The position numbers and the translations under genes were made by a program. From assembly GCA_903813345.2 (NCBI GenBank), contig CAIIXF020000001.1, positions 32,218,556 through 32,282,555 of the forward strand: a stretch of DNA of 64,000 bases, read 5' to 3'. Positions 1 to 64,000 of this stretch are shown here, piece after piece; position 1 is the first letter of the stretch; each line of letters starts with the position of its first letter. The notes beneath the pieces were generated by a model. It was not told where the DNA came from and did no database searches. It was given only the letters and a program-made list of their open reading frames with translations. The stretch is from Owenia fusiformis. Lineage: Eukaryota; Annelida; Polychaeta; Sabellida; Oweniidae.

Positions 1-665
1 TCATACACTACTTTACAAATACTTACCATTGTATTCCAGCTTCCAGGGGCCTCGGTTAGGGTCCACCATCCGCCTGGCGCTCCGCATTTTGTTAAGGTGG
101 CCCCAGATTTAACTAATTTAACGTTTCACCTGATCAAAATTCATTTTGAGCTCATTTGTTGAAGTAATTGTCATGGCGCTGCAAACAATTGGATTTGGGA
201 AACGACAGGGTAGAATGGCTTACAGAAAACAATATGTATATGATATTAATTTTCGGCTACACTGTTTTACTGATTTATAAATTTTTTGAATTAATTTTAT
301 ATATCATTGAACATATTTATGATGTTGAGTCAAATATCGACAGAGGATGAATACATTATATTTCGGAAACGATTACTTTTAAGTCTCAAAAATCTGACCT
401 CGATAAACCGGAACCAAACCACAATGTACGCATGCGCATATGTGAGATTCCAGAATTAAACATTTTGAAAGTAAGTCTATGTTTTCTAGTTGTTTTGTTG
501 TAAGTCGATGTATTTTCATCTTTCATTATCAATACAGCTCTCTAAATAGAATACATTTGGATCTATTTATGACACACATGTATCTTTGTCATCTTATTTT
601 ATATACCAAAACCTGAAGTCTGTAGACTACAATTAGACTATTCTTTTTATTCTGTGATTTGTGAA
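1..665. other. Intergenic, no gene recognised
   Basis: AT-rich sequence with only short open frames that have no coding character, such as the 60-codon frame at 168-350. I see no splice-bounded conserved exon, RNA gene or repeat here. Confidence 0.5.
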
Positions 666-674
666 CCAGTTCAT

Positions 675-954
675 TAGTTCAACAAGTTAAACCTAGTCTG
701 GGCCTTATTTCTTATCTGACATATCTTGTGGCCCGCCCTAGGTTTAACTTCCGTGCCTATTCAGCCCTTGATGCAAAAATATTTAATGGTGGCCTATGGT
801 TCCGCATGGAATTCGATGCGCGTTTAATTAATAACTGATGGTGGGAATTTGCAACAAACGAAAGCATAGCACGGAAGTTAAACCCAACCACGGCAACACG
901 AACATTCAGATTAAAAAATGAAAGCCGTGGTATTGGGTTTAACTTGTTGAACTA
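675..954. mobile_element. MITE-like element, 280 bp, with 9-bp target duplication
   Basis: The ends are inverted copies of TAGTTCAACAAGTTAAACC (675-693, and its reverse complement ending at 954). Both ends are flanked by the same direct 9-mer, CCAGTTCAT, at 666-674 and 955-963. An inner inverted pair (GGTTTAACTTCCGTGC near 742 and its complement near 870) gives the element a second, nested hairpin. There is no coding capacity. A 9-bp duplication points towards Mutator-like elements, or with one chance base a hAT-type 8-bp duplication. The family assignment is inference; the terminal repeats and the duplication are read directly. Confidence 0.85.
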
Positions 955-1197
955 CCAGTTCATAAGATAGACTTACAGTTGGGGACAAAAATAAATGAAA
1001 GGTCGATTTTCGATCACCATTTCCTAATTATGGTGGTCTGAAAGCCCATAATTTCCAATATTGTCTAGATACATATCCCTTAAAATTTGTATATTTTACA
1101 TTTTGTATAATCTCATCCACTGATTTATGGGCTGCGGTTCCATGTAAGCAGTCACGAGCTAAAATGTCACGGCACTTAGCCATTTCTAACCATGCAA

Positions 1198-2175
1198 CAT
1201 GTATACTGTACATTGCTACACATTGCTACACTGTGTCAAGCACCTATACATAGGCTGGAAAGCGGGGTAAACGGGGTACATATCCTTACCTGTATACTCT
1301 ACATTGCTACACTGTGAGGCAGCTTCTACACATACCATGGAGGTGGGGTAAGCGGGGTGCATACCTTTACATGTATACTCTACATTGCTACACTGTGTCC
1401 AGCACCTATACATAGGCTGGAAAGCGGGGTAAGCGGGGTACATACCTTTACATGTATTCTCTACATTGCTACACTGTGAGGCAGCTTCTACACATACCAT
1501 GGAGGTGGGGTAAGCGGGGTAAGCGGGGTGCATACCTTTACATGTATACTCTACATTGCTACACATTGCTACACTGTGTCAAGCACCTATACATAGGCTG
1601 GAAAGCGGGGTAAACGGGGTACATACCTTTACATGTATTCTCTACATTGCTACACTGTGAGGCAGCTTCTACACATGCCATGGAGGTGGGGTAAGCGGGG
1701 TAAGCGGGGTGCATACCTTTACATGTATTCTCTACATTGCTACACTGTGAGACAGCTCCTACACATACCATGGGGTAAGCGGGGTAAGCGGGGTACATAC
1801 CTTTACATGTATTCTCTACATTGCTTCACTGTGAGACAGCTCCTACACATACCATGGGGTAAGCGGGGTAAGCGCCGTTTACATGTATTCTCTTCATTGC
1901 TACACTGTGAGACAGCTCCTACACATACCATGGGGTAAGCGGGGTAAGCGCCGTTTACATGTATTCTCTTCATTGCTACACTGTGAGACAGCTCCTACAC
2001 ATACCATGGGGTAAGCGGGGTAAGCGGGGTACATACCTTTACATGTTACATAGAATATATTAGTTACTACATTGTTTCAAGCTCCTACATGTATACATAA
2101 ACACTGTACATTGCTACACTGTGTCAGGCACCTATACATAACCTGGGAAGCGGGATTAACGGGGTACATATCCTT
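1198..2175. repeat. Minisatellite array A, ~80-90 bp units
   Basis: Roughly 11 diverged units containing 'tctacattgctacactgtg', a 'cctacacataccatgg' segment and one to three copies of 'ggggtaagc' or 'ggggtaaac', ending in 'ggtacatacctttacatgt'. Unit length varies because the ggggtaagc block is present in different copy number. Open frames over it are repeat artefacts. The core read on the minus strand, GTACCCCGTTTACCCCGC, is also the core of the array at 8870-9830. Confidence 0.9.
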
Positions 2176-2981
2176 ATGTATATCTTATCCATATTAAATG
2201 ATTTGTTTACACAATGTTGCATTAGTTGTGTGGATGTACACTAAAAAACTTACATTTTTTGGTTTTGGTTTGACTCCCAAATAACTATATAAAGTATGGA
2301 CATTTATTTAATTTGTTTTTAATAAATAATCCTGTCTGGTTGTGATATAGTCATTTCACAGATACATCTACATAAAGCCTTGCCTGTGTATTTGTAATAA
2401 TAACTAGTAAAAAACATTTCTTGAATATTGGGTACTTACTAAAGTGAATGAAGCTTATGTGTAACTATGTTTATTAAGAATGGTAATAAATTTAATTGTT
2501 ATGAAGAATGTTGATATTATTCTTATAAAATGCACCTTTTACCAATGTATTCCTAGTAACCTTGCGTTGTGCGCCGTGCGTTAACATTTCATTGATTAAA
2601 AGTGCAGTTCATTTCCATTTTTATTTTTACCAGAATGACGTTAAAAACTGACACATCTTGAATATTATTTATTAAATTTTGTTGGTGAGGACGTATTTAT
2701 TGTTATGTTCATAATGGGAGCCAGGACTCGTATAGATGGCAGTTAACTACTAGGTTGTTCTCTACAACTAGCCCATTGGTTAATGTGTAAATATTGCTGT
2801 TTTGAAACTTCAAATTCTCTGCATATATCAAATAAATATCATATTTTCCTTCATCATTATTTTAATTTACAAACATGTTTTAAGATTCACAATTAGAAGT
2901 TTGGGATATTTTCAATAAAATTTATCTGTGTCAATATCTATCTATCTACCTGTTATTTAATTCGTAAATACTTTAAAACAC
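2176..2981. other. Intergenic, no gene recognised
   Basis: AT-rich single-copy-looking DNA between minisatellite A and the outer transposon-like element. I found no conserved exon or RNA gene in it. Confidence 0.45.
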
Positions 2982-3649
2982 TAGAGAGATTTCGCACATA
3001 AGTGAAAGTACAACTTATACGTATACGTATACTTTAAAGGGTCATGTCGAACTATTATATTTACTAAAATCAATTTCAAATTGTACTTAATGGAACATAA
3101 CTATTCCCGATATAGAAAAGCTCCATCAACTAGAAACTGTGAATGCACGTGTAGATTATGCACATTATACTTAAATGCTTACTTCCGTGTCCTAGTAGTT
3201 GTAGTGTATTATAAACACGATCTTTTAAAGTGAGTCATGATCCTTTAAAGCGTGTCATGACATAAACAAGTTGATTATTTCAAAGTTTTCATGATCAGTA
3301 TAAGTTCAATGAACTTACAAAACCAACGGTATATATACGAGATGATCAACGTATACAGTTGGATCTCCGTATAAAGCTTTACCTGCATGTGTGTGGAACA
3401 ATTGACCGCAAGCATTTTTTAAAAACAATTGGCTGAGTAGGAACAGTATCAAATCAAATACTTAAACCATCAATTTGAAACACCAATCAAACTAGTAGGT
3501 TCTAGCAATTCCTGGAAACGACCCATTCAGTAGCTCAACAAATGACATACAGGGTGTTTCATAACGAGCATCTCAAAAAGTAGTTGTCAAAAGGAGAGAA
3601 CTGACCCACCCCTATTACATAACCCTTTGTTTTACTGTATAGTTCTATG

Positions 3650-3870
3650 AGGCGGTACCTTCTCATCCTAGAGAGGTCTATGGGGTGGTGCCTGTATAGC
3701 CTATATAACGCTATGGGGTGGTGCTCGCCTGTACAAATCAATGGGGTGGTGCCAGCCTGTATAACTCTATGGGGTGGTGCTCGCCTGTACAAATCAATGG
3801 GGTGGTGCCAGCCTGTATAACTCTATGGGGTGGTGCTCGCCTGTACAAACCAATGGGGTGGTGCCAGTCA
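3650..3870. repeat. Short tandem repeat in left arm of the palindrome
   Basis: About four units of roughly 54 bp built from 'ctatggggtggtgctcgcc' and 'caatggggtggtgccagcc'. A mirror copy lies at about 6040-6260 in the right arm. Confidence 0.75.
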
Positions 3871-3915
3871 TGCAACAAAACCCTTTAACTTTATAAAAAA
3901 CCAAAGAAACATTAT

Positions 3916-3990
3916 GAGACCATTGCCAGGCTCGAACTCGCAACCTTCCGCTCAACAGCCGGACGGGTTATCCATTAGGCCATTGCTGCC
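3916..3990 (-). other. tRNA-like sequence, left arm copy
   Basis: Read on the minus strand it shows a box A-like GGCCTAATGGATAACC and a box B-like GGTTGCGAGTTCGAGCC. The loop CTGTTGA would place a GTT anticodon. The acceptor stem does not pair and the anticodon stem has a G-G mismatch, so it is more likely a tRNA-derived repeat or pseudogene than a functional tRNA. An identical inverted copy is at 5919-5993. Confidence 0.6.
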
Positions 3991-4446
3991 AACTGACAAT
4001 ATCTGTGTAAATTGTAGTAGTGATACGTTAAGTAAAGACACGTGACTCAAACCTCCACGTGAGTCAGACGATCAGCTGCTGATATGTTGTTCAAACACAA
4101 GCCTGAAGGCTTCGACCGTTAATACTTAATTCACTTATCTATCGATCATGAATGTTTATTACATGTACACTTTATAATATACTAGTACAGTAACCTCAGC
4201 GTTTACGAAATATTGATCTAGTCTACATCCGCTAAGATGGATTGTATTTTCCAATATTATCCTCTTTCAAACATAGTTTTATATTTGAAATGGATTATTT
4301 ATGTGATGATGCCAGAATGTTTATGAACATACCACAACATGGAAAGTATCAATTTAACACATATGGTTTAAGAGAAAGTAATAAAATACTTGATGTAGGA
4401 ATTTTGGTCCCATCAGCTCAGGCTGCTCAGGCTGTTCATCTAAAAC

Positions 4447-4672
4447 CGGAAGTCAGCCATTTTGAAGCTTTCTAGCAGGAAGTCGGCCATTTTGAATTCT
4501 GTCTGGGCAAGAGGGTGACATCATAGCGGAAGTGAGGCTTTCCAGCAGGAAGTCAGCCATTTTGAATCTATCCGGGCAAGAGGGTGACATCATAGCGGAA
4601 GTGAGGCTTTCCAGCAGGAAGTCGGCCATTTTGAATCTATCCGGGCAAGAGGGTGACATCATCGCGGAAGTG
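4447..4672. repeat. 69-bp tandem repeat, left arm
   Basis: Three units of 69 bp with 'gccattttgaatctatcc', 'gggcaagagggtgacatca' and 'gcggaagtgaggctttcc'. Because 69 is divisible by 3 the array is open in one frame and mimics a repetitive protein. The mirror copy is at about 5237-5462. Confidence 0.85.
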
Positions 4673-4684
4673 AGGCATCTTTGA

Positions 4685-4706
4685 GTTAGGGTTAGGGTTA
4701 GGGTTA
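4685..4706. repeat. Interstitial telomere-type repeat (TTAGGG), left arm
   Basis: Three full TTAGGG units plus a partial one, immediately followed by a CCTCC/CTACC-rich tract to about 4900. The inverted copy is at 5202-5224. TTAGGG is the ancestral animal telomere repeat. The position inside an inverted-repeat element is unusual. Confidence 0.9.
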
Positions 4707-5201
4707 GTATCCCCTCCCTACCTCCTCCCTACTCCCTCCCTACCTCCTCCCACTTCCTCCTTACCTCCTCCCTACCTCCTCCTTACCTCCTCCCACCTCC
4801 TCCCTACCTCCTCCTCCCTACCCCCTCCTTACCTCAGACCTCCTCCTACTTCCTCCCAACCTCCTCTTGCCTCTTCTCCATCTTCCAAACCTCCTCCCTC
4901 CCTTTACTTTAATATACAATAGTTTATAATGTCATCAATGCCTGTTTATATTTACAATTGATCTTAATTGACACATTTTGAACCAATCCAAATACTGCAC
5001 TTTAGAATGTTCTTATATGGATAGAGAAGAGGCAAGAGGAGGTTGGGAGGAAGTAGGAGGAGGTCTGAGGTTAGGAGGCGGTAGGGAGGAGTTGGGAGGA
5101 GGTAAGGAAGAGGAGGGAGGAGGTAAGGAGGAGGTAGGGAGGAGGTAAGGAGGAAGTGGGAGGAGGTAGGGAGGGAGTAGGGAGGAGGTAGGGAGGGGAT
5201 A

Positions 5202-5224
5202 CTAACCCTAACCCTAACCCTAAC
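5202..5224. repeat. Interstitial telomere-type repeat (CCCTAA), right arm
   Basis: Mirror of the TTAGGG run in the left arm, preceded by a GGAGG/GTAGG-rich tract from about 5023. The two telomere-type runs therefore face each other across the central purine/pyrimidine tracts. Confidence 0.9.
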
Positions 5225-5918
5225 TCAAAGATGCCTCACTTCCGCGATGATGTCACCCTCTTGCCCGGATAGATTCAAAATGGCCGACTTCCTGCTGGAA
5301 AGCCTCACTTCCGCTATGATGTCACCCTCTTGCCCGGATAGATTCAAAATGGCTGACTTCCTGCTGGAAAGCCTCACTTCCGCTATGATGTCACCCTCTT
5401 GCCCAGACAGAATTCAAAATGGCCGACTTCCTGCTAGAAAGCTTCAAAATGGCTGACTTCCGGTTTTAGATGAACAGCCTGAGCAGCCTGAGCTGATGGG
5501 ACCAAAATTCCTACATCAAGTATTTTATTACTTTCTCTTAAACCATATGTGTTAAATTGATACTTACCATGTTGTGGTATGTTCATAAACATTCTGGCAT
5601 CATCACATAAATAATCCATTTCAAATATAAAACTATGTTTGAAAGAGGATAATATTGGAAAATACAATCCATCTTAGCGGATGTAGACTAGATCAATATT
5701 TCGTAAACGCTGAGGTTACTGTACTAGTATATTATAAAGTGTACATGTAATAAACATTCATGATCGATAGATAAGTGAATTAAGTATTAACGGTCGAAGC
5801 CTTCAGGCTTGTGTTTGAACAACATATCAGCAGCTGATCGTCTGACTCACGTGGAGGTTTGAGTCACGTGTCTTTACTTAACGTATCACTACTACAATTT
5901 ACACAGATATTGTCAGTT

Positions 5919-5993
5919 GGCAGCAATGGCCTAATGGATAACCCGTCCGGCTGTTGAGCGGAAGGTTGCGAGTTCGAGCCTGGCAATGGTCTC
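5919..5993 (+). other. tRNA-like sequence, right arm copy
   Basis: Plus-strand copy of the tRNA-like segment at 3916-3990, with the same box A and box B motifs, GTT at the anticodon position and unpaired acceptor stem. I call it a tRNA-derived repeat, not a working tRNA gene. Confidence 0.6.
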
Positions 5994-6593
5994 ATAATGT
6001 TTCTTTGGTTTTTTATAAAGTTAAAGGGTTTTGTTGCATGACTGGCACCACCCCATTGGTTTGTACAGGCGAGCACCACCCCATAGAGTTATACAGGCTG
6101 GCACCACCCCATTGATTTGTACAGGCGAGCACCACCCCATAGAGTTATACAGGCTGGCACCACCCCATTGATTTGTACAGGCGAGCACCACCCCATAGCG
6201 TTATATAGGCTATACAGGCACCACCCCATAGACCTCTCTAGGATGAGAAGGTACCGCCTCATAGAACTATACAGTAAAACAAAGGGTTATGTAATAGGGG
6301 TGGGTCAGTTCTCTCCTTTTGACAACTACTTCAAAAAGTCAATTTGATAAGAGATAGGTCTATAACATACGTACTATATATGAGCCTATTTTATTCTAGA
6401 CAAACACATTTGGATCAACTAAACATGCTACAATTCAAGAAAGAACAAATGGCATCCCTTTGACCTTTATTTATTACAGTCCGAGAAGATCTTTCCTGAC
6501 GAAAAGCCCACATAATGAAACACCTTGTACGTTTGGTTATAAGTATAAGTATACGTTATAAGTTGTACTTTCACGCCGTGCGAAATCTCTCTA

Positions 6594-7352
6594 CTAATGT
6601 AAAGTTCAAACGTATAATGTAAGTTAATCATCCACTCAAAATCTAAATTAATGAGTAGAGCAATATTACAGTAGCGACTGAACCTATTTTCAGCGTGGCG
6701 TTTTACATAATGTTACACAATATTTCCAAATGTTAATTTCGACTAATTATGTGCTCTGTCATGGGACTAAACTGTTGAATGTTTCTGTAGAAGACATCGT
6801 AGTTCAAATATCAGTAGATCATTCGCACATTGTGTATCTGGAGAGTGCAACTTGTCAAGTGGACATTATGTACAGAGCAGATGTATGTAATCGAGGGACC
6901 ATAAAAGTATGTCATTAAATCATTGAATGAAAATAGTGTAATAACTGAGACCACCGTTACCCAACAATTATAGTGATCAGTCGCCTATTAGTAGCATTAA
7001 GCTATTATTAAAAATGCGTATATGCTTATACCTACGCCTAATGTAAAAGAAAGTGATCCTCGTGTTATAACAAGTGATCATGATATTAAATTTTCCCAAT
7101 ACACATTTCGAACATGTACTAACTTAAGATGGTATTTTGAAATTTGCAAAGTATGGATAATTTATATTTTGAAAACAAAATTCAATATGTTAAAGTTCAT
7201 CCTCCTATCTCAGCTGCACATCTTCTTTGCTAACTTTATACATCACGGGGCGATGCGCGCCATATGTCTAGTGTAAACCATCGTCCACGAGGCAATAATA
7301 GTGAAAATGGCAAAGTCTACCACAATATCAAACGTTTAAAGGCAATTGTATT
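6594..7352. other. Intergenic, no gene recognised
   Basis: The frames at 6730-6918 and 7022-7276 have no recognisable motif, splice-bounded structure or conserved match. I see nothing supportable here. Confidence 0.4.
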
Positions 7353-8763
7353 TTAAGAATTTCGTTTACACACTTTGGAATATAGTATAAATTCATTTTT
7401 GTCTATATTTGTGACAACACGTTTTACTTGTTTTATGTTCATTTTCGTAATCGAATCATTTGCCATTCTTCTTTTATTAATTGCGTCGATGCACTTACAG
7501 TATATATCATAAACCCTATTCACGTCTACCTTTTCTTTACCCTTTCTCTTTATTAGCAATCTGTATATCACGGCAATAAGATAAAATTGGAATTTATCCA
7601 TCGGCCCAGTATTAATTTCTTGCAAATTGTTCGACAAATATTCGAAAGATGTTACATTTTTCTTGCTGGCTTTTGTTAGTCTCCTTCTAGTTTTTTTCAC
7701 ATTTAATTCCTTTTTTGGTTTACCATTGTTACAATTTTTTGAAGGGCAAGCACACGGTTGTTGACATTTAGCATTTTTGAAGAACATGGGCATCTTCTAC
7801 CTACACAGCATAAGATTTCTTTTCCACTTCTTATTCGGTTGACACCACACCTACAACCTTTTTTACTACCTCGATATTTCTTAATTACAGAGCGTGCCAA
7901 AGAATTTGCGTTTCTTTGAATCAAACTGTCATAATGACCTGCTGAGCCCGCATTACTTAAGGAAACGCTGATAATAGTTTCATTATCAACCGGTGAAGAA
8001 AGCGTCGGGGTTATTATTTCTATTGCGTTTTCATTGTCTGTAATTACCACTATCGGCATACTAAAAACATTTGCTGCAGCAAAGGGCAAACTGTTCCCCA
8101 AATTAGAATCATAAAATGAATTTTGTAAAAAAGCAGTGGCCTCAGTTATTACCTACACTATTTTCATTGTCCGCGTTTAAGAATATTTGGTACGTCTCCG
8201 GATGCATCATCCACTATGGCGGATCAAAGTTGACATTTCTTTCATTTCCATTGCACTTGTGAATCCCAAAGAATTTAGATGATCTTGAATATGTGATTCA
8301 CCCTGCTCAAGTAACAATTTAATAATATTTGCGATCGCATGATGAAAACAATTTCCATCTCCCTGAACACGTATACGTTCAAACCCAAAGGCTTTTATAT
8401 TATTTGATAGCCTGTTTTCATCATGGTTTCTTGAATTAGCAGATCTTGACAATTTCAAAAATTCTGTATCTATCAAGGGTAATGATTCAATGTCAAAAAC
8501 GTCAACCAAATCTCCGAATTTTTTTATTTGTTTCGCCAATGAATGAAAATGTGTTGCCCTTTGTAATAATTCTTGAAGGTTAATGCTACTGTAATCGTGC
8601 TCTTGATGTAAATCTTTTTCCGAAGAATAATTATTTCCCGACGATACATTAAAAAATATTCCTGTTTTTGATCGACATGTTTGAGACGGACCCTAATTTC
8701 AATTTGAAAATTCGCCAATTTCCCTTGGAGTTTACTTAAATGCCTTGGGTAACGAATGTACAA
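7353..8763 (-). pseudogene. OTU-domain protease-like gene with Cys-rich tail, frameshifted
   Basis: Read on the minus strand. The frame at 8539-8207 contains an OTU catalytic Asp/Cys motif, VQGDGNCFHHAIANII. The frame at 8101-7703 carries the second half of the domain with the expected catalytic His in SAGHYDSL, then a Cys-rich segment (GCRCG, ILCC) that continues in another frame as KCQQPCACPSKNCNN, followed by a Lys-rich tail ending near 7353. The two OTU halves are joined by about 60 bp whose readable residues (PETYQIFLNADNEN) are in a third frame, so at least two frameshifts lie between them and another near 7795. The upstream part (8763-8540) is also split between frames. OTU proteases remove ubiquitin. 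The Cys-rich region resembles a CXC-type DNA-binding module. Such OTU plus Cys-rich genes occur in many copies in invertebrate genomes, but I cannot name the family. A short intron instead of one frameshift is possible. Confidence 0.65.
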
Positions 8764-8869
8764 TTGTATACAGATATATACTATATGTCTATTTGAAAAA
8801 ACATTTTAGAATTTTTTTCACTTTTTAACAAAATCTATTTCACACTTAAGTGGCTTTGAGTGTGAAGTG

Positions 8870-9830
8870 TATGGGAGATATGTAAATACATGTGAAGTAT
8901 GTACCCCGATTACCCCGCCAGCCACGGTACGTATAGTAGGATGAAGTGTATAGTAGATGGGTAAATACATGTGAGAGTATCTACCCCGTTTACCCCACCA
9001 ACCACGGTACGTAATATAGTAGGATGAAGTGTATAGGAGATATGTAAATACATGTGAAGTATGTACCCCGTTAACCCCGCCAGCCACGGTACGTATAGTA
9101 GGATGAAGTGTATGGGAGATGGGTAAATACATGTGAGAGTATCTACCCCGTTTACCCCACCAACCACGGTACGTAATATAGTAGGATGAAGTGTATAGGA
9201 GATATGTAAATACATGTGAAGTATGTACCCCGTTTACCCCGCCAGCCACGGTACGTATAGTAGGATGAAGTGTATAGGAGATATGTAAATACATGTGAAG
9301 TATGTACCCCGTTTACCCCGCCAGCCACGGTACGTATAGTAGGATGAAGTGTATAGGAGATATGTAAATACATGTGAATGTACCCCGTTTACCCCGCCAG
9401 CCACGGTACGTATAGTAGGATGAAGTGTATAGGAGATATGTAAATACATGTGAAGTATGTACCCCGTTTACCCCGCCAGCCACGATACGTATAGTAGGAT
9501 GAAGTGTATAGGAGATATGTAATTACATGTAAGAGTATCTACCCCGTTCACCCCGCCAACCACGTTACTTACATGACTTATAGTAGGATGAAGTGTATAG
9601 GAGATATGTAAATACATGTGAAGTATGTACCCCGTTTACCCCGCCAGCCACGGTACGTATAGTAGGATGAAGTGTATAGGAGATATGTAAATACATGTCA
9701 GAGTATCTACCCCGTTTACCCCGCCAACCACGGTACGTAATATAGTAGGATGAAGTGTATAGGAGATATGTAAATGCATGAGTATGTACCCCCGTTTCCC
9801 CGTACCCCCGTTTACCCCACCAATCTGTGC
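8870..9830. repeat. Minisatellite array B, ~76-85 bp units
   Basis: About 12 units with 'ccacggtacgtatagtagg', 'atgaagtgtataggagat', 'atgtaaatacatgtgaag' and 'tatgtaccccgtttacccc'. Some units carry an inserted 'at' before 'atagtagg' or a shortened junction. The multi-frame open reading frames on the minus strand are repeat artefacts. It shares the ACCCCGYTTACCCCGC core and 'atacatgt' with array A, which lies in the opposite orientation. Confidence 0.9.
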
Positions 9831-9839
9831 GAAGATGTG

Positions 9840-11018
9840 AAACAGGGGAATTAGGGCGAATTAGTAAGTACTACGTGCACGTGTAGAGGAGAATGCACAG
9901 GCAAAACGGATGTGGGCGAGATTCGCGCATGTAAGGGAGTTAGTACTACGTATACAGGTACGTGCGCACGTGTGGAGGAGATTTCACAGGCATAACTGAT
10001 GTGGACGAGATTTGATGAATTTTCGTGACTGCTTGCATCGGTCACGATGTGTATAGGTACCTGACACATGTTGGACATTGAGCTTAGAGACAAATGGTGT
10101 GTCATAGTGTTCGTGGAATTACACAAGAGGAAACTACATATGAATTGATGTGGCTTGCATGTGAAATGTAGAAATAAAGTTTGAGTGTATGTAATGAGAA
10201 TTCCCAAATTTGTAGTGGACACAAGGAGAATTTCCATGGGTGTCCTAAATGGGAAAATGCTCTAAGTGTCGTGACTGCTTACATAGAACCTCTACCGATT
10301 TATGGCCTCTTGTAAATTCTCTTATTTTTAACATGGGAAATCCTCACTTCAGCAAATCCACCTGTCATTTATTTATGTCCCCAACTGTACTCTACCGAGC
10401 TGACAGAAGTCAGCTCTGGGAAGTTGGATGTATGTGTACTTGAAGAGAATAAATCGAGCCCATTTTGACTAAACGCTGTGCTGAGTAGCGTTTATAATAC
10501 ACTATATATTTGAATCAATACATAACTTATTTGTTGTTACCTTATTTTGTTCCTTCAACAGTCTGTTGTTGTAGTAAATCAATGTTCTATTAGACAACAA
10601 AACTTTTGAATTTAGATTCCAGCCATTTTAGGTCTCGCGAGATCTCTTGGCTTTCGAAAGTAAAAATCATGGTAAAAATTTACTACAAAATAACTCGCGT
10701 TAGCTAAATATGATAAAGTCAAATGATCTTTCAGCGGCAATACCCATGCGCATAAAAAGTGCACGCATGCGTAAAAAGTTAAAAAAAAGGTGCGCGCCAG
10801 ATCTGGAATTTCTCCACTTAACTGCAATTACACAACAAGTAGGACTTATTGTCACCACGCGTCATGAAAAGGGCAAGTTACATTCAATTATCATCTTAAA
10901 TACAGTTTCTTATTCCAGCGCGCCCGCTTTGAAGTTGGAGAAAACCGCTTCACAAGACGGTATATTATAACGGTTCGTCAGCTGGCTTTTGAGCTAGCTG
11001 TGTTCAGTAAAGATAGAC
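9840..11018. other. Intergenic, no gene recognised
   Basis: Begins with 'acgtgcacgtgtggaggag'-type short repeats (about 9866-9990), then sequence without recognisable exons. Open frames up to 128 codons on the minus strand overlap that repeat and show no conserved motif. Confidence 0.4.
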
Positions 11019-11742
11019 TATGGTTAAAACAACCAAATAATGAAGTATTACCATGTGTCTACTTAGCAGTTTGTTCTATGTCATCCATCCTGCTAGGTTA
11101 CATTGTGGAACTCCGCCAAACACGACACTGAAGGCAGTATTCTGAGGTTATAAAATCTAAATCTAAATAATTTCCCATTTGTAGCCCCTTGGAGATTTCC
11201 GGAATTGAACAAAGAAGCGAATGTTGCGATTTTTCAACTTTAGTTCGTTGTTTTTCACCACTTTATGTGTAGTGTTTTCATTTAGGAGGCGGTCTTATTT
11301 GAATGCATCATTTCAGGTCTTTAAGAATCAATAGATCAATAAGCAGACTAAAAATTCAAATTTAGCAGTTTCATTGCGTAATTGGGCCTTCTATAATCAG
11401 TAGCAAATGCTCGCAAAACGTTTTTAAAAATATTTACTACCGTTTTCCTTGAAAACATGGTTGGGTGACACGTCATTTAGTTACATGATCGATACAGTAA
11501 CTAGTCACGTGATCAGACACATGTCACGTGATCACACACGTGTCACATGTACAGTCATGTGAGCTTGCAAAATGGACGATCTAAATTTCCAAAAATTCTG
11601 CTAAGATCAAGATCGATATGCTGTTGCCTTCAGTGTCGTGTTTGGCGGAGTTCCACAATGTAACCTAGCAGGATGGATGACATAGAACAAACTGCTAAGT
11701 AGACACATGGTAACATTTCATTATTTCGTTATTTTAACCATA
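11019..11742. mobile_element. Hairpin MITE, copy 1
   Basis: Terminal inverted repeats of about 115 bp: 'tatggttaaaa' at 11019 leads into 'accatgtgtctacttagcag' and 'ggttacattgtggaactcc', mirrored at 11630-11742. The interior holds 'cacgtgatcagacac'-type short repeats and no coding capacity. A related copy lies at about 47968-48693. A TA target duplication is plausible because both ends begin TA. Confidence 0.85.
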
Positions 11743-12971
11743 TGAACTGGTTCACAGAAAAAAAAAAATGAGTGTAGGTCTAGCCATGGGCTTTGAACAT
11801 AGTGAACACCATCCATTGATCTCTATAGGAAGAAGATACTTCTAATAAGAGAGATCAATAGATGTTGTTCACTGTGGCTTTGAAGAGAAAGTCAACTCAA
11901 AATCTGCCCATGATCTTCTTTGGTAAGTAGATGGGTATATATGTGGTGAAACTCAATATGCAAAAAAGTCCGGAGGGGTCTTGATTGTGCTATCCTATGG
12001 CATAGAGCCTCTTTAACACCTTGAAAAGTCTTAACCCTTAACAGTTGATCTTATCGCTTTCTTAAAGACATGATCAGAATAGAGGAGCATAAAAGGTGTT
12101 CACTCTAAATAATATGGGTAGGAAGAATGTGTAGCACAGCCAATTTTGGCTTTGGGCATCAAGCATGGAAACTGGTATATAGCTGCCCTGCGATGAACGG
12201 AGAATCATATATCTAGTGATACATATAAACCCTATATTTGATCTTGTATGTTCTTTAATCCCCGTGAACCCAAAACCTCCATAAGTGGAACACCTCCTAA
12301 CTTCCTAAGTGAAACGCTTTTTGGCAGAACGGAGGATGTTCCACTTATACAGGTTCTAATGTACATTGATTTTGCAAGCAAGGTACTTACCAGGTATTAC
12401 ATTTACTCTGGCTAAAATTGGACTTGTATGTTATCTCAAGAATAAAATGAAGTTTTATGACTCTCAGAGGAATTAGATTTGGAAACTTTCAATCTTGAGA
12501 GGAAATTGACATGGCAATTGAAATTGACAACAAAAAAAGGGTCTTTGTCGCAACTCTTGGATATTCAGTTGTATACCTTCATAGTAATAGTATACCTTTG
12601 ATTTTCTGTCCATTTCTCCAAATATTTTCTCTAGGCCTACTGAAAAAAAGAAAAAGAAAAAAATGCAAGCACTGTCCACTGTCCAGGCACTTAGTCAAGT
12701 GTGGGTGCTCTGGAAAAAGTTTGGAACTTTGAATATACAATCATATACATAGCTGTTTTTGGGACATATATCACTAAAGTATATCTCCCCAAAGAATAGC
12801 GTGTTATTGGGAGAGAACCATGAGAAGCAATATGAAAATTACAGATTTTTGGAAAACACCATGGATATTCATGAAAATGCAGAGTAAAAACTTTAAAAAT
12901 GGTTGTGAAAAATTAAAGCAAAATTGATTTTCCAGAGATTATACACTGACTGAGTGAAATAAGAAGGGGAC
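11743..12971. other. Upstream region of TTC21B
   Basis: No conserved exon, and no obvious RFX X-box of the GTTGCCATGGCAAC type, although IFT genes are often RFX targets. The 5' UTR probably lies in the last few hundred bases. The transcription start cannot be fixed from sequence alone. Confidence 0.35.
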
Positions 12972-15900
12972 ATGGCAGATGCCGATGCGGCCACTTTGGT
13001 AAGATAGTGTTGACTTTACTTTGAGTTATACTTTTTTTATATATTAAAAGTAAAAATTTTATTTTTATATTTTGATCATGTACATGTAGTTGATATATCC
13101 TTCCCCTTATATCTATTTTTGATTATCATCCAAATTAATTCCCCACTTTTTATGTCACCACCTCAAGTGTTGACATATTGTTATAGTTTCAAACTCTTTG
13201 TGTATTATGTTTGGTGTTTGTCGTTCAGTGGTTGGTATCTGTAACAAATGCCAAGTGGTGACATTTTGCATGTTTCACAATGTCAAGGAATTGTTAAAAT
13301 GATGCCTTGTATCCTTCTTTTTTATGATAATCAAAATCATCCAAATAAGGTTAGTGAACTTATTTGATTAACTTAATTAATTAACTTATTCCTGCTTCTA
13401 GGCCAAGATCAACTACTACTGCAGAGAGAGGTACTTCCGACATATGCAGACTGCAGCTGTTGAGGGCCTCAAGAAATATGGCAATGATCCCGTGCTCAAG
13501 TTTTTCAGTGCTTATGGCATGGTGCTTGAAGGTAACTTAGCAAGTTAGAGATCATAGATTAAGTCCTAGCAACTTTGTTAGTATCACGCGAGACCACAAT
13601 TATATGAAGGGATAAAGTTGTTTATCAATGGCCATCTCAAAACCTAATTAAGAAGGGATAGGTAGTTAAATTAAGTGTGTAGATTCTGCGTACACCTGAG
13701 ATTTAAAGATTGCACTTGTTTGCAAGCCTATTTTGCATAGGGTGTTATCTCCAGATTGGATCTAACATAGATCTCATTTTCAGAGCTCCAGAGAATCAAT
13801 ATGTCATTTAGGTATGAAAAATTTAGCTGTTACTTTGAATACATGCTTCCATGTCTCACTTTTGTCCCTTAGGTCGTGTCCAGGATGGTATCCGAGAGCT
13901 TGACATGCTCAAGGAGAAGAGAGATATCAACCTGTGTTCGTATATGGCACTGATGTATGCACATAAACTCTCCAGGACTGTAGGTAGGCAAACACACAAT
14001 AATTCACAGAAATCTGGAAAATTACTGAACAGTGCATTTTTAAAAAGATAATAATCATTTTTAATTGAATCTTATTTTCTTTGCCTATACTGTATATTAG
14101 GTAATTGATTATATTAACATTATTATGACTGGAATGGCTAAAATGAATTGGTCATATGAATGTACCATAAAGTAAAACTTACAACATAATTAAGACATGA
14201 CTGGTTTGGTAATTATTAGAATTCTCTTTGAGAAAATCCTGGTCTGCTATCTTCTAGAAAACTTCACAACGTTTATGTAATATCAACATGATTTATTCAG
14301 TCTTATTTTGAGTTTTTTTAAATCTGCCTGATATGTGATGTGATTTGGATAATATTCATGTAGATCGGGAAGCTGTGTCTGAACTAGATGCAAGGCTGAA
14401 GGATGAGAGAAAACAAGCTGGAGAAAAGGTATGCATCATATTGTATGACATGCTGTCATTTAGCATTACCTAACATCAAGAAACCAGTCAAATGTAAACC
14501 CAAATGAGGGGTGAGAGGGGGAGAGGGGAGCATTGCAAATGAATTGATTGAAATACAGTTTTTACTCTAATGACCATTTCCAAAACTGTAGATCCTTCCT
14601 TATCTAGACAGAAAAGCAAAATCAGCAGAACAAAATATTTCATAGTATTTTATTGCAAAGAAGACATCATTGTCTTGTTTAAATAAAGCATTTACCTGGA
14701 AGATGTGCAGAATCTCATTACAGATAATTGTTGTTCGTTAACATTGTATTCAATTTTTATTAAAGGGTTTATATTTTGGAGCCTTGTTCCTGTTTCACAG
14801 TGGCCGCCATGACAAGGCAAGGGAATATGTAGACAGATCACTCAAACAGAACCCACAATCTAAAGAGGTATTCTAGACGATGTTAACTTTATTCTACTTT
14901 ATGTTTAGTTAAGAAATTAGATAAAATCTATGAGTTGTTCATGTTTACTAGAATTATGGAGTATAGAACTGAAGAAGTTAGGGACAAGTGGGTAATTTGT
15001 AGACCCCTACATGTGTTTGTTCGAAGGATGACAGAACGGTTACTCTTGAAACAAATTGTTTGGTTTGTTCTAAATGCATGTACTTATTGCTTAAAGAACT
15101 TAACTTTTGAAACTGTATTTAAGGCATTGACTCTTCGAGGCTGGATAGACCTGCTGTGTGGAAGGGACTCGTATGCCAAGAAAGCTGCAAAATATTTTGA
15201 TGATGCAATGAGGTACATGTTTTCTTTATCACATATCACCTTAAATGTTTTTTATGTCACTACCAGAAGTGGAGACATATTGTTACAATCTCTTGCATTC
15301 TTGTGGACCATGTTTGGTGGGTTTTATTCAGCGTTTGGCAGTTGGTGTTTGGTGTCAAAATGCAGGTGGTGACATTTTGCATGTTAATGCCTTGTTACTC
15401 ATTCAATAGATCCCCGGCGAAATGAATGTGAATTAATCATGAATATTCAGGTATAATTCATGGGAATTCATGAACTTTTTTCATGAATAATTCATCAATG
15501 AAGAATATTGAAGAATAAATATATACCTGAACTATTCATGAATATGACTGAAATACAATTTGGACTCATGAAATATTCATGAACTGTATATTCATGAAAT
15601 ATTCATGATATCACATTCCTTAAAAATTCATCAAAAGTAAGCCTCATATTTCTTGAAATATTCATGAAAAAATAAGCCTCATATTTCTTGAAATATTCAT
15701 GAAAAAAGCAAGCCTCATAGTTCTTGAAATATTCACCACCTGTATAGTCATGAAATATTCATCACCTCTATATTCTTGAAATATTCATGATATTCTATTC
15801 CTCAATATTCTTGAAATCTTCTCCAGGTTTAGCTTCATTTTTCTTGAAATATTCCTCAACTGCATATTCATGAAATATTTATCACCTGTATGTTCATGAA

Positions 15901-18900
15901 ATATTACTCAATGAAAAATAAATATACCTGAACTATTCATGAATATGACTGAAATACAATTTGGACTCATGAAATATTCATCAACTCTATAGGCTATTCA
16001 TGAAATATCCATCACCCGTTTATTCTTGAAATATTCATGATATTCTATCCCTCAATATTCTTGAAATTTTCTCCAGGTTTAGCTTCATATTTCTTGAAAT
16101 ATTCATGACATTATATTCTTCACCATTCTTGAAATCATCTCTATGTATACAACCTCATATTTCTTGAAATATTCATAACATTATATTCTCCAACATTCTT
16201 GAATAATTCATGAATTAGCTCACATGTATGTTCATGAACTATAACTTAAATGAAGAATAAATATTCATCACCTGTATATATTCTGTTCCTCAATGTTCTT
16301 GAAATCTTCTCCAAGTTTAGCTTCATTTTTCTTAAAATATTCCTCAACTGCATATTCATGAAATATTTATCACCTGTATGTTCATGAAATATTACTCAAT
16401 GAAAAATAAATATACCTGAACTATTCATGAATATGACTGAAATACAATTTGGACTCATGAAATATTCATCAACTCTATAAGCTATTCATGAAATATTCAT
16501 TACCCGTATATTCTTGAAATATTCATGATATTCTATCCCTCAATATTCTTGAATTCTTCTCCAGCAGCTTCATATTTCTTGAAATATTCATGACATTATA
16601 TTCTTCAACATTCTTGAAATCATCTCCATGTATACAACCTCATATTTCTTGAAATATTCACCAACTGTATATTCATGAAATATTCATAACATTATATTCT
16701 CCAACATTCTTGAATAATTCATGAATTAACTCACATGTATGTTCATGAACTATTACTTAAATGAAGAATAACTATTCATCACCTGTATATATTCTGTTCC
16801 TCAATGTTCTTGCAATCTTCTCCAAGTTTAGGTTCATTTTTCTTGATATATTCCTCAACTGCATATTCATGAAATATTTATCACCTGTATGTTTATGAAA
16901 TATTTCTCAATGAAAAATAAATATACCTGAACTATTCATGAATATGACTGAAATACAATTTGGACTCATGAAATATTCATCAACTCTATAAGCTATTCAT
17001 GAAATATTCATTACCCGTATATTCTTGAAATATTCATGATATTCTATCCCTCAATATTCTTGAATTCTTCTCCAGCAGCTTCATATTTCTTGAAATATTC
17101 ATGACATTATATTCTTCAACATTCTTGAAATCATCTCCATGTATACAACCTCATATTTCTTGAAATATTCACCAACTCTATATTCATGAAATATTCATAA
17201 CATTATATTCTCCAACATTCTTGAATAATTCATGAATTAACTCACATGTATGTTCATGAACTATTACTTAAATGAAGAATAAATATTCATCACCTGTATA
17301 TATTCTGTTCCTCAATGTTCTTGAAATCTTCTCCAAGTTTAGGTTCATTTTTCTTGATATATTCCTCAACTGCATATTCATGAAATATTTATCACCTGTA
17401 TGTTCATGAAATATTACTCAATGAAAAATAAATATACCTGAACTATTCATGAATATGACTGAAATACAATTTGGACTCATGAAATATTCATCAACTCTAT
17501 AGGCTATTCATGAAATATTCATCACCCGCATATTCTTGAAATATTCATGATATTCTATCCCTCAATATTCTTGAAATCTTCTCCAGGTTTAGCTTCATAT
17601 TTCTTGAAATATTCATGACATTATATTCTTCAACATTCTTGAAATCATCTCCATGTATACGACCTCATATTTTTTGAAATATTCACCAACTGTATATTCA
17701 TGAAATATTCATAACATTATATTCTCCAACATTCTTGAATAATTCATGAATTAACTCACATGTATGTTCATGAACTATTACTTAAATGAAGAATAAATAT
17801 TCATCACCTGTATATATTCTGTTCCTCAATGTTCTTGAAATCTTCTCCAAGTTTAGCTTCATTTTTCTTGAAATATTCCTCATCTTAAAGTATTAGCATA
17901 TAAAATTTGAACCAAATCCATCTATTGATAGTTGATTTATCAACAAGCAAAGCTCCTTTGTCCCTACCCCAGCGAAATGGCATTGAATAATTCCTGAATA
18001 TTCATGTAAAATATTGATGAATAATCCACCAATGAAGAATAAATATCATGAAGAATTCATGAATATGCGTGAAAATCAATTGAACATCAATTTGGACACT
18101 TCCCGAAAATTCTTCAAATCGAATTACTTGAATATTCATGAATAAACTTTCATGGACTTTTGTGTTTTCCCACCTAAAGCAATAATTTCCTTTCTGAGGA
18201 ATTCTGGGATAGGTTATGATTCATAATTCTTCAAATATTCTTCAAATGAAGTGGTGAAAAAATGAAGAATATCTAAGAACATATTAATTCTTCATTATTG
18301 TTCAAATATCCTTTAAACAAAGTGGTGAAAATATGAAGCATTTCCAAGATTTTCATAAATGCAAAATGTTATTTTTATTTATTCTTTAAGTACCCTTCAA
18401 ATGAGGTCATGAAAAATTAAAGAATATCTTAGAACATATTAGTTCTTCATTATTATTCAAATGTCCCTTTAACAAATTGTTCCCATGTTACAAAAGAGCT
18501 TCAATTTCATGTTTTTCTTAAAGTTATTAAACATTTTCCCCAATATTCCTCAAATATTCTTCAAACAGAATGGAAAAAAGAAGAATTTCTAAGAATAAAT
18601 CTTTAGATAAAAATAAAATGGCTGATTTCTATATGAAAACTCCAGATCTTGAGATATCTCCTCTCTAGGTGGAAATAGCTATCTAATTATTGATCTAAAC
18701 AAGAAGATATGTGTCACCTACCTTTTGGCATATGTTCCTGTTTCTCTGTCCACATATTTTAAGGACATGTTCCTTTTTAACAAGAGCTTCAATTTCATGT
18801 TTTACTAATGTGTTTTTTCCCGCCTAAAACAATCATTTCCTTTTTGAGGAATTCTGGGATAGGTTATGATTCATTATTCTTCAAATATTCTTCAAATGAG

Positions 18901-21900
18901 GTGGTGAAAAAATGAAGAATATCTAAGAACATATTAATTCTTCATTATTATTCAAATATCCTTTAAACAAAGTGGTGAAAATATGAAGCATTTCCAAGAA
19001 TTTCATAAATGCAAAATGTTATTTTTATTTATTCTTCAAATACCCTTTAAATGAGGTGGTGAAAAATTGAAGAATATCTAAGAACATATTAGTTCTTCAT
19101 TATTATTCAAATATCCTTTTAACAAATTGGTGAAAATATGAAGAATTTTCAGGGTATCAAAGGATACAAAATCTTCTTTCGTATTCTTCAAATATTCTTC
19201 AAATTAGGTGGTGCAAAGGTGAAGAATATCTGAGAACATATTAGTTCTTCATTATTATTTGAATATTCTTCAACAACATGGTGAAAATATCAAGGATTTC
19301 CAAGATTTCAAAAGATACAAAAGGTTCTTCATTATTCTTCAAATATTCTTCAAACATTTTGGTGAGAATATGAAGAATATTTAAGAACATAAATATTCTT
19401 CAGTATTATTCAAATATCTTTCACACAAGGTAGTGAAAAAAAGAAGAATATCTAAGAACAGAGATGTTCTTTATTATTCTTCAAATATCCTTCAAACAAG
19501 GTGGTGAAAAAATGAAGAATATCTAAGAACAGATGTGTTCTTCATAATTATCCAAATTTTCTTCATTCAGCGTGGTGAAATTATAGAGAATTTTCAAGAA
19601 CATGAAATTTTCTTTATTCTTCTTCAATTATTCACCATAGAAATTGAAGAATATTCAGGAACATAAATTATTCTTTATTATTCTTCAAAAATACAAGAAT
19701 ATGGTTAAATCTTTATTCTTCACAATTTATATCGATATTACAATATTCATCACACCTGAATATTCATGAATAATTCATGAATATTCATATCACAAAAATA
19801 TCATTTCGCCGGGGATTGCTTATAAGTGCAAGCTATTTTTCAGTTTTTCACCTATTGCACTTGAACTAGACTAAGTGTAGATGTTTTCCAGTGTGTACCC
19901 CCTCTCCGGCACAGTCCCCATATATTTTGTTTATATTATAAAAATGAGTGGTATAATTACTCATACTAATTATTACTTAGTAATTACTCTTACAATAACA
20001 AAATCTGTACTTTCACATTTATGATTTTATTGTTTCATCTGATATCTAAATCTCTTTGCAACCTCAACCTTTAATGCGGTCTCTCTAATATCAGACATTT
20101 CAGATTAAATATTCATACTCTTGTTAGGTCCTAAGTATAAAGTATCTTAATTGTGCTAGCTTCACAATTTTATTTTGAATGAAACAATGTCTAGTAATAG
20201 AGAGATTGTTACTTGAAGATTGAATTGTGCATTCTAGTGCCAAATTGGTATTGGTTGGAGAACAAGTAAAATGGTAGGTTTGCATGCAATATGATTTTGT
20301 GCCTAAAAGTCTATGGTTGTAAGTCTGAAGATGAACTATTGAATCACATGAGGCAAACATGTAGAGGCCTAGAGGATGGCCATTTGGGCTCAGTTTGATC
20401 TGAAGAGGCCACATATTAATCTCATGATAACTTCAATCTGTGGATGAATAAATATTCTTAGACATTTTAGAATTTTTATTAGATATTGCTTTAAGTGTAC
20501 TTTGTGTTTGACTTTTTATGTTCAATAGAAGCAAGAGCATTCTAACCATCATTATTTTGAAACAGCATTCAAATCAAAGTTTTAACTTGTTTGTCCTGAA
20601 TGGTGCATGCACTTTTCTGTTTGTTATTGAGACACGTAGCTTTTGTTAAATCTGCTTCATTTTTACTGTCAAATGAAAAATTTAAGATTAAGTATTTTTT
20701 GTTGCAAAACTTTTGAAGATATATACAGATGCAAGACACATTGATGATTTGATGTAGAATCTTGGTGTCAGAGAAATCAGAAATAGATAAGGTGTATGGA
20801 AGAGTATGCAACTAGGTAGTTTTTTTTAAGAAGTCTTACTTCACATGAAAATGTCTTTATCTATTTCATCTGAATGTAACTTGGAAAAAACTAATACAAA
20901 ACTTGAAGAATTCTTAACTGCTACTAAATCTTATGAAATAGTCTAGAGAATGCTACCCCAATCTCATTTCACATTCTAGCCAAGATGGTGTGAAGGATAT
21001 GGATGCTTTGTTTGGGAAGGCCAAGTTCTTTGAGCAGAGACGCAACTTCACAGGGGCTCTTGAACTGTTGAACACAGCTGTTGTGAACTTTCAGTCCTTT
21101 ATTCCACCATTAATAGAGAAGATGAAAGTTCAACTAGCCTTACAGGATTGGGAGAATGTAATGGAGACTGCTCAGAGGTATATACATGTATTAACTATAT
21201 GTACAGAGTCCTGTTATGTTAATGCCTTGGAATATGTCGAGATTTATAGAGAATTTAAGAATTTCCAGTTGGTAATCAGCCACCTTATTATGTCCCCACC
21301 ACATAGTGTGGGGCCATATTGTCGGCCTAGGCGCGTCCGTCCGTCTGTCCGTCCGTCTGTCCGTCCGTCCGTCTGTCCGTCCGTCCGTCCGTCCGTACGT
21401 CCGGCAGTTTTCTCCAAAACCGCTACAGATATCACCTTCAAATTTTCAGGGATAACTTATGAGTGCATACAGATGTGGATGAAAAAAAATTAACTCGATA
21501 CCTACTTCCTGTCGGCCATTTTGAAGTCAAATGCTAAAATCCTTGTCTGCAAACTTTAAGAAAAACGGCTTCACAGTTGCTTTTAAAACTTTAACATCTT
21601 GTTCAGCTCACTTCATTCTAGATCTGATTAGGTTTTGGACCTGTTAGCTCAGTCATGTCAGCCATTTTGAATGTCTTAAGAAAAGTTAGCGCACGATAAT
21701 ACTTTGTATCATATTGAATGGTGTTTTTGAGTTTTCATATTCTAACTATTTAGTAGCTTTATAAATAATTTCAGATGTACTTTGTTGTTAAAGCCTATGT
21801 TGTTGTTAACAGTATTTATATGTGATAATTTTGTAAAAAGAAATCAGCAAAAACTCATGATCACTTTTTTATTGTCAGCCATTTTGGATTTTTCCGTCCT

Positions 21901-24900
21901 AAAATCTTGTCTGTGGAGTCTTGTCTACGTGTTTTCAGGTGAACCGTTTGGTGGATCAATTCTTGATTTTCAGGGATGATTCTTAGTATAAAAATCTAGA
22001 TCTGATTAGTTTTTTGGCATTCTGGGTAAATGTCAAGGCAGCCATTTTGGATTTTCCGTCCTAAAATCTTGTCTGTAAAGTCTTGTCTACGCATTTTCAG
22101 GTGAACTGTTTGGTAGATCAATTTCAATTTTTCAGGGATGATCATTAATATGAAAATGTACAACTGATTAGTTTTTTGGCATTCTGGGTAATTGTCAAGG
22201 CAGCCATTTTGGATTTTCCGTCCTAAAATATTGTCTGTAAAGTCTTGTCTACGCATTTCCAGGTGAACAGTTCTGTAGATCAATTTCAAGTTTTCAGGGA
22301 TGATTCTTAGTATGAAAATCTAGATCTGATTAGTATTTGGGCATTCTGGGTAAATGCCAAGGCAGCCATTTTGGATTTTCCGTCCTAAAATCTTGTCTGT
22401 AGAGTTTTGTCTACGCATTTCCCGGTGAACCGTTTGGTAGATCAATTTCAAATTTTCAGGGATGATTCTTAATATGAAAATCTAGATCTGATCAGTTTTT
22501 TGGCATTCTGGATAAATGTCAAGGCAGCCATTTTGAATTTTCCGTCTTAAAATCCTGCCCGTTAAGTCTTGTCTATGCGTTTTTAGGTGAACCGTTTTGT
22601 AGATCAATTTCAAATTTTCAGGGATGATTCTTAGTATGAAAATCTAGATCTGATTAGTTTTGGCATTCTGGATAAATGCCAAGGCAGCCATTTTGGATTT
22701 TCCGTCTTAAAATCCTGCCCGTAAAGTCTTGTCTACGCGTTTTTAGGTGAACCGTTTTGTAGATCAATTTCAAATTTTCAGGGATGATTCTTAGTATGAA
22801 AATCTACATCTGATTAGTTTTTTGGCATTCTAGGTAAATTTTAAGGTGGCCATTTTGGATTTTCCATCATCAAATTGTGTCGGTAAAGTCTTGTCTACTC
22901 ATTTTTAGGATAACCATTTGACAGGATCACCCATAAGTGGGGACATTTTGTACACATTTGTGTTCTTGTTAAATTTTGTAAGCCTATGGCACCCTTTCAT
23001 TCATTTACAGCAACGCACACAGTGTAGAGACTGGAATATATCATACTTCTCTACTTTGTAGGGAGGGAAACTATTTAATACTCGTGTAAATAATTGAAAT
23101 GCTATTTCTTTCAGGATTCTAGCCATGGATGGACATAATATAGAGGCCCAGAAGTATATCATACTTCATCTACTCTGTAGGGAGGGCAACTATCAAGAAG
23201 TAAGAGCTTTTGTGAGATCATATTGAGAAACACAAGATAAATGTCAGAAAAACACAAATTACAGGAGAACACATTAATATTTATAACAATTGGCAACTAC
23301 CATTGAATTAAATTTGCAGTTCTCACTTAAGATTCTTATAATGAAAAATTGCCTGATGAGATACTTAACAATTTTATATATTGAGCTAAAATAAAACTTT
23401 GTAAATGAAGTTAATGACAGAACTCAATGTTATTAGGCTGCAGAAAAGCTTGCTGACCTGTTACAAGATATGGACAGAAATGAACCACAGAATGGCCAAC
23501 TGTTCTATGAGATGTCACAAGTCTTCTGTAGACTGGTAGGTTAAAGTCCCCATGTAAAGTTTAAACCACTTTGGCTTATACTGTAGTCTTACCCAATGTT
23601 ATCAAAGTGTGATATGTGAAACTTTTTTAATTTCAAAAAGTGGTTTTTGAACGACTTTTCCTTAAAAAATTGTGAATTTATTTAAAACTAACTTTTAGAG
23701 GTCACACATATCTTTTGATAAGCCACAATTCATACCAATGCATAGTTGGAAAGAAAAGTGGTTCATAAATAAGCGAGAAATGAACTCATCAGTGCATGAA
23801 ATGGTTCAGAGAAATGTTAGTTCTCATAGAAACCAATGGTACAATGATACATAATTTATTCTTCCTTTTAACCTGGTTAGACAATTGACATTGGTTTATT
23901 ATTGAAGTTTAGCATATTTTGAAAAGATTGACATAGTATTTTTTTCTGTTTTTGCCACCTGAGTGAGTCATAATGACATCAATAATGTTGCAAAATATTT
24001 TTGATATGCTAAAACATTGATATGGCCCATTAAATATGGCATTTTATTATTGAAATAGTGTGTCCTTTGTTCAATCTTTGCAGTGGACGTTAAAAAGAAA
24101 TGCTCACAACTTTTCTTGATGATTAAAAAATTTCAACTTTTTTTCAAAAATGGCGGGAAATTTGAATATTTGAGAAATGAAATGCTCACAACTTTTTTTT
24201 CAAAAATCTCTAAAATAACTTATGAAGTCATGACAAATTGTAAATGAATGATAAAAAAATATTTTCAAACTTTACATTGGGACTTGAAGCAATTTATTTT
24301 CCCGATTACATGTAAATGCATTGCAATGTACTGTACTGCATCGTACCATTACTACCATACATGCCATACATTTACTGTACCATACTGTACATTTAACTCA
24401 TCTGGTAATAAAAGATGACAAATGTAGCTTTGGTAAAACTATAACGATTTTCTATTCCTTATCCAAATCGGATGAATTTGTAATTAGTGGTATAATAAGC
24501 AAATGCCTATCCTAATCATAAAGACATGTTAGTGGTGGTGATGAAAATCACAAATTGTATACATATATTTAAAGTGTTTAAACACAAAAAAGTAAGAAAT
24601 ATGTTTATTTGAAAACAATCTTGCAGTAGCACAAAAGAATAAAAAGCAACTATGAAGCTATGATTTTAGACTAATCAGGCTTTTACAAAAAGGAACATTT
24701 GTTTTGTTTTAGCACTACTTAAGGTCTGAGCTTTTATCTGATCAGTTTACTATTAACATACATTTTTACTTCATGCAGTGTGGTAGGAATTCTGCAGTGC
24801 TTCAACAGACCTTCTTCATGTGTGAGAGGGCTGTAGGACTGGACAACTCCAATGCTGACTTTGTTACTGAGATGGGCTATGAGTATTTCATACAGGGAAA

Positions 24901-27900
24901 GATCAGGGATGCTACCAAGTGCTACAGGAATGCTATGAAGCTGGATGAAACAAGTGTACAGGCTCTCACAGGTACGTCTAACAGTACATCTAAGAGTCAT
25001 CTGATTTGATGATATTAGATCTCTATGTTTATCACACCACCAGTGTTGTTATCACATCACCGGTTTTATATAGTTATTATTATGTTGGTGGCATAATCGT
25101 GGTTATTATCATGAGGCATCCCACTTTTTTGTCATCGTGATTCCAGGACAACTGCATATTGGATTCATATACATGATAGAGGATACCAAATTCTAGAGCT
25201 GATTAACTTTTTGGCAGCCATCTTGTTTTCTGGTGGCCATTTCAGAATTTTTTTAACAAATCTTACCATCCCATTTCCAGGAAAACTGCTCATTGGATTG
25301 TTCTCTTTGAACAAAATAGAGGATACCATGTTCTAGTGCTGATTAACTTTTGGGTGGCCATCTTGTTTTCTTGTGGCCATTTTTGAAGTTTTTAAATAAA
25401 TCTTGTCATCGCAATTCTTGGAAAACCACTCATTGAATTTTCTTTGAATTAATACACATGATAGAGGATGTTAATGCCTTGTGTGTCTGTTTGGTGCAGT
25501 GATTTCATTAATGTCAGTTGTGCCTTGTTTATTGTTTATTCATTTTAATTTTATACAACAGGCAACAGCCATAAATGCAAAATATTAGAGAGATCTTCCA
25601 ACCTTTGATCGACAGAAAACTTCATCCAAAATAAAAAAGAAGAATTGTAAAAGTCAAAGTAAACCTATAAGATAATGAGACTTATATACACTTAACAAAC
25701 AAAGCATTACTGCTGAAGTTTGATTTTTATATTAATTTGTAAAAAGTGGTTGATAAGCCCAAGGTGGGCTGGGTAAATTGTATTACACTGTATTACTGAT
25801 GTATATTGCATGTAAGACCAACCACTATAATATGAAATAAACTAAACTAAACTAAACTAAACCATTATTATAGTAGCATCTCATAATGTTAATATGTTTA
25901 TATTCTAGCTCAACAAAGATATAGAAAAGTGTGTGACCAGCCAAATCTGATAGGTCATAAAATAAGATGTAGAATAAGAATCAAGATTATTATGATTTGG
26001 ATAATTATGATAAATAATTTGTGTGCATTTTTCATTTGTTTCGTTTTGTTGTATAGATAATTAATATAAGATTTTGCCTCTTTCCAAGTGCTTTCAATAT
26101 TATAAATGATACTGTTTGTGAACATCTTTCTGGAATGAATGAACACCTCTCTTCAGGAATACCTAAATGTCACAAATACAATCATGTTATCAAAATCTTT
26201 TAATGAAAAAACCTCCTCATGTGAACGGTCTAAACCAGTCTTGGATTACATTCATGTTTTGCTATATTCCATTTAACTGAAGGCAATGTTTCTATAATGC
26301 AGTGTATTCAAACTCACCAACTGAATTGAAAAAGAACAAACTAATCAAATATCAGTATTTAATAATGAGACAATACTTTCAGGTATAATCCAGTGTCAGT
26401 TGACAGATAATCAACTAGAAGATGCATCCCAGCAGCTAGAATTTCTTAATGAAATACAGCAGAGTGTTGGCAACTCAGCGGTAACTTTTAACCTTTACTA
26501 ACTTATTATCCGACCGAACGAAGTTCGAGGGGGATATAGAAAAGCCGTCCGTCCATCCGTTCGTCCGTCCGTTCGTCCGTCCGTCCGTTCGTGTGTCCGG
26601 GCAATAACTCAAATACCGGTTGACGGATTTCATTCAAATTTTATAGGCTTATGCCTTATGGGTGTAGGACCTCTGCTCAAGAAGGAATTTTCAATATGGC
26701 CACTAAATTCAAAATGGCCGCCATTTTTTCGTAAAAAATATAATCTTTGATTACTCAAATACTAGTGGATGGATTTGCTTCAAATTTTATATGCTGTTGC
26801 CCAGGTACAAAGGAGCCTTGCTGAAGAAGACATTTTCAAGATGGCCACCATATTTCAAAATGGCGGCCATTTTTTGTAAAAAAACGTTATCTTTGATAAC
26901 TCAAGGTACCATAGAATGGATTTGGATCAAATTTTATATGCTGTTGCCTGGGTACAAAGGAGCCTTGCTCAAGAAGACATTTTCAAGATGGCCACCATAT
27001 TTCAAAATGGTGGCCATTTTGGTAGCTCAAATACCATTGAATGGATTTGGTTCAAATTTTACATGCTGATGCCTAGGGACATTGGAGCTCTGTTCGAGAA
27101 GGGATTTTCAAGATGGCAGCTAAATTTCAAAATGGCCGCCATTTTTCATCAAAGAATGTAACCTTTGATAAAAGTACCAGTTGACGGATTTGGGTTAAAT
27201 GTATATGCTGATGCCTTTTGGCATAGGAGCTCTGCTAAAGGAAAAATCTAAAGATGACAGCTGAATTTCAAAATGGCAACCATGTTTCATAAAAACACAA
27301 TCTTTGATAATTCAAATACCAGTGGATGAATTTGGCTCAAATTTTATATGGCCACTATTCACCAAAACATGTTTTGTTCGGTGGGATTTGCTACTCCGTG
27401 GAGTTGCTGTTTTTCTAGTATGTAACTTTACTCTATGACATCTTTTAACAAACCACTGCAGTGGACCATGCTTTCATAAGTACATTGAATAAACTAATTC
27501 TGAAAATCCTACAAGACTTTGTAAACATTGCCAGCTACTTCCTGTTCAGTATTCTAATTTCTTTGGTGCTCTCCAAATGAATCCAGCTATACATCACTTA
27601 TCTTCCTATATCTTTTTGGCTGAGTTTTTGAACAAAACATTAACATAATTGGACATTGACAGAACCTTTTGATTATGTACATGTTACAGGAGCTGAGCTA
27701 TTTGACAGCTGTATTGGCCAGGAAGAAGTCAGAGGCTCCTGAGAAAGTAACTGAACTCTTGAAGGCTTCAGTTGAGAAACACTTTGCTGGCATTAAGGTA
27801 CACATTTGTAAACAAACTTTTGTGACATTTCAAGCCTTGGGATAAAATATAATATTTTTAACATTTTCTGTATTCTAATACATTTAAGTATTAAAAATTA

Positions 27901-30900
27901 TATTCAATAATTGCACTTTATAACATTCAGCTATATGTGATTATATCTATTTACTTATTATTTCTATTTCTTTCTTTCTAGCTTTATATCTTGTCATCTT
28001 GATAAATACAAATATATGATATAATCTTTTGTATATTACCCTATAAAGGGTGAATTGAGAAATCAATAAATAAAAATAAAAAATATATACACCCATATGA
28101 AAGTAAACATGTGATAAATTAACAAAATAAAAGCTACTGTGCAAACTGTATATGCATGTCTAATAATACAATATCTGTAATTTCCTAGCTCTCTCTTTGT
28201 TGACTACATCTAAATATATACAATCTATGATGAAACATTTGTTGTAGGCATTGTCCCTTAGCCCAGCTTATTATTTTCACTTGAACCCAGATTTCCTGAT
28301 GCAGATTCTCAATGATTTCCTCATCTATGCACCACAGAAGGTAAGGTGTTTGACCCTCTTACCGAGATTTTCTCAAGACAGTCGTAAAGTAGTGTTTCAA
28401 TTATTGTAAAGGAAGATGGGATATTAGGTTTCACTATGAATAAAATGTCTCAAACAGCATCAAACAGCGCTATTCGTGAAACAGTGCTGGACAGCACTGT
28501 AAAAACAGTACTGTACATCACTGTTTTCAAAAACAGTGCCATATAGCGCTATACTTGTAATATTTATCTACTAAATCTAGGTATATGCAATGTAATTATT
28601 GCTGGAACATAAATATTAAGTAAGCATAGTGTCATCTACACTGGTCAGTATCAAGCAAAGGTAACGGCCGTAACCTTAGCATCAAAGATGGCGGATGGTA
28701 AGTGTTGATTTTGATATTTTTTAGTTTACATTGTTTCTATGTTATAGTTGACGTAATGCTTTGATATTTGAACTGTATCAGGCATATATGTCATGGAAAC
28801 TTTGGAGGATGAGCATTTGTTCATATACCATGTGTAGGCACCACTGTTCAAAGATATCTTCCACCGCTTAAGGGAAGGTAACTGGGATTTGGATTTTACA
28901 AATGATAAGATAACTGATATACGTTAGCTTCACTTGATACTGACCAGTGAACTAGACAGATGTTTATTTTCTGTTTATTCGTTTTATAGCGATGTACAGT
29001 GTTATTCTAGCATCACCTGTTTTGAACAGCGTAGTACAGTACTGTTTTTACAGCGCTATATGGCACTGTTTTTGAAAACAGTGATGTACAGTACTGTTTT
29101 TACAGTGCTGTCCAGCACTGTTTCACAAACTGATGCTGTTTGAGATTGGCAGTTTATTAACGATATGGAGGTAGAATCTATAAACTTCATCAATTTGGAA
29201 AAATATGTTTTTTCATGTTTTAGTGAGGGTTTGTAGATTCAAGTGTTAAATGGAACTTGTATTATTACAGCCTGGATCTCCAGGGCAACCAGTTGATCCT
29301 GTGTTAAAGAGATGTAATGTTATCCTTGAGAGCATCACCCGGTCTGTACCTGGACTCTTAGAGGGTCTCTTCCTCATGGCTAAAGTCAAATACCTCTCAG
29401 GTAGACATTTAGCACATATCATATGAGTTACAATATATGCTCAAATATAATGCACTTAGATAAAATGATAGTACAGGAAGATGTTGATAAAATATTAACA
29501 CTGAAATAGTAGTGAACATACTAATACTTTGAGGAAAGTCAGGTTCTAAATTCTTCACACCATTTGAATTTTTTTTATCAATTACCAATAGACTAGATGC
29601 GAGTAGAAATGATCTTGATTTACGTCATTAAATATTCAAAATTCAGTCAAAGTGATGTCATATTTGAAATCTACATGTAAAAATACTTCTAAAAATATGG
29701 TTTCGAAAATTGTTTATCAACTTTGAAAATTTAATCTTTTTGAAAATGTGACTTCTAGTTCGGGTTGATTTCCCATAGACTCCATATTAAAAAATCACAA
29801 AAAGTGAAATATCTTTTCTTGTATTGGACATTATATCATTTTCTTTTACTGGACATACTTTAATTTGCATAACTATTCGATACATAAGGGCTATATGAAA
29901 ATCGAACCACTAAAACAGATCTAATTTAAATTAAAGGGAACTTTCTACTATACCCGCCATGCTATCTGACCCGAGCGTGCCACCTGGTGGTGAAACTGGT
30001 AACTACCTACTCGCATTTGCGTTATTCAAGTTTGACATCGGTCATATTGGGCAGAAATATACATGTATAAACCATATCTATACACATGTAGGTACATGTT
30101 AGATATACAAGTAGTTTAAAATGTGAATGTATTTCTTATAGGGGACATTGATGCTGCCCAGAGTACCCTGCAGCACTGTCTGGACACTGATGCAACCTTC
30201 TCTGATGCACATATACTCATGGCACAGGTACTAATTAGGATGTACAAGCAAAATTAATGTACTTTTAACATTAAGATAAGACTCACAATATCTTCATTAT
30301 TCATTAATCATTCATGATTGATTAGGAAATATGAAATACATGTACATGTACTTCAACCAGTTCCATTCACTGTTCTGTGTTTAGATCTACCTATACCAGA
30401 ACAACTTCAAACAAGCCAACCAGTCATTAGAGATAGGTCTGAGCTATAACTTTGAGGTGAGAGACCACCCCATATACAACCTTATCAAGGCACGCATCCA
30501 TCGCAAACAGGGAGAGAATGAAGAGGCAGTCAAGACACTACAGATGGCCATGGCATTGCCAGGCATTAAGAAAAGTAGGATTAAATTAATGAGATTAAAT
30601 ATAAAGCTGACAAGTGTAATCATCAGACATGGATGTCCGTTAAATGTTATGAAATGAATTATGTTCATTTGTCAGATATTAAAGAATTGTTCTTTAAAGT
30701 TCAACATTTGAAATGAATTCCTCACTCAGTAAACAAAATGAACTACTTGCACCTTTTTCAATTTCCAATGACAATCAATTCACTTTCTACATGAACAATT
30801 TTTTTCATGCTTTAATTCCAGAAAAGAATACAAGCCCTTTAATTGCCTACACTGGGCCTCATATTAGAAAATATATTTCACATATACTTTTGTTTTTTTT

Positions 30901-33900
30901 CATTAAAATGATATTACATGTTATTTTACAAAAATTAGAAATTCACATTTATTTTCACATTTACTGTTGACTTGCAGGTAGTAGGCATAGTGCTAGTAAA
31001 AAGGGGAAAGTTATCCAGCAGGTGAGCCTCAATGACCGTGTCTCAGTATTCCTGGAGTTAGCAGAGGCTCATAGAGCCCTAGGAGAACAGCATGAGGCAA
31101 CTAAAGTCATGTCAGATGCAACAAATGAATTCCATGGAACTCCTGAAGAAATTCGTATAACAATTGCAAATGCTGAGATGTCAATTGATCGAGGTGATGT
31201 GGAGGGAGCACTGACTATGCTAAGGACAATAACTCCTGATCAGCCATATTTTGTACAAGCTCGGGAAAAAATGGCAAATATTTATTTGAATCATCGGAAA
31301 GATAAACGACTTTATGCTAGTTGCTATAGGTACAGAACTTTTGTCATGTATCTTTTTATTCTGTTCACCTTTTACTCTCGTCAACTCTTTTTCATGGTAC
31401 CATATTACAAACCAAAAATAAAAAAGAGTATACTGTACACGTATAAGAAAAAAGATTTTAATACCCTTAAAACCTTAGACCTTAGTCTCTATTGTAATAC
31501 TAAATCACTTATATGCTGTTTTGATTGTAGAGAATTAGTAGATAAAGCCCCCAGTCCCCACACATGTCTCCTTCTAGGGGATGCCTACATGAGCATCCAG
31601 GAGCCTGAGAAAGCTATTGAGGTCTATGAGACAGCCCTTAAGAAGAATCCTAAAGATGGTTCCCTGGCCAGTAAGATAGGTCAAGCTTTGGTGAAGACAC
31701 ATAATTATGGGAAAGCAATTAGCTATTACGAGGCTGCCCTAAAATCTGGAGGTCAAAATTTCCTGAGGTAAATCTACAGCAGAAGTGGAAAATCTTTTAA
31801 AATATGAAATAAATCCTGTGTAATATCCCTTATCAGTATCCCTTATCAGAATACCAGTAGTATTCTTCACTGATCAAGAAATGTGTCCATGTGTGATGTC
31901 AGAGTGCATTTAATTTGTTTATAAATGCACATGTCTGTTTCTAGGTATGATCTGGCTGAGTTGTTACTGAGGCTGAGGCAATATGAGAAAGCTGAAAAGG
32001 TCCTCAGGATAGCATTAGATACAGACACACCCAGTAAGTGGATCATATGCATGTAGGTTGTAGTAGCATTAGATACAGACACACCTAGTAAGTGGATCAA
32101 AGGCATGTGGGTTGTAGTAGCATTAGATACAGACACACCCAGTAAGTGGATCATATGCATGTAGGTTGTAGTAGCATTAGATACAGACACACCCAGTAAG
32201 TGGATCATATGCATGTGGGTTGCAGTAGCATTAGATACAGACACATCTAGTGAGTGGATCATATGCATGTGGGTTGTAGTAGCATTAGATACAGACACAC
32301 CCAGTAAGTGGATCATATGTATGTAGGTTGTAGTAGCATTAGACAGACACACCAAGTAAGTGGATTATATGAATGTAGGTTGTAGTAGCATGAAACATAG
32401 ACACACCAAGTAAGTGGATCATATGCATGTGGGTTGTAGTAGCATTAGATGCAAACACACCTAGTAAGTGGATCATATGCATGTGGGTTGTAGTAGCATT
32501 AGATACAGACACACCTAGTAAGTGGATCATATGCATGTGGGTTGTAGTAGCATTAGATACAGACGCATCTAGTATGTGGATCATATGCATGTAGGTTGTA
32601 GTAGCATTAGATACAGACACACCAAGTAAGTGGATCATATGCATGTGGGTTGTAGTAGCATTAGATGCAAACACACCTAGTAAGTGGATCATATGCATGT
32701 GGGTTGTAGTAGCATTAGATACAGACACACCTAGTAAGTGGATCATATGCATGTGGGTTGTAGTAGCATTAGATACAGACACACCTAGTAAGTGGATCAT
32801 ATGCATGTGGGTTGTAGTAGCATTAGATACAGACACACCTAGTAAGTGGATCATATGCATGTGGGTTGTAGTAGCATTAGATACAAACACACCTAGTATG
32901 TGGATCATATGCATGTGGGTTGTAGTAACATTAGATACAGACGCACCTAGTAAGTAGATCATATGCATGTGGGTTGTAGTAGCATTAGATACAGAGGTAC
33001 CTAGTAAGTGGATCATATGCATGTGATTTGTAGTAGCATTAGATACAGACACACCTAGTAAGTGGATCATATGCATGTGGCTTGTACTGGCAAAAGTTAC
33101 ATACCTTACTCTTAAAAGCCAGTGAAAAGAATAGCCAACTTTGACAGAATCAATGCTATGTGTGCTTTGTGATTTTCGACTTACTCTATAACACTCACCT
33201 CTTTACAGACCAAGACCTTGAGAGCATCATGGATGAGACGAAGTACCTTGTGCTTCTATCTAAGGTGCATGCCAAGAGCAATAGACCAGATGACTCCCTC
33301 CTGGCATTAAAGAAGGGACATGACACACAGATCAGGGTCCTGAAGAGAGTCCAAGTAGAGCAACCCGACACACTCACTAAGCAAAGACAACTCATGTCTA
33401 GGTAGCATACTATATTCTCACTCTCGAATTCATATTTTTGTTATTATTATAAAGTAACATTTCAGATAAGTGCAGTAGTTAAAATGCACTGTAGTAATAA
33501 AATGAACATATGCACAATGCAAGAGATCTTGGTTGATCATTTCATGTGAGGGATTAGATGAAGCGAAAACTGATACTGAGTAGTGTGTTAAATGATTGCT
33601 ACAAATAAAAGCATTTTCTGGACCAAATATTTGAAGTCCTTTGTTTTCATTGTTGGATATCTGGAAATACAATCTTACTTGAAGTCGTGTTGCTTTTGGG
33701 AGGTTTTTGCCTTTCATTCTGTATTGTTTAACTGATACTAACCGATGTGCATTATTGCAGTATCTGTTGTCAGATGTCAAAACATTCATCAGATCAACGA
33801 GACTTCAAGAAAGCAATAGACTACTACAAGGAGGCTCTCACTTACACTGAGAATGATGCTAAGGTAAGGATTGTTCTTCTGGTCACATCTTAGCTGTCAT

Positions 33901-36900
33901 TGCTCATTCTAACTACTCGAGACCAGCTAATCAAAATGACATTACATATACAGGTACATGCAAAGTTCTTTATTACATGTGCCAAAAAGTAATATGGCAG
34001 TGACTGTAAATTCAATTTTCACTCGACCCCCAGCAGAATTCTGTTCAGAGCTTTATACTGTTTTTTATTTCGCCACCACAAGTGATGGCATTGTTATAGT
34101 CTCCAGCTTTATGCGGATGGTGCTTGGTGGTCGTCAGTCATCATCTGTAAAAAATTGCAGATGGCGACAAATCCTTGGGGCTAGTTATAAACAAAAAATC
34201 ATTATTTCTCTTAAGGGAATTTATCAAAAGAAATATACATTAATTTGTTGATTTCTACTCCATCAATTATTGATCTTAATGTAGGTGATGTTAGCACTCT
34301 GCCATCTGTACCTGCAAACTGAGGATTTGGACTCATGTCAACATCAGTGTATGAAACTGTTGCAGACAGACAAAGAGAATGATGCTGGCCAGGTGGTGAG
34401 TCACTCATCTCACTTGTCATTTTGAGTAATTGCACCTATTTATGATTACACATTTCTCGCTTTCTTTGAATGGCTTAGGCCAGCAAGAAGTGGTCAGGAG
34501 AGAAGATACTATTTCACCTGCCTCAATTCTTAGTATGTCATGATTTACAGAATGACTACTTTTGTAGAATATTATGCTTTTTAGTCAATGTAGTGTGAAA
34601 ATGTAATGTAATTTTTTGATTCACTTTCAAGATGATGGCTGACTTGATGTTCAGGAAGAATGAATATGACTCTGCCATGTACCATTTCCAACAACTCTTG
34701 GAGAGGAAACCTGACAACTTTGAGGCTTTAGCAAGGCTAGTTGACCTGATGAGGCGTGCAGGCAAACTGGAAGAGGTGCCTAGATTCCTGGAACTTGCAG
34801 AAAATGCCTCATCCAGGGCCTCCATGGATCCTGGGTACAACTACTGTAAAGGACTCTTTGAATGGTAAAATTATTCTTTAATTATCCCAGTGAACAAAGT
34901 TAAGAGGGATGTAGATGTAGAGACGCAATTTGTTCATCCATTTGTTTGTCTGTCTGGGTGATAAGTTAGTATCGGGGCCCACTCAATTTTCACAACTGCT
35001 TCCTTAGAGAATAATCCACCTTGCAAAAACGAGTGTACATGTACATGTAAAGTCTGTTGGACAATGTACAGTATTAAATTAAATATTAACTGTTCAATAT
35101 TCACCTTATAGGTATATTGGCAACCCCAACACAGCCTTAAAACATTTCAACAAGGCCAGGAAAGACTCTGACTGGGGACAGAAGGCCACCTACAACATGA
35201 TAGAAATCTGCCTTAACCCAGACAATGACACCATTGGGGGAGAGGTCTTTGAAAGCACAGACTCAGAGGGGTAAGGCATTAATTGTATATTAGTAACAGC
35301 ACATTGAATTGAGTAGTATTGTTTCATTATATCAACATACTGACATATACTATATTATACAGATTTTGATTGATTTTGTGTCTACATTTCTTCTATCACA
35401 CTGTATTTGTCTACTTTGGTGCTACTTAATTTGGTGATTTTCTGTTTTTGGACCTTTTGGCGTCTATTTAATTTGGCGGTTTTTCAATTGTCCCAGACAT
35501 CCTCCCATCCAGCCCAATTCAAGATACTCATTGCTAGTGTTATTGATGAACAATTTCTTCAAAATTTCTTGTTTTTATATAAATTTCTTCAATATTTTTT
35601 TTTTGTTATTTTTATAACTTTAAACAGCCCAGTCATCTTGGTACCTTTCTTATAACCAAAAGTGCACAAAATGAAAAATATGTCATATTCCCGGAATTTT
35701 GGCAACTATTTAATTTGGCGTTTTTTTAATTGGCCGAAATTCCCCAATTTAATGCGCTCGCCAAACTAAAGACAAATACAATATTTGATCATCATGAAAT
35801 GAAATAAAAATGCCCTGTATAGAATATATTTACTGACTTTATTTAGGCTGAACGAAACACCAATCCCAGTTCCAAAACAATCACCTGGCTTGCCTACAAT
35901 GAAGCAGTCCTCCTCCAATAGACCCATTGTTCCTCCATTAGACATTTCCCCTATTACAAATACCAATCATTTGGGAAAATTTGACATAAGTCCCCAGGTC
36001 CGCCCCACTGCTCCTGAACCTGATGATTCCCAAGGTTCCTGGGTAGAGAACCAACCAGAATCACCCCCTCCTAGTCCAGCAGGGCAGGCAAACAATACCC
36101 TTAGACTACTTGATCAACCTATAATGCTGACCTTGAATGAGTTGACTGATCAACTTAGACATCTTACAGCAGATGACCTCATGCCTAGAAAACGTTTTAT
36201 AAAAAAGTAACTTAGTTAAGGGTCAAAGTTAAGACTGTTAGATACAATATTTTTGTTAAGTTGCACATTTTCATTCATATAAATAACTGGTTGAATAAAT
36301 GGAATTTTATGTGTTTAAGTGATTCTTTTCTTCAAAAGTCTGCTCTTTTGACAACATTTAACCATCTTCCATCAATTGCTCCAAGTTCAAATCTCTTCAG
36401 CGCAGTTTTTGACAATGAAGAATTATTATACTGTTATAAAGAAAAATTATCTGCTTCAACGTAAAAAATACTAATTGTCCACTAAAATCTAATGGTACAG
36501 TTTACGTAAAATACACAAATATATGGCTGTATGATAATTGAAAGTATTTTTTAGCTCTTCTGAGAAAAATGACAGTGAACAGTTGGCAGTGAAGACTGCG
36601 GAAAAACTGCTGAAGGTAAGTTCATTGTTCTATGAAGATGTAATAGGTCTTTCGCTGTTTTGATTGAACTCTAAACCATTTCCTGAATCGAATTCTTGAA
36701 ATGAAATTGTCTTTCCGATTTTTCATATTTGGTTGTAGGGAAAGATAATTACATTATGATATCAAAATTCTTCAGCTTTATTTAGTTATTATGAATTAGA
36801 AGTTTCTCATGTCCTCAAAGTGGAATTAAACCATGAATATTACTATATTTTTGGATCATACATTAGGTTAATTACATGCATTTCAGTGGGAACATAAAGG

Positions 36901-38732
36901 AGCAGTAGGAGATGTCAACTTAAATATTGAAAGCTTCAGTTCCTTATCTACATACTCATGTTATCTACAGAGCATCCTGTCTTAATGAGTACTAATGAGT
37001 AGTTACTTACAGATATTTCTTGTAATAATTGTAGGAGTTAAAACGCAAGCCTGGAGACCTGATGCCTCAGATACTTGAGAACATGACCCTCATTGCTACG
37101 AAGAACAAATCTAATATTGAGAAGGCGCTTGCCTCCTTCATGGAAATATGCTCCCAGGAAGTATGTACTGTCATAATAGTTACACAGTATCTGGGCTTGG
37201 ATTTATCAGTATTGAATGAATTTAGTTGACCTGATATTGGAAGATAGTAGCTCCAGTAATATCATCTTTATGTAGACCAGTGATTATAGATATTAGCAAT
37301 TATAAACCAACGTTTAATACAATACTTCCGCTACCATACTTCCTAGTTGAAGTTGGATGGTGTACCTTTCAATACAAGTCTATAAAATATACTTTTACAT
37401 GTATATCTTAAACAAACCATTTTATGGGTATGATTAGCAGCAGGCAATTTTCTGTTACCAAAATCGCCTGTAGTTTTTATTAGGAACTGTTTCCATGTTA
37501 AGATTAAAATTTCCTTCAACTGATGCATATTATTGATTCTATTTTCTCTTCACAGAGGGATCATGTTGGTGCTCTGTATGGGATGGCAGCAGCATATATG
37601 GTAATGAAGCAGACACCTAGAGCCAGGAACCAACTGAAGAGAGTCACCAAGGCCAACTGGACAATGACAGTAAATACATTCATTAATGTAACATTGTATT
37701 TGGATATCTATCTGAAATTGGAATTGTGATTTACTTAGTCAAAGAAATTGAAAATATTATTATTGTATTGAAAGTATTTGCATTAGACCTAATGATTTGA
37801 AAAGCATTGATATATGTGTGTTTCTGACTAGCTATCATGTTAATGTGTTATAACCACTGCAGTTATATAACAATGGTACACTATCAGACTATTTTCCCAT
37901 GGTTACATTATTGTCTCTATGGTTACAGGAGGCAGAGGACCTAGAGAAGAGTTGGTTACTGCTGTCTGATATGTTCATCCAAACTGGCAAGTTTGACATG
38001 GCCACGGAGCTGCTAAAGCGCTGCTTGCAGCATAATAAGGTACAAGAAGGGGAAAGAAGACTTATACCAAGTCTCTGGTTTCAACATTGTTCTTGTGTTG
38101 ATAGACATGTTTTGCCAAGAGAAGAACCTACTGATGGGTCACAATTTGAAATTATTTTGGATATTTACTCATGTATACTGTCATTTTCCTCATTTTGAGC
38201 ATTATTTCTTATTGCCTACATATTTACACTTTGCATGTTATTATAGTCTTGCACAAAAGCATATGAGTACATGGGACACATTATGGAAAAGGAACAGTCA
38301 TACAAGGATGCCGCTAAGAACTATGAAATGGCTTGGAAGTATGGAAACAAAAACAGTCCAAATATAGGTAAGTTCATGATTTGCCATTTACATTAAAATG
38401 AACCATTTTCATTATAAAAGCAAAGCGCAACTAAATATTAAAAGTTGTTCAAAAATAGACACTGCTTGAACTGACCATTAAACATGCATAAATTGGAAGA
38501 ACATGTAGGGCTATCATTCTTTTACATAGACAGGTTTAATGGTACAATATCTGAATATTGTTTATTTATGATATATGCGATTTCAGGTTACAAGCTAGGA
38601 TTCAACTACCTGAAGGCTCGTAGGTTTGTTGATGCCATAGATATCTGTCACCATGTGCTTAAAGGACATCCAAACTATCCTAAAATACGCAAAGACATTC
38701 TTGATAAAGCTAGAGCCAGTCTACGCGTGTAA
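12972..38732 (+). CDS. TTC21B: TTC21B / IFT139, IFT-A complex TPR subunit
   Basis: Complete gene, 31 coding exons, 1439 residues. Exons: 12972-12998, 13402-13531, 13873-13983, 14364-14428, 14766-14867, 15124-15212, 20980-21177, 23115-23199, 23437-23535, 24779-24971, 26383-26480, 27690-27797, 28248-28340, 29271-29400, 30142-30227, 30385-30574, 30978-31329, 31531-31767, 31945-32033, 33209-33401, 33761-33863, 34285-34395, 34632-34864, 35112-35270, 35847-36206, 36555-36615, 37035-37160, 37556-37669, 37929-38039, 38247-38367, 38587-38732. All junctions are GT-AG and phases agree throughout. Conserved blocks include [10 protein letters not shown] near the N-terminus, [69 protein letters not shown] and the C-terminal [17 protein letters not shown]. 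The protein is a TPR solenoid of the IFT-A complex for retrograde ciliary transport. Vertebrate TTC21B is about 1316 residues; exon 25 accounts for the excess. The ATG context (gacATGG) is good. An older undivided TTC21A/B ancestor is the alternative name. Confidence 0.96.
13145..13272. repeat. Short hairpin repeat family, copy 1 (intron 1)
   Basis: About 125 bp beginning 'tatgtcaccacctcaagtg' and ending 'aagtggtgacattttgcatg', so the ends are roughly inverted. Related copies are at 15255-15385 (intron 6) and 34064-34175 (intron 21). It is a non-coding MITE or SINE-like family. Confidence 0.6.
15255..15385. repeat. Short hairpin repeat family, copy 2 (intron 6)
   Basis: Begins 'tatgtcactaccagaagtgg' and ends 'caggtggtgacattttgcat'. 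It lies directly before the 4.4-kb satellite element. The open frame 14935-15372 partly covers exon 6 and this repeat and is not itself a gene. Confidence 0.6.
15410..19816. mobile_element. 4.4-kb TIR-bounded AATATTCATGAA satellite element in TTC21B intron 6
   Basis: A perfect 16-bp inverted repeat bounds the block: ATCCCCGGCGAAATGA at 15410-15425 and its reverse complement at 19801-19816. From 15.4 to 17.9 kb, basic 'ttcttgaaatattcatga' motifs are organised into higher-order units of about 490-510 bp. The landmark 'gaaatacaatttggactcat' recurs near 15549, 15947, 16439, 16949 and 17460. A partial internal end ('ccccagcgaaatggcattga') lies near 17969. From 18.2 to 19.7 kb a second family recurs: 'attcttcaaatattcttcaa', 'gtggtgaaaaaatgaagaat', 'atctaagaacatatt'. 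There is no long open frame, so mobilisation would need an outside transposase. Confidence 0.8.
21290..22950. mobile_element. Transposon-like repeat with internal ~165-bp tandem units (intron 7)
   Basis: Starts 'tatgtccccaccacatagtg', then a CCGT/CTGT microsatellite (about 21330-21400), then about six diverged units of 'gccattttggattttccgtc', 'cttgtctacgcatttt', 'caggtgaaccgtttggtaga' and 'ttttcagggatgattcttag'. It ends 'cataagtggggacattttg', inverted relative to the start. There is no transposase. Confidence 0.65.
23030..23072 (+). repeat. Partial duplicate of TTC21B exon 8 in the upstream intron
   Basis: The sequence 'ggaatatatcatacttctct', 'actttgtagggagggaaact' is a diverged copy of the 3' part of exon 8 (23151-23194), about 119 bp upstream. 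It contains an in-frame stop-like change (TTTGTAG is shared with the true exon in another frame) and lacks a clean donor, so it is probably not spliced in. Confidence 0.65.
25080..25480. repeat. ~120-140-bp diverged tandem repeat (intron 10)
   Basis: Three diverged units with 'gagctgattaactttttggc', 'agccatcttgttttctggtg' and 'gccatttcagaattttttta'. It resembles in style the other 'gccatttt' repeat blocks in this window. Confidence 0.5.
25740..25861 (+). repeat. SINE/LINE 3'-tail-like sequence ending in (AAACT)n
   Basis: A compact hairpin 'aagcccaaggtgggctgggt' is followed by 100 bp ending 'ataaactaaactaaactaaa'. A related segment, 'aagcctgatgtgggctgggt', lies near 58866. A shared tail with a terminal short repeat is typical of non-LTR retrotransposons. 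The family is not assigned. Confidence 0.5.
26510..27425 (+). mobile_element. Transposon-like repeat of the 'accgaacgaagttcg' family, copy 1 (intron 11)
   Basis: Begins 'ttatccgaccgaacgaagtt', 'cgagggggatatagaaaagc', then a CCGT/CGTT run, then about five diverged 130-150-bp units ('aaatggcggccattttt', 'ggatttggatcaaattttat'). It ends 'ttcggtgggatttgctactc'. Inverted copies of the same ends bound the block at 55736-56372. Open frames across it are repeat artefacts. Confidence 0.7.
28448..29145. mobile_element. Hairpin MITE in TTC21B intron 13
   Basis: Terminal inverted repeats: TCTCAAACAGCAT at 28448-28460 and its complement ending at 29145, extended by about 110 bp of 'acagtgctggacagcactgt' and 'aaacagtgccatatagcgct', which are themselves locally palindromic. 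An inner inverted pair, 'cactggtcagtatcaa' / 'ttgatactgaccagtg', lies at about 28638 and 28933. There is no coding capacity. Confidence 0.8.
32011..33088 (+). repeat. 54-bp minisatellite made of an exon end plus its splice donor
   Basis: About 20 units of 54 bp: 'agcattagatacagacacac', 'cyagtaagtggatcatatgc', 'atgtgggttgtagt'. The first unit contains the 3' end of TTC21B exon 19 (to 32033) and its donor; nearly every later unit repeats the coding-like GCATTAGATACAGACACACC and the donor-like AGTAAGT. Unit length is a multiple of three, so the array is open for long stretches on both strands. Use of the second donor would read AGT AAG TGG ATC ATA TGC ATG and then TAG at 32054. Confidence 0.9.
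34064..34175. repeat. Short hairpin repeat family, copy 3 (intron 21)
   Basis: Begins 'ttcgccaccacaagtgatgg' and ends 'cagatggcgacaaatcc', related to the copies at 13145-13272 and 15255-15385 but more diverged. Confidence 0.45.
35847..36206 (+). other. TTC21B: TTC21B exon 25: Pro/Ser-rich symmetric cassette exon
   Basis: 360 nt encoding about 120 residues, with [23 protein letters not shown] and [10 protein letters not shown], then a charged stretch [15 protein letters not shown] and basic PRKRFIKK. It enters and leaves in the same phase (2), so skipping it joins exon 24 to exon 26 in frame. Vertebrate TTC21B has only a few residues between the matching GGEVFE and TAEKLLK blocks. It is probably a disordered loop insert between TPRs. 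Confidence 0.8.
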
Positions 38733-39240
38733 CTCACAGGGGTAAATAATTACAATCACATTGTAATTGCATGTCATGCATCCTTTTGGACAGAAAGAAG
38801 CTGCATATAAATTGTAATGAAATAGTGAAGTAAATTGAGTCTAGAGGAATTAAAGATCAGGCTTGTATTGCTCCATGGTACAAGGCGAGATCTACATGTA
38901 GACCTGTTTAATATGTGGAATTCATCTACCATTTAACTTCACTGTTCATTATTCCTCATGTTCATCACATCCCTATTTATGTGTCGGCTCAATCTATGGC
39001 TTTATTTCAAATTGAATCTCTTGTGTGAAAAAATGAGAAGAATCCGTCCTATTATAATGAAATGAAATATGCTCTGCCAAGTGTACATACATGTATTTCT
39101 ATGTTAGGTAAATATTAAAAAATATAATCCACATGTATATTTATCGTGCAAATGTTGCACATTTTATTTTAAACTGTAATGATGTATAAAGTATTTGTAC
39201 ATAAAAATATTTAAAATACAAAAAATAATCAATAAAATGC
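38733..39240 (+). other. TTC21B: TTC21B 3' UTR with candidate poly(A) signal
   Basis: AT-rich sequence after the TAA stop. A candidate AATAAA signal is at 39231-39236. An earlier ATTAAA-like site is possible, and transcript data would be needed to choose. Confidence 0.45.
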
Positions 39241-40036
39241 TGATTTGTTGTATAACAAGAACATGTGTTACATATTGTGTTACACCATTGAATTGCATTT
39301 AAAATTCCAAATTTTTCAAGAGAAAGGGATTCACAGAAGATCATAGACACACGTACATGTAATTGTAGTCAGTAGCATGTCTTACTCTTGAGGAAAAAAA
39401 TATGCTTGAAAAACGTCCATCTCCTTGAAATGCTTACTAATACACAAATAACAAGCTCTGAGAATGTACATTAACCTCTTGACTACCTGGAGTGATGAGA
39501 TTTCTCGTCACCTCAAAAATGACCTTGAAACCCAGAGTGACGAGAAAATCCGTCACAAAGAAATGATCTCTGCCGTCTAATTTTAATTAGTTGAGCATTT
39601 AAAGATGTATAGGTATGTAGTAGAATGTCAAAAGGTGGCAAAAATGAAAAATTCCCTGGTTTCAACCGATTTTAGAGCCTGGGATTCAAGAGGTTAAGTT
39701 TTGCTGACATGTACACCTATGGCTGGTCTGTTTGTGAGCTGATCTACAACCAATAGGTCATTTATAGTATCTGTCTTGGGAGCAACAATTACCAATCAAA
39801 CAATGAAACTAAGAATATATGATGTGTAAGTTGAGCAACTGTGTGTGACTAGGACTTGAGGTAAATATGGTATATAGCAGTTCTCTTCCAACCTGATTAA
39901 ATGCTGCAAGCCATCATGAAATGTTAACAATGATACTCCAGCGATATAAAAAACTGTCACTCCATAATCATGCAGTTTGCTGTAAACAGTCCCAATAAAC
40001 TCAAGTTGACAATTCACTTTTCAGAGTCGTATTGTT

Positions 40037-43000
40037 TTAGTAGTTAGCACAGATATGATATGATTTTGGGGATAATGGCAGTGAATTTTTGGCTGGAGTA
40101 AAATCAAAATTTTTAGAATTTTCTGCAAATGTAACTTTCAGATTTTTGAAAACATTTCCAAAGAACATCAGGAGCTCCATCCTAGCAAGGCTCTCCCCTG
40201 GACACAGCCGAGGTCCAAGTCCAAATGTAATCACAGTTTCTTGTCGAAATACCTCTCCTGCAGGATCTAAAAACCTGCAATATAAATAATTTCATTCAAT
40301 TTTAAATCTTCAAAAGGGGTTAATGTGAGGCTATAAACTACCTCAAAACTCTCCTGTTGACAGACATAAATCTTAACAAACATTATGGAGAACAAACATC
40401 CAGTAAAATAACATAATTTCAACATCTGCAAATAAGACTGCACTGACCTTGTTGGGTCAAATTCCATTGGTCTTTCCCAGTACCTTGGGTCAAGGTGGTA
40501 GCTCCAGAGGCAGAAAAACACATTCACTCCCTCAGGTATATTGTGTCCTGAAAACATTTCATTGAATGAAAATATTTTTTAATTGTTCTTGTGGTTGACT
40601 TCGTGTTTAACATTAAAAATTAAACATTTGAAATTATTATTATCCCATCGAACTAAGTTCAGAGGGATATAGGGAACACCTCCATCCATCTGTCCTTGCG
40701 TATGTCCGTCTGTTCGATAACTCAAATACCGTTCACCCTATTTTGTTAATATTTTGTACACATGTGCCCTTTGGGAGTTCTAATCGAAAATCAATTTTCA
40801 AAAATTGTAATTTCAATATGTTTTAAGAGTAAAAAAGTTATACAGGACAATTAGCTAGAAAAGATATTTAAGAAATGAATGGCAGCCATCTTGAAAAATG
40901 GCTGCCTTTACGTGCCATTTTACGATTTTTGCTGTAACTTGAAAAGTAGTGGAGTGATTTTGTTCATATTTGGTATGTGAATACTAGAATCATTAGTAGG
41001 CCACCATTTTGAAAAATGGCCACCATTTTTATGTGTGTTATAATATTTATCATTTTTTACAATACCTCAAAAAGTAGTGGAGCGATTTTGTTCATATTTG
41101 ATGTGTGAATACTGTAAGCATGGCACGTTGTCTAATAACACTTTTGAGAGTAGCTGGCCATTTTGAAAATGGCCACCATTTTTACTTGTGTTATTTTACA
41201 TTTTTTACTATAACTCAAAAGTAATAGAGCGATTTTGTTCATATTTGATATGTGAATACTCATTAGCATGGCAAACTGTTTTATGACATTTTTGGTAGTA
41301 GGCGGCCATTTAAAAGATGACTGACATTTACATGTACGTGTGTGCGTTTTTTTTTTTAATTTTTAAATTTTATATGTGCCTACTTAAAAGCATATTACTT
41401 TTTCTGATGACAATTGACTTGCACTAAGTGATGTCACATTCATGAGGTCAGTCATGAGTGATTTTCAAAGGTGTAAATACAAAGTACAATGTCATACTGC
41501 ATTTGCATGCGTTTTTGCTAGATAGACTGATCTAATGATGGAAAAATTGTATCAAAATCCTTTGTGCCATTGTATGCCCCTTTAATCAATCTTTTAAATT
41601 ACTTTTGTCTTACCTTGAATTGTAGTATTCTTTCTTGCCCTATTAGGTGCAAATGTTGAAATGTTACTGCATCTCTGTATTTCCAGTACAGTTGCTTCAA
41701 GATATGGACATCTCTTCCTATCTTGCCATCTTATGTTTTCATCTTCCTTGAAGCTGGTCCTCAGTTCACTTTGGAGCTTGTTCTGGGGAGTGATGAGAAA
41801 GGTTGATTTGATAAACATTGATTCTGGGTCTAACTGAAGGTGAACAAGTCTATAAAGGACAAACTCATTATCTATTAACAGGTCATTGGCAAGGGTAAGA
41901 ACTCTTCAACATTTATATTTAATTCCATAATTCAGAGTACTCATTAAATATAACAAAACTAGAACAGATATGGAGTAGCAAATTGCAACAAACAAAGCAT
42001 GAGAAATGACCAGGCTAAAGAATCATCTCTTTTTGGCAAAATCTACACCAAAGTGAGAATTATAAATTCTTTTTTGAGAAGAGATCCTATGACTGAAACT
42101 CATTATCCCATCGAACAAAGTTCGGACAGATATAGGGAAGGCCTCCATCCGTACATCCATCTTTACATCCATACGTTGGTCCATCCGTCCAGGCGATAAC
42201 TCAAATACTGTTTGCCGGATTTCGTTTATATTTTGTACAAATGTGCCCTATGGGAGTACAATTGTTCTGCTTAAAAATCAATTTTCAAAATGGCTGCTCG
42301 TTTAAAAATGGCAGCCATTTTAGTGCCGATTTTACAGTAATTTAGGTACTGTTTATAAAACTGTAATAGCAATATGGTTAAATGTAAAAAGTTATATAGG
42401 ACATTAATTATTAAGCTAGAAAAGTAGGTATTAAAGAAATACATGGCAGCCATCTTGAAAATGGCTGCCTTTACACGTCATTTTACGATTTTTACTGTAA
42501 CTTGAAAAGTAGTGGAGCGATTTTGTTCATATTTGATATGTGAATACTATAAGCATGGTGCACTGTCTAATGACACTTTTGGTAGTTGGCGGCCATTTTT
42601 TAAAATGGCAACCGTTTTTACGTATTATACTTTAACTTGAAATAGTGAAGCGATTTTGTTCATATTTGATATGTGAATACTCGTGAGTCTTGCATAACGA
42701 CACTTAGGTGAGTAGGTGGGAGTAGGTGGCCATTTTGAAAAATGACTGCCATTTTTATATTTTTTACTATAACTCGAAAAGTGAATACTATAAGCATGGC
42801 ACGTTGTCTAATAACACTTTTGAGAGTAGCTGGCCCTTTTTGAAAATGGCCACCATTTTACTGTGTTATTTTACATTTTTTACGATAACTAAAAAAAGTA
42901 CTAGAGCGATTTTGTTCATATGTGAATACTCATTATTTTAAATATAAATTGCTATAAGTTGTTTGTAAAAATGCCAGCGATGGGCTTTGCTATGCTTTGG

Positions 43001-46000
43001 TGTTGCTGTTGTCTAGTTAGCCGAGATACAATTACTCAGAAAAATTCTATTTCTTCAGAAAAATGGGGGCCATTTTGTACCTTTTGCATTCGTTTGACTT
43101 CACTTCTTAAAAGAGAGCTTCGTCTTCACTCTTTCAAACTAAAATAAACCTGTGAACTCACTGCGCCAATCAGTGTTCGTCGGCCAAATTTGACCGACGT
43201 TCTATATATGGTCATTCCTTCTGACGTCATTGTTGAGCTCGGAATTGACCAATGACATGCGCATATTTAATTAGCACGCATTTGGCGTGTGTTTCTTCAA
43301 GCTTGCTGACTGATGGAAGAAAGGTCAGAGCGTAGGTCAGAAGTGATTTATTACACAAACTGTCACCGGTACCCGTTGTGTGGGCGGGGCTACTAAACTG
43401 TAATATGGTCTCTACTAGGCGGAGTGTAGTTTAACTAGACTCTGCGTGCATGGTAGCCATTTTGAAGTGTTGCTTGTATTTTTCTCATCAAGAAAGATGT
43501 AATGAACGAACAGATGGATGAATGAACAGATGGAAGAAGGGTTCTGTCTATCCCTCTTGAACTTCTGTGGTGGGATAATTGCAATTTTAAAATATCCAGT
43601 TCAATATTAGCCTCACCTGTATGTTAGGGTTCTTAGCTAGTAGGGCAAGTCCCCACAATGTAGTGAGGCCAGTAGTGTCAAACCCTGCAGTTATCACATT
43701 AACAAATGACCACTGGAGATCTTTATCACTCAGTAGTTGACCGTCATTGTCTTCTTCCTGTTCAATCAAGACCTTATCTATGACATCACGAGGTTTTGTT
43801 ACATCTTCCAATGTTGATCTGTGCTCATCTATGAACCTTTGTACTAGTTCCAATAACCAGTTGTTGCAATCTTCAATTGTTTTTCTATTTTTATGAGGTA
43901 GAAGTCTTAATACAGGGAACAGGTCCAAATACAGCAAGGTGACATAAGCACGGAATCTTGTGTCAACATTATGCATTATTGTCAAGAATTCTTTGTCATC
44001 AGGAGTATAATGTTTATTAAACAAAATATGGAATGTGATATTCATGACGCTGCACATAACAATTTCTTTGGGGTCAAAGCCAACTTTTGGCTGCTGCTTG
44101 AAGCTCTGTAGGACATTGAGGGTTTCTTGTAGTATCTTCTGCTCCAGGACAACTTGCATTTCCCCCCTTAGTCTCAGGGCAGAAAGGAACAGTTTGCGCT
44201 TTAGCTTACACTTTGTGTTGTAATCACTGATGAATATACCTGCAACAACACATTCATATTATATAATATTATATAAGAAGTAATATTGTCAACCTTCTGA
44301 ATACAGGACTTCAGAGGAAAAGGTTATTCTTGTAGCCCTGCATTCAAAGGATTTCTTATGTTTATCAAACCTATTGCTGAAAGGGACTGCATCGTCTTTT
44401 GCGCTCCCACCTACAGTAGTTGGGTTTCCACTTTCCACCTACCACACCATGTAGGATCTGCTTTTGATTTATCTTGCATAATTATTGCCAGAAACTATTT
44501 TTCCCAGTAGTTGTAACTGGGACAAATCACGTAAAAAGAATACCAGTATGAGTTTCCAAAAATCAAATTGTAGGCAAAGTGTACTGGACATAATTATGAT
44601 CTCAATATATTTTTTATCTGTCAATTCAGTTTACCAATGAAAATGAAAATGTATTTCACAAATGTGTTGCCTTAATCATACTGTGACGCAATCCAAAGAC
44701 AGTGATAAGAGCCCAAACCGTTACAAACCCTAATCTAATTATATTTGTCATTTTACATTACCATTATTGCGGTCTCCGCCATAGTTGAGGTTAGCAGCAT
44801 AAAGGTTTGGTCTATCTGCAAAGTCTAGACCTTTGGTTAGCATACCCTCCTTCAGTCCATCCTTTGATGAGACCATCACTATTGAAGTTTGACCCATAGC
44901 TAGTGTGAAAACATCCCCATATACCTTGTTGAAGCCTCTTACAACCTATAATACATATCGAACCTCCATTGATGTCATGGCTATTATAGTAGATGCATTC
45001 AAGTTTGTGATGGATGTATGTGACATTATCCCACCCTAAGTGCTTTATATGATTGTATTATAGCATTGTATAACTGTAATAAAAATCCAACACTCATCGT
45101 ATAAGACTCTTGAGAATGATATACAACTCCTGGATAGCGTATACAACTCCTGGGCAGCGTATACAACTCTTCGACTTGATATATCAATGATATAAACAAC
45201 TGCTGAATTTAGATTAACCTTTTATCTATCAAAGATTAGGGTGGGATAATAAGATAATATAATGGTTGATTCTGTATATCGTTATACTCTCGTAAGTATA
45301 TGATATATTCACTCGTGAATATATCATATAGCTCACTTGAGTATAAACATGATATATTTAGAGGTTATGTCACTATGACGTGAAATATGCCTGAGTTCTC
45401 CCAATATAGGCCGACCTTGGGAGGCTCTATATTTGGGCAAGAACGAAGGCATATTTCACGTCATAGTGACATAACTGATGTATTACATGCCTTTGTTCCC
45501 ATGGTTACTTTGTATCAATGACGTGACGCCATGATATTATCATGGTTATTAAAGAAATCTAATATCAAAACGAGGTAAGCGGGCTATATCAGGGTAATCG
45601 GGCAATATCGGTGGATATAGCTCGCTAACTTTCCCATTGACTTCCATACAAATGCTTCGCTAGGTATGTAATACATATATATATATACAGAATCGACCAT
45701 TATATAACCTCATCATATATCGATGAATGTAATATACTGTACATGTACTTTTATACACACATAAACTTCTTGATAAATCACTTAAGACTATTATTGCAGT
45801 TTTTTATTCTCATATCTGAAGATACACACCTCATGCATGTGTGTTCCTTTGCCCAGAGCTATAAACGTATTTATAAGTTCAAGGTAGCCAGGTCCCTTTG
45901 GAAGGTGAGGTCTGTTATAAAGCTTGCTACAGACAATTACAACACATATGACCATTGTTGCTACAATTCCTGCTGTGGACATGGCATAACGAGCCGTTTC

Positions 46001-46027
46001 TGCCAACAGGGGTTGTTCCATGTTCAT
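40037..46027 (-). CDS. Cytochrome P450 monooxygenase, CYP2-clan-like
   Basis: Minus strand, six coding exons, 503 residues: 46027-45830, 44945-44762, 44239-43617, 41782-41614, 40547-40448, 40274-40037. All are GT-AG with matching phases. A hydrophobic N-terminal anchor (STAGIVATMVICVVIVCSKL) precedes the Pro-rich hinge RPHLPKGPGYLELI. The I-helix is AGFDTTG, the K-helix ExxR is EIQR, the PERF-like motif is FDPTRFLD, and the heme-binding loop is FGLGPRLCPGE with the axial Cys. YGDVFTLAMG and DYNTKCKLKRKLF fit microsomal P450s of the CYP2 clan (CYP1/2/17 type). It should be an ER-membrane heme monooxygenase that takes electrons from P450 reductase. Substrate and exact CYP family cannot be told. 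It converges on TTC21B, with about 0.8 kb between the TTC21B poly(A) signal and this stop codon. All key residues are present. Confidence 0.95.
40640..41400 (+). repeat. 'atcccatcgaactaagttc' repeat, copy in P450 intron 5
   Basis: Starts 'attatcccatcgaactaagt', 'tcagagggatatagggaaca', then diverged units of about 130-150 bp with 'agtggagcgattttgttcat', 'atttgatatgtgaatac' and 'gaaaatggccaccattttt'. It is related in design to the block at 26510-27425. Its right boundary is unclear. Confidence 0.55.
42096..43580 (+). repeat. 'atcccatcgaacaaagttc' repeat, copy in P450 intron 3
   Basis: Starts 'ttatcccatcgaacaaagtt', 'cggacagatatagggaaggc', continues with the same internal units as 40640-41400, and ends 'tatccctcttgaacttctgt', 'ggtgggataattg'. 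Thus start and end are roughly inverted. From about 42950 to 43490 it contains unrelated sequence, possibly another insertion. Confidence 0.55.
45258..45704. mobile_element. Hairpin MITE in P450 intron 1
   Basis: Ends are inverted copies of TATAATGGTYGATTCTGTATAT (45258-45279 and 45683-45704). Inside is a long perfect palindrome pair, 'gttatgtcactatgacgtga' at about 45364 and its complement near 45458, separated by 'ccaatataggccgacc'-type sequence. There is no coding capacity. Confidence 0.75.
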
Positions 46028-46760
46028 GTTGTGATCAAAGACCTGCCTGTGATGGTATTCTAAATAGTAAACAAACTTAGCATTTATATGTGCATATTTA
46101 GTCTTACATCAGACCCCTCAACCCCCTCCTCCCTCAAACACGGAGGTGAATACTAATGGAGAGGGGACATGGGTCAAGACTATAGAAAACTAATACATTC
46201 AGATTTTTTGCAGATCATTGATGTGTAGACATGTTGAGCTTATATCAATGTATATATGTAGCAAATGTTGAATGTACGTATTTAGAAGGACAAAAGTAGA
46301 ACTTCTATGATTCTCGGATGTGCACAATAACAGACACTTCCGGATTTGATAAATTACAATAACAATCTACACATCTAGACAAATATGGGGAAATACCTTT
46401 ACAGGTGACTCAGAAATTAAATTTAATATATAATGCACACGACTAAATGGTTGTCACTTTCAAACATTCAGCTTTTGTTGATTCATTGATGAATATAATA
46501 AACTCTTGAAGAAATATCTTCACCTTTGTATTGGAGGTCTTCGAAAAGGAGGAAATAAAATTTGGGCGATAATAGAAAAAAATATTCGTGGCTCCAGATT
46601 TTTACCATATTTTGCATCAAAATGCAGGTAAATATATATTCATATAACTAATATGTATCCATATATATTTGTTATTTTAAAGTGTATATAGACCATATAA
46701 GCATTACTACACATTATTATGGACTAAAGTCCATTTCATCTTCAATGTTTTATTTTCATA
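46028..46760. other. P450 upstream region, no gene recognised
   Basis: No exon-like sequence. The P450 promoter and 5' UTR should be here but no core promoter motif stands out. Confidence 0.35.
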
Positions 46761-47152
46761 AAGGACGATTCTCGGTTTGGAGAACAGTCTCCTGGGCTAA
46801 TAATTTTTTTCATGAAAAATATAGAAATATTGCCCAAATTAAACTATGAATATTCAAAAGAGGACATTTAAATCTACAAGATGTAAAAATAACAAATTGG
46901 TCTGAAGCAGGGATAATGCTCAATTAGACCGATTCAATAAAATACGAGTCTCGATTTGGGGAAAGAAGTTCATCAGTGTACTGCGCTAATATTTTTTTGC
47001 GAAAAATCTAGAAATATTACCCAAATTAAATTATGACTATTCAAAAGAAGACATTTAAATCTATATTATGTAAAAAAGTCAATTTTGTCCGAAGCAGGGA
47101 TAATGGTCATTTAGATTGATGATCTTCATTCTCCAAACCGAGAATCGTCCTT
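46761..47152. mobile_element. TIR element with internal direct duplication
   Basis: Inverted ends AAGGACGATTCTCGGTTTGG (46761) and its complement to 47152. Internally, a segment of about 200 bp ('gaaatattgcccaaattaaa', 'aagaggacatttaaatctac', 'gaagcagggataatg') is present twice in direct orientation. A related shorter element lies at 58534-58748. Confidence 0.75.
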
Positions 47153-47414
47153 TTGAAAAAGTAAAAAACTTATGAAAAACAAGAAGAAATTGATAGAATT
47201 TCAAATGCAAAAGACCACTGTGCTGTAAGTGTTGTGAATAGAAAATATATTCATGCTAATGACATTTGTGCATCTTTGATTGCTTGTAATTTGGCTTATA
47301 AAATGTGTGGCCTCTTATACATTTATTCTGGTGACCATACCGATATTACCATGTGTCTTACTCACTTCAAGAGCCATGTTCGATTTTGAAACTTATGGCT
47401 CTCGAACGGGGACA

Positions 47415-47913
47415 TGGACAGCTGAACAATAAACACGAATTTTGTCGATCAGCGTCGATCAGCGCCTTACCTTTGTTCTCTGACTATGTCATACATCATT
47501 ATCATCCTTCCGTGCAAGTATTGGAGCGCTGAAGTACTTCCTTTTCGATCAAGACTTGTTTTGTTAGTCGAGTGAGTGTTTTTTTCTGCCAAATTCCAAT
47601 ATGGCATTTTCTGCTCGGACATTTTCGTAAATCTCCGGAGGTTGTCCGAACCTAACTCATTCTCAAAATTCATTTCGTTCGTTGCGTATCTCGCTCCTAG
47701 CAAACCGCCATATTGGAAATGGATCGAAAAAAGCATTCACTCGATGAAGAATTTACAAGTCTTGATCGAAAAAGAAGTATTTCAGCGCCCCAATACTTGC
47801 ACGGATTGATGATACCGATGGAAGACACAGTTAGAGACCAAAAGTAAGCCACTGATCGACGCTGATCGACTCAATTCGTGTTTCAAGGGTCACTATGTAT
47901 TATTCAGCTGCCC
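47415..47913. mobile_element. Hairpin element, ~0.5 kb, upstream of P450
   Basis: Inverted arms of more than 150 bp: 'acagctgaacaataaacacg', 'tcgatcagcgtcgatcagcg' on the left and their complements on the right (near 47850-47913), with 'ttccaatatggcattttctg' / 'ccatattggaaatggatcg' closer to the centre. The right arm has about 15 extra bases. Overlapping 77-89-codon frames on the two strands are mirror artefacts. Confidence 0.7.
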
Positions 47914-47967
47914 AAGTGCGCCGTGGGAAAGCTACTATATCAAAATCCACATAGCTTTCGCAGTAAG

Positions 47968-48693
47968 TAACATGTGTCTACTTACCAGTTTGTTCTATGT
48001 CATCCATCGTGCCAGGTTACATTGTGGAACTCAGCAAAACACGACACTGAAGGCAGTATTCTGAGGTAATAAAATCTAAATCTAAAAAATTTCCATTTGC
48101 CACCCCTTGGAGATTTCCGGAATTGAACAAAGTAGCGAATGTTGCGATCTTTCAACTTTAGTTCGTTGTTTTTCACCACTTTATGTGTAGAATTTTCATT
48201 TAGGAGGCGGTCTTATTTGAATGCATCATTTCAGGTCTTTATGAATCAATAGATCAATAACCAGACTAAAAATACAATTAAGCAGTTTCGTTCGTTGCGT
48301 ACTGGGCTTGTTAGGCACGAAATACAATTTAGCAGTTTCGTTCGTCGCGTAATTGGGCCTTCTATAATCAGTAGCAAATGCTTGCAAAACATTTTCTAAA
48401 ATATTTACTACTGTTTTCCTTGAAGACATGGTTGGGTGACACGTCATTAAGTCACATGATCTTTACAGTAACTAGTCACGTGATCAGACACGTGTCACGT
48501 GATCAGTCACGTGAGCTTGCAAAATGGACGATCTAAATTTCCAATAATTCTGCTAAGATCAATATCGATATGTTGTTGCCTCATTCTCGTGTTTGGCTGC
48601 GTTCCTGGATGTAACCTAGCATGATGGATGGCATAGAACAAACTGGTAAGTAGACACATGGTAACACTACATCATTTCGTTATTTTAACCATC
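47968..48693. mobile_element. Hairpin MITE, copy 2
   Basis: Diverged second copy of the element at 11019-11742. It starts 'acatgtgtctacttaccagt' and ends 'acacatggtaacactacatc', 'gttattttaacca'. The outer ~25 bp of the left end is missing. An internal stretch 'aagcagtttcgttcgt' is partly duplicated near 48280-48345. Confidence 0.8.
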
Positions 48694-48786
48694 GGAACTA
48701 ATCACTAGAATAAATGATTTGATTCTAAATATATTTTGATTTACTGAACAGCTCAGGCACAATCACGCCCAACCATCGACAACGTA

Positions 48787-49635
48787 CAGTGACAAAATAT
48801 ATGGATGTACACTTTAGGTGTACATTGTCAGTATGGGGGAATTTCGAAGTTTGCAATGGAGGAATACAGAGAATGAGATTCAAACTGCCTAAATGGTCTA
48901 ACTCGGCAAAAGTCGTTTATAAGTCTCACATTATGCTTAAATAAATATAAGGTGCCAAGATGATCCATTATAATCGCTCCTAGAAAGGGGACAAATGTCA
49001 GGTTAAATAAAAGAGAAAAGGCAAAATTAAAATTATCATATCTGGGACAATTTTGTGGATTACTTGTAAGTAGCGGACATAATATAACAGTAAAAATGTC
49101 TAATTATAATTATAATCGTATCTTCAAATATATTTGTTAGTTACATGTACATTATAACATATGGTTTGCTGTTTAATTGAATATAAATTAAGATCTGAAT
49201 ATCACTGTGTAAAAGTACACTCGAGTTGACAAAGTACAATTCTGATTTTTAAAAATTATTGCCAAAACATGAATAATTATTAAATCTTCATCTGTCCTAA
49301 ATTGTGTAGTTTACAGAAGCATATTCTTATAAAAATAATGGACACTCTAAGATGCTAGGGGGGAAATCATTAACGAAAATGTTGAACCAACATTTTCCAA
49401 TCGGTCAATTATGTGGGTGAGATTACCTAGAAAAAACTCGAGCACTATTCGAGAATCTGTTATCATAATTGGAAAGTTCAAAGTCTTGCCAAGAGCATGC
49501 ACAAGAAATTATATATGAAATACTTCATCATCTTCCTCAAATAAATCTTCTAAAACCTACATCACAGTTTTTCCTTCAAATCGTTAATATATGACAACTT
49601 ACATCTAAGGTGTACACCCATATATTTTGTCACTG
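48787..49635. mobile_element. TA-flanked TIR element, ~850 bp
   Basis: Left end TA|CAGTGACAAAATATATGG at 48785, followed by 'tgtacactttaggtgtac'. The right end mirrors it and finishes GTCACTG|TA at 49637. TA duplication and a CAGT start suit a Tc1/mariner-type non-autonomous element. No transposase frame is present. Confidence 0.75.
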
Positions 49636-50249
49636 TATGCAGTGAAAATACAACTCATGTGACATTTGATTTGTTCATCGTATAGAAAAAGAAGTACTTA
49701 AAACAGTTTGTTTCTTTGTAGGTGTATGATACATCGTCTGTTACACTGCTTCAAAATATTAAGCAACCAGTTGAACCTAAAAAAAATTCTAAAGACTATT
49801 GTGCAATAACATATTGAAAAATGTATTCATATTGCACACAAATGACATTGTATATCTTGGATTGCTTGTGAATTGGCTTATAGAGTCTGTTACCTTATAT
49901 TTTGATGCCTCAGTGCCAAGTTAATTCTGAAAAATAACGAGGCCCTATCTGTTGCAAGACTTATGCCTGGCACAACCGTCACCATGTTGTTAAGTGTATT
50001 AAGTAATGTCAAATGATTATTTATATGTGTAAATGGTTTTTAATAGGAGGAATGACTGTAATGCCATCTATGTTTTTTAAATTCTAATCAATTTTTGTTG
50101 AATCATTGCCAGTTGAACAAAGTTTTTGAACAAAAACAATGCATGTTTGTTGTGATCTCTATTTGTTGTAATCTCATTCCAAAAAGAAGAGGTCATTGAA
50201 GAGGATAAGAGCATGGAACATGTATTTTCTTATTCATCTCCAGGGTAAT

Positions 50250-53200
50250 ATGACACAGGACCAGCTGGACAATTTGCCAATTGATATCCACTATAATAAA
50301 CTGTTAGGTAAGTAAAAAGGGCTAATTTTCAATTTGATCGAATCGAATCGAATTTCGCGGCTATTAATCTCCGCGGATTTGTCATACAAGATCACTCTTT
50401 TTGACTTTGATATCAGCCATGGTTGTTCCTTCACCCAATGATTTTCAAATTTCGCGAATTAAAACTGGAGGAATTTTGCGACTATCATATTTCGCGAATT
50501 TTCCAAAACTCGCGAAAGGCAAAAGTTGGCAAACACTGGCATGGTTTTTAGAAAGATAACTTCCAACATTTTTAGAGAGTCCAACTAATTGAGCAGATCG
50601 TTGTTCCCTCTTCAAAAGAAGGGACGCGAAAATCTTTCCTTATAAGGTCAAAATATTTCCCACGATGCAGTTCGCGGAGGAACAAATTTATACTGCCTTG
50701 TTTTCCCCCATACATAGGTTTAACATGGGGATTTTCACACCTATTTTTCAAACGATATATTCATTCATATTCTCATACGAGAGCACAGAAATAATTATCA
50801 GAAACGATTGATCTCTTATTTATCTCAATAAAACAGATATTTTTTTAATTATATTTGTTCTTAGCGTGGTGAAAACTATGATTGAAAGTGAGAAAATATT
50901 CCGGAAGAGAAAGTCACGTGACCAGTTGACTAGTTGCCATATTGGAAAAAAACAATTCCATTCGACTTTCAACACTTTCATGCCAATCTTACCGCACTAC
51001 AAACTGCAACATCGATGCAACAACTGAATAAAAGTACTCATCTTTCAATTACATTATAGAGTTACGTTGAAGACCCACAGACAACTAAGTAGTTGACCAA
51101 AGAAGATGCGTCGCTATTATCTAGGTCAATCTGTTCAGTGGTTCGAAAGCAAATCTATGGTACTCGTTTCCGAATTTTGTTGTTTATTGTACAATCTTTT
51201 ATTGATTAAACTCAGTATACTGACTATTAAAGCAATGACAGAGAAGAATACTTACGATGGTGTCATTGTTTTATTTAGCGTGCGGGTGTAAAAACAAATT
51301 TGCTTAATTAGTTTGATTTAGAACTTTCGGGTCATGCAAATAGCTACGCAAAATGCATCGTGGGAAAATATTGACCAATCAAATTTAGTCCTTTTTGAGT
51401 ACATATTTGCTCCATATTTGCAAATATTCCGATTCAAAGAGCGAACCGCAAAATGGACAATTGATTAAATTAGGTATAATAGGCTTATATATATCATTGA
51501 TCAATGTCACATGTATAACTATCAAAACATGATACTTTTTGTTTTTCTACAAAGTCCTAAACAAATGAACTTACATATACATGTATATTGTTAAACCTAC
51601 CCTGAACTGAGAGTCTAAACTAATGTAGATGAAGCTCTCTTTTAAGAAGTGAAGTCAAAATAATACAAAGGGTAGACCATTTTTGCAGTCCTAAATATGT
51701 TAAAAAGGTTAGATTCTTCAAGATTTAATAGTGACACATACATGTATATAGGTACATTACTAATCATGCATTTGATATTTGATCACAGACTGGCTCATAA
51801 ACAGACGACACTGTTCGCAGACCTGGCAGGCCACAGTGTTGACTATACGTGAGAAGATCAACAATGCAATACAAGATATGCCAGAAGTAGAGGAGATCAC
51901 TAAAATGCTCTCAGGAACATGTAAGTTAAGGTTTATACAAAATGTATACATACATGTACTACAATATGTGATATAATGAGTGCATCATAATGTCATAAAA
52001 GGACATTAAAAACAAACTTTAATTTTCTTTGTTTTATATTTTATGTTACTTTCTGGAATTACTTTGTATATTTTGAAAATGAGAGCAATTTTGAAATTGG
52101 GAGATGAGCCTTTTAGAAATCGAGAAACAGGCTAAGATGAGGAGACCATTCAATTTCTATGAACACTGTATTGTACTTGCAGACATCAACTATTTCCACT
52201 GTATTAGGATAGTAGAGCTGCTGAGAGAGACCGAGAAAGCTAGCAAGAACATATTTGGTGGTTACTCATCTAAACGAATGAAGGTAGGGTGATAGTATCC
52301 TATTTATCTGAAGAAACTGATCTACATATACAACTGCATTGGCTTGTACATTTTTTGTAAGGATGATATTTTCATTTATCTGGCATTTGAAAATGCATTT
52401 TCTTTTTTAAATCTAAAATTCAAACCAACAGATGTTATATCTATTATATACATGGCCGGTAATGGCTTATTTCATATCTCATTTTTAGGATTGGTTAGAA
52501 ATTTTAAAACTTTATGAGACAGAAAATGTTGGACTAGGTAAGTTTTTTTTTAAATTTACTTTAGCAAATACAGTGAAACCTGTATATCAGAACACCTTGT
52601 TGATAATCCGAACACCTTCCAATCCGAACACTTTTTTTCAGTCCCATTTTTCCTCTCTTTGACTCCCATGTTAAAAACCTTGAAATGTGAGGACCTCTCA
52701 ATTTGAACAGTGAACAGTCATATTTGAATAATTAACCTGTCTAATCTAAATACGTTTCACAAAACATCACATTTCTTACAAGATTGCTCAAATCTTTTCA
52801 ATTTAACACTGATTTGTTATCAAAACTTTTGAAAAAAATCAAATGGTCTCCATCTTAATTGGTCTTCTAGCATGACTTAATTCATTTGATTCAGATTTTG
52901 GAATGCCATGAAGCTATGTGGTCAATAGAAATATTAATATTCATTGAGGAATTATATTTCTTCAAAATGCATATAATGTCATGTTCTAATGTTAGTGATC
53001 AACCCTCTGAACTTGAACACCCTATAAAATCAAGATCACTGTACAGTGGACATTTGACATGTCCCAAATGTATCTTCCCCTACCATGGCTACCATGTTCA
53101 GGGATTTCATTAACAGCAGGCAACAGGCATCATTTCGCCAGTTGTTTTCACAAAATCGCCTGTTGTTTTAGGGACTTTTCAACTTTTCCATGTTAAATTT

Positions 53201-56200
53201 ATGATTTCCATTAATTTTGCCTGTTGTTTCCATTTACTTAGCCTGTTGTGAGAAATTCTCGTGAAATCCCTGATGTTAAAAGCAACTCTCTAAGAATGAG
53301 CATTCTCAAATATAACACTTGTCTTGAAGTTTTTGAATCAATTGCAGCATTGTGTTCTATTTCAGCGGAGGCTGCACAACTGTTAACGCGTAATGTAAAC
53401 TATGAGGTGCCTGCACTGAAGCGTCAGATTACAAAATGCAAACAGGGACAAACTGTAAGCGTAATATATAAGTATACATATAATATAAAATAATGAAATA
53501 ATATTAAATAAATCACATAAAGGATGGGTACTGAACACTTTTTTTTTTATATATATATATTTTTTTTTTATTGCATCTTTCTTACACAAAACATTATACA
53601 TAATATACATACAGATCAAATCCATATACATTGAATATTCAATAATATTATTACATATTAATATTTAACAGTTATACGTTTTTAAGCTTTTCAGACCATC
53701 TCCATTCAGAGTATTTAATTTAACTTAATTTAAAAGGGTACCATTTGAAAATACAATACATGCAATAAGATTATCTTTCAATCGTATTGGGCTGACAATA
53801 TTTTAATATAAAAGGGTATAAAATAAAACAAAAAATTCAATGCTGTTGGTTTAATCTATCTATAATCCATCTCCAAGTCTCGCCGAAACTTTCCAGTGTG
53901 CCATTTAAGTTTGCAATATTTCGTTCGTCATTGATTTTGTATTTTATGATTTCTTTTATTTGCATAAATGTTATTTTAGTATTAACGAGTCTTGATTTAT
54001 GTATTAAGCTTTTTATATACAATATGCAAAAATTAATTGCTTTTGAAGTGTGGTCGCGTTCTTGATCTAATTTCCCGACAATTATGTCTTTAATTGTAAG
54101 ATCAATATTGAAAAATGTTTTAAAGTCATCCCAAATCTTGGCAGAGTTTGGGCACTCTATGAAGAAGTGTATCGTATCATCTATTTTATCGTTTTTACAA
54201 AAGTCGCATAAATTTGAATTTTTTATTTTCTTTCGAGTTAAAAATTGGTTATTTGGTGTAACGTTTAAAACAAGTTTGTATTGAAGGCATTGTATTCTCG
54301 GTTCTCGAACCGTCTTAAAAGGTAATGTAAAAATGTGTTTCCAATCTTCTTCTGTAAAGTTGAATTTTGAATTTAGATATTTTTTCCCGTTGGGTTCTTT
54401 AAATAAATTATCTACGAGAATCCAATATATGGTTTTAGTTTTTATAGATTTGACGTTTATTGTCGTGTTTTTGATTTGGAGTTCTTCGTCTTTAAGTGCC
54501 TTGTTGCTTCGATTGTTTTTAATACGTTGTTTCCAGGAATGTGGAATTGCATGAATTAAGCCATAGAAAGTAACGAAAGGTGTATTAATATTATATTTTA
54601 AAGAGAAATCTTCGAAACCTAAGAATTCATTATTGTTAACGAGATCTTTTATTTGAAGGATTCCTTTACTTATCCAGCTTGCATAATTTAGGGTTTTGTC
54701 ATTAATTTTTATGAACTCATTATTCCAGATATACTCTTTTAAAGCAAGTTCTTTATTATAGGGCTCTTTATTATGTAATAATTTCCAGGTTTCCATGATA
54801 TTATAGTAGAAAGGGGGTAACCTGGCTAACTTGTCATCGGGAAATTTTGAATGAAATATTGTCTCCGAGTCTAGATTAGGAAAAAAGCTGTAGAAATATT
54901 GCTTCCATTTGCTGGGCTTTTTCACACACATTTCTCTTAAACCAGTTATCAAAAAATTCTGAAAATTTTACACATCATCAATTTAATGGTCATCTTTTGA
55001 ATGGTAACAATATAATTTGAAATAATTATATATACTTTTCTCTATATTGATTTAGAAAACACATCAGACACTTCTTTTGTTCTTGGTATCATATCTTCAG
55101 AATGAAATGAAACATCTATCTGAACCTCATTGAAACAAAATGACTTAAACACAATGTGTTCAGGTCTCTCAATATTGTAATTGTACAAAGGAAAGTTTGG
55201 TTGATTTAAAAAAAGTATCTTGTTAATGAAATAAAAAAAAAATTTCTTAATTTTTATCAATTTTAAATCAAATTTTATCAGTTTTGTTTTAATATTTTGA
55301 ATACATTTTGCTAAATCGTCCAAAATTTCCTTTGTATAACTATAATATTGAGAGGTCTAAGAAAATGTTGTATAAGCTATTTTGTTCCAACAAGGTTCGG
55401 AAAGATATTTTATTTCATTCTCAAGAATTGGTAAAAAGGAACAAAAAACAATTGCTCTAAAAAACAAAAAATGTTAACAAAAACAGTTATATAAAATATA
55501 TATAAACAATTTTCGCATTAAATTGTTGTCAATCAGTCAAAATTACATAAAGGACCGTGTTTTTTTACAGAATGTTTTCAATAATTTGTTTAAGAGAAAA
55601 ACATTGTTGACTTCAGTTCACCATATCGATACCAATCCTTTAGTATAAATTAAAGTTACATGAACAATGTAGCATATCAATGATCTCAAGAGACAAGTAG
55701 ATGTACATGAATGTGCAAAGGACAAGGAATGTAACAACTAAAAAAACAGCAACTCCACGGAGTAGCAAATCCCACCGAACAAAACAAATTTTGATTACTA
55801 GTGGGCATCTTGAAAATTCCTTCTTGAGCAGAGCTTGTTTGTCCCTAAGCATCAAAATATCAAATGTAAACTATATCCATAAATTAGCATTTCAGTTATC
55901 AAAGATTACATTCCCTTTTTACGAAAAATGGCAGCCATTTTGAAATTAAGCTGCCATTTGAAACTCTCTCGAACAGAGCTACTATGTGTCCCTAGGCATC
56001 AGCATATAAAATTTGAACAAAATCCATTTACTGCTATTTGAGTTATATAAGATAACATTTTTTACGAAAAGTGGCGGCCATTTTAAAAATCAGCTATCAT
56101 CTTGAAAATAATTTGAACATAAAATTTGAACCAAATCCGTCAACTAGTATTTGAGTTATCAAAGAGTATATTTTTTCCGAAAAATGGTGGCCATTTTGAA

Positions 56201-59200
56201 TTAAGCTACCATATTGAAAATTCCCTCTCGAGCAGAGGTTCTACCCCCATAAGGCATAAGCCTATAAAATTTGATTCAAATCCGTCAACCGGTATTTGAG
56301 ACGGACTGACTGATGAACCGATGGACAGATGGCTTTTCTATATCCCCCTCACACTTTGTTCGTTGGGATAATGACTTCCAAAGTGATGTTAACATGTACA
56401 TGAATGTGCAAAAGACAAGTAATGTAACAATGACTTCCAAGGTGATTTACATGTACATGTATATTCTTTGCCATGAATGTACCAGGATACAGGGAGAGAT
56501 CACCACTACAGCAGCAGAGATGTGTATATGTACATGTATTTTCTTTGCCTGGAATGTACCAGGAAGTGAGGAGAGTACACCAGTACAGCAGCAGAGATGT
56601 GTATATGTACATGTATTTTCTTTGCCTGGAATGTACCAGGAAGTGAGGAGAGTACACCAGTACAGCAGCAGAGATGTGTATATGTACATGTATATTCTTT
56701 GCCATGAATGTACCAGGATACAGGGAGAGTACACCAGTACAGCAGCAGAGATATGTATATGTACATGTATTTTCTTTGCCAGGAACGTACCAGGAAGTGA
56801 GGAGAGTACACCAGTACAGCAGCAGAGATGTGTATATGTACATGTATTTTCTTTACCAGGAATGTACCAGGAAACAGGGAGAGTACACTAGTACAGCAGC
56901 AGAGATGAGGGAAAAGTTCCAGACAGATTGCAAGCAGATGGGAATAGAGGTACTTGAAAATTAGAACTCAACATTGTACTTTGGAGCAATTTCTCAGTCT
57001 ATATTATGCCTTAATGGTTTGAATAATAAAGTATAGATTAGATAATGTGTTTGTAACAAACAAATGATGCATTATGCTTGGAAGCAAATCTTTCTCAAAC
57101 TTGATTATATGCACAGTTTACTGCTTTTCTTAACAGTTTATTGATAATATGAGTAATCTCTTCACATTTATTCATTCCATATTTAAGAAGACACACTCAC
57201 AAATCATCATAAACTTCTTTAATTAATTGAAATTTGATTGGATTTTCAGGGTAAAAAGATCAAGCATGAGTTGGTCGCCCTGGTGCAGGACCTTCCCATT
57301 GTGTTTGAGGAGATTGCCAGATCAGGCCAAGATTTAGACCCCAGTGTAAAATTCTACTCTGACTTTGTCCAGTTTACAATAAGGTAGATATACTTTACTC
57401 ATAATCGCCACTTTTGCACAAAGATGAAATATGATAGACATGGCCATCTCTTGCTGGTTAGATTTATTGATTTTTGTATTTATTTGCAAATGATTATTGG
57501 AGGTTTGAACTCTATGGAAAGTTAAAATTGCCATCTTACCACTTAACTCGAGCATTTTTTGTCTTACATACATTATTGTGTTTTTGGGGCCTCATATCTC
57601 AGATTGAAAGAACACTCTTGTTCATAACTACTTTATTACACCCATACAGCAAGGAGCAAAGTGAATCTGTTACACCAGTGACCAAGTTCATCATGACTAA
57701 GGGCAATGCTACAACATACGAGTGGAGGACTGGGAAGACCCCAAAGTCTATCATTCAGCCTCACATAGACTTTAACCTAGAGGAAGAAGAGGAACCAGTA
57801 AATGAGGAGGTATGTTAAATAAGCTAGTCTAAGTTTGAAATTCATAGAGAAAGTCCAAATAAGGACACTTGTTTTTCCTCAAAAGTAAAAATAGTATAGC
57901 AGCTGATGTGTCTTTACAAACCAATTTCAATGCTAGTATAAGTTATGTAGGAACAGTTGCTGACACTTCTCTATTTGTTAATATATTAGATATATCATGC
58001 TCTCTTAAATATTCAAGAATACTCGTACAGTGGAAATGGGTTGCTCAACTCATTGAGTAAGGAGAGATGGATGAATTTCTACACAAAGTGTTATTGTAGA
58101 TTGATTGGGGAACTATTGGTACAGAAGATACACCTGCTACTATAGACTTTGGGGAGGTAAGTAACTGGCAGTAGTAGTGACAACACATTCAACATACCAC
58201 CGCAGATGGTGATGCCATTTTTGAGACCCTCAGAACTTTTTATTATATGATTTCTGTTTATATATTTATTTCATTACCATTGGTGAGTAACAACAATGCC
58301 AAAGTTGTAGGTGGACACACAACTTTGGGTGACTGCTAGTTGAGCACTAGGCTCTTTGGTTCAACCATGCAAAATACGGAACAGGATTTCATTTTTGAAC
58401 CATTTGTCAATCTTAAATTATAAGAAACATCTCTATTGTAAAACTATTTGCCTGAAAGGAAAGTATCAATAAAATCTAAGCCAAAATTGCGCATTTATGT
58501 AAAGTCTATGAAGTAGATAAGTATTCAACATTAAAAGACTAGTCTCAGTTTGGAGAACAAAGTTCATCAGCAGTCCAATGCAGGTAACCTGCTTTGGACA
58601 ATTTTGATATTTTTACATATTGTAGATTTAAATGTCGTCTTTTGAATATTCATAATTTTATTTGGGTGTTATTTCCATATTTTTCATGAAAAAATTATAA
58701 GCTCAGTCGACTGATGAACTTCGTTCTCCAAACCCAGACATGCTTTTTCAAAATTAAACAGTCTTGTGGCTCAGTTTATACATGTACTAGGTATTTCTCA
58801 GGCTTGAGAAAGGCAATACATTTATTTTGATATTTTAGTTTGATATTCATTTTCATTTTGTTAATAAGCCTGATGTGGGCTGGGTAAAATTGATATTGTT
58901 ATTTTCATATTATTTGTTGAATTGTAAGACTGACTATGAAGTTACTTTCCTCTACTTCAGGGTGCAATAGATTTTGGTGATACAGACGAGGCAGAGATTG
59001 ACTGGGGGGCAGGAGATATAGAGATAGAGGTCGCTAGTGATGGCCATGGGGACCTCTCTATTGAGACACCAGAGGGGGACACTGGTAAGACATTGGTGAT
59101 AGTGAACTTTAATTAAGTGGACATTCCCATTTTCAATTTTAACAAATTATGACATTTCTGTATGGGCACATCATTATAAACCATGACATCTCATTTCTTC

Positions 59201-62200
59201 ATCTCAGTCCTGAGATGCCATGATCTAATGAGTTAGATTTGGTGATCGAAGAAGAGAGTCCAATATTGAGTATTGTTGAGATCTTTCAGCTCAGCTCATA
59301 TCGAACTCCCGTGCAGTGATATATCACTGCGGCGGGCAGGTATCTCACCGTTAGCATGGTAACTTCGTAATAAACAACTGACGTGATTGGTTCTAGTCCC
59401 ATGCTCAGGTCGCGTGATTGTAAAATTTAGACAATTTCATTGGTTGAATTGCGCGTATTAACTAATAAACAACACGTGGGGTAAACTATTATCAACACAA
59501 CTTTTACTCAGAATTCCTTCCGCGGTGATTTCTTCTCATATTTCAATAATTTTGAAATATTTTGACAAAATAATGTTTTGGGAACATTCATGAATACATA
59601 TTTTATAAGTTGTGTGAAAATTGACCACATATATGATGAAAAGGGGAACTATTTTCCCCAGATTTTGGGGATTTCTTCATCGGCCCGCCGCAGTGTCTAT
59701 ACCGAGACACTGCATTGGAGTTCGAGCTCATATTTCATCTAATTGGGATCATAAAACTTGTGTACCTGTGCCAGTACTAATATCTGCTGTTCAATACAAT
59801 GCCTATTATGTAATGACTGTATTGACATTAAGGTAAATGATTGCATGATTTGACAGTTATAACTCTTCCTATCTGATTTGCTCAGATCACAGAGTACATG
59901 TATGCCTAATGATATCAGCATGTTTCAGGTGAAACAGAAAGATGTTGAGTATTAGAATGGTATGGGGACACTTTTTGAAAATATTGGTTTTAACATTTAT
60001 ACTCTAAATAGAGGTAACCAAAATCTTTGAAAACCAAATGAAACCTCTTGTTTAAGAAACCCTATTCTAACCTATTGAGATTGATTTGTGATCTGCCTAG
60101 TAACATGTTTCTACTGGTTGAGGCTTCGTTAACCAATGTTTTTCTGAGAAAATTGGGATTTCAGCAAGATTGTATTGACTTAAAGTAACTTTCTATGATT
60201 TCATCTAAAAATTAAAACCCTTGGAAATACTAAATATGGTTTAGGTGCCATATATAAAAATTTATTTTAGAAATATTGTGGATCAAAATGAAAAAACAAA
60301 AATAAAGAATAAAAACATATTCCACCGGAGGGATTTGAACCCAGATCTTTTGGAATAAAAGTCTGTTGGAGCTCAAAGCTCTAACCACTACACCAAACTG
60401 CCAAAGCTTCCTGAGCGAAGAAATTTTTATCTATATAATCATGGACGAAAAAAGTCTTATTTGCATGCTTAAATTTCTTAAAAATGATCAGCATTACTAC
60501 TAATAATAACATTTTGCATGTCTGAGTAAGTATTTTGATCTACATTTAGGATAAAGGTTGTTTTATTCAGTTTTCATTTTGGGTATGACTTCCTGTCAAA
60601 ACAGTGCTAAAAATGCAGGGCTCAACAAAAATTTTCAATTAGAAAATGATATATATCCTTTGATCAGCTGTTTTTGGTACCTGGACTCATCCTACTAGAA
60701 AGGTAAGAGCATTTTCTTGAGACATATGGCTCGAAATCTCACATTTCTCCTTCTAAGTCTTAGAAAGACACTTTAATATTGGGGATATGTACTGACTTTA
60801 CATGGGAATATCATTATCTCAGAAAAACAATGGTTGACTGAGTCTCAATCAGTAAAATTATGTTACTGGTCATGTGTATTTTCAATTCTAATTGGTTGGA
60901 ATATAGGCTCTTAAACAGGAGGTTTTAGGCTAACAGGCATTTCAGAAAATTTTGGTTGCCTTTTCTACTCTTTGCAACTGTAAATCATGTTGGAGTTTAT
61001 TAATTTTTTAATAGGCTTGCCTTGTTAACATAAGAACAATATTTAATAAATCCTCCCCTAACATTTGCTTTTGGGACAACTTAGTGGAAATATCATTCTT
61101 AAATACTCAGACTATGTGTTATTGTTGGGAATAATATACCTGAAGTTGTTATTACATATTGAATGTCTATGCTTTACAGAAGGTGTTGCTAAGGGTATGG
61201 ATGCACTGACAGTCTTTGAAAACACTACTACTAGAAATATGTTCATAGATGAACTTTTAGAGGTGGGTGCATAGTACTATGCTATCTTTATATTCAATAG
61301 TTCCATTCTCAGATTCAGATTAACTTGTTTTTATTGTCATACCCAAAAAATAAACCAACTTGCCTTCAGTTTGGTGGCTGGCCTGGTGGTTGGATGTAAC
61401 TCTTCTAGTCTGGATTGATTTGAAATGTTTAGGGATATTTCTTGTTATTAAAATTGTTAAAAAAATATAAAAATTAAATTAATAACTGATTTGTTTGACA
61501 TGCTCAAGCATCCATTTCTTTATAGCTACGGGCTTGTTCACCATTGTTTTAACAGTTATTTTATTTTGAAATCAGTTAGAGACAGAACAGTTTTTTTGAT
61601 ACTTCTTAACATGGTTATCCCCCCTCTGTCATCAAAAGACTTCAGCAGACTGGCAGAGGAAAGGGTTCAAAGTAAATACAAAACCTTAGAGTACACTTCA
61701 TAGCCCCAAGCATTAAATACAAAACCTTAGAGTACACTTCATAGCCCCAAGCATTAAATACAAAACCTTAAAGTACACTTCATAGCCCCAAGCATTAAAT
61801 ACAAAACCTTAGAGTACACTTCATAGCCCCAAGCATTAAATACAAAACCTTAGAGTACACTTCATAGCCCCAAGAATTAAATACAAAACCTTAGAGTACA
61901 CTTCATAGCCCCAAGCATTAAATACAAAACCTTAGAGTACACTTCATAGCACCAAGGATTAAATACAAAACCTTAGAGTACACTTCATAGCCCCAAGTAT
62001 TAAATACAAAACCTTAGAGTACACTTCATAGCCCCAAGCATTAAATACAAAACCTTAAAGTACACTTCATAGCCCCAAGCATTAAATACAAAACCTTAGA
62101 GTACACTTCATAGCCCCAAGCATTAAATACAAAACCTTAGAGTACACTTCATAGCCCCAAGCATTAAATACAAAACCTTAGAGTACACTTCATAGCCCCA

Positions 62201-63769
62201 AGTATTAAATACAAAACCTTAGAGTACACTTCATAGCCCCAAGTATTAAATACAAAACCTTAGAGTACACTTCATAGCCCCAAGCATTAAATACAAAACC
62301 TTAGAGTACACTTCATAGCCCCAAGTATTAAATACAAAACCTTAGAGTACACTTCATAGCCCCAAGTATTAAATACAAAACCTTAGAGTACACTTCATAG
62401 CCCCAAGCATGAAACTGTTAATAAAAGCATATTTTTGTTTCCAGCTTGAGGCATTTCTCACAATGCGTCTTTGTGAGATGAGAAGTGAAGCAGATGTCCT
62501 CTCTAGCAGTCAGTTCCAGTCAGCCCCACAGGTACTACATAGTGTAGTGTAGTATAGTGTAGTGTAACGTAGCGAAGTGTCAAAATGAGATATGCAGCCA
62601 GAAGAAAATTCACTTGAATTCACAAACCATGATTTATTATTAATTATATTCAATTAATGTATTAAAAATTAGTTTATTAAAATTTTGCAATCCCTCTGAC
62701 AAACACTGTAATGTTGGCCGTGGAAAATATATTAAACCAGGTATTATATTTCAGTCACTTCAGGTAGATGTCACTGAAGTAGAGAATATGTTGGGTTCTG
62801 TATGTGGCATATTAGGACGTCTCACAACTCATAGGATAGAGCAGTTATACCTTATTAAATCATCCCCTAGGTGAGGAATTGCCAAAGAAGCTTATTAAAC
62901 ATACATTTATCGAGTTTTTCATTGGATTTCTGTAGGAGATGGGTTTCTGCCAGTTTTATTTTTTGAAAAATTGAGCAAAATAATTTCAAGAAGTTTACTA
63001 TATAATAAAATTCAAACAGAATGAATTTTCATTTTGATTTGATAAAGTTATGAGCCCTAGAAAATGGGTGGTTTATTTTTGGGTCTGCTGACAAAACTTT
63101 GTTATGGGATGCTATGACGTCGATGCACATTTGCGCCTTGGATTTCCTGCTGAATAGTGTTACGTGCAGAATTGAAGTATTGGTCAGTTGAAATGTTATT
63201 TTTTATAGATACATGTACAATGTTACACTCTGCAAAGTAACCAATCCTTTGTATTACAAAGCTTTATCATTCGTGGAATAATTTGAAATCCCTTTCATCA
63301 ACTTGTTAAATTCATCAACTTGTTAAATTCACAAAAATAGTTTAAAAAACATCATCCTTTATGCTTTAGATATGTGGACAGATTGACAGAAACTCTAAAG
63401 AAAACTTTAGGCCAGGCTGACAAGATGGTGGCTCTACAGGTAGGGCAGATTAATATGTCAATTTTTTATTAGGCCAGTTGGTCAAATGATTTTTATCTTC
63501 TAAATACTACCACCAAACTTCAGTTTGTATTTTTATTAGTTCCTAAATTATACATTCAGGTTCTTTATAAGATCGGTCAGCCTATTTCTTAATTCCTCTT
63601 TACTTTACTCTAAATTTGGTGCAGTTCTTTTGAGACAACCCTCTATTTCTAAGAGTTCTTTTTCCAGAGGTTGATGATCTCTAAACGTGAAGAGCTGATA
63701 GAAGAACAGGCTACCACTGAACCAAAATTAGATCTTATTATATCAAAAACTAAACAGCTCAAAAAACAG
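50250..63769 (+). CDS. CDK5RAP3: CDK5RAP3 (C53/LZAP), UFM1 E3 ligase adaptor, 3' end outside window
   Basis: Fifteen coding exons, 484 codons, with only the last ~20 residues expected beyond the window: 50250-50307, 51789-51920, 52183-52283, 52489-52537, 53366-53454, 56860-56949, 57250-57383, 57650-57809, 58100-58156, 58961-59084, 61180-61262, 62445-62531, 62755-62870, 63370-63439, 63668-63769. Phases match at every junction. Hallmarks are LPIDIHYNKLLDWLINRRHC, LTIREKINNAIQDMPE, NIFGGYSSKRMKDW, NVNYEVPALKRQI, TAAEMREKF, TTYEWRTGK, GVAKGMDALTVFENT, SPRYVDRLTETL and EPKLDLIISKTKQLKKQ. Exons 9-10 carry four I-D-W/F-G motifs in a disordered acidic loop, the known UFM1/ATG8-binding motif type of C53. 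The protein works with UFL1 and DDRGK1 at the ER in ribosome UFMylation and ER-phagy. An AG acceptor six bases before the ATG (cag|ggtaatATG) implies an upstream non-coding exon I could not locate. Confidence 0.95.
53540..54960 (-). mobile_element. 5'-truncated LINE (non-LTR retrotransposon) in CDK5RAP3 intron 5
   Basis: A minus-strand frame of 371 codons (54952-53837) ends with a zinc-finger-like motif LCDFCKNDKIDDTIHFFIEC followed by PNSAKIWDDF. This is the zf-RVT type C-terminus of L1/Tx1-like reverse transcriptase proteins. The stop is followed on the minus strand by about 260 bp and an A-rich tail with a TA run (plus-strand T runs at 53539-53571). The reverse transcriptase and endonuclease regions are absent, so this is the usual 5'-truncated copy. 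The long intact frame suggests a fairly recent insertion. Confidence 0.8.
54961..55735. other. Intronic AT-rich sequence of unclear nature
   Basis: A minus-strand frame of 93 codons (55323-55042) is Lys/Phe/Ile-rich without recognised motif. It may be a rearranged remnant of the adjoining LINE but I cannot show that. Confidence 0.35.
55736..56372 (-). mobile_element. Transposon-like repeat of the 'accgaacgaagttcg' family, inverted copy
   Basis: Reverse-oriented relative of the block at 26510-27425. It begins 'acagcaactccacggagtag', 'caaatcccaccgaacaaaac', has internal 'aaaatggcagccattttga' units and 'ggcataagcctataaaattt', and ends 'tatccccctcacactttgtt', 'cgttgggataatgac'. The CCGT run is nearly lost in this copy. 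Confidence 0.7.
56400..56890 (+). repeat. 77-bp array made of the exon 6 splice acceptor and exon start
   Basis: Six units with exact 77-bp spacing; the exon-like GAATGTACC starts are at 56475, 56552, 56629, 56706, 56783 (GAACGTACC) and 56860. The last is the genuine CDK5RAP3 exon 6. Each unit holds a 'catgtattttctttgcc' tract, the exon start and 'agtacaccagtacagcagca'. The AG acceptor is intact only in the last two units; earlier ones read CCATG or CCTGG. Because 77 is not a multiple of 3, use of the fifth acceptor would shift the frame. Long frames on both strands here are repeat artefacts. Confidence 0.9.
58534..58748. mobile_element. Short TIR element related to 46761-47152 (CDK5RAP3 intron 9)
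   Basis: Inverted ends 'agtctcagtttggagaacaa' and 'cgttctccaaacccagac', with interior 'gatttaaatgtcgtcttttg', 'aatattcataattttatttg'. The interior is in the opposite orientation to the copies at 46.8-47.1 kb and is present once. Confidence 0.6.
58862..58945 (+). repeat. Retroposon 3'-tail-like segment, second copy
   Basis: Contains 'aagcctgatgtgggctgggt', 'aaaattgatattg' and 'gaattgtaagactgactatg', matching in order the segment at 25740-25830. It ends about 15 bp before the exon 10 acceptor region of CDK5RAP3. Confidence 0.45.
59285..59735. mobile_element. Inverted-repeat element in CDK5RAP3 intron 10
   Basis: The left arm has 'tcgaactcccgtgcagtgat', 'atcactgcggcgggc'; the right arm has 'gcccgccgcagtgtctatac', 'actgcattggagttcgagct'. 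Each arm also contains its own small hairpin (cagtgatatatcactg; cagtgtctataccgagacactg in part). The middle is AT-rich and non-coding. Exact ends are uncertain. Confidence 0.6.
60320..60410 (-). other. tRNA-like sequence / tRNA-derived SINE head
   Basis: Read on the minus strand: box A-like TGGTGTAGTGGTTAGAGC and box B-like GGGTTCAAATCCC, close to normal spacing but with an enlarged anticodon region (about 35 nt) and poorly paired T and acceptor stems. No 3'-terminal hallmark of a working tRNA is seen. A tRNA pseudogene or SINE head is likelier. Confidence 0.55.
61670..62411 (+). repeat. 42-bp minisatellite in CDK5RAP3 intron 11
   Basis: About 17-18 highly similar units of 'ttaaatacaaaaccttagag', 'tacacttcatagccccaagc', 'at', differing by single bases. 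It ends about 35 bp before the acceptor of exon 12. It contains no exon sequence, unlike the other two intragenic arrays. Confidence 0.92.
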
Positions 63770-64000
63770 GTAAGAAAACAATAATTATGTGTTGTTTTTA
63801 CATCATTTGCAATACATTTATAGTTTAATAGCACAATGTGAGAGAAAATAGTTTACTTTGTATCATTTTCATTCACAATGAAGTCAAGCATATTCATCAT
63901 TCAAAGTGTTTTATCTAACAATAAAAATATTAACATCCGACTCAACTAAATCCTCAATCAAGCCTCTTTCTTGTTAGTGGTAGATGTTAAACTGATTTTT

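Follow-up and report, generated by a model that had tools for sequence, protein, structure and literature searches.

Minisatellite-like tandem duplications of exon-intron boundaries have been described in amphioxus, where they are called mirages (PMC3087553, PMC3902484; all papers are cited here for their accessible parts). Ebner et al. reported in 2010 that in BflGb6 the segment duplicated in tandem runs from the 3' end of an intron into the 5' portion of exon 2, and that in BflGb9 the 3' boundary of exon 2 is duplicated in this way (PMC3087553). The same report traces the name to Adh3 and describes haplotypes with 6 and 3 units, and further mirages are found in PGBD5 and troponin C (PMC3902484). 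RT-PCR in amphioxus suggests that splicing is undisturbed by these arrays, as far as the available text of both papers goes (PMC3087553, PMC3902484).

Repeat units that supply several donors in cis are shared by human IFI6 and by the TTC21B array of the present study, as judged from the part of the IFI6 literature at hand. The minisatellite of IFI6 (6-16) with its multiple splice donors was reportedly described by Turri in 1995. According to the accessible text of PMC4526556, two downstream units of IFI6 are used and three mRNAs result, whereas in TTC21B use of any downstream unit would truncate the product (19 of 19). Moreover, variable tandem repeats at exon-intron boundaries, which can alter splicing, were found in human segmental-duplication genes; in the portion available these are recent paralogues with units of ~30 bp and four repeats on average, unlike the 20 units in one conserved gene that we describe here (PMC2812944).

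The locus analyzed in our study lies in the TTC21B (IFT139) gene within a window of 64,000 nucleotides, by which we mean the whole stretch of DNA considered. Its array is a mirage: 54-bp units follow each other head to tail in 20.0 copies, span an exon-intron boundary and carry copies of the splice signals. A boundary is likewise duplicated with its splice signals in Adh3, BflGb6, BflGb9, troponin C and PGBD5 of amphioxus, and the unit sizes given in the accessible descriptions (10-72 bp in Adh3, about 150-160 bp in the globins) overlap that of TTC21B. As either exon edge can be duplicated in the amphioxus cases described there, so we found a donor array in TTC21B and an acceptor array in a KIF4-like kinesin gene of the same genome. 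The kind is therefore known, and the number of donors and the host lineage are what is notable: unlike the amphioxus mirages, the TTC21B array sits in an IFT gene of a host that is lophotrochozoan by its Hox markers, and almost all of the donors in its 20 copies are intact. In the literature searched, which included few subscription papers, we found no use of the name mirage for such arrays outside amphioxus. With regard to the host, a gene of the Hox cluster reads KKDNNIEKLTGPP after the homeodomain (KLTGP), and two other Hox genes carry Ubd-A-like peptides. We take the KLTGP-type peptide to mark Lox5 and the Ubd-A-like peptides to mark Lox2/Lox4 of lophotrochozoans. Judged by the Lox5 marker, the host is not a cephalochordate, the group in which the named mirages occur. 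The GFP family had 0 matches in the genome, but no control search matched either, and hence this has no bearing on the host; COX1 likewise had no match.

The gene model was obtained by spliced alignment of window positions 12901-39100 to a human TTC21B sequence, with 747 of 1320 alignment columns identical up to human residue 1315 (Table 1). Pfam TT21 families match the gene as well. Exons 18-20 matched the PDB chains 8bbe_D and 8fgw_D, both named TTC21B (E values of 6e-53 and 1e-52), and exons 19-23 matched these two plus 8bda_E, named IFT139, across the exon 19-20 junction. Presumably the three chains are human and Chlamydomonas proteins. Genome searches with one peptide and two TTC21 domains matched the TTC21B gene only. 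Since the first modelled exon (27 nt, nine residues) has weak support, the exon numbering could move by one. The donor of exon 19, CCA/GTAAGTGG at 32034, is in phase 1 and is followed by an acceptor ending at 33208; the resulting join, ...ALDTDTP N QDLESIM..., aligns with human TTC21B, and the boundary is thus predicted from homology. The initial annotation, which had named the gene TTC21B and given the number and end of exon 19, agrees with this alignment.

Table 1. Features of the TTC21B boundary array, its host gene and two kinesin arrays of the same genome. Positions are those of the window except for the two kinesin rows.
Feature	Position	Strand	Basis or remark
TTC21B/IFT139 gene model, 30 coding exons	12972..38726	+	spliced alignment, Pfam, PDB matches
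Exon 19, 89 nt	31945..32033	+	spliced alignment and PDB homology; last 24 nt are the array start
20-copy 54-bp boundary-spanning minisatellite (mirage)	32010..33086	+	TRF and unit table
Real donor of intron 19 (GTAAGT), in unit 1	32034..32039	+	spliced alignment
Intron 19, 1175 nt	32034..33208	+	151 nt counted from last donor (33058)
In-frame TAG of unit 1	32054..32056	+	stop for each later donor when joined to exon 20
19 decoy donors, units 2-20	32088..33063	+	human-type donor matrix
Unit 7, 52 nt, 2-nt deletion	32336..32387	+	unit table; frame shifted in all later units
Exon 20	33209..33401	+	phase 1 join, codon A/AC; spliced alignment
KIF4-like kinesin acceptor array (L061)	G000:C2:23264801-23270300	minus	best PDB match KIF4, E 1e-39
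Kinesin L014 on C10, three decayed copies of exon end and donor	about 1770-1990	reverse

Tandem Repeats Finder (TRF) reported a period of 54 with 20.0 copies and 92% matches over 32010-33086. Unit 1 begins at GCA, takes in the final 22 nt of exon 19 and the donor, and is completed to 54 nt by intron bases; two further matching bases lie to its left. This confirms the proposal that the exon 19 end and its AGTAAGT donor form the first unit of a ~20-copy array. Chance likeness between exon end and array could be ruled out: when each of the 58 TTC21B exon edges was aligned ungapped to its own intron, donor 19 alone recurred, at 54 of 54 bases, and the next-best edge reached 29 of 54. Besides, among arrays of the window with a period of at least 20 and at least three copies, only this one overlaps a TTC21B exon edge. 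The array sequence has at least one match in the genome.

All twenty donors were located, from 32034 to 33058. All 20 units retain GT, which bears out the earlier count of about 20 competing donors in cis. AGTAAGT is exact in 17 of these; unit 5 has GTGAGT and units 11 and 17 have GTATGT. The statement that nearly every later unit keeps both the exon motif and AGTAAGT was too strong, as the exact exon 20-mer GCATTAGATACAGACACACC occurs in 11 of 20 units and the 20-mer together with AGTAAGT also in 11 of 20. A donor spacing by multiples of three, which had been claimed as well, applies to 18 of 19 intervals (54 nt); the remaining one, at the deletion in unit 7, measures 52. On the minus strand a stop-free frame of 287 aa runs through most of the array (32339-33202); it arises because the repeat length is divisible by three, and it probably has no significance.

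Tandem arrays are hard to assemble, and according to the accessible text of PMC3087553 a draft assembly had one of the published mirages wrong. Nevertheless, we regard it as very improbable that misassembly has produced the copy number or the order of units seen here, as the units differ at many columns and in a structured order; such an error would alter the copy number alone, not the existence of the array.

We joined donors 2-20 in silico to exon 20. All 19 products stop at the TAG at 32054, in agreement with the initial annotation, which had predicted truncation from any downstream donor. With a human-type donor matrix, the authentic donor scored 3.3 and ranked 13 of the 29 TTC21B donors. 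On the same matrix 16 of the 19 decoys scored at least as high, three of those 16 being equal; units 7, 8 and 12 reached 5.5 because of an A at position -2, and units 5, 11 and 17 were lower. With a matrix built from the other 28 TTC21B donors, the authentic donor was the lowest of 29 (1.35), and 13 of 19 copies lay above it, three were equal and three below. This matrix favours the 28 donors on which it was trained. Predicted U1 pairing was -6.7 for donor 1, nearly equal in 17 of 19 copies and -2.9 in units 11 and 17. Structure does not appear to hide the decoys either, since the local fold does not set donor 1 apart: the probability of an unpaired hexamer was 0.12 for donor 1 and 0.004-0.35 for the others. 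Neither strength nor exposure accounts for a choice of the first donor, and therefore position would have to.

The density of competing sites bears on the reading that the array is a splicing brake, an idea raised in the initial annotation as a lowering of TTC21B expression with array length; decoys would bind U1 and divert a fraction of the transcripts to decay, with array length setting TTC21B output. Intron 19 holds 16 donor-like sites scoring at least as high as the authentic donor in 1148 nt, compared to 14 in 19,792 nt of the other TTC21B introns. The truncation of 19 of 19 decoy products points in the same direction, as does the human IFI6 minisatellite, whose extra donors are used according to the available part of PMC4526556. 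However, we saw no excess conservation of the donors, and the published mirages are said not to disturb splicing in the text at hand (PMC3087553, PMC3902484). Altogether we consider the brake rather unlikely. Nothing in the present data favours a tuning of TTC21B by copy number over neutrality.

We think it probable that the TTC21B array is a mirage that arose by local duplication and turnover and is tolerated as a near-neutral passenger, with the real donor chosen by pairing across the exon. A 54-bp segment comprising the last 22-24 nt of exon 19, the donor and ~30 nt of intron would have been duplicated in tandem and then expanded to 20 units by slippage or unequal exchange. Each copy would offer a donor with no strong acceptor of its own, i.e. 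roughly half an exon, and because each copy lacks a good partner site for pairing across an exon, arrays of half exons would be tolerated. The acceptor ending at 31944 would pair with the nearest donor, 89 nt on, which is the outermost and authentic one. Rare use of a decoy would lead to the stop at 32054 and probably to nonsense-mediated decay. The direction of duplication, the donor used, the decay of wrong products and neutrality are in this account what we infer from the arrangement. In both the TTC21B and the KIF4-like arrays the working copy adjoins the rest of the exon, as pairing across the exon would select.

Studies of competing donors in man are consistent with this account in part. 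In human events with near-equal donors, a short upstream and a long downstream intron favour the upstream donor, and in five minigenes whose competing donors were identical, splicing took place at the upstream donor alone (PMC9225289, accessible part). In TTC21B, the spliced alignment gives 177 nt for intron 18 and 1175 nt for intron 19. The same part of that study also states that in 86% of events the stronger of two competing human donors is chosen, and that all four architecture classes tend towards the downstream donor as long as strength is not matched (PMC9225289). SRSF1 and other factors are able to shift the choice between competing donors, as far as the text available describes (PMC5585400). 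A rule derived from human cells might not apply to the present host. Moreover, against exon definition stands the observation that the authentic donor is not the strongest, as units 7, 8 and 12 score higher. The assumption that the copies lack a partner also has a limit: when the 114 AGs of the array were graded by a rough pyrimidine score, the top one reached 2.8 and several reached 2.0, compared to 29 TTC21B acceptors that range from -2.0 to 6.2 with a median of 3.7. A best AG below the median and inside the range of real acceptors leaves room for a weak acceptor within the copies.

As the last donor leaves an intron of 151 nt, pairing across the intron could occur as well. In that case donor 20 at 33058 would rival the first donor, giving two products, and units 2-19 would be little used. 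When the introns are short, it is the downstream donor that is favoured in human events (PMC9225289, in the part accessible). Nevertheless, unless this product is minor, most transcripts of a conserved ciliary protein would be truncated given the 19 of 19 stops, and we regard such rivalry as improbable. Twenty near-identical donors at ~54-nt steps that face one acceptor constitute a natural experiment on donor choice. Pairing across the exon predicts use of unit 1, pairing across the intron use of unit 20, and choice by strength use of units 7, 8 or 12.

The differences among the units fit a locally renewed array. Units 1 and 3 are identical at every base, and accordingly the coding end of the exon apparently joins in the turnover. 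The proline codon has the form CCC, as in the real exon 19, in units 1, 3, 4 and 6 only; the probability that all four fall within the first six by chance is 0.003. Units 8-9-10 resemble units 12-13-14, and both patterns are as local turnover would leave them. A gradient of distance from unit 1 along the array was not significant (Spearman 0.36, p 0.14). Selection holding the donors was not seen, as the GTAAGT columns did not differ significantly in conservation from the other columns (permutation p 0.35); any difference in the exon-like columns is towards greater variability.

Coding constraint on the TTC21B copies was likewise not seen in 19 of 20 units, with unit 7 omitted for its deletion: the exon-like part has 10 non-synonymous and 3 synonymous changes, a neutral ratio at an expected 71% non-synonymous. 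The whole unit read as codons also gave a neutral ratio, 21 non-synonymous to 5 synonymous, which argues against a coding origin or occasional coding use, in which the unit would add in-frame peptide repeats wherever the stop is absent. The 54 nt do correspond to 18 codons, and at the stop position 14 of 20 units have TGG and are open, five have TAG and one TGA. However, unit 1 itself carries TAG and the frame shifts at unit 7, and to this reading we give hardly any credence. Since neither the donors nor the coding sense showed constraint, the copies give no sign of being kept for use, as would be the case for a tolerated passenger. The last donor lies 151 nt from the acceptor end, and therefore an intron of ~150 nt would have been lengthened by the array to 1175 nt. 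The duplication known to form introns likewise crosses a splice boundary; there a new intron results, whereas the TTC21B intron would only have been lengthened by ~1024 nt.

The same genome carries at least two further boundary arrays besides that of TTC21B, both in kinesins. In the KIF4-like gene we found 18 tandem units of 159 bp (one step of 158), each combining an acceptor with the beginning of an exon. The reading frame of copies 1-17 ends at a stop (...KPVAL* or ...KPVVL*), and only copy 18 leads on into the real exon. With the acceptor copied rather than the donor, this array mirrors that of TTC21B and offers a mirror test within the same animal. The best internal donor of the 17 decoys scored -1.8 compared to 2.1 for the real donor. 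Among the 18 copies we counted 2 non-synonymous and 8 synonymous changes (P 0.0003, 76% non-synonymous expected), so that, unlike the copies of TTC21B, they look constrained as coding sequence; exchange with the working copy would explain this. In the second kinesin, L014, the donor GTAAGT is gone in copies 2 and 3.

Among the 490 family matches listed (144 kinesin, 85 helicase, 144 kinase, 92 myosin and 25 ABC), inspection by eye found one set with constant spacing, the 18 KIF4-like matches. This listing scores the best candidates and misses short exon pieces such as those of TTC21B. Self-comparison at the match edges of 60 other loci, some of which share a gene, found boundary copies in 0 of 60; it is blind to L014, as the match interval there spans an intron. 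TRF arrays lie within 60 nt of a match in five of the 60 loci (L004, L014, L024, L046 and L047), and one of these five, L014, has a boundary copy. The same self-comparison of the TTC21B exons was positive for 2 of 30, namely exon 19 and exon 8, of which a fragment recurs. This fragment is a 41-nt copy at 23034-23074 of part of exon 8 (23151-23193), ~92% identical over its core, in the intron directly upstream of that exon.

A wider reading can be offered more tentatively, and we hold it possible but doubtful as a whole. Arrays of half exons may be recurrent and self-renewing at both kinds of splice site in this genome and tolerated in the absence of a partner site. Where turnover is active, the functional exon might rewrite its copies, so that coding selection would leak into the repeats of the intron, a possibility to which the KIF4-like array points, and array length could shift the pairing regime of the intron and set the rate of wrong-site use. 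Within the searchable literature, our findings extend mirages beyond amphioxus, and they bear on the lengthening and origin of introns.

Besides these arrays, a two-copy match to a protein kinase (L074, 1300-1608) was considered as an array and rejected, as it comprises two diverged whole exons with splice sites of their own. The two exons adjoin each other, each reads ...CHRDIKPQNLL...DFGR, and they look like mutually exclusive alternative exons of a kinase that we take to be GSK3-like. On the minus strand at G000:C9:37986009-37994334, one N-terminal region of the myosin head (within profile positions 18-84) is matched twelve times at irregular spacing, apparently in a single gene, and the matches are possibly a large set of alternative exons. 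In the window itself, the tandem repeats at 3698-3867 and 4463-4676 return inverted at 6042-6211 and 5233-5446, suggesting that 3698-6211 is a long palindromic element.
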